Positions 1 through 64,000 of a DNA stretch of 64,000 bases are shown one piece after another. Position numbers and translations under genes: made by a program. Under the pieces are notes generated by a model. The model saw only the letters and a list, made by a program, of their open reading frames with translations, searched no databases and had not been told where the DNA came from. How positions within the stretch are numbered: the stretch's first letter is position 1; every line of letters starts with the position of its first letter. Location: NCBI GenBank assembly GCA_009746045.1, contig RPFO01000175.1:186001-250000 (forward strand), written 5' to 3'. Source of the DNA: Mesostigma viride (taxonomy: Eukaryota; Streptophyta; Mesostigmatophyceae; Mesostigmatales; Mesostigmataceae).

Positions 1-277
1 AGAATGCCCTAGTACAGCTCCCAAGGTTGTTGCATCTATGAGTGCTGATAAGAGTTACGTTACGATGATGACAATAACAGTAATGATAATAATAGCAATA
101 TAGTTGGCAGTTCATCTGTCCATGATGGCCAGGCTCACAATAATGATGTCCAATCAGCAGCGTGTCAAGACGGTGTCGTGGTGGTCGTCTCACTCAGTCG
201 GCGTGGAAAAAAGGCGCAAATGCTGGTTACAGCACACCATGACAACCAATTTACTACCATTACATCTATTATATCTT

Positions 278-418
278 TCATTCTGCACCCAGCTGGGTGC
301 ATCTGAACACAGCTCTCAGGGCAGCGGTGGGGCCAGCCAACGAGCACATGTCGTTGAAGCGCTTGGCGATGCCCTCCACGAAGCTGTCTCCCTCTGCGCA
401 CATGAAGGTGTGGCCGCG
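278..418 (-). CDS. Possible 3'-terminal coding fragment, unrecognised
   Basis: An open stretch of about 46 codons on the minus strand ends in TGA at 278-280. It reads as ordinary protein, with mixed hydrophobic and charged residues around a GDSFVEGIAKRF motif and Cys residues near both ends. An in-frame TAA sits just upstream (419-421) with no clear AG acceptor, so it may start at an internal Met or be a truncated exon. I do not recognise the family. It lies on the same strand as the exon-like segments at 1,390-1,641 and 2,853-3,176 and could belong to the same gene, but no intermediate exons were joined. Low confidence. Confidence 0.3.
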   Translation of the reverse strand, partial: RGHTFMCAEGDSFVEGIAKRFNDMCSLAGPTAALRAVFRCTQLGAE

Positions 419-1178
419 TTAGTACATCATGCAATGTGTGGCAGCATGATTATAATCCATAACAGGCAGCATTCATGTTAATGGCAGTAGCAGCTGCAGG
501 TAGACAAGGCCAAGCATGTGCCTCCAGCCACAGGATTTGTCACAGCAGCAGCATCAGATGCCACAAATCGCGGTCCCGAATGGTACGCACTTACAACTGA
601 CGCTCGTTAAGGCAGTGCCACTGGTGCAACCCTGCTCCTTTATGCATGCAATAATTTGACTTGCGGTTGTCAACAGCTGTCCTGGTTGGCCAATCCAGCA
701 TATGGCCAGACATTGTGTCGATTCTGGGTAGTTTCTTTGACCAGCTCACCCACCCTTTCTTGCTGATTTAGTTAGTACATGCAACAGGTCCTGAATTGCT
801 TTCGTGTTCGACTCCATCTTACCGTTCGCTCATAGTGACCCAGTCCGCTCAATTGTTTGTATAATAAACAGTTTTTCCTGGGAGTGAGCGGGTGCAGTGA
901 AACGTAAGAAAAGTGATCAAAGCATGCGATGCACAGACAAGACAGCCCATGGCCTATGCGAGGATTATGCAGCCATGTACTAATACTACTATGAGGAATA
1001 CACGCCCAAATCACCATCTACATAGGAACTAGGAAGGACATTTATTTGGTATTGAGCGCTGTATGCCGGTAACAAATACACAGACAGCATACTGCAGGCC
1101 AAACATGATTGGGCTGCACAAGCTAAACTATATAGCATAGGACTTTGGTAAACCACGGCTGACAGTCTATAATGATAA

Positions 1179-1382
1179 AGCCTATCCACGAGAAGAGCCC
1201 ATCCACGAGAAGAGCCCATCCATGAGAAAAGCCTATCCATGAGAAAAGCCTATCCACGAGAAGAGCCTATCCATGAGCAAAGCCCATCCATGTGAAAAGC
1301 CTATCTATGAGAAGAGCCTATCCATGAGCAAAGCCCATCCATGAGCAAAGCCCATCCATGAGCAAAGCCCATCCATGAGAAA
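1179..1382. repeat. 17-bp minisatellite, 12 units
   Basis: Twelve consecutive 17-bp units vary around AGCCYATCCATGAGAAA, with changes mainly at positions 5, 11 and 14-17. The period is not a multiple of three, so the reading frame changes in each unit. It begins just past the donor site of the exon candidate at 1,390-1,641 (minus strand), so it would lie in that gene's intron. Confidence 0.9.
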
Positions 1383-1389
1383 AGCCTAC

Positions 1390-1641
1390 CAGGGAGACCG
1401 GACATGCGTGGGGCGAGGTCGAATTTCTGGGAGACGCTTCCATCGGGACCCAGCGACAGCTTCCAGGTGAAATAAAGCTGGCACCTGCGACCGCGAGCCG
1501 CAGGCAGGACAATCCGCAGAAGAAATGTCGGCACTAACAAGCTTCGGGGACTATCCATGTAAGGGTACGGCGGGGCCAGAGAGCGCCATAGCGCTTTGGG
1601 GGAGCCAGCGAGGAATGTTGGCATGACGCAGGCAGCCAGAT
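1390..1641 (-). CDS. Internal exon candidate, unrecognised protein
   Basis: On the minus strand an acceptor-like TCCGCAG precedes an 84-codon open stretch that ends at a GTAGGC donor. The product is rich in Pro and Leu in its first half and has a strand-like C-terminal half (motifs CQLYFTWKLSLGPDG and SQKFDLAPRMSG) that looks like real protein. The following intron would hold the 17-bp minisatellite. No family is recognised. It may be an exon of the same minus-strand gene as 2,853-3,176. The boundaries are inferred from splice consensus only. Confidence 0.4.
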
Positions 1642-2097
1642 CTGCGGACATAACCTGAGGCTTACCCGCTGCTGCCACTGAGCATCCAACCCCCCACTCC
1701 CCGCCCGATCTCCTCATCTTCTGAGGACATGGACGCTCCCAAACCCCAAAGACTGACCCCTAATACGAATGCCAATCCTAGAAAGTAGTAGAACTCAAAA
1801 GAGGCGACAGGGTTTAGTTCCCTACCCCAGATGCACATACGACGGTGACAGTGAGCTGCCATGTCATATGCAGTAAATGCTATTGTATGAATAGGAAACG
1901 CCACCGCATGAAATAGTGATGACGTGGAAGGAATGCAACAGCGACACAGTATACCCCTAAGCTTTACAAAGCAGCAACATAAAGACTGCAACGAGGCACG
2001 CTGGCAGGGCCTGCAGCCCCCGCTGGCATATGATTAGGAATTACAAACAGGTCATGCAATACTTAAGCAGGAAACTTGAGGTTTGGCTCAAGCCTAG

Positions 2098-2190
2098 CGC
2101 ACAACTGCCCCTGAAACATTGCGCACTGACCGCCCCTGAACCATTTGCACACCGCTGCCCCTGAAACATTGCGCACGAAAAACTGCCCCT
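2098..2190. repeat. Short imperfect tandem repeat
   Basis: Four imperfect copies of a unit containing CCCCTGAAMCATTGCGCA, spaced 25-40 bp apart. No coding meaning is evident. The rest of 1,660-2,850 shows nothing I can support as a gene. Confidence 0.6.
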
Positions 2191-2852
2191 GAAATCCTCG
2201 CTCCCAATGCGCGTCGTGATCAAAAGCTAGCATCACCAATACAAGCCAGCGTCCAGAAGAAAAGCTAGCGCCACGAATAAGAGAGCCGGCAATTGCAACA
2301 AGCACCGGCATTCTTGGGTGGCGACATACTGGCATTCTCCTGTGGCATTGTGAGATGTACTGCCGTAAGATCAAAATACAAAAAGCGTGATTACCACTTG
2401 GAACAGCAGCTCAGTGTGGCCCAAAACAAGAGAGATACTAGAACTGAGTAAACTGACACAAACAAAAGAATAACGGGAAGACATCGGGGATACGAACATA
2501 CATTCTTATTTTGTTAAAGCAAACAAGATTCTCTAGTATTCTATAGCACAAGGGCCCGGCAGGCATATGAGGCAGGTACAAATACGAATATGGCCTCACC
2601 ATACCGCCTCCACACAGCAGCAACGAAACTCGGTGAGAATTGCCTTTTAAAAAACTACCGACACCAATGCCTTGCCAATTCCGCCCATTCCACAAACAAC
2701 CAACGACACACAACACACCATTGAACGCGGTAAGTATGCTTGCGAGTTGCGCGAGCCTGCTATCGCTTTCCAGTCCCCTCCTTTCTCCTCATCGTCTCTC
2801 CCTCCCCCCCCCGCCCCAGCAAAGAGCAACAGCACACACACAGCATTCCTAC

Positions 2853-3176
2853 CTGCCGGCGGGCGGCGAGATGATCAGTGTGTCAGAATAACCGCACAGC
2901 TGGTTCGGGTGGGTCCCTGCCCCGAACGGGACCAGCACCCAAGGGTGCCGACCCCCTCTCAACGCTGCGTGTTCGGTGGGGGAATCGCCTGCCCTTCGAG
3001 GCCGTTTCCGGGGCCCGTCGGGTGCCGGCTGGGCAGGCAGAGTGCCTCTGTGGGGAGCGTCTCGTCTCGACGCGGCTGCGATTAGCGAACGGAACAGGCT
3101 GGTCCGCTCGTGTGCCAGCTCAGCAAATCGCACAAAGCCTTTAAAAAAGGTGCGCAGGGAGCCGTCCGCTTCCACG
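2853..3176 (-). CDS. Internal exon candidate, unrecognised protein
   Basis: A 108-codon open stretch on the minus strand lies between an acceptor (CACCTGCCAG) and a donor (GTAGGA). The middle is basic and proline-rich, and the C-terminal part (motifs WVLVPFGAGTHPNQLCG and YSDTLIISPPAG) looks like conserved protein. The length is an exact multiple of three. I do not recognise the family. Neighbouring exons are not resolved upstream. Downstream on the same strand the next convincing exon is at 1,390-1,641. Confidence 0.4.
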
Positions 3177-3484
3177 CTGGCAGGTGAAGATGGCGGGCAG
3201 TGCAAATAACGAAGGCCGGTGCCAAGGTAGAAAAAGGGGGCACTGTAAAGGTAAATAAAAGAAGGGGCACCGGTAAGGTGGAAGAGGAATGCACAGAGCA
3301 CAAAACTGAGCCGTGCGACTGCATCATACCATGCTTTGAGGGGTCCGTTGGGAGGCTGAAGATAGGTTTCTGTAGGGTGAAAATTCCACTACAATTCCAC
3401 TAAATCTAGATAAAAAATTGATATAACATGATGATATGACCGCTGTCAAAAAGGGCGAAAATTCCATTATAGTAGTACTAGTTT

Positions 3485-3593
3485 TATACAGCGGCACTAT
3501 TTATAAACAGTGGTACTAGTAATATACAGTGGTACTAGTAATATACAGTGGTACAAGTAATATACAGTGGTACTAGTTATATACAGTGGTACT
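3485..3593. repeat. 19-bp A/T-rich tandem repeat
   Basis: About six copies of a 19-bp unit close to TATACAGTGGTACTAGTAA, the first ones diverged. No coding potential. The surrounding 3,330-3,860 shows no gene. Confidence 0.85.
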
Positions 3594-3859
3594 TATTCAA
3601 AAACATGCCAAGAAAGGTAGCTATGAGTTGAGGTAGCGGTGATTCTCCATACAAGCACGCAGCCCCATGGCACCCAACTAGCCATCTATCTTCTTCTAAC
3701 CTAACGCAGCATTTGAGTTATTTTATATAAGGATACCGACTTTTCCATCACGCAGTCTGTACTGGTCAAGTGCATGAGGCCTCTAATGGGATCGATGTAA
3801 TAGACGCTTGTACTCCACCCTTCAGGATACTAACCAAGAGCTCCCGTCAGACACCTCAC

Positions 3860-4040
3860 CAAGCCCCGCCCCTCATGTCCCCCCTCAACAGTCCCCATAC
3901 CCTACCCTCACACACACCCCGCCCCATCCCCAGCCCAGCCCCCCCCCCCCCAGCCCCCCCCCCCCCCCAGAACGTCCCCCCTCAACCCACCCACCGATTG
4001 CCACCGGCAACCCCAATCTCCCCTCACCCAGCCAGCCCCT
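3860..4040. repeat. C-rich low-complexity tract
   Basis: Runs of 8-11 C alternate with CCCCA-like blocks on the plus strand. Open frames here translate into proline repeats in two frames and are an effect of base composition, not genes. Confidence 0.8.
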
Positions 4041-4226
4041 CTCCGGCTTGGCAAGGCGCCCCCCTATCGCTGGCTTGAGATAAAGTTGCCCCTATACCTG
4101 AACTAAATGTTGCCCACGGGCGCACAACACCACAAATGGGGCAAGGCGGACCCCTATCGTCGGCTTGCTGCGATAGTGTTGACCCCGATGATTGTTCCTA
4201 TGGTTGCCGTAGTCTTGCCCACAGGC

Positions 4227-6964
4227 TCACCACGCCAGAAACGGGGCCAGCTCCGGCGGCACAAACGGGGGGATCCACACGCGCAGGTTCTCCACCCGTA
4301 GCACGCGCTCGTGGAAGTCAAAGGTAGCGACGAAGCGCAGGCCGTGGGAGCCGCCCTTGATGGCGTAGCGGCGCCTCCGCCACGGCTCGTCTGCGCCGGC
4401 GTCGGTCTCTCGCACTGAACGAGCAGGTCCGCGGGGCGAGGGGTGGGGTCCGGGTTGCGGGCGGAGAGAGTAGAAAGGGGGGTTTGTTCATTAATTGGTG
4501 GGCAGGTGGGGGGAGGGAGGGGGGCAGGGAGGGAGAGAGGGAGGGAGGGAGGGAGGAGGGAGGGAGGGGAGGGAGGGAGGGAGGGAGGGAGGGAGGGAGG
4601 GAGGGAGGAGGAGGGAGGGAGGAGGGAGGGAGGGAGGGAGGGAGGGGGGGGGAGGAGGGAGGGAGGGAGGGAGGGAGGAGGGAGGGAGGGAGGGAGGGAG
4701 GGAGGAGGGAGGAGGAGGGAGGAGGGAGGGAGGGAGGAGGGAGGGAGGGAGGAGGGAGGGAGAGGGAGGGGGGAGGGAGGGAGGGAGGGAGGAGGGAGGG
4801 AGGGAGGGAGGGAGGGAGGGAGGGAGGGAGGGAGGAGGGAGGGAGGGAGGGAGGGAGGGAGGAGGGAGGGAGGGAGGGAGGGAGGGAGGGAGGGAGGGAG
4901 GGAGGGAGGGAGGGAGGGAGGGAGGGAGGGAGGAAGCCCGTGCGTGTAGGTGTGTGGGGCGCAACTGCATTCCTGAGCGGACGGCAACTAACTACAGTCA
5001 TTACCGCGCTAAGTTGCGATCGACGCCTAAAATCCGGCGTCGCAACTTAACGCGGTAACGCAACTTAACGGTAGAATAAGGCTAGCATCCCACCCCCACC
5101 TCCTCTCACGGACTTCTATACGGCATTCGACAGCTCTCGTCAAGCCCGATCCAGCTGCAGCATGATCGAAGCCACCCAAAGTCCATTTTCCTGTTTTTCC
5201 ATACCAGGTATCTTTTCATGATTTTTGTGACTTGTGAGAAAGGCGGGCCGGCTGCCGCAATACAGGCGCCGCCCGCCGGGTGCAGCCAGCCAGCCGCCAC
5301 ACAGTGCGTCCGTCAGTGAGTGCCTGTCAGTTTTACTGATACCACAAGTGTGCCGTCATGTGCGCCCTGCATGCTGCTGATGTACCGCAGTCCGCAGGCT
5401 GCAAATAAGTAATTGGAATTGCAAGGGTGCATTCGCGCATTTCAGGCGGGGACATCCGCCTGCGCGCCACGGGAGCTTGCGTATTTTGCCGCCTAAAGCC
5501 ACATAGCGGGTCCGGACTGAGCAAACAGTGGCCTCCTGCGCGGCCAAAAATGGCCTGACACCACGCTGACACCGTAAATCGAGTCATTACCGGGTTAAGT
5601 TGCGATGGCACCGATGCTTATGTTGCGGTCGCCGCCCAAACTTCGGCGTCGCAACTTAACGCGGTAACGCAACCTTAAGAAACGCAACTTAACGCGGTAA
5701 TGACTGTACTACCGCTCCTAACGAGTAACACTAGTAGTAAGTAACAATGCGAAGGCATCGCGACATCACTGGCTTATGCGCCCCATTGAACACGCCAGAC
5801 AGGTTTTCATGCACTTCAAGGAAGCCAGATGCACCCAACCCAACCCTTCAGCCAAGGGGAGAGGCGTATGCACGGTTGCGAGCTAGTTTGTGATTAGTGG
5901 CGACCGGGCCTACCGGAATGCCAAGCCTGCAGGATTTGCATCGGGAACCAAACAAAGGCAACGCGTCGTTGGTGGACCATGCGCAATCACACCGATGCCT
6001 ACACAAGCTAATATACAACAGTGGTATTGGAATAATATAATAGTATTGGAATAAAATAGTCATGGAATAATATAGTATTGGAATAATACAGTAGTATTGG
6101 ATAAAAATATTGGATTAATATATTGGATTGCGCCCAGTACCCACAATCTCATGGGTCCCGGCATGTCAAACACAGGCAGGGGGGCGCCTTGCAATGCCGC
6201 ACATGACGATAACGGCCGAGACCTAGGCTTAACTGGACATGAACGCAGCATCCGGAAGCCTCCCTGTAGGGACCTGCAGGATCGTGTAACATGGTTGCCC
6301 ATGCTCACACCCATGCATGGGCGATGGGGGGAGGAGCGCCTAGTCAGCCATCCTGGAACAGCGAGGCTAGAACTTGGGAAAGCGACCCCTTGGCTATGCC
6401 AAGTCATGCTAGCAACCTCACCACAGCAAGGCTTGATGGCTATGCCAAGTCATGCTTGCAACCGCCCACCAGCAAGGCTCGGTGCCAAGTCATGCTTGCA
6501 ACTGCGCCGCAGCCCACTAAAGCTGGCATACCACGTTGATTCAAAGCTTCCCCGTTGGCGTCCCCAAGTTTTGTCATTCCAAGTGACGCATGATGGTGTT
6601 TCTTTTACGCAGGGCGGTCAGGAAGAAAGCGTACAGGCTTGCGTCGTACTTAACCCCATGTAATGCTGTTATCATCGCCTTCCTCAATTAGAAGCATCAA
6701 TCCATCATGACCACCGTGCCATGCACCGTGACCTCCCCGTCGAGGCCGGGCGTTGCTTCCTGATATCCATCTAAATTTAACCTTCCCTTGTCCTCAATTG
6801 ATCAGGCACACTAACCTACCCCTTGCCTGGTGGCAGGTCACCACGGCTGTGCTGGCACACTCACCAGATTGGCCCTCCTGGCTGACGCGTTCGTCAGGGG
6901 ACAGCGCCACGCAGGTGGCTTCCTCAATGTCCAACCCAGTGAATGCCCGCAGGGCCCCCAACAC
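4227..6964 (-). CDS. Partial host-like gene, two exons joined in phase, unrecognised
   Basis: Exon a (6,964-6,865) follows a GGCCAG acceptor and ends at a GTGAGT donor. It encodes a stretch containing GALRAFTGLDIEEATCVALS. Exon b (4,414-4,227) follows a TTCAG acceptor and ends in TGA; it contains motifs GGSHGLRFVATFDFHERVL and VWIPPFVPPELAPF. Exon a ends with one base of a codon and exon b begins with the other two, so the join keeps frame. The 2.45-kb intron holds the fold-back element at 4,995-5,706 and the start of a (GGGA)n array. Upstream exons are not identified; a (TG)n tract lies at about 6,985-7,010. The family is not recognised; the reading looks like ordinary conserved protein rather than a transposon. 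Confidence 0.45.
4507..4933. repeat. (GGGA)n microsatellite
   Basis: About 430 bp of GGGA tetranucleotide, with interspersed GGA trimers that shift phase. It is open in several frames on both strands (SLPP or EGGR repeats); none of these is a gene. The G-rich plus strand could form quadruplexes. Confidence 0.97.
4995..5706. mobile_element. Fold-back DNA transposon (MITE-like) with TA duplication
   Basis: The ends read CAGTCATTACCGCG... and its reverse complement, flanked on both sides by TA (4,993-4,994 and 5,707-5,708). Each end is also a hairpin: the arm TTACCGCGYTAAGTTGCG is followed within about 30 bp by its own reverse complement (left 4,995-5,068, right about 5,583-5,706). The 0.5-kb centre (5,069-5,580) has no transposase. 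CAGT-type ends with TA duplication are typical of Tc1/mariner-related elements, so I infer a non-autonomous relative. It sits in the intron of the gene at 4,227-6,964. Confidence 0.7.
6018..6128. repeat. AT-rich tandem repeat
   Basis: Six to eight degenerate copies of a 14-20 bp unit containing AGTATTGGAATAAT. No coding potential; intronic to the gene at 4,227-6,964. Confidence 0.7.
6393..6512. repeat. Imperfect tandem repeat, about 45 bp, 3 copies
   Basis: Three copies share GCCAAGTCATGCTTGCAAC followed by a C/A-rich stretch and CAGCAAGGCT. No gene; intronic to the gene at 4,227-6,964. Confidence 0.7.
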
Positions 6965-7409
6965 CTGGCCAAAGGAATGAAAATTGTGTGTGTGTGTGTG
7001 TGTAGGCGTGTGTGTACAAATGAGTGGGTGGAGGGTAGCTGGATGGATAGTGGATACAGGTTTGGTGGGGCACAAGATTCAATGCCTCTTTGAATCAACC
7101 TGCAATTTCTGGCAAGGAATGCTGGACAGCAGCTTGGCCAGAGTCGAATTTGACAGCCCCATAGCCCCCTACCAACGTACCCCCCCCCCCCTTAATGCAC
7201 TGCTGCAAGCTACCTAAAGTCTCCAAATTAAATAACAAGCTCGTGCTCGCAAGGCAGTGCGGGACAATGCATCGCCGTCTCACAGACACAATCGTGCTGT
7301 TTTCACATGTCACGCAGCGAGTCACATTCCCAGTAATTCCATTATCATTCGAGCCTAGGCAGGCAACTTTGAAAAAGGACCGTCCACAGCAGCCCCTGGA
7401 CAACCTCCG

Positions 7410-8002
7410 TCACTGGGAGAAAGCGCTTTTCGTCCGTGGCCCTCTCTGACCGTACTCAGTACCAGTGAGATTCGCGTGGAATATCCTTGATAGAACAGAA
7501 TGCGTCTGCTCGTCCTTACAAACCTCTCTATCGTAGCTTTCACGTCGCTTGGTGTCTTGAAACAAGAAGTCTCCTGCTGTCGCCAGCTGTGCAAGCTCTT
7601 TCCGGAAACTGACTTCGCTAAGTCGGAGCAATATGTCATCACTGCGAGGACAGCAACGTGGAACACATTGCAACAAGCGACAGTTAATGCGTAATCTACT
7701 TATACGCCTACATTGGAATTGCTCTGATAGTATCTCGATTGCTTTTCAACAGGCTGACGAAATCACGACACCACAGCTTACCAACTTATGAGGTTGGCTG
7801 TTTCTCGATTTTCTAACTCATCGTCCTCGTTCCTCAAAATATCAATTTCGTGCGACAGCTGTGTAATTTCTTTCTCTAAATCCTCGCAGGACGCCATTCC
7901 TTCATGAACATATGCCTGCCTGTAATTTATCCTTCTAAGACCAAAATTTATTTGACTGTTCTCATTCGATTTGCGGACCAGGCTTTGTTCACCGTTCCGC
8001 AT
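7410..8002 (-). CDS. Two-exon gene for a 150-residue charged coiled-coil-like protein, unrecognised
   Basis: Exon 1 runs 8,002-7,782 from ATG; exon 2 runs 7,641-7,410 and ends in TGA. The 140-bp intron has GTAAGC and CTCGCAG ends, and the split codon (TG|T) keeps frame. Residues about 36-70 are heptad-like (DLEKEITQLSHEIDILRNED), which predicts a short coiled coil. The second half is basic and polar (SEVSFRKELAQLAT, then FQDTKRRESYDREVCKDE). No signal peptide or membrane segment is seen. Codon use is less GC-biased than in the retrotransposon genes, and there is no low-complexity sequence, which argues for a real host gene. I cannot name the family; structural, ciliary or spindle coiled-coil proteins are possible but unproven. 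An upstream exon cannot be excluded. Confidence 0.6.
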
Positions 8003-9008
8003 TCCAATTCTCCGCCATCGCCACAGCGCAAGTTACGCTGTGGCGCGTAAAATGCGTAAATTAATTTTACTGCCTCAAGTCTCGACACTACGAAAATGCC
8101 ACGTGTCAGCTCCCGATGGCAGGCTCGTCAGTCAGTCATGCTCATTTTCTACAGTAAGACTCTTTTGCACAGCCCCCCGCCTCGGCAACAAATCGCAGAA
8201 GCCGGGGGCCGGGGACAGCCGCTTGGCAACGGTTCCCGGCGCTTGGCAACGTAAGATACACGTGTCGGGACCCAAGGGCCCCTGGAAAGTCGGATTTTGT
8301 GTCAGAAAGTCTTCTTGAGGGTCAGCTTGCCTCGCGCCCGGCGCCACAATTTTTGGGTGTCAGCCGTCAGAAGTTATCAACCTCATTCAATCTAGTTACA
8401 AGAAGGTGCACTAATGAACTCACTGACTACTGAACTTCTAGCGCCGAAGTAATACTTGTCACCCGCTACGAACTACCGACCTACAAGCACCGTTTCCCAG
8501 CCGGCCCCGGCAACTCAGTCAGTATTGATTGCCCGGCCTGCTGGCGCTGGTCACATAATGCTCCCTTCTAAACATATCACCGGCCTACCACATCATTAAA
8601 CACATTGGGTAACCAGCTGGTCACTACGCCGTGGTCAGTTTCCCTTTACCTATCGATATTCCCATTGGTGAATAAAAATACCCATTTACCCGGAATATGG
8701 CCTGCTGGCGCGCCGGCCCTGCCCCGGCAACTTTCCGCCGGGCACCACGACGCCCCAAGGATCCCCGGCGGGGCCGGCACTAAAATGAGCACTGTCAGTG
8801 AGTCAGTCAGCCAGCAAGTTTATTACCACACCGGTCGCCGGTTACCCGATGTATGAGAGTTGGGCAGGGGCCCCGCCAACAACAACAACAGTTGGCGGCA
8901 TGGGACCCAACAACAACAATTACAACGCGACAGAGTTATACCTAGTGACGGTCTGAGTTATGTCGACGAGCGGCATCGGCCATCCTGGCCTTACAATACA
9001 TAAGTACT
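8003..9008. other. No gene seen
   Basis: Intergenic sequence with short CAACAA-rich stretches at about 8,875-8,925 and a duplicated GGCGCTTGGCAACG-like phrase near 8,220-8,250. Nothing I can support as coding. Confidence 0.5.
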
Positions 9009-9713
9009 TGTATACCCCTGACGACCCCGCCAACTACCGAGGAGTCTGCATCCAGAGCGCCGCATTCAAGTTGTTCATGCGCATGATCCTCAACCGCCTT
9101 AGTCTGCTCTCGACTGTCACCTAGGGGAAAGTCAAATGGGCTTTCGTCCTGGGCGCAACACCGTCATGGCCATCTTCGTCGCGCGTCGCCTCTTCGAGGC
9201 AATCGCTCTCCTGCAACCTGGTGAGTTTCCCGCCATCCTGATCTTCGTCGACTTCATCAAGGCTTTTGATTCTGTCCTCTGGGACGCTCTATGGGCTGTA
9301 CTTGCTCGCGCTCGCGTCCCCATTCCCCTGATTACCGTCATCCGCACGCTGTATGAGGGATCGACCACTTCGGTGCGCAGTCAACACGGCATTACCCCGC
9401 CATGCCCACTGCAGACCGGCGTCTGGCAGGGTCGCGTCCTGTCGCCGTACCTGTTTATTATTGTAGTGGATTATGTTATGCGCCAAGCACGTGCTCGCTT
9501 TGCTGGCGTTGCAGGCCGTGCCCCTGGCCTAGCGATCACGAACGAGCTTGGAGAAGGGGGGCCGACTAACAATTAAGCAGAATTTACTAGCTGACCTCAT
9601 TTATGCCGACGACATCACGCTCATCCAGAAGCCGGAGTCTGCCCAACTTTGGCTGGACTGCCTGGCGCTCGAGGCTCGGGCGGTTGGTCTAGAAATCAGC
9701 CCCAAAACGGAGG
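9009..9713 (+). pseudogene. LINE-A reverse transcriptase, piece 1 (interrupted)
   Basis: Non-LTR reverse transcriptase fragment. Recognisable blocks in order: NYRGVCIQSA, a shifted segment around an in-frame TAG near 9,122, GFRPGRNTV, FVDFIKAFDSVLW (first catalytic Asp), PLQTGVWQGRVLSPYLF and, after another shift near 9,570, LIYADDITL with the catalytic Asp pair. The order and wording match the LINE at 56,107-59,504. It stops at KTE in the middle of the protein where the gypsy LTR begins at 9,714. The reading resumes at 47,960, with the GGAGG target duplicated on both sides. Confidence 0.9.
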
Positions 9714-10431
9714 TGTAACATGCCAAACCCATCGGCCAGGCACGTTGGGAAAGATCGTTTCTATCTACGGGACCATCGTCCCGGTTTATTGCCTGCCTGA
9801 GAGGGGAAGGGAATCACTATTCTATGGGCTACTTGCTGTCATCACAGCGTAGGCCCAGAGGCATTATAATGATTACCTTCTTGTGTTCTTGCAATTGCAT
9901 GCAGTTGAACAAGATTATGCGTCAGACATGATTGTATTAAAAGGAATAGATTCGGAACTCAGATTGACTGAGGTGGGTGAGTCGGCGCATTGACGATTGA
10001 CGAACGACTGTCTTGTCCATCGTCCTCGCACACCTTCATGCCAAGCAGTGCCACTAGGTCGGCACTGCTGTTCCAACCCTTGTGGCCCGGAACATTCCAT
10101 GCGAATATTCCACGATTAATTTCCGTTACTGTAGTGGGCCGAACTACGGGTCGAACATAGGGCTGATCGACCTCTAACCATGTCTGTGGTAACCATCGTT
10201 ACATTATGCCATCGGACACACATCCATCGATATATATCCCAATGTCACCAATATTACTCTAGATATCAACTGTCGGCACCCTCGTATACACTGAAGCAGA
10301 GGTGTGCCGGAAGGTATGGACTTCAAACCACCTTAGGTATCTATCTCTTTTTGCACGTATCTTTTTATACCATATTTCTTTTGCCATCCTCTCTCGTGCT
10401 CACTAGGTTCGACCCTAGTCGGCACGCTACA
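9714..10431 (-). repeat. Gypsy 3' LTR (718 bp)
   Basis: In element orientation it starts TGTAGCGTGCCG at 10,431 and ends GGCATGTTACA at 9,714. It matches the three pieces of the 5' LTR with scattered substitutions and small indels. It directly follows a purine tract and directly abuts the LINE-A target at GGAGG. Confidence 0.92.
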
Positions 10432-10444
10432 CTCCTCCCCCCCC
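10432..10444 (-). promoter_or_regulatory. Polypurine tract
   Basis: Minus-strand GGGGGGGGAGGAG lies immediately before the TGTAGC start of the 3' LTR, the expected position of the plus-strand primer in LTR elements. Confidence 0.85.
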
Positions 10445-10894
10445 ATCGGGGAAGGGAGCCCACTCCCTTCAAGCGAAGGGTACAAATAGTTTGGCTCATG
10501 TGCTATCCAGACCTTGGCCTCGTTGCTTTCTCCCTAGGCTTCCCTTAGTCACGCATCAAGCCGGGTATCCGCTGGAGCCCACCCTATAGAGTGGTTCGAG
10601 GCGGGCGCGCACGATCGGGGGCACGATCGGACGGCGGGCGCGCACGATCCTAGCCACAGCGATCGAGGGCACGATCCTGGGCACTAGCGATCGGAGGGGG
10701 GTCGCGCTCGAATAGGGACTCTCCCCACGGATAGGCCTGTCCCGGCAGGATTTGTTTCCTTAGGTCGCCCAAGTGTCCAGCTCTAAGACCTTGGTCCCTA
10801 ACTATCTACCGGGCCGAAGAACCCGGGCGGGCGTAAGGCCCTCCTATTCTACCGAGGAATCCCTCGGTCGGGCCTAGAGCCCTAAGATGGAACA
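10445..10894 (-). other. Gypsy 3' untranslated region
   Basis: Non-coding stretch between ORF3 and the polypurine tract. It contains a small cluster of GCACGATC and GCGATCG repeats at about 10,600-10,700. No gene seen. Confidence 0.6.
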
Positions 10895-12977
10895 CTACCC
10901 TAGGTACACTCCCCGTGCACTCTCAAGGTCGCGCTGGTAGTCGCGCTGGATCGCGATCTTCTTCTCCTCCGTGCGACCAGCGTCGAGCAAACAATCACGC
11001 CAAGTGCCGGGTGGCCAGAGGCTCCAGAACCCGTATAAGTAGTATGGCTGTGTCAGGGTCAGCGACTGCTGCCCGAGATTAACATAGCCACACTTGAAGT
11101 CGCTCAGGAACGTGGTCATCATAACGCGCAGCATGAGGTCCCGCAGCGCTCCCTCGTGCACGAGCAAGCGGAGCTGTCCCGCTCGCGCGCTGGCGCACAA
11201 GTCCGGCGTAAGCGCCTCAATCAACCAGCGCAAGACCGTAGGTGGGTGACAGCATGCAGGGGTGCTGCACCGGCACATGGGGGCGCTCCGAAACACCGGC
11301 CTCGTATACTCGATGCTTGGGCCAAAACTGGCCATCAAACACGAGCGAAGTCGGATCCCGCGGAGGCGCGGGCACATGAGCTGGATCCGGATGCGGCAAA
11401 CGGTTTGCCGGCACTACACGGTTAGCAGCCCAACGCACACCGACATACCGCCGCAAACCCGAGGGGAAAATGGCTTGAATGGCCCCCGTGGGCGGCAGGA
11501 ACAGGTCGCGTGGGAACACCATCCCAGGTCCGGGCGCCGGAGTGGCGGCGGGACACGGATAGTTGTAGATCACGGGCTGTACCGTGTATGGCTCCAGGAA
11601 ATCCAGGTGCGACAGAACATACCCGCTGGGCGGTTGGGGCGTGAAGTCGGGGAGGATCCCGGAATGGCCACGGGCCATCTCCTGCTGTGGACCTCGCTGC
11701 CCAGCTGGTGCCTGCATCGTGGCCTGGACGGGTCGCACGATAACTCCCTCATGAGGCTGGTCCAGAAAACCAAGCAGCGGCGGGGCCACCTCTGCGACTG
11801 GAGGCACCGGCACCGGATGGGGCCCAACGTGGGGCAGTTGCATTGACGCCGATCCACCATGGACAGGTGCGTACTGCACGTCGGTTGGCGGCGGGGCCAT
11901 CACAGGCCCTGGGAGCGTCAACGCGGGAGCCACATCGGCGGGCATGAGCGGGGGATGTGGGACGTGGGCCTGGTAAGGCACCACACATGACACATGGGGA
12001 GCGGGTGCAGGCTCAATTCCATCCATCGCCTGCGGAGGACCCTGGGTGGCAGTCGGCCCGTCGCTGCGACTTGACGCGTCGGGCTGAAACTGCTGGGGAG
12101 GGAGGACCTCAAACCCAGGAGGCGTCGTCGGAGAATCGGGCGCCGGCGGGAGTGTGATCGCCAGAGCCGCCGATGCGGCGTTAACCGGAACCCGGGAGTC
12201 TGCTGGAGGGCGATGCCGCGCGCAGGGTGGGGTATCCAAGGGCGCAAAGGCCTCGACGAAGTCAATCTCGAGGTCCTCGCAGGTGCGCTCACCGGGCCTT
12301 AGGAACACCTCCCGTCTCCACTCGAGGTCGCGCTCCTCTTGCCCAGCCATCCACAGGAGAGCCGATACGATGGAATACCGACATTCCTGGGAACCGGGAG
12401 GGCCACGAACCGCGGTATCGTCGGGCAGCCGAGTAACGCCGAACGCTCTTCGCACACCATCCCGTCCAGCCTCGTCAGAGAGGTATGGGAAAACGAGTGG
12501 ATATTCCAGCACCACCCGTGCGCTGAGGCGGCAGAAGACACACTGGCAGCCTCGGCTGTGCTCGACCAGCGGTAGCTTGCTGACACTGTCCGCCGCAATG
12601 GTGGAACCCAGAGGAGGGCCGAAGAACGAAACGTTGCGCCTCATGTAGTCCCTCAGGTCCCCAGCCAGGCCATCTGGCAATTAGGGCGGCCACACTTGCT
12701 GATCGAGGATCTGCCAGCGTTGCAACCATATAGGCTCACTGGCGCCCATAAGGCGGAACCCGCACCATTTGGTGGGGTCTCTCTCCTCAGATTCCGGGAT
12801 GACCATGATGAGGTCCTTGGTTTGTTGGACGCCGACATAGTCCGCTGACTGAGCTTGTTGATCAGCATACTGTGGCTGGCTGGGTGCCTTGGGACCAACG
12901 CCGTTGACTGGCTGGGGTGGCCGAGCATTCTGGGTACGCCGAGTAGGCCGGGGGCGTCGCGTCGTGAAGGTCGGCAT
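10895..12977 (-). pseudogene. Gypsy third ORF downstream of integrase, unknown function
   Basis: A reading frame of roughly 690 codons starts at ATG 12,977, just after the chromodomain stop. It is interrupted by an in-frame TAA at 12,681 and a one-base shift near 11,225-11,290, and ends at 10,895. The N-terminal 100 residues are basic (TTRRPRPTRRTQNARPP) and followed by a WCGFRLMGASEPIW block. The next part has a Cys-rich patch (CQCVFCRL) and acidic/aromatic blocks. The middle is about 200 residues of Pro/Ala/Val low complexity. The C-terminal part is conserved-looking (YYLYGFWSLWPPGTW). No signal peptide, membrane segment or known envelope feature is visible, so an env role is not supported. 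A structural or packaging role is conceivable but is only inference. ORFs after integrase are known in some plant and algal gypsy elements. Confidence 0.65.
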
Positions 12978-13074
12978 GTTCCCTCCACGCGTAGACCTGT
13001 AGGAGGAAAGGGAGGGGGTGTGGGGGGAACACCGACCAGCATGCCTGCAAAAGTGCGGGTAAAATCCATCCTAC

Positions 13075-15024
13075 CTACTCCAACCCATTCTCACGCTTAC
13101 TATAGTGCTGTAACAACCGCCTACAGCCATCCAAGTGATCCTCTGTTCGCCAGGAGTACTGCATGGGGTCTGCCTCCGACTGGCTGAACTTCCATTGTAC
13201 GCGGTACTGGCGCACCATGCCTCTACCTCGCTTCTGATCGCGGTGGCCCACAATGGCCTCCACCTCATTCTCTACCTCTCCCGTCTCTGGGTTGTGTTCT
13301 AGCGGCGCAGGGGCGTCTACCCTACCCGGGAACGTGCTCTTGTGGTACAGTTTTAACTGGTCCCTGTGGAACGTGTTATTCTGCACCTGCCAAGTGGAGG
13401 GCACGTCTACATACCCGGAACATGCAGTCCTTGAACTTGTCCACCACCGGGTACGGGCCGAGGAAGATTGGCTTCAACTTGGTCTTAAGCCCTTCCTCCA
13501 CCTTCTGGGCAAAACGACCTAGTTGAGGACCCTCCACGAGGACTAGGTCCCCGATCTCGATCGCGGGCGTGCGGGCATCAATCGACGCTCGCAAGCGCGC
13601 CAGGCGTTTGTCTCGTGTGGCTTGGTACCCCAAGACCGCACTTTCCTGTGCCTGCTTCATGTGCTCGAGCATCTCTCTCACACCTCGCACCGTCGTGCGT
13701 ATGGTTGCGTCCTTGCTGGGCATCTGGCTGGCCAGCATTTCGGCTGGGGTGAGGGGGTGCTGTCCTGTGTCCAGGAAAAATGGCGTATAGCCGTGGGCAG
13801 CCTGGGACGAGTTGTTAAGGGCAAACTCGACAAACCCAATGAACTCATCCCAGTTGTCGCCTCGCCCCTTGATGTAGTGGCGCATGGTCTCCTCCACTAC
13901 CTGGTTAAGTCGTTCTACCAGATGTGTGGAGGAGCTGTGGTATGCGGTCCCGAGGGAGACCTTGGTGCCCAGGATCCCGAAGAACTCTTGCCAAAACGTG
14001 GCAGTGAAGAGCTTGTCGCGGTCGGAGATAAACTGGCGACTCAGCCCATGGTACTTGAAGACATTGTCTAGGTAGAGTCGGACGCAATCCTGCGCGGTGA
14101 GTGTCAAGGGACAAGGCACCAGATGGCACCTGCGGGTCAACCGATCGAGGAACACCAAAATCTGCTCGTTACCCGACGGGGTCTTTTTGAATGGACCAAC
14201 GAAGTCCATCATCAGGCTATCCCAAGGTCGCAGCGGATCAGGTAATGAGTGGGGGGTGGCCTGCGACCCGGTGTTGCGCGGCTTCATCAATTGGCACGAA
14301 TGGCATGTGCGCACATATTCCAGCGCCTCCCGCTTCATGCCGGGCCAGAAGAATAGCCGTCGCAGGTGGCTTAGGACCCGATGGGTGCCCTGATGACCTC
14401 CCAAGGGAGAGCCGTGGAGCTCATGCAAGAGCGCGGCTCTAGCGATGGGCTGTATATACAGCCGCCATTGATCCCCGGGTCCCGTCATCACGTACAGGAA
14501 CCCGTCTTGGAACTTGCAGGGGAGTCCGTTCATCTGCTGCAGGTGCGCTGCAATGGCTGCCTGCGCCTCGGGTTCGGTCACCGTGAACCTACTGACGATG
14601 CGCTCCAAGTCGGACATTATCTTAAAGCTCTCCGTGTTGCCTTCGGGTACGGGCAGCTTTTCCAAGTCGTCCAACTCCTGGCGAATGGTGGTGTCGCCTG
14701 GTTGCGAAGTCGTGACTCGCCTAGCCATGGTTCGCGTGAGCGCATTGATGTCCACAACGGAGCCGAAGTTTCTGTCGACAAGAAGGGGCTCGCCAAGTGG
14801 TGTGAGGCTAAAGCCGCCTACTGGTGGGACCGCATGGCTGAGAGGGATCCGTAACTTGATGGGACCCCTCCCCCCCCATCGGGGTGGGCGCGTCCGTCCT
14901 CGTGCTCGTCGCAGGGCCAAGTGGCCAAAACGTCAGGGGTGGTAAGGTCCTCATGGAAGAGGAACCGTGAGGTCAAGGATCCGTCTGACACGCCATACGG
15001 ACAGGACCCATGGTGGGCACACAA
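13075..15024 (-). pseudogene. Gypsy integrase with C-terminal chromodomain
   Basis: The main frame is 14,920-13,376. It has a zinc-binding HHCC domain (HELHGSPLGGHQGTH then CHSCQ, about residues 165-210 of that frame), then the catalytic core with Asp in MMDFVGPF (about 240), Asp in FISDRDKLF (about 300) and Glu in LVERLNQVVEE (about 335). It continues into a linker. A one-base shift near 13,420 moves the reading to 13,404-13,075, which holds a chromodomain (VEAIVGHRDQ, then YRVQWKF, then SWRTEDHLDG). Upstream, a shift in the C-run at 14,867-14,880 separates it from 15,024-14,880. The enzyme would insert element cDNA; chromodomains can guide insertion to marked chromatin. Broken here. Confidence 0.9.
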
Positions 15025-15048
15025 ACGGTGTGCAGCACATCCAAGTCC

Positions 15049-17331
15049 TCATACATAGAACTGGTAGTCTGCGCGGCGGGAAAGCGCGTCCGGGACAACG
15101 TTGTCCTCACCCTTCACATATTGAATGCGAAAGGGGGCGAACTGGGACAGATACTCCATCCAACGCGCCTGCCGCGGGACGAGGTTGGGTTGGGCGAGCA
15201 AGTGGGTGAGCGGGCGGTGGTCAGTGTGGATGACCAACCGGTGGGGATCCAAGTCCCCTTGCTCACTGATCGCGACGTCAAACTGTGCCCCCAGTAGGAG
15301 GTGTCGCCAGGTGTGGCAGCAGTACACCACTGCCAACAATTCCTGTTGGTGCACTGGATAGTTGCGTTCTGCCGGGATCATGGTGCGCGAAATGTATTCA
15401 ATCGGCTGCAAGCCGGCACCATGATTCTGTAACAGGACACCCCCTATCGCCACTTTGCTCGCATCGGTAGCGACGACAAAAGGCTTGGAAGGGTCGGGTA
15501 GCACAAGGACGGGGGCGCGAGTAAGACTCGCCTTGAGTTCTTCAAATGCTGCTTGACATGCACTTGACCACTCGAATGGAGTGCCCTTTTTCAGAAGGGC
15601 ATTGATCGGTGCGGCTATCGTCGCGAACCGAGGAATGAAGCGCCGGTAGTATGACCCAAGGCCAAGAAAACTGCGAACACCTTTGACATCGGTGGGGACC
15701 GGCCATTCCTGCACTGCGGCGATCTTGGCCGGGTCCGTGGCCACCCCATGTTGGGACAGGGTGTGGCCCAAAAAGGGATCACTGCGTCCCGAGCGGACCT
15801 TGGCGCGACGCGCCGAGAGGTGCTCATCCTCCATGATCTGAAGCACCGCGTCCACATCCTCAAGATGATCGTCGAAAGTCTTGGAGTAAATCAGGATATC
15901 GTCGAGGTATGCGACGGCGCATTGGCGCTTATAGGTCCACGGCGGTTTGGTCCCCCTGTTGGGGTCGCGCAAGTCCTTAGAGACCTGCGGCAGGTGAGCA
16001 GTTCCCATAACCGGGCGGAGCAGGTCGTTCATCAGCATTTGAAAGGATGCTGGGGAGTTGCAAAGTCCCATGGCTGCCACCCGGAATAGGTAGTGCCCGA
16101 ACGGCGTCGCGAAGGCTGTCTTGTGGCAGTCCTCCGGGGCGATACGTAATTGCCAGAACCCGTCCGCACAGTCAAGGACTGTGAAGCACGTAGCGCCTTG
16201 CACGCGGTTGAAGATGTCGTCAATGCGTGGCAACGGGTACTTGGATTTGACAGTAATGGCGTTCAGCTTCCGGTAGTCTTGTCACTAGACGCCATTTCCC
16301 ATTGGGCTTGGGCACCAGGAGCACCCCGGCTGAATACGGGCTATTGCTGGGCTCAATCAGACCTGCCTCAAGGAGAGAGATCAGGATCTTTTTGAGCTCC
16401 TGCAGCTCAACTGGTCCCATCCGGTACATTGGGGACGCCGTGGGGCCTTGGCCTTCTTGCAACTTGATGCGGTGGAGCACCGACCGAGCCGGCGGGAACT
16501 GGGGAGTCCGCTCCTCGAACAACTTGCCGTGCTTATCCAATACCGCATCGAACCTGGCCTTCTCTGGCGGGGTGTAGTCTGCCCCGAGCTCATTGAGGAG
16601 GGCTTCAATCCCCGCCTTGTCCACCAGGTCCACTCGGTACATCTCCGAGATCTTCTTCTTGCGAACCTGGCGAAGGAGAGCCTTGTGACTCATGAGAATC
16701 TCAGAACCCTTGCGAGGTCGTGTAGGCGCCCACTCATGTGTGGTATTACTAACGCTAACACCCTCGACGGCGAACTGTCCGTCAAGGCACCAGTACGACC
16801 CATCCGGGAACCATACTGATTGGTCCTTACATCCGATGTAGGCGTCGTGGGGTCCTACTAACCAATCTAAACCTAAAATAATGTCCGCGGCTCCAATCGG
16901 AGCGACGGTGGCGGCGATGTCAATCCTAGTGCCTTGGAGGACCACGTTCACGTCTACGAGTCCCGGTGAAGGTTTGGTACGGCCATCCCTACTATACCTG
17001 ACTTGCATCGGGGCGGAATGCGGACGAACCTGCATCCCGCATTGGTGTGCTAATGTGTCACTGATAAACGTAACCGAGGCCCCCGTGTCAACGAGTAGCT
17101 TGACGTCTACCACTGCCCGGTCCCGTAGGTAAGGGTCCTGGGTTGGCTCAGACACTGCCATTAACCCATTAAATAGCAAAAGACTTCCCATTTGTGCTAC
17201 CTCCACTTCGGTGGCAGCCACTGTCACGCTTTCCGAGCCCTCTACGCGCACGGGCAACGGAATTTGGGAGGTGGCCTTAGGGCCAGGCAAGCCGCCTCCC
17301 GCGACCTGCCCGCCTACTCTTCCCCCTCCTC
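15049..17331 (-). pseudogene. Gypsy pol: protease, reverse transcriptase, RNase H
   Basis: The frame opens at about 17,331, in the -1 frame relative to gag and overlapping the gag stop at 17,314-17,316. This suggests a -1 frameshift fusion; the overlap holds GGAGGGGGAAGAG. Domains: aspartic protease (LLVDTGASVTFIS, near residue 70), start of RT (SPYSAGVLLVPKPNGKWRLV), RT core with the catalytic AYLDDILIYSKT, and RNase H (FVVATDASKVAIGG, QQELLAVV, HTDHRPLTHL). One extra base near 16,280 breaks the RT between its first and second blocks. A TGA at 15,049-15,051 ends RNase H, yet the same frame stays open beyond it to about 14,880. Confidence 0.92.
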
Positions 17332-17503
17332 AAATTCATCTGCAGCTGGTTCCTCGAGCGTGAAGGCCACCTCGCCTGCTACGCGTCCCGGAGGATCCGC
17401 CTCAGCAGCTGAGGCCGCCTTGTCGGCTTCGTTGAGTGCTCGTTCAGCTAGCAGATGGTTGCTCGCAGGGGTGCGCGGTTGCCGGAATTGCTGGGGATGC
17501 CGG
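17314..17503 (-). pseudogene. Gypsy gag, 3' portion (separated by an insertion)
   Basis: Last 62 codons of gag, ending in TAG at 17,314-17,316. The segment is Ala/Glu-rich and acidic at its end (FEEGEE). It is separated from the rest of gag by the insertion at 17,504-22,362. If the insertion and one copy of the GCCGG duplication are removed, this stretch continues the gag frame exactly. The stop overlaps the -1 pol frame. Confidence 0.85.
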
Positions 17504-17605
17504 AGTTGTACAAGCTAATGCTTATACTTTTTATGCGCAAACCTTTTAGCTAAGGTTAACGCATATACTTACATCCTGCGCAGGATGTAAGTACGCACAA
17601 GGGTG

Positions 17606-18036
17606 GGTGGGTGGGGAGCAAAGAAAGAGGCCGACAAAACCAGCCAGAGCGGCTTTTAGTCGCAAAACCTCCCTTATCCCTAGCTAACTGACGTCATTAA
17701 ACCCTTATGTTCAGTGATGCTAGTAAGACGCTAACCGTACAGACCGGGGGTAGAATATCCCGAATCTGCACGGCTAGTATTAAATAATGCGTAGGTTGTT
17801 CTTTTCAGGGGCACTGCACCTCACGCCCCGTTCCGCCCGGGTATAATCAACCCAAGCGCGGAACGCACATTTTATTTAATTCATTTTTCAACCATGCACT
17901 ATACTGCATCTACTAATCACAAAAGCTCTAGCCAAACAGCTACGAGAAAACACTACGAACCTCTAAGCCGCTCATCCAGCGGCCTCTTGTTCCCGCATTC
18001 ACGTATAGAAGAAACTCCGTTCAAAGAACCCCGATT
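17606..18036 (+). repeat. Direct repeat A, copy 1
   Basis: About 430 bp, from GAGCAAAGAAAGAGGCC to GTTCAAAGAACCCCGA, nearly identical to 19,007-19,430. The two copies flank about 1 kb of GC-rich, apparently non-coding DNA (18,037-19,006), an arrangement like short LTRs or a tandem duplication. Confidence 0.85.
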
Positions 18037-19006
18037 CATGTCCCACGTAGCTCCCACAAAAACCAGCATCTTCATTAAAACAATAAGTGGAAGCATGCAT
18101 GTGACACTATTGATTGACATGCCCGGAGGCACGCCGTTCAAGGCCCTTCATGAAGTACGTTGCCCAATCACCCCCGCCCTGGCTTTCCCTAATTGAAGCC
18201 GCACTCCACCTTGCTCGTTGTCACAAGTGACCGCCCTGCCGCAAAACGGGAGCCCCCCCACATCGGGAGGCGTGTGCCCGGCGGCTGTGGATGCATGGCC
18301 AGGCCCCCAAAGGCCCAGCGCATTTGCACTGCGATTGCGCACGGCCAGCCTATCATGACCCCTCTCGGGGCCCCGAGTCGGTACCGCTTTGGCCGTCTCC
18401 CCATAGACCCGGGGTGCTTCGAGAAAAAACGTGGACCTAGCCCAGGCCCCGCCAGCCCGGATGCCCGAGGCCACAGCCCCAGGCACCTGGCTGAACGAGA
18501 GTCCGTTCAGCCAAGACCGCATTCCCCCCCGAGGTTTCTATGCATGGGGAAAAAATTTCTAGCTTAGGCGCTTTTCCCATCGCCGTCCCCAGCCCCAACC
18601 ACCCCCCCCTCGGCGGAAGGCAATTGCAAAGTTTGCTGGCCAGCAGCAATTTCCGAAGAAAAAGCCTCAGGCCGCGGACCGAGACACGGGTCGCCAGTGC
18701 CAGCCATCCGGCTCCAACCCGGGGTGCAAGCATCCCCAGGTACGGAGCACCAGCTCGCGCACTGGGCCGACCAAGCGACAGTTGAGCACCTGTCACGGCA
18801 CCCGGCCCACCAAAGACCCCAAGCTGGGGAAAAGGTGCGGACCGGAGGTAATCATATCCTTTTCTTTTAGTTAACCGAGCGAGAAACTACGCCTGGCCGG
18901 TTAACAACTGGAAGTCTCACCACTGGCCAAGTGGCCGGTGCAACCAGTGCTTTTGGGATTTTGCTCCGCAGCACCCATAGCTGCGGCTGCCGCCGCAACG
19001 ACAACG
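18037..19006. other. Spacer between repeats A, no gene supported
   Basis: GC-rich sequence with open frames of 119-124 codons on both strands, but none with recognisable motifs or splice structure. It may be captured sequence. Confidence 0.4.
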
Positions 19007-19430
19007 AGCAAAGAAAGAGGCCGACAAAACCAGCCAGAGCGGCTTTTAGTCGCAAAACCTCCCTTATCCCTAGCTAGCTAACTGACGTCATTAAACCCTT
19101 ATGTTCAGTGATGCTAGTAAGACGCTAACCGTACAGACCGGGGGTAGAATATCCCGAATCTGCACGGCTAGTATTAAACAATGCGTAGGTTGTTCTTTTC
19201 AGGGGCACTGCACCTCACGCCCCGTTCCGCCCGCGGGTATAATCAACCCAAGCGCGGAACGCACATTTTATTTAATTCATTTTTCAACCATGCACTATAC
19301 TGCATCTACTAATCACAAAAGCTCTAGCCAAACAGCTACGAGAAAACACTACGAACCTCTAAGCCGCTCATCCAGCGGCCTCTTGTTCCCGCATTCACGT
19401 ATAGAAGAAACTCCGTTCAAAGAACCCCGA
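19007..19430 (+). repeat. Direct repeat A, copy 2
   Basis: Second copy of the 17,606-18,036 repeat. Differences are a duplicated GCTA and a CG insertion. It joins directly to repeat B copy 1. Confidence 0.85.
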
Positions 19431-19438
19431 GTACAACT

Positions 19439-20055
19439 TATCGGTTTTCTCTGAATATAGTTTAATTAACGCATGCGGGAAAGATAAGGCCGCCATGCCT
19501 TGGCCTGGATGTGGAAGGCTGTCTGCGACATGGGCTGACTAATTCGATTTGTACAAAGGGTTTCCTGCTCGCCCGAATTTTCCTTGGATGACCCGGTTGT
19601 TTATAAGGGTCGGTGGCTATTAATTAGCGGTCCGAGAAAATTAATTGTAGGTTTTATACGACTTCACTTGCAAAGATTCGTGTTTGGTTGCACCAGCTGA
19701 GGTTAAGTGGGGACCTGTAGGGTCGGCTGGTTGCTTACCGAATCTTTGGCTGATTTGGGTTATTTAGTGAGTCGTGATTAATTATTGTAAAGTGGATTCG
19801 GACCGGCCCAAGGGGTCGATGGGCGCGTTTTATGTTTGTCAGTCTTGGGAACCTTGTACAACTACCTGTACGGTTAACGCACTAGCCTGGGGGTGCGTGG
19901 CCACGCTGTTTGTAGTGGCGTTTTCAGCACTGTTCAGGCCGGTGTGTGACGCATGCCGGTGTTAATTCATTTAGGATGATGTCAGCTTGTGTGTCGGCGG
20001 GCCATGCCTTAAGCAAGCTAGGCAGGCAATGATCCGCAATTGTTTCTTTCACAAT
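19439..20055 (+). repeat. Direct repeat B, copy 1
   Basis: About 615 bp starting ATCGGTTTTCTCTGAATATAG and ending at CAATTGTTTCTTTC, repeated almost perfectly at 21,011-21,624. It is followed by 830 bp of unique sequence and then repeat C. Confidence 0.88.
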
Positions 20056-20885
20056 GGCGGCAATGGCCGCCTGTGCAAAATTGCACATTCTAGCGCGGGT
20101 TGCATCTGTCTTGTAGCCGAGGCAGATGGTGGCACAACCGCTAAGTTGTTCGACCAAGCATAGTATAGTTGGTCGTGCAACGGAAAGAAAATTTAAATTT
20201 ACCCCCATGTCGTTTTCCCCGGCTGCGGGTCTTTTTGACATGGGCGAAGGATGGGGCGCTACTCCGGCGGTTTGGCCAGCTTCGGCGGAGCTGTTTATAA
20301 GTTTCTAAAACAGCTCTAGTGTCACATCGCAGGCTTGCCACCGTGCGATGGTGCGTGGGACGTGACCTGGACTCAAAAGGTCCCGAACCAGGATCCTGTC
20401 AGCAACGACTTTTTTTGTCATAAAATATTTTTTGTGGCGGCAGGTCAGTTGTCCAGCTGCCCCTGCCGAGGAGGGGTGGTTGGGGACAATAGGAGCCGCG
20501 CGAGAGTTGCGCTCCGAAGCTAGAAATTTCCCTATTGCGAGACTCGAGTTGGGGAGGGCGTCTCAGGGAGGCGAGGCTACGCCAGACCTTTGTCGTTCCT
20601 TTTCGTCTCAGCACCTGCTGCGCGGCTCAGTCTATTATGGTGTCGTAAAACCTCTTTCCTTTTTGGACGGTTCCGGAATTGCGAAATGCTGGCTCTTTTT
20701 GAGGGCTTGCTTTTGGGGTGGTCACCGGCTTGTGTCGCATTGTAACCAGCGGGCCCCTGCGGGGGTTAATATAGCCTAGCGCGGGCTGAGTCGCCATTTA
20801 AGATGTTGCGACACGCTCTTTCGCGCACGGTGGTCATGAGTTTAATCGGCGCAATGGGGTTGGCGCCAGGGGGGGGTAATTGGGT
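20056..20885. other. Unique segment of the B-C unit, no gene supported
   Basis: Present in the first B-C unit and missing from the second. It contains weak open frames only. Confidence 0.4.
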
Positions 20886-21012
20886 GGAGGCTTCTTGCTT
20901 CCGCGTGCGGATTGAGAAACCTTAAGGCCACTGTTAACTGCTGCATTTGTGGCAGGGCTCCACTTATTGTATTCAATCAAATGCTGGTCTTCTTGGGAGC
21001 TGAGTGATCTTA
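20886..21012 (+). repeat. Direct repeat C, copy 1
   Basis: About 127 bp beginning GGAGGCTTCTTGCTTCCGCG, repeated at 21,639-21,766. Confidence 0.85.
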
Positions 21013-21766
21013 ATCGGTTTTCTCTGAATATAGTTTAATTAACGCATGCGGGAAAGATAAGGCCGCCATGCCTTGGCCTGGATGTGGAAGGCTGTCTGCG
21101 ACATGGGCTGACTAATTCGATTTGTACAAAGGGTTTCCTGCTCGCCCGAATTTTCCTTGGATGACCCGGTTGTTTATAAGGGTCGGTGGCTATTAATTAG
21201 CGGTCCGAGAAAATTAATTGTAGGTTTTATACGACTTCACTTGCAAAGATTCGTGTTTGGTTGCACCAGCTGAGGTTAGGTGGGGACCTGTAGGGTCGGC
21301 TGGTTGCTTACCGAATCTTTGGCTGATTTGGGTTATTTAGTGAGTCGTGATTAATTATTGTAAAGTGGATTCGGACCGGCCCAAGGGGTCGATGGGCGCG
21401 TTTTATGTTTGTCAGTCTTGGGAACCTTGTACAACTACCTGTACGGTTAACGCACTAGCCTGGGGGTGCGTGGCCACGCTGTTTGTAGTGGCGTTTTCAG
21501 CACTGTTCAGGCCGGTGTGTGACGCATGCCGGTGTTAATTCATTTAGGATGATGTCAGCTTGTGTGTCGGCGGGCCATGCCTTAAGCAAGCTAGGCAGGC
21601 AATGATCCGCAATTGTTTCTTTCCCCTCCCTCCCACCCTGGAGGCTTCTTGCTTCCGCGTGCGGATTGAGAAACCTTAAGGCCACTGTTAACTGCTGCAT
21701 TTGTGGCAGGGCTCCACTTATTGTATTCAATCAAATGCTGGTCTTCTTGGGAGCTGAGTGATCTTA
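21011..21766 (+). repeat. Repeat B copy 2 plus repeat C copy 2
   Basis: Second B-C unit: B at 21,011-21,624, then a 14-bp joint, then C at 21,639-21,766. The 830-bp middle of the first unit is absent, so this is a tandem duplication with an internal deletion, or the ancestral short form. Confidence 0.85.
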
Positions 21767-22349
21767 AAAACCTTTGCGCGTTGGGGCGGAATATTATGCG
21801 GCTCCCTAACTAGGGTTTACTTCCGCATCGAATTTCTAATTCGATAAATCGAATTACTGATTCGATATTAATCCCGGGAAGGTCCGATATCTACCTCGCT
21901 AGGCGATTAATTAGGTCCGACCGGTGCCCCGGCGGATCCTCCCAAATAATCCCTACTCGGCACTGTCCCCACGAGGTTTCGAACCCATGACTTCCGCGCC
22001 GCGCCGGTTCTAAGTTGTACAAGCTAATGCTTATACTTTTTATGCGCAAACCTTTTAGCTAAGGTTAACGCATGTACTTACATCCTGCGCAGGATGTAAG
22101 TATATGCGTTAACCTTAGCTAAAAGGTTTGCGCATAAAAAGTATAAGCATTAGCTTGTACAACTTAAAACCTTTGCGCGTTGGGGCGGAATATTATGCGG
22201 CTCCCTAACTAGGGTTTACTTCCGCATCGAATTACTAATTTGATAAATCGAATTACTGATTCGATATTAATCCCGGGAAGGTCCGATATCTACCTCGCTA
22301 GGCGATTAATTAGGTCCGACCGGTGCCCCGGCGGATCCTCCCAAATAAT
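21766..22349 (+). repeat. Direct repeats D flanking the palindrome
   Basis: D1 (about 21,770-21,951) and D2 (about 22,167-22,349) are nearly identical 182-bp copies starting AAACCTTTGCGCGTTGGGG and ending CCTCCCAAATAAT. Between them lie 60 bp with a tRNA-like B-box phrase (GGGTTCGAAACC on the minus strand, about 21,975-21,990) and the 154-bp palindrome. Confidence 0.85.
22012..22165. repeat. 154-bp near-perfect palindrome
   Basis: The two 77-bp arms are reverse complements with one mismatch, centred on TGCGCA at 22,088/22,089 with no loop. The outer ends are AAGTTGTACAAGC and its complement. One arm plus the centre recurs at 17,504-17,594 as the left end of the 4.9-kb element. Confidence 0.95.
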
Positions 22350-22362
22350 AGCTTGTACAACT

Positions 22363-24166
22363 GCCGGGAGGCCTGGCCGAGCCGATGTGCACGGGCGCCT
22401 GCGTTCTGAGCCTTCTTGTACCCGCCCGATGTGGGCCTGGCGCCAAAGGCCGCAGCGGAGGAGCCCACGGTTGGCTTGGTACTGGGCAACCCTGCCTCCC
22501 GCCTTGGGCATGTGCGTTTGATATGCCCAATCTCCTGGCAGTAGAAGCACTGTAGGTGGCTGGCGTCGAGTGCGTTGAGTTGTAATTCGCTCAGCCGAAT
22601 GCCGGGCAGCTCGTCGATCTCCGACCCGTCGTCGTCGTCGCCAGGGGCGCAGTCGAGACTATTCACGCGCCTGGTCGAGTGTACTGCCTTGCCGGTGTGG
22701 TTATCCGCGGTCGTGAGGAGATACGCCTTGACCTGGGACATGTCCCACAAGTGCCATGGAATATCGGCGAACTTCTTCCTGGCCTCTAGCTGCAGGTCGG
22801 GGTGGATTGCTTCCATGAAGCGAATCTTGTACTCGTGGCCGGACATGTCCAACAGTCGGCTTGCCATCTCATCGAAAGCGACCTCAAACTCGCGGTACGT
22901 CTTGTTGCCTTGACGGAAGGCGCCAAAGGCAAGGCGCTCCTGGAACTCGGCGTCTGACGGGACAAGCTTCTGCTGGATCCGATCCATCAACTCATTGATG
23001 TCCTTGGGGTAGGACTGTGACGCAATGCTGTCGCAGTGGAGCAGCCGCGTTACAGAGATGTCCATGGCTTGGGTGATGATCAAGTCAATCAAGTCCTCGG
23101 TGGACAGGTCCCAGTTGTGGTAGTTCGACCAGAATGTGATGGCCTTGTTCACCAACCTAGCCCACTCCTGGATGTCTCGCGGCTTCCGATGCTCTTGTTT
23201 AGCTTGAGGATGTGCTTGAAGTCGGGCATGGGCGGCGCCTTGCAGAGTTTTTGCCGCCTGGGGCCGCTGAACTCCCGTGGCTCAGGCCACCCAAACGTGG
23301 GCGGCAGGAGAGTATGCTTGGACCGGTGTCCTGCCATGGAGCTTCCTGTCTGCTGTCGCGCTTGGGCGTAAAGTGGGTGATCGTAGCCCGGGTCATCTGC
23401 CGTGATGGTGCTGAAGTTCAGGTTCACGTCCGTGTCCCTGACTCGCCTACTCATGGTGGATCCTGCAGACTGACGACGGCGCTGTCTGTGCGCGTGCTCC
23501 ATCTCCTCCTCCTCCTCCACTATATCTGCTTCTAGTGGCTCCTCATCAGAGGAGGAGGTACTCCAATGTCCAGCAGTAATCCTTCGCGCGTTGGCAAAGG
23601 AGACGCTTCGTGAGCTATCCCGACGACTCTCGCTGAGTCCCGCCCCACGAGGGACGAGGAGTTCGTGACGTGGTACGGCCTGGGACTAGGGTGCCATTCG
23701 GCGACCCTCGCCCAAAGCCGCGGCCCGCGCTAGTGCCTAGCACGGAACCTTGTGAGATGCCTACCACTCCTAACACTCCGTCCTCCCTACCGGGTGATGT
23801 ACGAGCCATGGGAACACCGTCCGAGCGGGCGGCTTGGCCATGCTGCTGCGAGCGATTCGGGCTACCGTCTGGTCGTGGGATGCGTTCGATCTGCACCCCA
23901 GTGTTGGGAACACTGTCCGAGCGGACAGCTTGGCCATTTTGTGGTTCCCCCATCGGGGAGGTCGTGGTGTGTTGGTAACTATCTGCTTGACTATGATGAT
24001 CTTGGACCACGCCCCCATCGGGACGGCCCACGCCCCCATCGGGACGGGTGCTCGGACTATCGTCCAATGGTACATGTTGTTGAGCGAGCCTATGACCCGA
24101 GCGTAGCGTCCGGACATCTATGTCTTCATCCGAGGGAAGCTCAGTCATTAACTCTCGGTGCGCCAT
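22363..24166 (-). pseudogene. Gypsy gag, 5' portion with zinc knuckle
   Basis: Starts at ATG 24,166 (MAHRELMTELPSDEDIDVR) with a low-complexity N-terminal third. One-base shifts occur near 23,640 and 23,190. The middle is an acidic run (EEEEEMEH) and then the capsid-like region (FWSNYHNWDLSTEDLIDL; NKTYREFEVAFDEMASRL). It ends with a CCHC zinc knuckle (CFYCQEIGHIKRTC), which binds RNA during packaging. The frame is cut at 22,362 by the 4.9-kb insertion and resumes at 17,503. The product would form the cytoplasmic particle of the retrotransposon. Confidence 0.9.
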
Positions 24167-25695
24167 CGTTTTCTAAGTGCTACTCGTTCCGTGTGATTTT
24201 GGATGTGCTAGTCTATTAGGTGTTTTAAGTCCAGCACTCGAGGCCGGCTGCCGGGGTCACGAGTCACCACACCCCAACTACACATCCCTTAGACAAGTCC
24301 ACACACACACACACACACACAACTTTATAGCACTTAGTACTAATAGCAGTCCTACTAGAACCACTCTTGATTCCTTGTCAACTTGTATTACTATTATTAG
24401 TAATCCCAGTACTAGTATTATTAGTAATCCTAGACCTACTCTTAGTACGTGGTCACCTTATACACGGCTAACTGCAGGTCTATTGTTTTGCATGTTTTAT
24501 AGAATGTAATAAAGTTTAGGACCCGGAATAGGGTGGCTTCTAAATCAAAATGCAGTATAACTTATGAAGGTTTAGGTCAAGCCACAACCATTGTCCCAAC
24601 TTTAAGGCCTAATGTCCTTGCCCATCGGCATATGACATGAGAACCAATATTATGAGCCCATCGGCTTATGACATGACAACCATCACGTTGAGCCCATCGG
24701 CTTAAGACATGACAACCATTACAATGAGCCCATCGGCTTAAGACATGACAATCATCACAATGAGCCCATCGGCTTAAGACATGACAATCACCATTGAGCC
24801 CATCGGCTTAAGACATGACAATCATTATTGAGCCCATCGGCTTAAGACAGGACAATCATTATTGAGCCCATCGGCTTAAGACAGGACAATCATTATTTTA
24901 AGCCCATCGGCTTGAGACAGGAAAGGAATAAGACAAAGCGACAACAAGACACGACACGGTTTGGAGCACAATAAAAAAAAACTGTTTTTATGCGACTCAA
25001 ACCAATCGGTTGGTACAAAGAAAGGTGTCCCTCCGACCCATCGGTCAGATTCTCACCTGGGGCTGAGATGATTCAGGGGCGGCCGGCTTATAACTGTACA
25101 AAGAAAAAGATAGATGCGCAGCAAAAGGAAGAAAACAAATGCTAACCCACTAGGTAAGGCAGCGGTTTAAAAAGAGAACACCGAAAATTCCGTCATGGGC
25201 ACCACCATCGTGGGCCGTCAGGAAATATAACAAAAAGAACACCGCATTTTCCGTCTAGGCGCCACCATCGTGGGCCGTCAGGAAATACAACAGATTACCG
25301 CTTCCAAATGCCCGGATGCACGGAATAAAAGGGAAAAAGCTGATGCAGGAATTCCGACACCCCGGAGGCAGTCAGGGCGCGGTTGTCCAGCTACCTCGCA
25401 ATTTCGTGTCCGCTCCTCTCGCCAGCAGGAGTCCCACTCGCTTATTCACGTGCCTCTCCGTGATGACCTGTCCCGTGGGTGGTATGCAGTTGGGTGCAAC
25501 CCAGCAAAACGGAGTATAACAAAACGTAGACTAGCCGACCATCGCCGGATCTAATGCCCTAATTCGACCATCGTCGACTTTACTATTGCAATATTCGTTA
25601 GTCATTTTGCGGCAATTCCGACCATCGCCAGAATGCCTGAACAATATTGCATGAACCTAACTACTCAGGCACGAAATGCAAATAGAAAAACAGAC
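24167..25695 (-). other. Gypsy 5' leader
   Basis: Untranslated region of 1.5 kb between the primer site and gag. It contains a (CA)n tract at about 24,300-24,322, a 36-bp tandem repeat (listed separately), and two 60-bp copies of a phrase with CACCATCGTGGGCCGTCAGG at about 25,190-25,290. CCATCG-type words recur through the leader and LTR. No gene seen. Confidence 0.75.
24620..24922. repeat. 34-36 bp tandem repeat in the gypsy leader, 9 units
   Basis: Nine units, each starting GCCCATCGGCTTAAGACATG and followed by a slightly variable 14-16 bp AT-rich part. Adjacent units are the most similar, as expected for slippage or unequal exchange. Confidence 0.9.
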
Positions 25696-25707
25696 CTCCG
25701 ATTCCAG
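25696..25707 (-). promoter_or_regulatory. Candidate primer binding site
   Basis: Minus-strand TGGAATCGGAGG directly follows the TTACA end of the 5' LTR (one base between). It resembles the initiator-Met tRNA 3'-end complement TGGTATCAGAGC with a few mismatches. Placement supports the LTR boundary; the tRNA identity is inference. Confidence 0.65.
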
Positions 25708-25783
25708 TGTAACGTGCCAAACCCATCGGCCAGGCACGTTTGGAAAGATCGTTTCTATCTACGGGACCATCGTCCCGGTTTAT
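25708..25783 (-). repeat. Gypsy 5' LTR, inner piece
   Basis: Matches 9,714-9,790 of the 3' LTR and is cut by the hAT insertion. The LTR continues at 27,320 after the duplicated CGGTTTAT. Confidence 0.9.
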
Positions 25784-26199
25784 CCGCGTTGGTCAGTACG
25801 CCGTACGGAGCCGCAAAAATACGGGAAAACGTACACTGAAGGCCTCCGCGTATTATACGCGTATTTATTTCAGAATACGCGGTTTGGACTTAGAATTTTT
25901 CGGGGGTACCAGCGGGCAGCGGGCACTGGCGCGGTGCCCAGGTTCTGGGCGCGGCGCGTTCACTGCACATTTGATATTTTTACTACTAGAAGTAGATGCG
26001 TACAGTTCTTTTCATAATTAAGCGCAAGCCTTGCAAAATCTTTGGCCGGTAGGAGAAAGCTAGGACTAGGTACATTACGCATAATAACAGTGTGCCAGCA
26101 AATGCCAGCTGTGCTACTGACGGTGTAATGCAATATAGCGACGATCGACGAGGCCAGTGCGAGTGTGCGACAGTGTGCAGCCATTTTCGATTTGCAGCC

Positions 26200-26991
26200 A
26201 TGCCGAAGAAAGGGCCTGAATGGGATTTCGTTGTCGAGAAGAAAGAAGCAGTCACAGATACTGTTGGTAACACAACGCAGTATGTGTCGAGGATGTTCTG
26301 CTCATTTTGCAACAAGAATTTCTCCTACAAGGCGGGGCCAATCAGCGTATTCCGAGTCCGTGCACACTTTGCCGGAATCGCAGGGGAAAGGATGTTACCC
26401 TGCGACAAAATTCCACCGAATATCCGGAGCAGGTTTCTCAGGATTGCTAACAACAAGTTGCAGAAGTCAGACGCCAAGAAGCATCACAATTTGAACAGGG
26501 CAATGGCGGAGATGGGAGGGGCTGCGCCGGCTGACTTGTCGTCGGTTCCCAGCAAAGGCCAGCTGAGCATCACCAAATGGCTGGTTCCCGTCGACGAAAA
26601 AGGTGTCCAGCTGCTGGCTGCCGAATTTTTTATCGAGAACGGCATTGCTTTCAATGCGGCTGAGAGCGCCTCTTTCAAGCAGATGGTGGCCGGCATGATC
26701 CAGTACAAAGGAGGGCACGTCACCCCTCCTTCTCGGAAGTTGTTGGGTGGCGAGCTTCTCGTGAAGAAGAAGGAGAGCGTGCAGGTGGCTGTCGAGGATC
26801 TCAGGGCACATGTGTGTATGTGTATGGAGCTTGTTGTGGGATCCTTGAGAGCAAGGTCCTTGTGTCTTATATCCTCTGCTGTTGTGCATTTTGTCAATGA
26901 TGAATGTGTGTGTATGTGTATGGAGCTTGTTGTGGGATCCTTGAGAGCATGGTCCTTAGTTGTGTCTTATGTCCTCTCATGCATTATATAG
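26200..26991 (+). pseudogene. Truncated hAT transposase (BED zinc finger plus N-terminal domain)
   Basis: Begins at ATG 26,200 (MPKKGPEWDFV); an in-frame ATG also lies at 26,092. A BED-type zinc finger is visible (FCSFCNKNFSYKAG, with His in VRAHFAGIAG). It is followed by the hAT-typical helix region (FFIENGIAFNAAESASFKQM, then PPSRKLLGGELL). After about residue 210 the frame runs into GTATGTGTATG-rich repeats and stops, so the RNase-H-like catalytic domain and dimerisation region are absent. A related fragment lies at 51,640-52,322. Confidence 0.85.
26808..26990 (+). repeat. Tandem duplication, about 99-bp period, 2 copies
   Basis: The phrase GGAGCTTGTTGTGGGATCC and its flanks occur twice (around 26,826 and 26,920). 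This replaces the expected transposase sequence. Confidence 0.85.
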
Positions 26992-27319
26992 TGGATGGCT
27001 TTCCTTACAATTAATTAATTAATTGATTCCTTACAATTCCCGTTGCAGCCTGCTCCCCCCTGCATTTAACAAATCATAATCAGATAGGATTGCAGGGCAT
27101 AAATGGAAGATGTTAATAAATAAGCATATACACCAAATTTCAGTTGCAATAACTGCATGACCATCATCAAGGAGCGTGCTAATTGGGTGTCTGACAATTG
27201 GACCACAAAAACTGTCGCGTATTTTACCGCCGCGTATTTTACACCCCCCACGTATAATACGCGTATTTTAGGTCCGCGTATTATACCCCGTACACGTATT
27301 TGCCAACGCGGCGGTTTAT

Positions 27320-27902
27320 TGCCTGCCTGAGAGGGGAAGGGAATCACTATTCTATGGGCTACTTGCTGTCATCACAGCGTAGGCCCAGAGGCATTATAAT
27401 GATTACCTTCTTGTGTTCTTGCAATTGCAGTTGAACAAGATTATGCGTCAGACATGATTGTATTAGGAATAGATTCGGAACTCAGATTGACTGAGGTGGG
27501 TGAGTCGGCGCATTGAGGAACGACTGTCTTGTCCATCGTCCTCGCACACCTTTATGCCAAGCAGTGCCACTAGGTCGGCACTGCTGTTCCAACCCTTGTG
27601 GCCCGGAACATTCCATGCGAATATTCCACGCTTAATTTCCGTTACTGTAGTGGGCCGAACTACGGGTCGAACATAGGGCTGATCGACCTCTAACCATGTC
27701 CGTGGTAACCGTCGTTACGTTATGCCATCGGACACACATCCATCGATATATATCCCAATGTCACCAATATTACTCTAGATATCAAGTGTCGGCACCCTCG
27801 TATACACAAGCAGAGGTGTGCCGGAAGGTATGGACTTCAAACCACCTTAGGTATCTATCTCTTTTTGCACGTATCTTTTTATACCATATTTCTTTTGCCC
27901 AT
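27320..27902 (-). repeat. Gypsy 5' LTR, middle piece
   Basis: Matches about 9,791-10,385 of the 3' LTR, with minor differences near 27,500 and 27,810. It is cut at AT (27,901-27,902) by the 20-kb element. The last piece is 47,912-47,959. Confidence 0.9.
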
Positions 27903-27942
27903 AGCAATACCCCACCACACTCATCGAAAATGGCTGTGTTTG
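27903..27942 (+). repeat. Left terminal inverted repeat of the 20-kb element
   Basis: 40 bp identical, in reverse complement, to 47,872-47,911. Weaker similarity continues inside (both reach an ACCGGTTC word about 20-25 bp further in). Subterminal 28,085-28,190 is rich in AACGG and GGGGGTTAC words. Confidence 0.95.
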
Positions 27943-28444
27943 AGACCCCCCGAAAAACACCGGTTCCATCAACCTATGTTAACTTTGTTCGTCCGATTTC
28001 GGCCGTTTTTTCAATCGACGCACCTGGCACTGCGAGATCCACCCTACTTCAGATCTGGACTTAAATGCCTCGGAAGAAAACGGGGGGTAAAACGGTAACA
28101 AACGGTCAACCGACGTATAGAAACGGAAACGCGACCGGGGGTTACTGACTGACAGACCGGGGGTTACAGGGGCGGACACGCGAAGGTCACCGCCGGTTAC
28201 GAGCTGGGCATTACAGTGACCGAGACTCGGAGGTCGTTGGGGTGGGCCGTTGTGGTTGAATGAAATGGAATAATACGTGAGTGTTGTTGCGATGGTGGCT
28301 GCGCACTTGACAGACTATTATAGCGTTGAAAATGTACAAGCTAGCTAGCTAGAAACGCGTATCGAGATAACGTGATAGAGGGGAAGGCGGCATGGTGCCC
28401 CGGGCTTTTTGCAGCAAAGCCTGGGGCAGATGGGGGTGTAATGT

Positions 28445-30072
28445 GTGTCTGCCTGGATATTAAGCAGTGGCCTCACCATTGCGGTGGGGTGTGCAGTAGG
28501 CCTGCGGGGACCAGGCAACACTATTTATTATGCAGAAATCACAAAGATATTGCGGTGGGATCAGGTGAAGCCCAGGGATGGACTGGAGCAGCACGGCAAT
28601 GTAGAGGCCGGTGACCAGTGGGCAGTGGAGGGGCGGTGGTTTTATGAACCACAGGAGCTGCCACCCGCGCTAGCCCAGGCCGTTTGCTGGCCGGGAGAAT
28701 CCCGCGGGCTTGTCCTTTTGCCAAGCTCCGCGGGTGGTGATTTTCCCGGCCAGCATGATTTGCGGCATCGTGAACGTTCAGCCGCCTTGGAGCCCTGACC
28801 TGCTGCTGCAAACCGATGCGGTTGTCCCGCAGGCAAGTTGTATTTCTTCACTCTTGTTGATTGAGTTTATGCCAAGCATTATAATGCGTCTCTTGTATTC
28901 GTTCTTACCGGCTTCCATGCAATGCCTGCGAGTTTATGGACTTTTGCGAGATGGTTTTCCCACAGCTTTTCTACTGGAAGAATGAGGGCAAGCTCCAGCC
29001 CATCGGGCCCCCGTCAGCAAAGGCATTTGCGGAAGCAATGCCGCAGCTGACGGCGGTGGCCACCGGTGGCAGCCCGGTGGTGGCAAGCCTGGGGCAGCGC
29101 GCCTTTAGCCAGGCAATGCGGGCTGCCATGCGTAGTCACTTCGCAGGCCACCTCTCGGAGCGTGCACCGGCTGGGAACCTCCGGTTCTTCACCGTGTGCA
29201 CGTCATCCAACGCCTTCCTGTCCCTGCCCGAGGGTGTGCTAAAGGCATTCGTGCCGTGTGACGGGCCTGGCAGCGACGGCAGTGTTTTGCTGGTACGTCA
29301 TGTTTGCATCTTTTCCTTTTGCTTTATCACTTTGTGCTGTGAAATTCTGTAATGCTTTCAACAAACTGTGATGATTGCCTAATGCTTTAGCTAGGGTAAT
29401 ATTGCACTGGCGTCCTAAATAATGCAGGCGTCGTTCGAGGATCCCTCCAAGCTGTCGAGCCTGCTCGGCAACAACTGGTGGGAGATGACATACAAGAGGA
29501 CCTCCAAGATGGAGGTGCACGGGCCCATAGAGTTCATCCACGCGCCGGCCACCGGCATCACCACGTAAGTTGCTGTTGACAAGGTGTCCTCGTTGTTTTG
29601 CTTGTTTGTCAAGCTGTCCTCGTTGCTTGTCTGCCCGTGTGCATGGCATGTGACTTCACTTGCCTGACCCAATGTTGTATACCCGATGTTATGCCTTGCT
29701 TAAACCACCCAATGCTGTCTCGAACTTGGTGCAGCTTCCGAAGCGCTCACGTGCGATCCATCAGCAAAGGTGGGCGCGTGCAGTGGGACACGGAGGACAC
29801 GTCCACCTTCCGCAGGTAAGGAAATTGCTTTCTCAGTCAGGGTGGGTTGGGGGTGGGGGACAGCTGCTTGTGCAACACATGATGAATCTGACTTACTCAT
29901 ATCTTTTCTTGTCTGCATGCGGTGCTTTTCTTGCCTTGTGTTTCATGGCAGTTACAAGGAGCAAATGGCAACGAGGGCAGCGAGGGAGGAGAAGAAGGCC
30001 GCCAGGTCGAAGAGGAAGGCTGACAAGAGCGGCGCGGTGGAGGATGGCAGACCAAGCAGCAGCACCAAGTAA
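28445..30072 (+). CDS. Five-exon gene with BAH-like domain, carried by the 20-kb element
   Basis: Exons: about 28,445-28,832, 28,966-29,292, 29,428-29,564, 29,735-29,815 and 29,952-30,072 (stop TAA). All later joins keep phase. Intron 1 appears to be GC-AG (GCAAGT...CCCACAG); the others are GT-AG. Exon 1 resembles a BAH domain (YYAEITKILRW, VEGRWFYEPQEL, then VVIFPASMICGIVNVQ), but a one-base shift near 28,710-28,730 separates its halves. The middle is unrecognised (FYWKNEGKLQPIGPP; GNNWWEMTYKRTSKMEVHG). The C-terminus is a Lys/Arg-rich tail suited to nuclear localisation. BAH domains bind histones or DNA-methylation machinery, so a chromatin role is inferred. The exact start is uncertain. 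The protein is about 350 residues. Confidence 0.7.
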
Positions 30073-30375
30073 GCTCATGCTTAGTAGTAGCTCATGCTTA
30101 GTAGTAGCTCATGCTTAGTACCATACCGTGTTCCATTTCTCTTCTTAAAACTGGGATTACCCATGTGCCCACCTGTAAAGCATGCAAGTGCTCCATTATA
30201 GAGGTATTGATACTGCGGCTTAGTGTATAAAAATCTGAGCTGGCATGCATGGGTATAGCCACATTAAAATTACAAGGCTAGATGCATAATGTATTAATTA
30301 AACGTGACGTGAGCATGCATCACAACCAACTACTCAATGCCATCACCATGCATGGCCCTCTACTGTTGTGCTGTG

Positions 30376-33053
30376 CCATCCTCCTCCCTCCTCCCTCCTC
30401 CCTCCTCCCTCCTCCCTCCTCCCTCCTCCCTCCTCCCTCCTCCCTCCTCCCTCCTCCCTCCTCCCTCCTCCCTCCTCCCTCCTCCCTCCTCCCTCCTCCC
30501 TCCTCCCTCCTCCCTCCTCCCTCCTCCCTCCTCCCTCCTCCCTCCTCCCTCCTCCCTCCTCCTCCTCCTCCTCCCTCCTCCCTCCTCCCTCCTCCCTCCT
30601 CCCTCCTCCCTCCTCCCTCCCTCCTCCTCCTCCCTCCTCCCTCCTCCCTCCTCCCTCCTCCCTCCTCCTCCTCCCTCCTCCCTCCTCCCTCCTCCCTCCT
30701 CCCTCCTCCCTCCTCCCTCCTCCCTCCTCCCTCCTCCCTCCTCCCTCCTCCCTCCTCCCTCCTCCCTCCTCCCTCCTCCCTCCTCCCTCCTCCCTCCTCC
30801 CTCCTCCCCCTCCCTCCTCCCTCCTCCCTCCTCCCTCCTCCCTCCTCCCTCTACTGTTGTGCTGTGCCATCCTCATCCCTCCTCCCTCCTCCCTCCTCCC
30901 TCCTCCCTCCTCCCTCCTCCCTCCTCCCTCCTCCCTCCTCCCTCCTCCCTCCTCCTCCTCCCTCCCTCCTCCCTCCTCCCTCCTCCCTCCTCCCTCCTCC
31001 CTCCTCCCTCCTCCCTCCTCCCTCCTCCCTCCTCCCTCCTCCCTCCTCCCTCCTCCCTCCTCCCTCCTCCCTCCTCCCTCCTCCCTCCTCCCTCCTCCTC
31101 TCCTCCTCCCTCCTCCCTCCTCCCTCCTCCCTCCTCCCTCCTCCCTCCTCCCTCCTCCCTCCTCCCTCCTCCCTCCTCCCTCCTCCCTCCTCCCTCCTCC
31201 CTCCTCCCTCCTCCCTCCTCCCTCCTCCCTCCTCCCTCCTCCCTCCTCCCTCCTCCCTCCTCCTCCTCCCTCCTCCTCCTCCCTCCTCCCTCCTCCCTCC
31301 TCCCTCCTCCCTCCTCCCTCCTCCCTCCTCCCTCCTCCCTCCTCCCTCCTCCCTCCTCCCTCCTCCCTCCCTCCTCCCTCCTCCCTCCTCCCTCCTCCCT
31401 CCTCCCTCCTCCCTCCTCCCTCCTCCCTCCTCCTCCTCCCTCCTCCCTCCTCCCTCCTCCCTCCTCCCTCCTCCCTCCTCCCTCCTCCCTCCTCCCTCCT
31501 CCCTCCTCCCTCCTCCCTCCTCTCCTCCCTCCTCCTCCTCCCTCCTCCCTCCTCCCTCCTCCCTCCTCCTCCTCCCTCCTCCCTCCTCCCTCCTCCCTCC
31601 TCCCTCCTCCCTCCTCCCTCCTCCCTCCTCCCTCCTCCCTCCTCCCTCCTCCCTCCTCCCTCCTCCCTCCTCCTCCCCTCCCTCCTCCCTCCTCCCTCTC
31701 CCTCCTCCCTCCTCCCTCCTCCCTCCTCCCTCCTCCCTCCTCCCTCCTCCCTCCTCTCCTCCCTCCTCCCTCCTCCTCCTCCCTCCTCCCTCCTCCCTCC
31801 TCCTCCTCCTCCTCCCTCCTCCTCCTCCCTCCTCCCTCCTCCCTCCTCCCTCCTCCCTCCTCCCTCCTCCCTCCTCCCTCCTCCCTCCTCCCTCCTCCCT
31901 CCTCCCTCCTCCCTCCTCCCTCTCCCTCCTCCTCCCTCCTCCTCCTCCCTCCTCCCTCCTCCCTCCTCCTCCTCCCTCCTCCCTCCTCCCTCCTCCCTCC
32001 TCCCTCCTCCCTCCTCCCTCCTCCCTCCTCCCTCCTCCCTCCTCCCTCCTCCCTCCTCCCTCCTCCTCCTCCCTCCTCCCTCCTCCCTCCTCCCTCCTCC
32101 CTCCTCCCTCCTCCCTCCTCCCTCCTCCCTCCTCCCTCCTCCCTCCTCCCTCCTCCCTCCTCCCTCCTCCCTCCTCCCTCCTCCCTCCTCCCTCCTCCCT
32201 CCTCCCTCCTCCCTCCTCCCTCCTCCCTCCTCCCTCCTCCCTCCTCCTCCTCCCTCCTCCCTCCTCCCTCCTCCCTCCTCCCTCCTCCCTCCTCCCTCCT
32301 CCCTCCTCCCTCCTCCCTCCTCCCTCCTCCCTCCTCCCTCCTCCCTCCTCCCTCCTCCCTCCTCCCTCCTCCTCCTCCCTCCTCCCTCCTCCCTCCTCCT
32401 CCTCCCTCCTCCCTCCTCCCTCCTCCCTCCTCCCTCCTCCCTCCTCCCTCCTCCCTCCTCCCTCCTCCCTCCTCCCTCCTCCCTCCTCCCTCCTCCTCCT
32501 CCTCCTCCCTCCTCCCTCCTCCCTCCTCCCTCCTCCCTCCTCCTCCTCCCTCCTCCCTCCTCCTCCTCCCTCCTCCCTCCTCCTCCCTCCTCCTCCCTCC
32601 TCCCTCCTCCCTCCTCCCTCCTCCCTCCTCCCTCCTCCTCCTCCCTCCTCCCTCCTCCCTCCTCCCTCCTCCCTCCTCCCTCCTCCCTCCTCCTCCCCTC
32701 CTCCCTCCTCCCTCCTCCCTCCTCCCTCCTCCCTCCTCCCTCCTCCCTCCTCCCTCCTCCCTCCTCCCTCCTCCCTCCTCCCTCCTCCCTCCTCCCTCCT
32801 CCTCCTCCCTCCTCCCTCCTCCCTCCTCCCTCCTCCCTCCTCCCTCCTCTCCTCCCTCCTCCCTCCTCCCTCCTCCTCCTCCTCCTCCTCCTCCTCCTCC
32901 CTCCTCCCTCCTCCCTCCCTCCCTCCTCCTCCTCCCTCCTCCCTCCTCCCTCCTCCCTCCTCCCTCCTCCCTCCTCCCTCCTCCCTCCTCCCTCCTCCCT
33001 CCTCCTCCTCCCTCCTCCTCCTCCTCCTCCCTCCTCCCTCCTCCCTCCTCCCT
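30376..33053. repeat. 2.7-kb (CCCTCCT)n heptanucleotide array
   Basis: Almost uninterrupted CCCTCCT heptamers with occasional CCT trimers. The 26-bp left flank phrase CTCTACTGTTGTGCTGTGCC recurs inside at about 30,848, so part of the array was duplicated with its border. It is open in all three plus frames (PPSSLL repeats) and on the minus strand (GGRREE repeats); none is a gene. The minus strand (GGGAGGA)n has strong quadruplex potential. It starts 300 bp after the BAH-like gene. Confidence 0.98.
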
Positions 33054-33279
33054 TCTTTATATGACCGGATGCAATGATTATATAACAATTGGTTTGAAGC
33101 AGTATACATGTGTCATCAATTTTTGTAGTTAATTCATTAATGACATCTGTATATAAATTATAAGCAATGGCCGGGCTGGGCAGGCCGCAGCTCGGCACTG
33201 GGGCTCGGGTTAGTATGTGGCGGTGCCCACATTTGCTGAATCCCCTGCCACCAGCCACGATCGTTTGCCCCCTTGTATG

Positions 33280-33767
33280 CCCACAACGCGCGCATGCCCC
33301 ATGGTTACGCTTTATTATAAAAACCATTATGGTGGATGCAGGAAGAACACTGCACACGCCAAGCACCTGCCCATCACCATGCGTGATGGTGACAAGATCA
33401 GCCAAGGTGCTATCAAGGCGCAGCTGGAGCTCGGGCCATGAAGTTTTACACCAAGGGTGTGGATGGGCAGGTGGAATACAGGTGGGACTGGGGGGTCGTG
33501 ACCCAGCCGGTCTACGACTCTCGCAGGGGCAAGTATAACACAGAAATTCAGTTTACTGATGGGTTGTGGGATTGCTGCCTGGATGAGAAGAAAAGGATAA
33601 GGGAGCTAGGGAGTGACATGGGGGTCGATGCCCGCGTAGGGTCTTGGCTGCTCATTGCAGATGCGGATATATTGAGTAAAGCATGTACATTAGTGCAGAC
33701 ACCCCATGCTGTGGAGTGCTGTTTTAAGGAGAGAAGCCCAGGCGCCCTCCCTCTCGTCGTGCATTAG
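33280..33767 (+). CDS. Small unrecognised ORF pair in the 20-kb element
   Basis: Two plus-strand segments in adjacent frames: 33,301-33,441 (MVTLYYKNHYGGCRKN...) and 33,438-33,767 (MKFYTKGVDGQVEYRWDWG...). They read as one protein if a single base is missing near 33,438, or as two exons. The second contains YNTEIQFTDGLWDCCLDEKK and ends in TAG. It converges tail-to-tail with the transposase-like gene. No family is recognised. It may be another cargo gene or a remnant of an exon set whose 5' part lies beyond the heptamer array. Confidence 0.45.
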
Positions 33768-33994
33768 ACGCCGACGTTCATTGCCTACTTTAGTACATGC
33801 CTCAACCTGTTTATAAAGTCACAGTTGCATGTTTAATTGTGTTCACTTGTTTTATTTTATTTTTGAATAAATATATTTTCACGCAAACAACCAATGACAA
33901 ATTCAGGCCATGTAAATAATTTATTATTATTTGGAACATACAATGCGTGTTTGTATAGATCGGGTTGCCCGTTCACATGTATTATACGTCATTG

Positions 33995-36900
33995 CTATGT
34001 TCTTTGGGACTTGTGCACGGGACCCTCAGGCACATCAGCCGTGCCAGTAACGTCAGCCGTGCCGGTAAGGTCCACACTAGTTTCCTCATCGTCATAATCG
34101 GATAACCATGTTTCATCCTCTTCTTCTTCGTCATCATAGTTGTCGTCTTCATCGTCTGATTGTGCTTCGTAGTCCACGTCGTAGTCATAGTCTGGGTCGT
34201 CATCATCCTCTTCATCCCTCTTGGTGTCCTTCTTGGCGCGGGCAGCGAATACGTCTAAGGGATTCTCAATTTCCATGTCGTACTCTGGTTCAGTAGTATG
34301 GCCATTCGCTGCCCAGTCATAAACTGTTTTGGCCATCTCATCGTTGCGCAGGAACTTGGCAACTTTGGGATCTGAAATGACTTGGTGAAATCGAGTCACA
34401 TTGGTTCGGCCTTGCATTTCCATGAATTGTAGGCAGGGGTCGTTGGGTTTCTGCGCATGAACCGCCTTGATCCTGATGGTCCCTTTCGCACCATTCCATC
34501 CCTCCTGTTTCCGTTGAGCTTCACTTGGCCGGTACTGGACTGGACCTGCCGTGGTTCCGCTTGCACCCTTCATCCCGCTAGTCTCTTTAACATAGCTGTT
34601 AGGGAGCGCATGGTGCTGTTCTGTTCCTGATTGGTCGACACGACCGTCACGACGCATAGTGACTAGCCATATTACAAATTGCCACAAATGTGCCCCTATA
34701 GTGTGTAAGTAGAATGCACCAGAATCACTATCGCTGTAATGGGCCACAAAGCGCCATTGGAAACGCAGGCACAACCTAGGGAAAGTGGCAGACTGCTCTA
34801 ATGTTGGTTCTTTACTCTCACAGATATCGACTATCTCTTTCAGGTCTCTCCATAGCTCCTGAGTCCTGGGGTTACTATCGAACAACGGTACCCATTTCTC
34901 CCACTGCTCGAGGAGCTTTTTGGCTTGATAGCCTTGGAACTTCACCACCTTGTAAGCTGGGGTTTTCAGATTGCCCTTCTCGTTGGGACTGCACTTCCAA
35001 ATATTCCATCCCACTCCGATGGACGCCATGGTCTTGTTAAAAGCCTCCACCTTCTTGTCCTTGATGATTTTCTCCTGCAGCGGCTTCATTTGGCATTCCA
35101 CCATCCTCACTCTCGTGTGTAGGGGATCAGGAGGGTAATGCTTGCTCACCTTGTACTTGGTAAACATGTCGTTGAGCCCAGCTGTGCGGTGGCATTTCCA
35201 AAGCCGTGGCACTCTGACGTACTGCCGTGATGTTTGAGCTTTGCCTGAAGTACACCACCTGGGCACATCACGACCCACTTCGTTCCCGGCTGAGAAGGTG
35301 ATGTTTTCTAGTGCCTGTACTTGGATTGAAAGTTCTTTTTTATGCGGGAGTTTGTTGTCGCGAGTTCTTTTCGATGCGAGAGGTGGGTTTAGCTCAACTA
35401 GGTCTTCCACCGTGATGTGGTGCTCCTCAGCGAACTCCTCCGGTGTCTGACCAGTTTTGGGCACTTTGAGTTCGCAAACTTTAGTCCGGTCATCCTTGGT
35501 ACACTCACAGCAGCAGCAGAACATGCCGTCGGGGTCGTGGAGGCCTTTGAGGCCACGGAACGCCCATTGTGCTTTCATGTCTCCTGGAAAGTAGACCTCC
35601 ATGGTAACGCCCGTTTCTTCACCATCTATGATCACCGGCAGTTTGTTGTCGGCAAGCCAGTCCGCAACAGCCATATACTCTTTGCCGTTGGCCTCCAGGT
35701 ATTCTCGGTCGTCCCCGCCCTCGAACAAAGCCACGGAGTAGTGGTGCTTGGAGCTGAACCACTCGTCTTCAATCCCGTCTTCAATCAGGCGGATGACACA
35801 GGAGGTAATCGCTGTGTGGCTCTTGTAGATGGTGTGCCCGTCGGCAGAGAAAGCAACGCGGATCTTGATGTTTTTCTTGTCTCAGAAGCATTTAAGCCCC
35901 GGTTTTCTGTTGTACAAGTCCATGACAAGGACCTGGATCAGCGTGTAAGTGGAGATAGCGTGGCCCTTACTGGCAGCCCCCCTGCCAGAGCTGAAGATGG
36001 GAAATACCTTTTGGGCACTGGCGGTTTTTTTCTTCTTCGTGCGGAGAAAACGGTTGACGCCAGGGACTAGGGGTCCCAAAAAGGACTTGAGTTTTCTAAG
36101 GGTAAATAGCGAAAAACGTGCATCATCCGCCACATCCACCCAGGCATCCACGTCCTTATTGATTTTCTTCCTGAAGCGTCTGATAACATTGAGCTTGTCA
36201 TCGCGCTTTGCCCACGCCGGGAGCGCGGCCCTCAGGTCTTTCGCAGACAGAGTAGTGTTTCCCGCGTGTTCCTCCACAACTGCCCTTATAAGGTCTCCAC
36301 GAGAGGTCACGTTCCTGTCTGCTTTCCCCATATTGGCCTTTTCAAGATCGATCAACATCTCCATCGCCGTGTTAACCACCTTAAAGCATCCCCAGTAGGC
36401 TTCCTTGATGCCGGCCCGCAGCGCCTCCCGCTCATTGTCGTGGGTCCTGCTGTTTGATGTTACTCCTTTACTTTCCTTCGTGCGGCGTGCATGTTGAATG
36501 CGTTGTACTACCGCTGGCAACAAGCATACCTCACACTTGCACTTTGGTGCTGCTGCCTTGCGGGTCTGCGCAGCTGCGCCTCCGGATGCTGCGGTGGCCA
36601 AACCTGTCCGAGGCGCTGGACAAGCGTCTGCCGTGGTGCGGCTGCCAAAGGCGGGATGCGCACCTGCCCTGCCAGGTAAGGTCTGGGCAGCTGACCTCAT
36701 GTATGTCATGTTGGACGCTATACGGAATCCCGTTGTGCCGGCAGTTCTTCCGCGTGAGCCCGACGCGGTACCAGCAGCATGAGCAGTGGCGTTCGCCCCC
36801 CCCGCCTGCGCCTGCTCCCCCCCCTCGCGCGTTGACGTCCTTGCCGCAGGGCTGGCTGCCGCCGTCCCCACTGCCCCCCCCGCCTGCGCATGCTCCCCCC

Positions 36901-39195
36901 CCTCGTGCGGTGGCGTCCTTGCCGCCGCGCTTGCCGCGGGCGCAGGGCTGACTGCCGCCGGTCCCGCCCCCCCCCCCGCCTGCGCCTGCTGCCCCCCGCA
37001 CGCGCGGTGGCGTCCTTGCCGCAGGGCTGACTGCCGCCGTCCCCGCCTGCACGTGCTGGCCCCACACGCGCGGTGGCGTCCCTTTCCCCGTCGCCGCGCT
37101 TGCCGCGCGCGCAGGGCTAGCTGCCGCCGCCCCCCCGCCCCCCCTGCCTGCGCATGCTGCCCCCCTGGCACGCGCGGTGGCGTCCAATTGCCACCGCGCT
37201 TGCCGCGCGCGCAGGGCTAGCTGCCGCCGCCCCCCCCGCCTCCCCTGCCTGCGCCTGCTGCCCCCCCACGCCTGTTGATGTCCTTGCCGCCACGCTTGCC
37301 GCGGGCGCAGGGCTGACTGCAGCCGGCCCCCCCCCCCCCGCCTGCGCCTGCTGCTCCCCCACGCGCGGTGGCGTCCTTGCCGCAGGGCTGATTGCCGCCC
37401 TCCCCGCCTGCACGTGCTGGCCCCACACGCGCGGTGGCGTCCCTTTCCCCGTCGCCGCGCTTGCCGCGCGCGCAGGGCTAGCTGCCGCCGCCCCCCGCCT
37501 GCGCCTGCTGCCCCCCTGGCACGCGCAGTGGCGTCCTTGCCACCCCGCTTGCCGCGCGCGCAGGGCTAGCTGCCGCCGCCCCCTCCGCCCCCCCTGCCTG
37601 CGCCTGCTGCCCCCCCACGCCTGTTGATGTCCTTGCCGCCACGCTTGCCGCGGGCGCAGGGCTGACTGCAGCCGGCCCCCGCCCCCCCCGCCTGCGCCTG
37701 CTGCCCCCCACGCGCGGTGGCGTCCTTGCCGCAGGGCTGACTGCCGCCGTCCCCGCCTGCACGTGCTGGCCCCACACGCGCGGTGGCGTCCCTTTCCCCG
37801 TCGCCGCGCTTGCCGCGCGCGCAGGGCTAGCTGCCGCCGCCCCCCCGCCCCCCTGCCTGCGCATGCTGCCCCCCTGGCACGCGCGGTGGCGTCCTTGCCG
37901 CCGCGCTTGCCGCGCGCGCAGGGCTGACTGCCGCCGGTCCCGCCCCCCCCCGCCTGCGCCTGCTGCCCCCCCACGCGCGGTGGCATCCTTGCCGCAGGGC
38001 TGACTGCCGCCGTCCCCGCCTGCACGTGCTGGCCCCACACGCGCGGTGGCATCCCTTTCCCCGTCGCCGCGCTTGCCGCGCGCGCAGGGCTAGCTGCCGC
38101 CGCCCCCCCGCCCCCCTGCCTGCGCATGCTGCCCCCCTGGCACGCGCAGTGGCGTCCAATTGCCACCGCGCTTGCCGCGCGCGCAGGGCTAGCTGCCGCC
38201 GCCCCCCCGCCTCCCCTGCCTGCGCCTGCTGCCCCCCACGCCTGTTGATGTCCTTGCCGCCACGCTTGCCGCGCGCGCAGGGCTGACTGCCGCCGCCCCC
38301 GCCCCCGCCTGCGCCTGCTGCCCCCCCACGCGCGGTGGCGTCCTTGCCGCAGAGCTGACTGCCGCCGTCCCTGCCTGCACGTGCTGGCCCCACACGCGCG
38401 GTGGCGTCCCTTTCCCCGTCGCCGCGCTTGCCGCACGCGCAGGGCTAGCTGCCGCCGCCCCCCCCGCCTGCGCCTGCTGCCCCCCTGGCACGCGCGGTGG
38501 CGTCCTTGCCGCTGCGCTTGCCGCGCGCGCAGGGCTAGCTGCCGCCGCCCCCCCTGCCTGCGCCTGCTGCCCCCCCACGCCTGTTGATGTCCTTGCCGCC
38601 ACGCTTGCCGCGGGCGCAGGGCTGACTGCCGCCGCCCCCCCCGCCTGCACGTGCTGCCCCCCAAACACACTTGCAGGTTGCGCACTTGCCACTGAGGCTT
38701 CGCCCTGTGGTGTGAGCGGCGTGGCGTTTGATGATGCGACCCTGTCTAGAGCTCGAGGAAGTACAGGGGTGCGCGTAGTGTTGGCATGGGATAGAGTACG
38801 GTTGTGGTCAGCACGGGTTGCCATGCCATGCGTGGATTTCCTCCCTGCGGAGACCGGCCCACCATCGTTGCGTTCTTGGGGGGCTTCCCCGGGCGTTTCG
38901 GCAGGAGTGCCACGACCTTCCCTGTTCAGCTGTAGCCGTAGTTCAGCTATGTCGCGCTGGAGGTCTTGAATAATAACCACCAGAGCATTGGTGATACTAC
39001 CCAGGAGAAATGCTTTGAGCAGGGACCCCAGCTGACCTTCGCCCTGCCCATCTTTCTTAGTAGTCCACCCGAAGATTTTGGCCAGCTCCATCCCATGTTG
39101 GATCATTTTCTTGCTGATTCCAGATAGAAAGAAGTTTTGTGCCATGCTGTCATGTCCTTCCATGGCACATGTCCAAAGCTGCATCTTCTGGCAGC
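33995..39195 (-). CDS. Transposase-like gene of the 20-kb element (with minisatellite and in-frame TGA)
   Basis: Exon starts after a TTTTGCAG acceptor at about 39,195 (first Met 39,184). The N-terminus has helices (FLSGISKKMIQHGMELAKIFG; IIQDLQRDIAELRLQLNREG). The GC-rich minisatellite (36,790-38,650) follows, then CKCEVC, then a basic helical block. A single TGA at 35,882-35,884 lies in frame; reading continues through AFSADGHTIYKSHTAITS and EVYFPGDMKAQWAFRGLKG to a Cys cluster (FCCCCECTKDD). Then come DPLHTRVRMVE, FYLHTIGAHLWQFVIW and SGTEQHHALPNSYVKETSG, and an acidic tail. This motif order resembles an uncharacterised transposase-like family known from invertebrates and protists. Asp (SADG), Asp (PGDMK) and Glu (GTEQHH) are candidate catalytic residues (inference). 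Frame changes in the minisatellite and the TGA may be decay or assembly error. Confidence 0.65.
36790..38650. repeat. GC-rich coding minisatellite with 355-bp higher-order unit
   Basis: Repeats of about 60-105 bp are arranged in a higher-order unit. The phrase TTTCCCCGTCGCCGCGCTTG recurs at about 37,084, 37,442, 37,794, 38,056 and 38,410, with spacings of roughly 355 bp (one of 262). In the transposase-like frame, units read as AAASPARAASAA, GQQAQAGG, TPPRV and QHVQAGTAAVSP. C-runs of 5-10 differ in length between units and change the frame. Confidence 0.92.
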
Positions 39196-40212
39196 CTGCA
39201 AAATTGCAATTTTGGAAAGAGGAAGTAAACAGGATAAAGAAACTGGGCAGGTATGTGAATAGATCCAGCATGTGTTTTGCTCTTTGCCCAAAGTGATTTT
39301 TAGGTATGATCCATCATGGTGGCCGGTGCAGTTGCACCTTGTGCACGCAGAGTAGGTGGCAGTTTACATCCTCCATCTGCAGGTTGTAGCCCAGACTGTA
39401 TTAAAAGCCCATACGTGCCTTCTCAGGGATGTGTGTTACATATGCTCCCCACGGAGCTATGTTCTTAATTAACTAACTAATCAATTGCCCTAAATGAAGC
39501 TCCCTAAAGCTCTATGCTAAACATAAAGCATGTGTGCAACCAGATACTTGGTTATGCAGGGCTGGTGTGTGCGTATGCCCCTTCTCATGGATATGTGCTA
39601 CGTGTACTCCCAACGGAGATATGTTCCAATTTAATTTAATGGAAGTAAAGGCAAACCCAAACTGAACCAACGCGAATGCCACTCATCTTTGTTATACATT
39701 AAACAATATAGCTATTCATTAATTAATCTATATGTATTTATCTTTGATGTATATTATGGAGACAACCTGCGCATACATCGTCCATTTTATGTATACCGGC
39801 GCCTCTAAATGTGTTCCAAGCCTATCTGTGGGCTCTGGACCATGGGGTGCACGTACCCGAGGACGTGGCAGTTTACACCCACCACCTGCAGGTTGTCGCC
39901 TAGCATGCCCCCGCGGCCTTCGCGTCTTTCCTCTCAGACAACTACCCTAGTCCTTCCGCGGCGTTGGATCGCCATGCGTCCAGGCATAGTTGTCTCACTT
40001 CATACTGATAATAAATCTTGTTGTCTCCTTGATATATGGCGCCTGCATGCAATCTTAGCTAAATTACTGATCTGAATTGATATGCATTATTCCAATTAGT
40101 AGTTAGCATGAGCTGCGAGTTGTCCTATGTCAAAATTGCTAACTAATACTGCTACCAGATAAGGCAATTACTTACACAAGAGCCCCATACATCAGGGAGG
40201 CACTCTAGACTA
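39196..40212. other. No gene seen (upstream of the transposase-like gene)
   Basis: Intron or 5' region of the minus-strand transposase-like gene. It has two similar phrases (GTGTGTTACATATGCTCCCC-like at 39,430 and 39,590). No upstream exon could be defined. Confidence 0.4.
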
Positions 40213-40850
40213 CTCAAATTAATTAAACTCGTGCTCCTGTTGGGGAGTCACGTAGCATTAACCCCTATCTATGGATGGATGGATGGATGGATGGATGGAT
40301 GGATGGATGGATGGATGGATGGATGGATGGATGGATGGATGGATGGATGGATGGATGGATGGATGGATGGATGGATGGATGGATGGATGGATGGATGGAT
40401 GGATGGATGGATGGATGGATGGATGGATGGATGGATGGGTGGGTGGGTGGGGGTGGGTGGGTGGGTGGGTGGGTGGGTGGGTGGGTGGGTGGGTGGGTGG
40501 GTGGGTGGGTGGGTGGGTGGGTGGGTGGGTGGGTGGGTGGGTGGGTGGGTGGGTGGATGGATGGATGGATGGATGGATGGATGGATGGATGGATGGATGG
40601 ATCGATGGGTACACGCAATCCTACCCGTCTAAGCTACAGTATCTACAGGCTATCTACAAAACAATCCTATTCTATATCTATGGTGCTCGCGACCCTAGGG
40701 GTCTTGTCTAGCATGCCTCCCGCGTCATCAAACACGCTCCTTCCCCACTGCAGGGGGCTTGTTGTCCTCTATGACCTGGGCCCCCTTGGCCTTGTCCATA
40801 ATCTTTTTCCAAATCACGGAGAGGCCTAGCCCCCCATGTTCTCTACGAGC
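40213..40850 (-). mobile_element. LINE-B 3' end, 5'-truncated, with expanded (ATGG)n
   Basis: Minus-strand copy of the LINE-B 3' terminus. It runs from the coding end (reverse of CATAATCTTTTTCCAAATCACG) through the 3' UTR to a TTAATTAATT tail at 40,213-40,227. The short ATGG run of the other copies has grown here to about 340 bp (40,271-40,608), with a central GGGT block. Inserted after the 20-kb element formed. Confidence 0.85.
40271..40608. repeat. (ATGG)n / (GGGT)n microsatellite
   Basis: Blocks of GGAT, then GGGT, then GGAT. Open in several frames (DGWM, GGWV); not genes. Confidence 0.97.
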
Positions 40851-41250
40851 TGGGGACTACTCATGGTGGTGGAGGTGTTGGCATCCTTATCCATGCTACA
40901 ACACTGGCTCTGCCTTGCGCACACATCTAGTGTTACGGAAGATTCAAGCCCAACCACCCATTACATACGGAATAGCCAATATATCAATGACACGGCATAT
41001 TTTGAGAGCCAATATCAATTGAGAATGAATGGCTGTACCAATGCATGGTAATGCGCGCTGTTCGCTAGCCAACCAATAATGCCATGGCAGTTTTACGAAT
41101 GGCCTGGAAGTTCTGCTAGTCAACCACGAATAGCCTAACATTTCCACAATCATGGCATACCATCTAGCTCATTAACTAAATAAAACATGAAGGTCATCAA
41201 GAGCAAACCCTGGTTGTCAGGATCTGGCCATCATTGGTAGGCCACAGTCG

Positions 41251-41736
41251 TCACCCAAACGGTACTACATTACTTATAATGATAGTCTCCCACTTGGCAG
41301 AAAAGCAATAAACAGCTTGTGTGGCAAACGGTTCAAGCTTGGCGGTATCTGCAATGGCCATATACACTTGATGGGCAAGATCTCGATGGGCAGTAAAAAA
41401 TGTGCACTTACAAGAACTGAACAAGCATGCAAGAAAAAAAATCAAGCTAGTAATGAAACGGGGGCACTTGGCTAATTCATGCATACCCAGGGTAGAAACA
41501 TGCAAGTTTGAACCACAATGTGTGCACACATTGACAGAAATCAATGAGCAAGATCACTTCCAAAGGCAATACCAACGGACAACAAGCTAGGGGCAGGGTA
41601 AAAGCTGTCAACGTAGTTGAGGACATCATGGTAACGTAAGAATTGCAGGCATACATTGCATTGTAAGTACAAAATAGATGAGAAGCAACTCTCATCTATT
41701 CTTTTCTTCAGATTTTCTTTATCTGCCATGACTTAC
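41251..41736 (-). other. Possible downstream exons of the zinc-finger gene
   Basis: A segment ending in TGA at 41,251 reads FFTAHRDLAHQVYMAIADTA and then CFSAKWETIII, preceded by a TTCAG site near 41,410. Another open stretch lies at about 41,600-41,690. The phase needed after exon 3 could not be satisfied convincingly by either one. Confidence 0.3.
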
Positions 41737-43311
41737 CTTGTAGTATTGTTGCTGCAGGCTTGACCAGTTGTGACAGAGATGGCACAGTAGGAGGACCTGG
41801 GTTACTCTGCACGTCCAAAACATTTGAGGAATTACATTTGGAGACGAAACATGAACCAGTCAAGCATATACCAAGAAAAGCCTGAGCACAGTCACATGTA
41901 ACTGAAATAACATGTGTTTCCCCTAACACAGAAACTAAGCAAATCAACAACTATCACTAACGAAGGGATATGGCAGAAAAGAAATGAGGAAATATTTACC
42001 TCCACGCCGCCAATCATGAGCAACATCATAAGAAGAACCCTTGATGGCAAATCGCCGTCCAACTTCCAGACAGTTTGATGCAGCCAGTAGCAGAGGCCCC
42101 AGCTCACGGACGTGGGCTCGCCCTTGCTGTCCAGATCAGACTCCTCGTGGCCCCAAACAAAAACCTTTGCAGCCTGAGACACCCACATCCTCTCCGCAAC
42201 CTGAAACACCCGCATCCTCTCTGCAGCCTCGAGCACCCGCTTTATGTCTCCAGCCTCCAGCACCCGCTTCATGTCTGCAGCCTGCGGTTTCATGGGCATA
42301 CGTATACGTTGGTGATCAAGCCAGCAAGACAACTACAACAAGGAGTAAGACGCCCTTCATGATGCATGAAAGTACTAACACCCACGCATGAAGGCACTTA
42401 TACCTACCAAAGCTAAACGGCAATGAAAGCACTAATACCTACCAAAGGCACACGGCAATAAATATAAAATTTCAGCAATTGCGAAAAGAACGCACCTGCG
42501 CCTTCCTCTTTTCGATAAGGTACCGGGCATGTGTGCACCGTTGCTTCCCTCTGCGGCACTGCTGCTGCTGCTGCTGCTGTCCCCGCAGCCTGCCCTTCCC
42601 CTTGCCTTTCTTACCCTTCTGTCCCTTTGGGGAATGCTTGGACTGCTTGCCTCCCTTGGGTTGCTGCCAACCTGGACTTTTCCCATCGCCACGGCCCAAA
42701 TCACCAGCAGACTCTGGCTTAGAGCGACTCTTCCGGTCACAGACATTGCCGCCTTTGCAAATTATGGCGCGCGGGTCATATCGAGGCAGCGGCGCATAGT
42801 AGTTTCCTGTCTTTACGTGCATTATAGTGGTAAGATTGATGGAGGACGGAGGGCCCCTTCCCGGAAGTGAAGAGACTCGGACGGCCACTTCCTCCCACGC
42901 CACTTCCTCCACTTCCGCGGCGACTTCTTCGCCTGCGTCAATCCGTGGACGTGCGCACACCTCGCAAATAGGCGCAAGAGGCAGATTATCTGCCGTGCAG
43001 GTTACGCAGGTCCAATCCCCCAACGCGGCATCCGGCAATGAGAGTGCCGGGCCGGGCACAACTGTGTCCACATTTCCTCTCTCCACCGCCGTCGTAGTGG
43101 TCAGAATGATGGAAGACAAAAGACACCCGGCCAATCCCTCCACTTCCGCGGCCACCTCCTCTCCTGGGTCAATCCGAGGCCGTTCGCATACCGCGCAAAA
43201 TGGCGCAAGAGGCTCATTGTCTAGCGTGCAGCTCCTGCAGGCCCAAGGCCCTGATGCGGCATCCGGATCGTACTTAACCACCTGCACATATGTCGGCTTT
43301 GAACAAGCCAT
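41737..43311 (-). CDS. Zinc-finger gene (two RanBP2-type fingers) with 2A-like motif, partial
   Basis: Exon 1 (43,311-42,496, ATG start), exon 2 (42,281-42,000) and exon 3 (41,881-41,737) join in phase at GTGCGT/CGCAG and GTAAAT/CTCAG sites. Residues about 22-48 (WACRSCTLDNEPLAPFCAVC) and about 93-120 (WTCVTCTADNLPLAPICEVC) are W-x-C-x2-C-x10-C-x2-C fingers of RanBP2/NZF type, which bind RNA or ubiquitin. A basic K/G/Q-rich stretch ends exon 1. Exon 2 has amphipathic repeats (RVLEAGDIKRVLEAAERMRV) and a hydrophobic LLMMLLMIGG. Exon 3 contains VLDVQSNPGPP, close to the 2A ribosome-skipping consensus. It ends in phase 1 at GTAAGT, so at least one more exon follows; candidates lie at 41,251-41,700. 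Probably cargo of the 20-kb element. Confidence 0.65.
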
Positions 43312-43635
43312 GAGGCAAGTATTTAATTCCTTTTAGGTACCCACCGAAAGTCGTATGTGAGCATGCACGTTGCACGTTTGCCGAAATTTCCCGTTACATT
43401 AATATTCTATAAAACGAGTGCCATAGCCTACCTTCCCTGCCTGCCCTGCATGCCACGGAGGCAGGTGGTCACTATAACTCGCGGTCACATCATTCCAAAA
43501 AGACATTTTTCCACCCTGAAAATTATTCTAGGATAGGCTAATGATTAGTTTGGCCTCAAATTTGGCACCAAGGTGCCTAATCAGATATCTTATGGTGGCA
43601 TGTGGTCAAATAATTTTTTGGGAGTCGGCAGCATG

Positions 43636-44865
43636 GTAACATGGTGACATTTGCTAGCATAAAAATACCGAATTTTCAGCACTTTCTGGCATGTATGCGT
43701 ATATAATGACATCAAATGAACTCAGTTGGGCCTGGAACTTTGCACATGTTATAAACACATCCCATGCAGCATGCCCACAAAGTTTCAGGCTGGTTGGATT
43801 ACAAAATGGTGACAGATGCTAGCATAAATACCCCCCAAATGCAGTTTTTCAGGGTTTTCCAAGGGTTTCATCACACATATGCATATATAATGACGGAGCG
43901 GGCCAAGCTCCTGGCCTACGGCGACGTCGGGCACCATCGTGTGGTGCCCTTTGTCCTGGAGGAGTTTGGGGCCATGGGGCCCCTGACCTCCGCCTTCTTC
44001 AAGGAGTGTTGCCGGCTCCGGGAGGACCGGCTGGACCTGGAGGGCCAGCGGGCCCCATGGTCGGCGCGGACCTGGACGTCATATTGGCGTCAGCGCTTGT
44101 CGGTGGCGCTGACTCGGGCCATGGCTGACATCATGCTCCGCCGTACGCGGGCTGATTTTGCGGTCACTGCAGCAGGGCTATTAGGTTCCTCCCGTTAGGC
44201 GTTTCCATTGGTCTTATCGTAGTATAGAGCTTTGACATGGCTCTGTATATAGGTTTATAGCTGGGCGTTTGCTTTGGTTTGAGTGATTTCACTCTGCTGT
44301 AAGTAATTATATTTTTAATATATAATGACACCAAATGAACTCAGTTGGGCGTGGAACTTTGCACATGTTCGAAACACATTCCATGCAGCATGCCCACAAA
44401 GTTTCAGGCTGGTTGGATGACAAATTGGTGACAGATGCTAGCATAAATACCCCCAAAATGCAGTTTTTCAGGGTTTTCCAAGGGTTTCATCACACATTTG
44501 CATATATAATGACATCAAATGAACTCAGTTGGACCTGGGACTTGGCACATGTTTGAAACACATCCCATGCAGCATGCCCACAAAGCTTCAGGCTGGTTGG
44601 ATGACAAAATGGTGACAAATGCTAGCATAAATACCACAAAAATGCAGTTTTTCATGGTTTTTCAAGGGTTTCATCACACATGTGCATATATAATGACATC
44701 AAATGAACTCAGTTGGACCTGGAACTTGGCACATGTTCAAAACACATCCCATGCAGCCTGCCCACAAAGCTTCAGGCTGGTTGGATAGCAAACTGTTGAC
44801 AGATGCTAGCATAAATACCACAGAAAAAGCAGCTTTCTATTGTTCTTCCAAGGGTTTCATGGCAA
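43636..44865. repeat. About 185-bp tandem repeat, 4-5 copies
   Basis: Units contain GACATCAAATGAACTCAGTTG, TTTCAGGCTGGTTGG and TGCTAGCATAAATACC in fixed order. Period is about 184-190 bp. Copies: a degenerate partial one (43,636-43,700), one split by a LINE fragment, and three intact ones. Short open frames repeat with each unit and are not genes. Confidence 0.93.
43895..44318 (+). mobile_element. LINE fragment (C-terminal end) with 11-bp target duplication
   Basis: Bounded by TATATAATGAC on both sides (43,884-43,894 and 44,319-44,329). It encodes about 100 residues ending in TAG (VVPFVLEEFGAMGPLTSAFF; WTSYWRQRLSVALTRAMAD), which resemble the C-terminal end of some non-LTR or related reverse transcriptase polyproteins. 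An AT-rich tail precedes the right duplication. It differs in sequence from LINE-A and LINE-B. Confidence 0.75.
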
Positions 44866-45005
44866 TCATTCCACCTTGGTGTACAGAAGGTTCCAAACAA
44901 CACATCATTACATTATGCATCATATTTACAATGCAGGAAGGCATACTTGGGGGCACATGCCTATAGTACAATGCATTAATAACACAGCTCTAGCCAGCTA
45001 GCTAG

Positions 45006-45282
45006 CTATATAGTGGCTAATGCCACACCCGGGGGCACTTTCTCACGGCCCTGCTGCATCCTTTTCCTTTTCTTCTTCTCTGCATCTGACAGGGGCCTGC
45101 CCCCCATCTTCTCATCCACCAGCCTGGTGAGCACCCTGACGTTGCATGGTGACTTGCGTCAGCTACCCTACCCCCATGGCACGCTTGGCCTTACGCTTGG
45201 TGAAGGTGGAGGGGTGGGTGCGACAGTTGGTCTGGGTTTTCATCACCCCCTTCCTCCAGTGCATGCGTGTGCTCCAACGCCT
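45006..45282 (-). CDS. 3' end of an unrecognised lysine-rich protein gene
   Basis: The last segment (about 45,155-45,006, TAG stop) reads [20 protein letters not shown], then a KKKRKRM basic run and a short tail. Just upstream, 45,282-45,167 follows a CTGCTTAG acceptor and is also basic ([13 protein letters not shown]). The two are about 12-30 bp apart in different frames, so either a base is missing or the join is elsewhere. Upstream exons would lie beyond the (CCCT)n array. It may be a nuclear protein; no family is recognised. Confidence 0.4.
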
Positions 45283-45289
45283 AAGCAGA

Positions 45290-45392
45290 GAAGCACACAC
45301 ACACATACACACACACACACACGTCGATCCCTTACCCACCCACCCACCCACACCCACGTACACATGTATCCACCCACCCATGCATACACGTA

Positions 45393-45455
<63 letters not shown>

Positions 45456-46642
45456 GTCATACCCTCCCTCCCTCCCTCCCTCCCTCCCTCCCTCCCTCCC
45501 TCCCTCCCTCCCTCCCTCCCTCCCTCCCTCCCTCCTCCCTCCCTCCCTCCCTCCCTCCTCCTCCCTCCCTCCCTCCCTCCCTCCCTCCCTCCCTCCCTCC
45601 TCCCTCCCTCCCTCCTCCCTCCCTCCCTCCCTCCCTCCCTCCCTCCCTCCCTCCCTCCCTCCCTCCCCCTCCCTCCCTCCCTCCCTCCTCCTCCCTCCCT
45701 CCCTCCCTCCCTCCCTCCCTCCCTCCCTCCCTCCCTCCCTCCCTCCCTCCCTCCCTCCCTCCCTCCTCCTCCTCCCTCCCTCCCTCCCTCCCTCCCTCCC
45801 TCCTCCTCCCTCCCTCCCTCCCTCCCTCCCTCCTCCCTCCCTCCTCCTCCCTCCCTCCCTCCCTCCCTCCCTCCCTCCCTCCCTCCTCCTCCCTCCCTCC
45901 TCCCTCCCTCCCTCCCTCCCTCCCTCCCTCCCTCCTCCCTCCCTCCCTCCCTCCCTCCCTCCCTCCCTCCCTCCCTCCTCCCTCCCTCCCTCCCTCCCTC
46001 CCTCCCTCCCTCCCTCCCTCCCTCCCTCCCTCCCTCCTCCTCCCTCCCTCCCTCCTCCCTCCCTCCCTCCCTCCCTCCCTCCCTCCCTCCCTCCCTCCCT
46101 CCCTCCCTCCCTCCCTCCCTCCTCCCTCCCTCCCTCCCTCCTCCCTCCCTCCCTCCCTCCCTCCCTCCTCCCTCCCTCCCTCCTCCCTCCCTCCCTCCCT
46201 CCCTCCCTCCCTCCCTCCTCCCTCCCTCCCTCCTCCCTCCCTCCCTCCCCCTCCCTCCCTCCCTCCCTCCCTCCCTCCCTCCCTCCTCCCTCCCTCCCTC
46301 CCTCCCTCCCTCCCTCCCTCCTCCCTCCCTCCCTCCCCTCCCTCCCTCCCTCCCTCCCTCCCTCCCTCCCTCCTCCCTCCCTCTCCCTCCCTCCCTCCCT
46401 CCCTCCCTCCTCCCTCCCTCCCTCCCTCCTCCCTCCCTCCCTCCCTCCCTCCCTCCCTCCCTCCCTCCCTCCCTCCTCCCTCCCTCCCTCCCTCCCTCCC
46501 TCCCTCCCTCCCTCCCTCCCTCCCTCCCTCCCTCCCTCCCTCCCTCCCTCCTCCCTCCCTCCCTCCTCCTCCCTCCCTCCCTCCCTCCCTCCCTCCTCCC
46601 TCCCTCCCTCCCTCCTCCTCCCTCCCTCCCTCCCCCCTCCCT
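45290..46642. repeat. Compound microsatellite (CA)n-(CCCA)n-(ACGC)n-(CCCT)n
   Basis: Blocks in order: CA (45,295-45,322), CCCA (45,336-45,382), ACGC (45,394-45,453), a GCAGTCAT joint, then about 1.2 kb of CCCT with CCT trimers. The same order and the same joint recur at 62,502-63,303. Frames through it (SLPP, EGGR) are not genes. Confidence 0.97.
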
Positions 46643-47871
46643 CATTCATACACCCGTTCATTCATGCATGCAGCCGCTCATCATTAACACGCCTCCGTTG
46701 GGAAACTCACGGGGTATGAACTATGAAACGGGCGGTAAGAAAGGAAGAAGGAGCCGCCTCCCCAACATGCCGCGCCCGGCAAAGGCAGCGATGGGCCGTC
46801 CAGGAGGGAAACACTGCGCTTTGCCTTGTACGCCGGGGTGCGCAGGCGACGTGCGGGCACTGTTGCGTGTAAATTTGCCTGCCCGCCCCAGTCCTTCTCG
46901 GAACGCCTCCCCAGAGCATGCCGTCATGGTAAGAGCTCTTTTCGCCCGTCGCCGGAAGCTTAAAACACAAGAATACGCCGGTTAATGACCAGAAAATGGG
47001 GGGTTGTCGACGTTATAAACCAGTAGCTGTGGTTTTTCCCGCACCCCGAGCACACTCCGGACGGGGCCAACAAGCCCCGCCCGCAGGATAAACACCGGGC
47101 GATGTTGCTGCGCCCAAGGGAAGTCATATAGCTGCAAGAAAAGACGTAAAAGCGATTAAAAGCACGACATACAGTGTTGCCCCTGTCAGCGCTCCTATAA
47201 TTCTCACTTTTTCGCGGAAGGGGCGTAAAAATGGGAAACGCAAAATTAAGGGAAATCCATCGCTGGGTTTCTTTGAAATGATGTTAGGAACTGGTAGAAT
47301 GTGTTCATGACAGCCGAGAGCATGTTTTTCCTGTCTGTGTTTTACCTTGCACACACACGGGTCGGGCCGGTTGGTGTGCAAAACGCCCGCCTGCTGCCCA
47401 CGTGCCCTCGCTGCAGAAAAAAAAGAAACTGTTTTTCAGGTTTTTTAATGTACGATACTTTTCCTTATGTAATCAACGTCCGAACAAGCGAAATAACGTC
47501 CAAAATGGTTGCGTATTAATCAGCTCGCAATAAATTTTCGCGTCACCATAGCCGTGCACACCGAATTTCAGTCAACATTGCACGCGCGCACCGAATTTCG
47601 TCAACTTTCGCGCGGGAATTACGGGGGCGTGCAAGGCGCGGCGCCGGACTGATGTGGTTCCATCGTACGGTTACGGATACGGTCCATGACAACTCCTTGT
47701 ACGGTGTGTGAAATCCCTCGTACGGGCGACAAAATTCCTTCATACGGTCCATGACAACATCCTACAGTTTCGGTTCTCTCAGTTTCCGTTACTCAATTTT
47801 AGGCACCGCGCAGTGGTTCGACGGTACTTGGGCACCAAAAAGGACTGAACCGGTCGCGAAAAATATACCCC
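46643..47871. other. No gene supported (right inner part of the 20-kb element)
   Basis: A plus-strand frame of 105 codons (46,668-46,985) lacks recognisable features. Subterminal 47,640-47,780 has repeated TACGG words and two copies of ATACGGTCCATGACAAC. Confidence 0.4.
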
Positions 47872-47911
47872 CAAACACAGCCATTTTCGATGAGTGTGGT
47901 GGGGTATTGCT
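47872..47911 (-). repeat. Right terminal inverted repeat of the 20-kb element
   Basis: Perfect reverse complement of 27,903-27,942. The LTR sequence CTCTCTCGTGCTCACTAGG resumes a few bases outside. Confidence 0.95.
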
Positions 47912-47959
47912 ATGAACTCTCTCGTGCTCACTAGGTTCGACCCTAGTCGGCACGCTACA
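47912..47959 (-). repeat. Gypsy 5' LTR, outer piece
   Basis: Holds the LTR start TGTAGCGTGCCGACTAGGG (minus strand, from 47,959). It matches 10,385-10,431 of the 3' LTR and is followed on the plus strand by the GGAGG target duplicate. Confidence 0.92.
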
Positions 47960-48569
47960 GGAGGCCCTGGCCCTCGGCATGCATGGCAAGGCCCCCACCC
48001 ACACTCCGCCTCTTAGACGACACTGAGGTCAACTACCCTCCTTCTTCAGGCCGCTTCAAGCTGCTCGGCAGTTGGCTTCCCGACTGCAAGGACGACATGA
48101 CGACACGGATCAGCATGGCGTGGGCGCGCCTCCAATGACCACCGCCGCTGGTGGAGCAACCCTGCCCTACCCCGGATCGTCAAGCGTGACCTCTTCAAGG
48201 TCGTCATTCTCAGTGACGATCCTGACCTACGGCGCCGAGACCTGCACCGGTGTGGACACTGACACAGGATCGAGCTGGAGCAACGACTCGACGGCACCGT
48301 CACCAAGATGCTGCGCAAGGCCCTTATAACATCCCCTTTGGTTTGCACATTAGTAATGAGGATTTGTACGCCGATTTGCCCTATGTTTCCCACATTATTA
48401 GGCACAGGCGCCTGGGCCTAGCCGGGCACCTGGCCCGCACAGATCAGGTAGATACATCAGATAGACTAGCTGGCACCAAGCCCGCCCAGCCTGGGCGCCT
48501 ATATGTCCTCACCTGGCGTGCCCCAGGCCGCGCGCGGCAGGGCCGCCACCCGTGGACTTTTCGTGATAG
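47960..48569 (+). pseudogene. LINE-A, piece 2 (RT C-terminal region)
   Basis: Continues the LINE reading broken at 9,713. Recognisable blocks are KTEALALG, LLGSWLPDCKDDMTTRISM, LTYGAETCT, NEDLYADLPYVSHIIRHRR and GLAGHLARTDQVDTSD, matching the same blocks in the LINE at 56,299-57,318. Several frame breaks (near 48,025, 48,175 and 48,320) make it a pseudogene. It is interrupted at 48,569 by a solo LTR. Confidence 0.88.
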
Positions 48570-49264
48570 TGTAACGAACCCATCCGGGTCGTGCGAAAGA
48601 TCCTATTGTTAAGGTAGGTTATTACCGGTTTCTTGGCTAACCACGACCACTCTTTGGGAGTGGGATTAACGGAACAGGCGTGGCTTTAGGCCTGTTATGG
48701 CTCACGATGATTAATATTGCATTAATCTACACAACCTACATTTAGGATAGAGCTACCAAATGCAGTTGGAATTATGCCCCAGGTTCAGATAGGTGATAAC
48801 ACACTCTTCATTCCGAACCAAGAGGACGAGACTCTTGTCCTCGGACCAATTTCACCTAGGTCTGCCACCAAGCTAGTGGCATGCAAGAGGCGCCGACATG
48901 GCGCCGACCTTCCAGAGAACTCCGAAACATGCAGTCCACACAAGATCCTCGGGTCGACATCGGCCCTCGCCAGGCTACAGACTAGTCACGCATGAGTAAA
49001 ATATCTCAACCAGCTATAATAAAGTACGCAGCGCGGCGCGATCGACTGCATCGGCCCCTAGAAGATCGCATACATCAACCTAGGCCCAAAATTACTGGTC
49101 CGAATCACACAAACTATCATAGTTCCATACAAAAGTCTTGACCAAGGGACAATTCCCAAATTAAGTCCCGAAATGAGTCCCAAAGTCCTACGGACTATGA
49201 CAACAAGCCAAAATACATAATTTATTCCATTGTTGCGCCCGTTCCAAGGGTCGGGCACGCAACA
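48570..49264 (-). repeat. Solo LTR of a gypsy relative
   Basis: 695 bp flanked by GATAG (48,565-48,569 and 49,265-49,269). On the minus strand it starts TGTTGCGTGCCCGACCC and ends GGGTTCGTTACA, resembling but not identical to the start and end of the LTR at 9,714-10,431. No internal coding region remains, so it is probably an LTR-LTR recombination product. Confidence 0.82.
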
Positions 49265-49269
49265 GATAG

Positions 49270-49540
49270 ACTCGGCATGGACAATGATGTGCTACACTAG
49301 ACTTGACGGGCTCACACCCGGGCAGCCTCCTGGTTTGTCTGTAATATGGAGGCAGATCGATGGTGCGCAAGGATAGATGGCAAGTAGTGATGAAGGAGAC
49401 CACCCCCAAGTCTGTGGGGGCTCCGCGTGTGACCGCGTATGGCATTCATAGCGATTCGGGCCGCGGTGCCCACACCCCTGTAACTAGGACCTACCATAGC
49501 TTACACCATCCATTCCATCCCATGTTCCCGGCCCTCCCAC
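49270..49540 (+). pseudogene. LINE-A, piece 3 (3' end)
   Basis: Follows the GATAG duplicate. A short frame contains VRKDRWQVVMKETTPKSVG, in the position and style of a LINE C-terminus. The end point is uncertain. Confidence 0.5.
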
Positions 49541-50109
49541 TGAGGACTTATGCTCACGTGACGCAGTCACGTGTCTATCAATTAATTAATTAATACCTTT
49601 GTATACACAAGCCGTACTACTGTACTCGAAGACCGCTATAGGGGTTCAGTTTCTCAACTGAAGTAAAACCCATGACCCGGCAAACTAAATTTGGTATGCC
49701 GGCCATTCGGCTTAGCCCCTTCATAAGTTACTATAATAGTAGACTCAAACGCGCACGAAATGAACTGTAGCCCGGCCGGCTACCGTCTCATGTCGGTCAG
49801 CCGGAACCGCCAAATCATGAATGGCCACGAGCTGCAGAGTCGGGCCATATCAGGACATCCGGAGGGCCGGGGGTGATGGCTCGTCAGGCATGTACGTGCA
49901 CGCTACTAGTCAGCTTGTTAACGCAATTTAGTTACTCAGTTCGTAGTACGTGCTATGATACGTAACTACGTTACTACGTCGGTAGCCGGCCAGCTATCAT
50001 GACCGACGTGCCCACTAGTAAACCGGCTGATTGCCGACTGATTGACTGCGTAAGTAGCCGCCATGTTTGAAGTCCTCACTTGGCAGCTGCCGGCTCCCCA
50101 GGCTCCACG
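49541..50109. other. No gene seen
   Basis: Mixed sequence with a short ATTAATTAATTAAT run near 49,580. Nothing coding is supported. Confidence 0.45.
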
Positions 50110-50900
50110 GCCGACGACATCAACAATTAAACGCATTGGCCAGGCCTGGGCGGCCGGCCCTCCGCCGCCTTCAAGCCGACAGGTTCTGGACCTGCCGCTA
50201 CCTGAGTGAGTGGCGCAAGCGCATTCGAGTTCAAGGCCTTTGTCCTCAGCATACTTCTTTACGGCTGCGAGGCGTGGACCCTGAACAGGGTGCTCACCAA
50301 GCAGCTCGACAGCACCGTCATTACAGAATTGTTGTACGTCAGTAACGTCACATCCTAGGCGTCCGCTACGAAGAGCGCCGCACCCGGGCGGAGCTCTACT
50401 GCAAGCTCCCTCCGGTCACCCATACCATCCGACACCGCCGGCCAATGATCTTGCTCGCACCAGACCACTTGAGTGACTACCGATGTGGGCCCGGCCGGCC
50501 AACCAGGTAGACATCGATCTCCTCCTATGGCAGGGCCCATGCCCCCTGGTCCCCACGCAACCCACTGGCCGACTTCGGCACGCGCTCCGCACCGACTCGG
50601 CGCGACACACACTTATTATGTGACACAACTGAAGCTTGAGGATGCAGGGCTTGAATTGAGGGACTTATTAATTCCTTACTACTAGTCTCCGTGCCCGCAT
50701 GATTCACAAGGAGAAATGGGCTGCCATTAATTGTGATAAGCACCTCCCTGAAGGCTACGATCCTGTTGTCTCCTCACGGCCCATTGCTATTATTAGCCAG
50801 GTAGAGTTTGATGCCCCTTAGGATAGCAGCTACACTACCGCCTCCTCTGCCATTACAATAGAGGACAGCTCGGATGAAGAGGATTATATCCTCGTCTAGT
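50110..50900 (+). pseudogene. LINE fragment, RT C-terminal to 3' end (different LINE)
   Basis: Translated blocks in order: FKAFVLSILLYGCEAWTLN, LGVRYEERRTRAELYCKLP, VTHTIRHRRPM, then RMIHKEKWAAIN and a final acidic SSDEEDYILV followed by TAG. Frames change at least twice (near 50,330 and 50,640), and a TAG interrupts at about 50,820. The style matches LINE C-terminal regions, but the wording differs from LINE-A and LINE-B. Confidence 0.7.
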
Positions 50901-51367
50901 AGTATATTATCAAGGAGAAAAATAGTCTAGTAGTATATGGGTGGGGCATTATATATTAAACATGACTCCGTGGGGAGCCGGGAGATCATGTAGCACGTAT
51001 TCCCTTGCTTGATGGATGGAGGTGAGCAAAGCCGCGAAACCTAACTAAGCTAACTCTAAGCTAATCTAGAAAATCCTAACTACTCTTCTCAGCAAAGCAC
51101 CCCTTCCTCCAGGGGGGGGAGGGGCTTCAGTGCCCACGCTGTCGTGTGGGCCAGGTGGACAATGGTCTGCCGGCACCTCTTCTAATTGTTCTGCATTGCA
51201 GTCCAACCAAGAGAGAGGGAGGAAATACCGTGTTCAAACTGGGCTGGGACCACTAGGTCGGCCAGCAACAGCTGTGTATAGTTCATCATGGCAGGTTCAC
51301 CAATCTTTGTGGGAACTGATGTCTTTTGGGGCCAGGCCAGGTCAGGATAATATGCCGCCCTGGTTGG
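50901..51367. other. No gene seen
   Basis: Intergenic. Contains TATTATCAAGGAG and AGTATATGGG repeats near 50,910-50,955, and ordinary sequence up to the hAT element. Confidence 0.4.
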
Positions 51368-52749
51368 CCAGGTTGTGAAATACGTCGGTACGTCAAATAC
51401 GTCGGCCTCCAAAATACGGGTATATACGTAGACCCTGGCAGAATACGTCGGCTTGAATACGGCAAAATACGACAGTGTGCAATTCGGCCTTTAGAGCATG
51501 GTTATGAATGGGCCTTTTGGGTTTGAGGCTTTAGGGTATAGCTATGCAATATGGTTCCCACTCATGGCAAGGTGCAGTCAAGTCAGAACACTGACAACCA
51601 TTACCATGCATGAATGAGACAACGAGCTATCAAATCTGATCATCCTATATCAAAATGGGTCATGAATGAATCACTAATTGCCTTGTCTTTTGCTTCTGAA
51701 GAAGTTTGCCTGCCAGCAGCCACCGACTGGGAGCAGTGATCAGCCCTTTGTACTGCATGACTCAGGCCGGAAATCATCGCCTTGAAAGAGCGGCTCTGAG
51801 CCGCGTGAAAGGAAATTGCGTTCTCAACAAATAAGTTGGCCACCAGGAGCTGGCACTCCTCTTCGTTTGTGGGGTTCACAAACCTCGTGATTGTCTGCTG
51901 GCGAGGATCACCTGCAATGGCCGACCCCGAAGCAAGGCCCTGGCCGCTCTCCGCCACTGCCCTGAAGCTCAGGTGCCGCTGCTTCTTCGCCTTCAGCCCG
52001 GCCTTCTTGCCCACCACTCCTGGAATTCTAGCTTCCGTTTCTGCCCAATCTTTGCGTCAGGGCAGGCGTCTATGCCCTGCCCTGCGATGCTCGCAAAATG
52101 TGCGCGCATCCTGGTCGCACTGATCTGCTTGCCATCGCCACTGGTAAAATTGTGGCCGCAAAATGAGCAGCTAAACTTGACCTGCGAAACCGTATTCCCC
52201 AGAGCATCCTTCACCGTGACAGTCTTTTTTTCTACAAATTTATGCTCCGGCACTTTGTGTGGCATGGCTGCAAAAACACGTTTGACAACTAGCACAAAAT
52301 CCGATGGCACACCGCCATGCAATATTCATCATACAGGCTATATTACGTGCCACACGTTCCCAACACAGCTGGCATTTTCATCTTGCTGGCACTCTCTCCG
52401 TGTATGGACATTTCAGTTAGCTTGCCAACTGCCAAGTCATTATGTCAGTCAGTCAGTAAGGTTATTCTTGCACAAGTCATTATGAACTGGAGTGACTGGA
52501 CTCAGGACTGACGAAAAGCCTAGTTCGTAGTAATCGAGCCTAGTTTGCATAGTAGAAGATCTTGGGGGAGGTAGGCGCCGCGCCACGTTCCGGCTGGCCT
52601 CGCGCCAAGCACTGCCCCGGCTCGAACCTCGAAAACTGCCTAAGTCCAAATCACGTATTCGGGACCAAATACGCGTATAATACGTCGGGGCCCAAAAAAC
52701 GCGTATTGCCGTATTTATTTTGACAATACGCACGTATTTCACAACCTGG
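51368..52749 (-). mobile_element. hAT transposon remnant
   Basis: Terminal inverted repeats CCAGGTTGTGAAATACGT are found at both ends. The flanking 8-bp sequences CTGGTTGG (51,360-51,367) and CTGGTTAG (52,750-52,757) match at seven of eight positions. Subterminal parts are full of AATACG/CGTATT words, as in the hAT at 25,784-27,311. Only an N-terminal transposase piece remains. Confidence 0.85.
51640..52322 (-). pseudogene. Truncated hAT transposase (BED finger)
   Basis: Starts in 52,322-51,993 with a BED-like finger (FSCSFCGHNFTSGDGK, His in MRAHFASIAGQG). It shifts one base near 52,005 and continues in 52,017-51,640 (ITRFVNPTNEEECQLL; LFVENAISFHAAQSRSFKAM). The catalytic domain is missing. 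The layout is the same as at 26,200-26,991, but the sequence is clearly diverged. Confidence 0.82.
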
Positions 52750-52757
52750 CTGGTTAG

Positions 52758-53595
52758 TTGGGGCATGACGCAGACGATATTGGTCTGTTTGTTTAACTGC
52801 CTTTCGTGTAATTTTTTTTCTAATCAGATCAGCATAGTACATACAGTCCGTGGGGTTGTGGGTGAACCCTGGGTATGTATGCCCCTAAAAGCCAGTCAGG
52901 CTCCCGGAGAAGTCTTCATATTCTCCTGTCTGGGCTATCGGGGGTTAGCATGCAGCCTGCCCCCACACCCGTCATCATGGCCGTCGAGCGTACAGTCGTC
53001 TTGGATCCGGACTGAGTCCGGATGACGCGGAGTTGCTATATCTGCGACTTCAGACCTGGGCGAGTGAGTCCGGCGCGCCACTTGCCTTAATTCGTGGGTG
53101 AAGTATCGGCGTAGAAAAGTACCTCAACGGGGACTCCGTGGCATGCCTTCTGTGCATCTTCACGTACGCACTTACTGATTGACTTATTAAGTGAGTTTTG
53201 TGTGTATCCACCGCTCCTATGCTACGAGCCAGGAGGTAGCATGGCTGACAACGGAGGCTGCTCATAACTTTCACGTAATTTGGGCACCAAATCCGGCCGT
53301 GAATATCACAATTAACCCCTCAACCGTCTTTGACTCGTGACTAAAATGAGTCACGAGTTGCACAGTATGCCACAGGTGCCCCCATTCAGCCTAATTATTT
53401 TTTCTAGACCATACTAGGAACCAAGCATAACCATATTAGGGCCCACCTGGGGGTATAGTGGGTGGTCCCAGTGCTAGCCCCCCCTGCTCTATAAATAGCC
53501 CCCCCCCTCAGGGGGGTACGGTGAGTGCGCGCGGTGACACCCTTATAATGGATGATAGACCCCTATCCTCAATGAGTTGACCCTGGGGTTGGTTT
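52758..53595. other. No gene supported
   Basis: Includes a near-palindrome at 53,329-53,360 (GACTCGTGACTAAAATGAG and complement) just after TTAACCCC, and a TATAAATAG next to C/G runs at about 53,490. These could be a transposon end and a TATA box, but there is no supporting partner. Confidence 0.35.
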
Positions 53596-53599
53596 TGTA

Positions 53600-54220
53600 G
53601 ATAGATTTTTTAGTTAGGATGGGATACAAACACTAAAAATTGTAACTCCCCCAGGGACCCATCAGCTGGTGCTAAAAATAACTGGTGACTATTTTGAGTC
53701 GCGAGTTTTGGGGGGGCTAAAATAGGCATCCTAGTGCAGTTTTGAACATGGAAACGATAGGTAAGCATGGAGTATGGGCAAACATGCATGCTAACACTTA
53801 TTCCAACCTGTGTGCCACCAATACCTGCCATAACCACTGCAGGTCCCTGCCGGATATGATTGGAGACGACTACGCGCGGGCCGCGAACACGGGGTTCACA
53901 TCCTTATCATGCATGATGGAGCACGTATACCTTGGATTTCACCCTAGTATTTCAGGGGGGACTGCAACTGTACCCAAGCACTACATCCAAACACTTACAT
54001 GTCTTGTTTCACCCAGGGACCCACAAGATAATGCAAAAAATAGCTGGTGACTATTTTGAGTCACCAGTTTTGGGGGGGCTAGAATAAACATCCTAGTGCA
54101 GTTTTGAACATGGAAATGATAGGTAAGCATGAAACATGCATGATTATGTTTATTCCTGCCTATGTGGCACAAATATATGCCACAATAAGCGTAAATGCTT
54201 GCAGACCCGCTGATACTGTG
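53600..54220 (+). repeat. Tandem duplication, about 361-bp period, 2 copies
   Basis: Phrases such as GGTGACTATTTTGAGTC, CATCCTAGTGCAGTTTTGAA and ATGATAGGTAAGCATG-like words occur in the same order in both halves (about 53,600-53,850 and 53,990-54,220). Similarity is high but imperfect; the part between is less conserved. Confidence 0.85.
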
Positions 54221-54620
54221 GTACTTATTTTTACATGCATGATGGACCTTGCACACAAAGTCAAAACATCCCAGCACTCCTAGATAAATTAGTGACCAAG
54301 GGACCATGCATGCAGTAACACTGAAAATTGCCAACTAGAAATAGGTGGCACTGTGACCATCACGGAGCAGATTTTCAAACTGCACAAGTTATGCATAAAC
54401 ATGAAAGCTAATAAGACATGACCATGAAACAATAACCCATGCAGGCTAACAACATGAAACCAAATAACACATGCACAGGTGGGTCCATGAAACAATAACA
54501 CACACTTCAAACCATGCCGGCCCATGGTGATACACGGCGCGCATGAGCGCGGGCAGGAAAGGCCAAATGCCATGCCACGTAGGCAACAAATGCTAGCATT
54601 CTTAGTCAGCCTCCGTAGGA

Positions 54621-55923
54621 CTATATCCCAGGCGGACATGCTCCGCCCTGAGATGGCGGCGCCGCGCCACCCCCTTGAGCTTCCGGGTGGTGGCTGCTGC
54701 CCCTCGTGGTAGTGGCGCCCTTGAAATTCTTGGCGCATTCGCCACGCTGGGAGAGGCGCTGCCATACCCGCTGCTTCGTCACGTTGAAGTCCAGCCCCTC
54801 CACCTGCCCGGAGTGGAAGAGGCCGAAGCAGTTCCGCTCGCTGTTGCTGCAGAACGCCATGTCACAGTGCTCGCACATGACCGAGGTCTTGTGCTTCCTG
54901 CCTTGCGCGCAGCACAGTTGGCACAGCACCTGCTCCACCCAGACATTTGCCCATCTCATGCATTGTTAAGGGGTGCCACTCACGCCCACCTGGCTTGCCC
55001 GCCCCCTTGAGCTCAGCATAGTCGTTGGTCTCCTTGACAATCTTGGCCACGACATCACGTTGGGACCAGAAAAGGGAGAACAGCCCGAGGGGCCCAAACT
55101 TGAGCTGGACAGGGGAAAGGTTTTGATAGCAGGCGGTACCCGTCATCGGCGACAGCACCGGAGTATCGGGAAAAGGAAACACACCTGGCTTGCCGAAACC
55201 AGATTTCCAGACAGTCTCGGCTGGCTCCTCAGTGGCAGGCGTGTCGTTAGGAAAAAGCGAATCATCGAGCTCAGCCTCACCGCTCGGCACCGGACCCTCC
55301 GCACCCTTCTGGTAAACAAAGTCGCCATCGGAAGCGTCCGAGACAACGCTCTCGCTGGCCGCCGCCTTGGTCTGACGGCGCCTTTTCGGGGCGTGGCTGA
55401 TGGCTGGGTTCTTCTTCGGGTTGCCGACAGCGCGCTTCCCCGGCTCGCGTCGCTTGACCGGTGTGGGCAGCTCGATATCCTCGGATTTGTCGTCGTCGTC
55501 CTCGCCGGCGTCAGAATCGCTATCCTGGCCCTGCTCGCTATCATCGTCACTGCTACCTGCCGTTGGGACCTTCCTGGCTGCGCATTCTTTCACTAGAGCT
55601 TTGTACTCATCTGAGCTGCACGAATATATGAAAATCTGCTCATGGGTGAATGGGTACGTGAGCTTGTCGTCCGGGAAATAGCACCGTGCACCATCTCCGG
55701 AACTGTTCACTGTCACTATACCTTGCCCGGCAAACGTACCTCGCTGTGTTTTTCCCCATACTGCTCTATCGCCCAGTCTAGTCCGAACTTTTCCACAGGC
55801 ACTGCCATGAAAATGCCCTTCTTTACCTTGAAAGTCCGTATATCTGCCTGCATTTCGTCCGCCATGTCTACGTCCGCGCTCCCCCCTTTTTTCGCATCCT
55901 TCGTTTTCGTACGTTTTTGTCAT
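54621..55923 (-). pseudogene. PiggyBac-like transposase lacking its catalytic domain
   Basis: The N-terminal frame (55,923-54,862) has a basic start, an acidic Ser/Asp tract (SSDDDSEQGQDSDSDAGEDD) and the entry block of the piggyBac-type domain (DVVAKIVKETNDYAEL; REWHPLTMHEMGKCLG). Right after this, in another frame (54,959-54,621), comes a C-terminal Cys/His finger typical of piggyBac (CQLCCAQGRKHKTSVMCEHC then CFGLFH). The DDD catalytic core of several hundred residues, expected between them, is absent, and the two parts overlap within about 100 bp near 54,950. This is an internal deletion derivative. TTAA-bounded ends were not identified. Confidence 0.65.
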
Positions 55924-56106
55924 TTTTTTTTACCGCCCAAACCTGCATGCACCAGGGTACCCTGTTGACTTCGACCAGGGTTTCCACCCTGATACGGTGG
56001 TCAAATACGGTCAGACAAGTGTCCTACGGATAGAGTGAATCTAGATCTTTTCGGTGGTCTAGTTGGTTCCCGCCAAAACCTTCCCGCCAAATCCCTACAG
56101 GGCGCA

Positions 56107-59100
56107 CAATTAATTAATTAATTAATTAGACTCGTGCTCCCGTTGGGGAGTCACGGAGCATTAACCCCGATGGATGGATGGATGGGTGCACACATTCCTA
56201 CCGGTCTAATCTATCTACATTGGCTACATGCTACATCTATCTAACAACATTCTAACTACAACATCTATCTAGGCAGCCGCACGCTGCCCTAGGGGGAGCT
56301 ATCTAGCGTGCCTCCCGTGGGATTGCACACGCGGGCGCTTCCCCACTGGGGGGGGCTCGCTGTCCTCTATGACCTGGGCCCACTTGGCCTTGTCCATCAT
56401 CTTCTTCCAAATCACGGAGAGGCCTAGGCCCCCCATGTCCTCTACTAGCTGTTCTTTGAAGGTGCGGGCCTTGCGGCGTCTAACATCACTGGGCCCAGCC
56501 CACGTCAGGAGGTGCCGGCCAGGCTGGGCTGGTCGCAGTCCTGCGGGGGGGCCACGTGAGGTGTCTACCTGGTTGGTGCGAGCTAGGTGCCCTACTAGCT
56601 GCAGGCGGCGTTGCTTAATTGTGCTGGTGATATAGGGCATGCCCTGGTACAGGTCCTCATTGCGGACATGAGCAGCATATCCTACTCTGAAAATGGAACG
56701 CAGCATGCTGGTGACCGCGCCGTCCAGCTTGCGGGCCAGGTCGGCGGTGAGGGTCCACGTCTCGGCGCCATACGTGAGAACAGGAAGGACGAGGACCTTG
56801 AACAGGTCCTGTTTCTCGATCTTGCCCAGGGGCTTGCGCCATAGGGCCCGGTACTGGCGTAAAGCGTGCCAGGCGAGGGAGATGCGGTGGTCCACATCCA
56901 CCTCGCAGCTAGGGAGCAGGCTGCCCAGCAGCTTAACGCGGTCCCGATACAGGACTCGAGAGCCGTCTAGGAGATAGAGGGGCGGCGCTGAGGTGGTGAG
57001 CCCAACCGCCAGGGCCTCTGTCTTCTTGCTGACCTCAAGCCCCACTGCACGGGCCTCGAGAGCCAGGCAGTCAAGCCATGTCTGCACGTGCTCAGTGTCC
57101 TCAAAGAGGGTGGTGTCGTCTGCGTAAATGATGTCTGCTAGCCGAATCTCCGTGTCCGCACCGCCATGCCAGAATTTGTTAGCAACCTGCACTCCTGGTT
57201 CCCTGCCCACGATGCGGGCAAATCGCTTGCGCGCCTGAATCATTACGTATTCGACACAACAATGAACAGGTAGGGCGACAGCACGCAGCCCTGCCACACA
57301 CCCTTCTGTAAAGGGCATGGGGGCGTGGTCCCGTAAGAAGTGCGCACCGAAGTGGTGGACCCTTCATACAGGTTGCGGATGACAGCAATCAGGGGGCGGG
57401 GGATCCGGAACAACTCGAGGATGTCCCAAAGCGCAGGCCAGAAAACCGAATCGAAGGCTTTGATGAAGTCCACCAGCACAAGGTGCAAAGGGGACTCACC
57501 AGGCTGAAGGCGTTGCAGTTCCTCCACCAGTCGGCGAGTAGCGAAGAGCGCCTGTACTGTGTTGCGACCTGAACGGAAGCCGTGCTGAGTCTCGCTGAGG
57601 TGACCGTCCAGGGCCGTGCGCAGGCGGTTCAGGATGAGCCGCATAAGAAGCTTGAGGGGGGCACTTTGAATGCACACCCCTCTGTAGTTGCCGGGGTCGG
57701 CAGGCGACCCCTTGTTCTTGTACAGCATCGTGCGAAAACTGTGTTGCCAGGCCGCTGGAGGTGGTTGCGACGACAGCAGAAGGCGGTTGCAGATGTCCCG
57801 GAAGAGCAGCATAACACCTGTGTCCTCGAATTCGGCTGCAAGTTTTACAACTGCGGCCGGAATCTCGTCAGAGCCGGTGGCTGCGTCATAACGCAGGCGC
57901 TGGACCGCCTCCGTGACCTCGCGAGAGGTGAAAGGAGGCATGTCAGACGGGTCGCCAAGTGGGCCGACCAGCGGGGGGACTAGGTAGTCCGCCGCTGACC
58001 TAGGCGGGGCCGGGGGCCCTGCGGGGCCGGCCAGGGCGGCCGGGCGGGCGGCGGCGGCTGGGAGCAGGGGTGGGGGCGGCGCAGCTGTCCCCACGACCTC
58101 GGCCGTGGCCGTGGCCCAGGTACGAAGCCGCTTGGCTGGGGCGCCGGGGACGTCGTGGCGGTGGGGCCGGCCGAGGCCGTCCGGGTGCCCGAGGCGCTTG
58201 TACCAGAACCAGGCCCCCTTGCCGTCGTGCTTCTGCTGGCAGCTGCGCAGGTCCTTGACCATCTGCTGAGCATCTGCCTTCTCAGCCTGCTCGTAGGCGG
58301 CCCTCAGAGCTGCTTGCAGCCCAGGTTTGGCGAGCGGATCTCTGTTGCGGCGGAGCATCTGCCTGGCGGCGACCACTGTCGGTGCGTGACGGTGGACAGC
58401 AAGCTGCCGACGCGGAGGCAAGGTGGGGAGGGTGCGGGCAGCCAGGCGATACTTGGCGGCGACACCACGGAGGATCACTGAAATATCCCCCGGCGGCGGA
58501 ATGGCGTGTAACTGCTGTCGGCTGCCCCCGGCGTCGAATACGGCCAGGAAATCATCCCTGTGCGACATAGCGGCCTGCTCTTCTGCTGACATCTTGTCGG
58601 CATCCTTCAGCACAATCCGGAGCACTTTCAGATCTGGCTGAGGTGCCAGCTGTCGCGACGGTTTCACCCCAGGAAACCGCAATCTGATGCGAGCGAGCAC
58701 GAGACGATGATCAGATTCCACCGTGCTGACAGAATCTTGCAGGACGCGAGCATCGACAACTGAGGGGCGCTGAGCCCGACGTACGCAGACATAATCAAGG
58801 CACACCACCCGATCCGACGGCCCAAAAAAGGTGGCCAGCTGCTCAGCGGGGCGTGCGAAAGAAGCATTGCATGCAACCAGCGCAGATTCTGCCAGCAGAT
58901 TCGCAAATAAAGGCGTGTTACCGTTGGCTGTCGTGTTGGTTGGGGAATACTGAGCGCCCCCAGTGCCAACTGGCAGCGTGGCGTTGGCGTCGAGCAGCAT
59001 AACCAGGAAGTGCCGAGCTGGGATGTTGGCCTCCTCCTCCTTGAGGGCGTCGAAGAAGGCCTCACGTTCCGCCTGAGCTCGACCCGCATGTGGTGCATAT

Positions 59101-59504
59101 CCCACGATAACGGTTAGCGTGTGGTGTGAATGGCCCTCAGTGGCCGAAAAAGTGGCCACTAGCACACGCGGGGACCGCAGCACGATGGACTGGAGCTGCT
59201 CTGATGCTGCCGGCGAGCACAAGAGGCCCACACCACCTTGGCCCGGCGCGTCGCCGCCACCATAGTGGAACCGCCAGCCTGCACGCAGGTCGTCGACCAG
59301 CAGACCGTTGACCGCGTGCTGAGGGTCAACGGTGCGTCGGTGCTCCTGGACTCCAAGAACAGCGATCTTGTTGTCGGCGCACAGGGCGATCAGCTCGTCG
59401 ACGCGTTGGCGTGCTGGGGTGCCGCCGCTCAACAGGGCGCACAAACTCATGCCGAATGTGAGGCATGAGAAAAACTCGCAGTCGAAAATCGGCAGTTTCG
59501 GCAC
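56107..59504 (-). mobile_element. LINE-B, nearly complete ORF2 and 3' end
   Basis: APE-type non-LTR retrotransposon on the minus strand. The coding region (59,504-56,299) is followed by a 3' UTR with ATCC repeats and ends in a TTAATTAATTAATT tail at 56,107-56,129. The same 3' end occurs at 40,213-40,850 (minus) and 62,149-62,404 (plus). No gag-like ORF1 is visible upstream, so the copy may be 5'-truncated. The clade is not assigned. Confidence 0.9.
56299..59504 (-). pseudogene. LINE-B ORF2: AP endonuclease and reverse transcriptase
   Basis: Frame 1 (59,504-57,243) has endonuclease motifs VLGVQEHRR (Glu), MLLDANATLP (Asp/Asn), LDYVCVRR and ESDHRLVLAR (SDH), all within the first 280 residues. 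A Pro/Ala-rich linker and RT blocks NYRGVCIQSA, LVDFIKAFDSVFWPALW and PLQKGVWQGCVLSPYLF follow. One extra base near 57,258 moves the reading to 57,318-56,299: IIYADDTTLF (catalytic Asp pair), LLGSLLPSCEVDVDHRISL, TYGAETWTLTADLARKLDG and RRLQLVGHLARTNQ, ending in TAG. Endonuclease nicks the target and RT copies the RNA there. Except for the single shift the frame is intact, so the copy is fairly young or the shift is an assembly error. The first in-frame codon used is not a secure start. Confidence 0.9.
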
Positions 59505-59519
59505 GAGGACGGTTTAGGG

Positions 59520-60190
59520 GTTAATCGCTTTGTCTTTCTAAGACGCACACGCTGATATATTTTCCTGAAGCTACAGTATTACGCAATACAGGGTCAGCTC
59601 ACTTCCTTAGTGATTTCACTAATTCGGTAGATTAGTAATTCGTTTGTACTAACGATTCGAGATTGCGATTCCGGGTCCGATCGGATACTCGTACTGATCT
59701 GTCGAATTTGGGGGGTTTCGACTTCAGTGACTTCAGTCAGACCCGAGTCATTAGTGGAAGTAACGTACTAACCATTCGCATGATTAGCACATTGAATGAT
59801 GTCAGACTAACGAGCCGAATTCATTGTACTAATGAAGCGAATTCACACTAAAGAAGCGATTCTGGCACTAACGAAGCGATTCTGGCACTAACGAAGCGAA
59901 CTCCAGCGTCACTGATGCCAGCCTGTTACATATTGTGCGTCCTTCTGTGCTGCGTGCAGCGATGGCCACCGCAAGCGAGTAGACGTTTTTTTGTGGCTGA
60001 TAAACAATAATCAAGAGTGTGGTTGCAATTAATTTGGGCACTGTCGGCAACATAATAATGTCCGACGTCGGGTGGAGGGAAAAATATGCCAATATCGTAA
60101 AGGGGGTCAAGGGTTTCCTGGGACAGGTATCCCCTGGTAAGCATGCTGACATAGAACTGCAGGCGGCAATGGCATGCAGCTGCCGGCAGT
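59520..60190. other. No gene supported; short repeats
   Basis: Contains two to three copies of CACTAACGAAGCGATTCTGG at 59,825-59,890 and several ATTCG-type words. Upstream flank of the HTH exon. Confidence 0.45.
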
Positions 60191-60208
60191 GCTGAGCCGG
60201 AGCCAGCC

Positions 60209-60549
60209 GTGCCTGCAGCTGCCATTGCCACTGCAGACGCGAACGCCGCTGCGCAGGCCGGAAAGGAGGCGTTCACGCCGCACGAGCCTCTCCCCTCCCC
60301 GATGAAGCGCAAGCGAACGAAGCACATCTTTCGCTCTAATGATGAGAAGGTGAAACTGGTGGATGACTTTGTAGCGGTCAAGGACAGCATGCAGGAGCGC
60401 GGATTTTTTACGAAGTGGTGCGCAGAGAAGGACGTTCACCCCAACACCGTCAGGGGGTGGATGAAGAATCCCGCCAGGGTGCAACAGATGAAGACGGGCA
60501 AGAAGACGGCAAAGGCGGTGCCCAGGATGGTGGAGGGCAAGACAGCCCA
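60209..60549 (+). CDS. Exon encoding an HTH DNA-binding domain (CENP-B/psq-like), partial
   Basis: Open stretch of about 114 codons. After an Ala-rich start come KRKRTKHIF and then a helix-turn-helix-like region (EKVKLVDDFVAVKDSM, FFTKWCAEKDVHPNTVRGWM) like the N-terminal domain of pogo-type transposases and related host proteins. Its end (KTAKAVPRMVEGKTAQ) meets CAGTAAGTC, where GTAAGT is a good donor just before an apparent TAA, so the exon probably continues by splicing at 60,549. The first codon here is GTG and a TAG lies upstream in frame, so the true start is in an earlier exon or unresolved. The following intron would hold the minisatellite at 60,806-61,736. Confidence 0.5.
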
Positions 60550-60805
60550 GTAAGTCTAACTTGTACACATATGTGTGTTGCCATTTAGTTCTGCACCTGT
60601 GTCTGTCAAAATTAGGTGTTTCTGTACAAACGAAGGATGTGAAGCATTCGAAGCATATCTGGCCAGTTGGTTAGCACTTGGTTAGCAGCGTTCTGATTTG
60701 TTTCTCACTCCTTTGCCCGATGCATGCATACAGCAGTTAACGTATGGTCTACTAAACCAAAGCATTCATGCCTATCCATGCCAATGTGAATGTGTCTATG
60801 CCTGC

Positions 60806-61736
60806 CCCCCCCCACACCCACGCACGCATGGCAGCCCCCCCACAAACCAACGCACGCATGCAAGCCCCCCCCCACATGCATGCATGCATGCCAGCCACCC
60901 CAAAAAACCACGCACGCATGCCAGCCACCCCACACACTCACGCACGCATGCCAGCCCCCCCACACACGCACGCATGCATGCCAGCCATCCCCCACATGCA
61001 CGCATGCATGCCAGCCACCCCACGAACCCACGCACGCGCATGCCAGCCCACCCTAAACGCATGCATGCATGGCAGCTCCCCCCCTCAACCACGCATGCAT
61101 GCCAGCCCCTCCACACACCCACACGGAGGCATGCCAGCCCCTCCACAAACCCACGCACGCATGCCAGCCACCCCCACACCCACGCATGCATGCCAGCCCC
61201 CCACAAACCCACGCATGCATGCCAGCCACCCCCCACACCCACGCATGCATGGCAGCCCGCCCCGCCCCACATGCATGCATGGCAGCTCCCCCCACGGCCA
61301 CGCACGCATGCCAGCCCCCCCCCACACACACGCACGCATGCCAGCCACCCCCACACCCACGCATGCATGGCAGCCCGCCCCGCCCCACATGCATGCATGG
61401 CAGCTCCCCCCTACGGCCACGCACGCATGCCAGCCCCCCCCCCCCACACGCACGCATGCCAGCCCCTCCCACATCACGCACGGATGCCAGCCCCCCCACA
61501 CCCACGCAAGCATGGCAGCCCCCCCCACACCCACGCACGCATGGCAGCCCCCCCCACACCCACTCACGCATGGCAGCCCCCACACAAACCAACGCATGCA
61601 TGCAAGCCCCCCCCACATGCATGCATGCCAGCCACCCCAAAAAACCACGCACGCATGCCAGCCACCCCACACACTCACGCACGCATGCCAGCCCCCCCCA
61701 CACGCACGCATGCATGCCAGCCACCCCCCACATGAG
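60806..61736. repeat. About 31-34 bp minisatellite, roughly 28 units
   Basis: Units vary around CACACCCACGCATGCATGCCAGCCACCCC. GCATGCATG alternates with GCACGCATG, and C-runs of 3-10 occur. All three plus frames stay open across it (PATPHTHARM-type repeats), which is a compositional effect. Confidence 0.95.
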
Positions 61737-62148
61737 ATCAAAGTGTAACATTCTTATCGATCGCCACACAAGGCGTCCCTGCCCCTTATTCTCTTTGTGC
61801 AACGGCGTAAGATAGGGATACAAACCACGATGCTTACTGTGCTCAATGTCGTCCCAACGGCAGCATGCTTATACATTTATTAATTAATTTACCATTGCCA
61901 CAGTGCCATTACCATGGCCACTATTTGTATCAAGGAGACAACCAGCGCAGGCTATTTGTATATCAAAGAGAAAACCATATTACTTGTATTAATTAATTTG
62001 TCAAGGAGAAAACCATCTACCTACCTAGTTAATCAATTAGTTAATGAAACGTAGCTATTTATCAACCGGCGGTAGTCATGCGTCCAACGGATTTCGGAAT
62101 GGTGTTTGACATGAGTCACGGCCCACGGGCTTGAAGGTGTCTTCAATA
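61737..62148. other. No gene seen
   Basis: AT-rich stretch with repeated ATCAAGGAGAAAACCAT-like phrases (61,935-62,010) and TTAATTAATTT words. Confidence 0.45.
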
Positions 62149-62404
62149 GTACCTTCAAAGAACAGCTAGTAGAGGACATGGGGGGCCTAGGACTCTCCGT
62201 GATTTGGAACAAGATGATGGACAAGGCCAAGTGGGCCCAGGTCATAGAGGACAACGAACCCCCTCCCGTGGGGAAGCGCCCGCGTTTGCAAACATGCGGG
62301 AAGCGCGCTAGACAATTCGTCCATCCATCCATCCATCCATCCATCGGGGTTAATGCTCCGTGACTCCCCAACGGGAGCACGAGTCTAATTAATTAATTAA
62401 TTAA
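62149..62404 (+). mobile_element. LINE-B 3' end, 5'-truncated
   Basis: Encodes the last 45 or so LINE-B residues ([38 protein letters not shown]), then the 3' UTR with five ATCC units, GGGGTTAATGCTCCGTGACTC and a TAATTAATTAATTAAT tail. Almost identical to the end of the copy at 56,107-59,504. Confidence 0.92.
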
Positions 62405-62501
62405 TGGAACCAAAGTGGGGATCCATGCCTAGGTCCTCAAAATTGACTTAGTTTGTTAACAGGAATGGTGTTTGGCTAATGATAATAAATAGCACACCTT
62501 A

Positions 62502-63303
<802 letters not shown>

Positions 63304-64000
63304 CCACCACACCATCCAAGGCTGCCTGCCTCCTGTGTGTCTTCCAGGTCCAGACCAGCCTGAACTTACCCCTGGTAGTGTCGTCAGCTTGCGAGCGTTC
63401 CCACGTGGCAGCCTACCTATGTGGCTGGCAACATGCGTATATAACCCCATTCATGCATGCGTGCATGCACGCATGCGACCATATTTGAACATATCTGTCC
63501 AGGCCTGCCAAAACATGGCCATGCAAAGATACACGCAAACTAGCGTACCAGCGGCAAGCATGTGTGCAATTATAAACAGCTGTTCGCCTGCCCCTCTGCC
63601 TGCACTTCATCCTGCCTGTCAGTATGTCTGCCGACACAGGATGCAGGAGGGAGGCTGCCTTCCACAGGCTAATCCCACCAAGGAAATGAAATAAAGCGCA
63701 TAAAAGCAAAGCAACCAACAGCAAGAGGCAAAAGGTTACATAGATGAATGCCATATGCAAGACGTATGGACAACATGACACTCAAGGCGCCACAATGCCC
63801 TGAGCATCCATAACATTGACGCAGTCAGGTGCGGCAATTTATCAATGCAGGTGTTTGCGGCCGTCGAATCCACGGCAGCGGTGCCAGACGGAAGGACAGC
63901 ACACATCCTAGGTCCCGCAAAGAATTTCTTCAGCGGCCACCGACAGCACCGGAAAAAAAAATTCCAGCAAGAAACGCAACAAAAAATAACAAAACCTGAC
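63304..64000. other. No gene supported
   Basis: A minus-strand frame of 122 codons (63,413-63,781) begins with a hydrophobic run (FCLLLLVALLLCALFHFL) that could be a membrane segment. It lacks other features and splice support, so it is not called. The window ends in A-rich sequence. Confidence 0.35.

Follow-up and report, generated by a model that had tools for sequence, protein, structure and literature searches.

A transposon family inserting without target duplication in the streptophyte alga Mesostigma viride encodes a putative relative of RAG1

The window, i.e., the whole stretch of 64,000 nucleotides of Mesostigma viride DNA that was analysed, contains a large element belonging to a transposon family that inserts without target duplication. 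The observation is real and reaches beyond the window. We hold it highly probable that the element stems from a self-mobilising (autonomous) DNA transposon of the cut-and-paste type with a RAG1-related transposase and zero-duplication insertion, by which short elements were moved in trans.

Results

Boundaries and composition of the element

The whole transposon spans positions 27900..47914 (no strand assigned) and comprises 20,015 bp including a nested element of 4,171 bp. It is bounded by a left terminal inverted repeat at 27900..27942 (plus strand), which begins with CATAGCAATACC, and a right one at 47872..47914 (minus strand), which finishes with GGTATTGCTATG. The two repeats are 100% complementary (CATAGC..GCTATG), and CAT forms the left terminus in 34 of the 38 elements listed. 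An earlier note on this DNA had described perfect inverted ends of 40 bp; these are present, and their real extent is 43 bp each. The AT/AT flanks which the same note had taken for a 2-bp duplication lie within the 43-bp repeat.

A related site without insertion is found within the same window at positions 9782-10431. The left flank of the element is 96% identical to positions 9782-10385 as far as the element boundary, and on the right side 43 bases, starting from the third base beyond the repeat, match positions 10389-10431. The earlier observation that the reading of the flanks, labelled there as LTR (also for 9782-10385), is broken at the ends and resumes outside agrees with these matches.

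The region 43486..47656 (no strand assigned) is a different element, foreign to the transposon, with the termini CACATC..GATGTG. A second copy of it is present in the copy C1835, for which the matching empty site is situated at positions 29940-29970 of the window, and a 2-bp GT/GT duplication could be read in both copies looked at. Thus, of the 20-kb DNA transposon proposed earlier the large element and its true boundaries stand, but 4.17 kb (43486-47656) have to be assigned to the nested element. Without it, the core is about 15.84 kb long. A simple-repeat expansion (30250..33080, no strand assigned) adds further length, and the size of 20 kb is inflated by both.

Three blocks on the plus strand are common to the element and to short elements of the family. 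BLAST of fetched copies revealed a left end block at 27900..28237 (about 85-98% identity), a right end block at 47656..47914 (94-99% identity in the fetched copies showing the block) and a subterminal block at 43291..43485. In most short elements the subterminal block is continuous with position 47656, and this 43485/47656 junction shows the insertion site of the nested element unoccupied. In the copies L013 and L023 the subterminal block is interrupted.

Copies in the genome

Allowing up to 3 mismatches, a search of the 440-Mb genome located 94 occurrences of the 40-bp end (46 plus, 48 minus; 82 of the 94 exact), whereas the reversed pattern, used as control, yielded 0, and a chance origin of the ends is therefore excluded. 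The 94 occurrences form 38 inverted pairs on 31 contigs; 33 of the 38 pairs are 4-10 kb apart and the widest two span 42 and 54 kb. Twenty copies were fetched, 17 of which had the second end within 10 kb. Since the initial 90 bp of the window element served as the query for locating left ends, the conservation figures of the ends are biased.

We regard it as next to inconceivable that two ends were brought together by misassembly or by chance. A single assembly was examined and the 42- and 54-kb pairs may consist of unrelated ends, but the 38 pairs are distributed over 31 contigs, empty sites exist, and near-identical copies have different flanks. The short elements L010 and L019 occupy separate loci with different flanks and yet do not differ in any of their 5,379 bp, which demonstrates that short elements have moved recently.

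The full-length transposase is encoded at three places (C1912, C1835 and the window), each time between such inverted ends. C1912 contains both ends, the transposase, the RanBP2 open reading frame and the BAH-like open reading frame; C1835 contains the transposase and the BAH-like open reading frame. The earlier note had named as grounds for abandoning the interpretation that no further copy should combine the two ends with this gene set; C1912 does combine them. Using five members of the transposase family as tblastn queries (E 1e-3), no match was obtained in the 17 short elements examined from among the 4-10 kb pairs, which rules these out as carriers of the transposase. For the short element L014, all six frames were compared with Pfam, and BRWD_AD was the sole match (18.9 bits, cut-off 40). 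The elements and the transposase are tied to each other by co-location only.

Target sites

Flanks were compared for 37 elements; L012 was dropped as it occupies the same site as L017, whilst the count includes the pairs spanning 42 and 54 kb. The flanks of C1106b and C1106c are identical, and at most 36 of the sites are therefore independent. Shared 2-bp flanks were found in 0/37 elements (1.69 expected), shared 3-bp flanks in one (TCC, L014), shared 4-bp flanks in one (C2100, at a tandem-repeat site) and shared 5-bp flanks in none of the 37.

The empty sites of L010, L018, L019 and L027 consist of the left flank and the right flank exactly at the junction, with no base lost or added in any of these four clean sites. 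The empty-site matches of L011, L013 and L020, at 78-85% identity, did not enter this set, nor did those of L023 and the tandem array L024. The site in the window related to the insertion differs by one base in length and one substitution, the L012/L017 empty site differs by one G within a G run, and the L023 empty site has five extra bases. A duplication of 2 bp, AT or TA, is rejected on the basis of the flanks and the four clean sites, and the alignment of empty sites suggested in the earlier note yields a duplication of zero at these four.

It is quite improbable that the element is an ordinary CACTA/EnSpm-type transposon whose duplication was overlooked. The CA..TG termini (in most cases) and the C(2)C and H(3-4)H motifs that it shares with such elements are, in the part of the published description used here, common to the whole CMCT group (PMC12730594). 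No 2-bp flank and one 3-bp flank were shared, although the same reading detected GT/GT in both copies of the nested element. Moreover, no EnSpm match was found in Pfam, and RAG1 was the sole match named for a recombinase.

Among the flanking positions, the most pronounced preference is for C or T at -2 (55/74, chi-square p 4e-4), measured against approximate flank averages and chosen after inspection of ten positions. Such a weak target preference and the absence of a duplication would also be expected if the element were excised bluntly and the end-joining machinery of the host then sealed it into chromosome breaks that already existed, without strand transfer by the transposase; blunt signal ends are a feature of RAG. 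End joining commonly leaves small indels, however, whereas no base was lost or gained at 4/4 clean empty sites; the sites of L012/L017, of the window element and of L023 are not as tidy. We consider capture by end joining unlikely.

The transposase

An open reading frame of about 900 codons on the minus strand (33995..36709, ATG at 36709) is assigned to a RAG1-related DDE transposase by a family alignment and a match to RAG1. In the window it is interrupted by one in-frame TGA at 35882-35884. The C1912 transposase is stop-free for 807 aa, and its frame departs just upstream of this stretch. No wholly intact copy was demonstrated among those compared, C1912 included. Codon-position periodicity was also compared between the long copies and there were too few differences to be informative. 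An upstream open reading frame (38192..39313, minus strand), partly conserved in C1912 and C1835 and separated from the transposase by GC-rich repeats, may represent an N-terminal exon of the transposase.

The protein displays the order D, D, C(2)C, H(4)H, E of RAG1. Identical in 5/5 aligned family members are, among others, D197, D284, C305, C308, D435, H438, H576, H581, and E601; the motifs of the RAG1 sequence (P0003) are D59, D167, C186/C189, H396/H401, and E421. The spacings H–H (5) and H–E (20) are equal in both, whereas the distance from the second D to C is 19 in RAG1 versus 21 in the family and that from the first to the second D 108 versus 87.

A profile built from five members in this genome, in which the rows L033-L036 are hand-made exon joins, was compared with RAG1 by hhalign and matched with 94.8% probability (score 70.4, P 5e-8, 198 columns). 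The best of 200 column shuffles scored 28.0, and reversed profiles reached 0.1-0.2%. Hence, the earlier suggestion of a transposase-like gene holds, and the recommended HMM search leads to RAG1 with the five-member profile, not with the window protein singly. In single-sequence searches of the PDB, 15 of 16 rows for L035 were RAG1 (best E 4.4e-5), and no RAG1 chain was found for the window protein, the C1912 protein, L009, L034, or L036; the five-member profile did not find RAG1 in the PDB either. L035 was the one of five members searched singly that matched Pfam RAG1 (E 2.2e-4, 19.9 bits, under the curated cut-off of 25), and an exon of L034 matched DUF1280 nearly as strongly (E 0.001, 19.2 bits, cut-off 25). 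Outside this genome, in a search requiring shared 5-residue words, no homologue was detected with the window open reading frame at E 0.01 among 4706 candidates, nor with the profile at E 1 among the best 7996 candidates by shared words. No end repeats were found for the divergent families L033-L036 in the sequence fetched for them.

Due to the motif order and the profile match the protein is placed in the RAG1/CACTA ("CMCT") group, and to judge from its sequence it is remotely related to RAG1.

Accessory genes

Near the right end an open reading frame with two RanBP2-type zinc fingers is located at 42472..43332 (minus strand; first ATG used, 43311). The fingers match Pfam PF00641 (E 3.3e-9, 36.3 bits, cut-off 27), which confirms the RanBP2-type gene of the earlier note; in C1912 Y replaces one cysteine of the first finger. 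The BAH-like gene named there could not be confirmed. Its region at 28381..28985 (plus strand) is frame-shifted in the window relative to C1835 and C1912, and in C1835 it is a single open frame of 262 codons. The resemblance to BAH was seen by eye only: no BAH match was obtained in Pfam for the window open reading frames, a joined peptide spanning the frame change of the window, the C1835 open frame or an exon-joined version, nor in the PDB for the C1835 open frame. RAG2-like Kelch or PHD domains were not matched in a six-frame Pfam scan of five element stretches, from which repeat-rich stretches were left out and in which introns may hide exons.

Discussion

We propose that the transposase would bind the 43-bp inverted ends and excise the element, and that both ends would then be joined to phosphates of the target that face each other directly, i.e., without stagger, so that no target bases would be duplicated. 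The many shorter elements, in which just the ends are retained (about 340 bp of one and 450 bp of the other), would be mobilised in trans. The copy in the window is a damaged one, with the in-frame stop in the transposase, the frame shift in the BAH-like region and the nested CAC..GTG element.

Transib/ProtoRAG ends are of the CACWATG or CACAGTG kind, in contrast to CATAGCA in this family. The transposase core of RAG1, Transib and TransibSU (ProtoRAG) is similar, with the same order of D, C(2)C, H(4)H, and E and nearly the same spacing. However, the available part of the literature gives 5-bp duplications as typical of Transibs (PMC4411706), as opposed to 0 bp here. The CMCT group, consisting of EnSpm/CACTA, Mirage, Chapaev, Plavaka, and Lanisha, shares with this family CA..TG termini and the C(2)C and H(3-4)H motifs, but its lineages make 2-5 bp duplications according to the sections consulted (PMC12730594), those of EnSpm/CACTA, Chapaev, and Plavaka being 2-4 bp. 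Zero duplication thus fits no CMCT lineage whose partial description was compared; the sequences retrieved from the group were those of RAG1 and RAG1-like proteins. The earlier statement that no superfamily could be named holds to this extent, but not for the transposase, which falls into the CMCT group.

The fungal ESTA elements, as far as their description was covered, resemble this family in having an accessory gene and a RAG1 likeness resting mainly on profile comparison by HHpred (PMC12730594), but their TA duplication and TET/JBP gene were not seen here. Spy, of the PHIS superfamily, likewise lacks a target duplication (PMC4482050); its PHIS-type transposase and AAATTT target have no counterpart here in Pfam matches or flank motifs. 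KDZ elements (Kyakuja/Dileera/Zisupton) also carry accessory genes, but the excerpted account lists duplications of 7 bp for Kyakuja and 8 bp for Zisupton (PMC12730594). KDZ, EnSpm, and PHIS identities were rejected as none had a Pfam match.

A further reading, to which we give somewhat less than even weight, is that the family represents a new superfamily-level lineage within the RAG1/CMCT group, recently active in this early-diverging streptophyte alga, with zero stagger and with its own RanBP2-finger and BAH-like partners, possibly including a RAG2-like reading of chromatin.

RAG1 is the enzyme that shuffles the antibody genes of vertebrates, and RAG1-related transposons are best known from animals because one of them became the V(D)J recombinase. 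If the reading as a new lineage holds, enzymes of the RAG1 type would be able to integrate DNA with no duplication of the target. As superfamilies of transposons are customarily distinguished by, among other traits, the length of the duplication, a CMCT enzyme without duplication would widen the definition of the group. A recently active relative with several families in a streptophyte alga, with 38 paired copies and a zero-length footprint, would constitute an independent lineage in which one may ask how the stagger at the target is set by this group of enzymes and whether chromatin-type accessory proteins are a repeated feature of the group.

Terminal repeats and genomic copies

Mesostigma viride is an early-diverging streptophyte green alga, and 440 Mb of its genome on 2,243 contigs were searched. 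The long element of the window is bounded by perfect 43-bp inverted repeats at 27900-27942 (left) and 47872-47914 (right). With up to three mismatches allowed, the genome contains 94 occurrences of the 40-bp core of this repeat, of which 82 are exact and 12 have 1-3 mismatches; the reversed pattern, used as a control, occurs 0 times. Joining ends in inverted orientation with less than 60 kb between them gives 38 pairs, distributed over 31 contigs, and leaves 18 ends without a partner. Thirty-three pairs span 4.1-9.6 kb and the remaining five 13.2, 19.6, 20.0, 42.3 and 54.3 kb; the two widest may contain nested insertions or consist of unrelated ends. The mean majority over the 43-bp repeat was 0.994 (20 left ends) and 0.996 (18 right ends). 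Because the next blocks of about 43 bp inward are nearly as uniform (0.82-0.99 left, 0.98-0.99 right), the repeat appears only slightly more conserved than its neighbours. The outermost repeat base is altered in 8 of 76 element ends, which could be due to mutation or to imprecise joining. In a 4.1-kb relative (L039/L040, contig C865) the inverted repeat extends at least 12 bases further outward.

The short elements retain the left 338 bp, the block 43291-43485 and the right 259 bp of the long element. Their interior does not match the long element except for about 100 bp (41092-41192) in two copies, L013 and L024, and no transposase-like sequence was found in the 17 short elements examined. 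Two copies, L010 and L019, are identical across 5,379 bp and have different flanks; therefore, transposition was recent.

Insertion sites

Flanks were compared for 37 elements, that is all pairs except L012, representing at most 36 independent sites. No element shared 2 bp (0 of 37, where mismatched pairs would predict 1.69) or 5 bp (0 of 37) between its flanks, and a single base was shared in 14 elements versus 10.06 expected. Longer matches were a 3-bp match found once (TCC, copy L014) and those at two tandem-repeat sites (L024 and contig C2100). At position -2 outside the element, 55 of 74 flanks have a C or T.

Reading flanks in the same way provides a positive control: an element nested in the long copies of the window and of contig C1835 shows a GT/GT duplication. 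This nested element (43486-47656, 4,171 bp) has the ends CACATC..GATGTG with a 2-bp GT duplication and is probably CACTA-like. The empty site of its second copy, in C1835 (L021 2653-5258), corresponds to window 29940-29970.

Related sequences without the insertion were available for several sites. At the junctions of L010, L018, L019 and L027 no base was gained or lost. For the single site of L012/L017 the related empty sequence is off by one G within a G run; for the window's own site, the related sequence at 10385 differs by one base of length and one substitution; and L023, whose outermost bases are altered, has five extra bases. The stretches 9782-10385 and 27312-27899, a gypsy LTR in the reading of the earlier note, are 96% identical, and the second stops at the insertion point. 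Taken together, flanks and empty sites show that the transposon family generates no target duplication.

In the mechanism that we consider most likely, an element-encoded DDE enzyme would recognise the 43-bp ends, excise the element and join its ends unstaggered to the target, and the short elements would be mobilised in trans. The main rival is that excised ends are captured by end joining at chromosome breaks. This predicts small insertions or deletions, which the four clean empty sites do not contain.

The transposase gene and its family

In the window copy two minus-strand ORFs lie in one frame, separated by a TGA at 35882-35884; counted from its ATG at 36709, the transposase frame extends over about 900 codons and ends with the stop at 33995. 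The copy on contig C1912 is open for 807 codons and changes frame immediately upstream of that stretch, and the window and C1835 copies contain one TGA apiece within the matched span. The only protein relatives found were two Mesostigma viride gene models (95-97% identity over 13-31% of the queries).

Scoring 56 of 228 candidates gave at least 61 transposase matches across the genome, and the counts by class are likewise lower bounds: 3 at full length, 27 broken pieces on C1653, C780 and C989, and 31 at 31-52% identity, largely divergent families with exon-split genes. The broken pieces lie on both strands; on C780 and C989, and in part on C1653, they recur at matching spacing, an arrangement that suggests duplicated, rearranged copies. 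The divergent loci L033, L034, L035 and L036 are exon-split, and several have multiple similar copies. Ends of these four families were looked for and not found in the stretches retrieved.

Similarity to RAG1

We aligned the four divergent loci, their exons joined by hand, with a fifth member, L009. Residues invariant in all five include D197, D284, C305/C308, D435xxH438, H576/H581 and E601. A RAG1 sequence (P0003) has the D, D, CxxC, HxxxxH, E motifs in the same order. The H-H-E spacing is identical, that from the second D to C is 19 in RAG1 versus 21 in the family, and that between the first and second D 108 versus 87.

The five-member profile matched five RAG1 and RAG1-like sequences with a probability of 94.8% and a score of 70.4 (P 5.3e-8); the 198 matched columns include the last catalytic E of RAG1. 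Single members reached 85% (L035, L036) and 62% (L009, L033, L034), reversed-profile controls 0.1-0.2%, and the top score of 200 column shuffles was 28.0. Of the 16 rows that a PDB search with L035 returned, 15 were RAG1, with a best E of 4.4e-5; no RAG1 chain was returned with the window ORF, L009, L034, L036 or the five-member profile. The Pfam match of L035 to RAG1 (E 2.2e-4, 19.9 bits) is below the cut-off of 25. Similarly weak and below the cut-off, an exon of L034 (L034:1698-2420) matches the unknown family DUF1280 (E 0.001), which may therefore be transposase-derived.

Other genes and repeats

A RanBP2 ORF with two fingers (42472-43332, minus strand) is also present in C1912, where Y replaces one cysteine of the first finger. 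A further ORF, called BAH-like in the earlier note, is open for 262 codons in C1835 and carries a frame shift in the window copy; none of the libraries searched supported the BAH label. Simple repeats occupy 30250-33080. The repeat at 17598-19430, itself internally duplicated, occurs also twice inside the C1912 copy and in the flank of copy L015.

Relation to known transposons

For the CMCT clade (the RAG1/CACTA transposase group) the published description gives C(2)C and H(3-4)H motifs, termini that are mostly CA..TG, and duplications of 2 to 5 bp; ESTA is described as a fungal lineage with TA duplications and RAG1 likeness via HHpred (PMC12730594). For Transibs 5-bp duplications are described as typical (PMC4411706), and for Spy a PHIS transposase without duplications (PMC4482050). 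Compared with these published descriptions, the Mesostigma family agrees with CMCT in its motifs and CA..TG termini and with Spy in its zero footprint, and fits the full definition of no single lineage. The main text of two Mesostigma genome papers (PMC6947507, PMC7027972) contains 0 mentions of RAG1, and no description of the family was found among the entries listed by searches of largely open-access literature. The element is real and, we think, new as a variant: it represents a RAG1-related (CMCT-group) family of transposons that was active recently in this streptophyte alga and does not duplicate its target.
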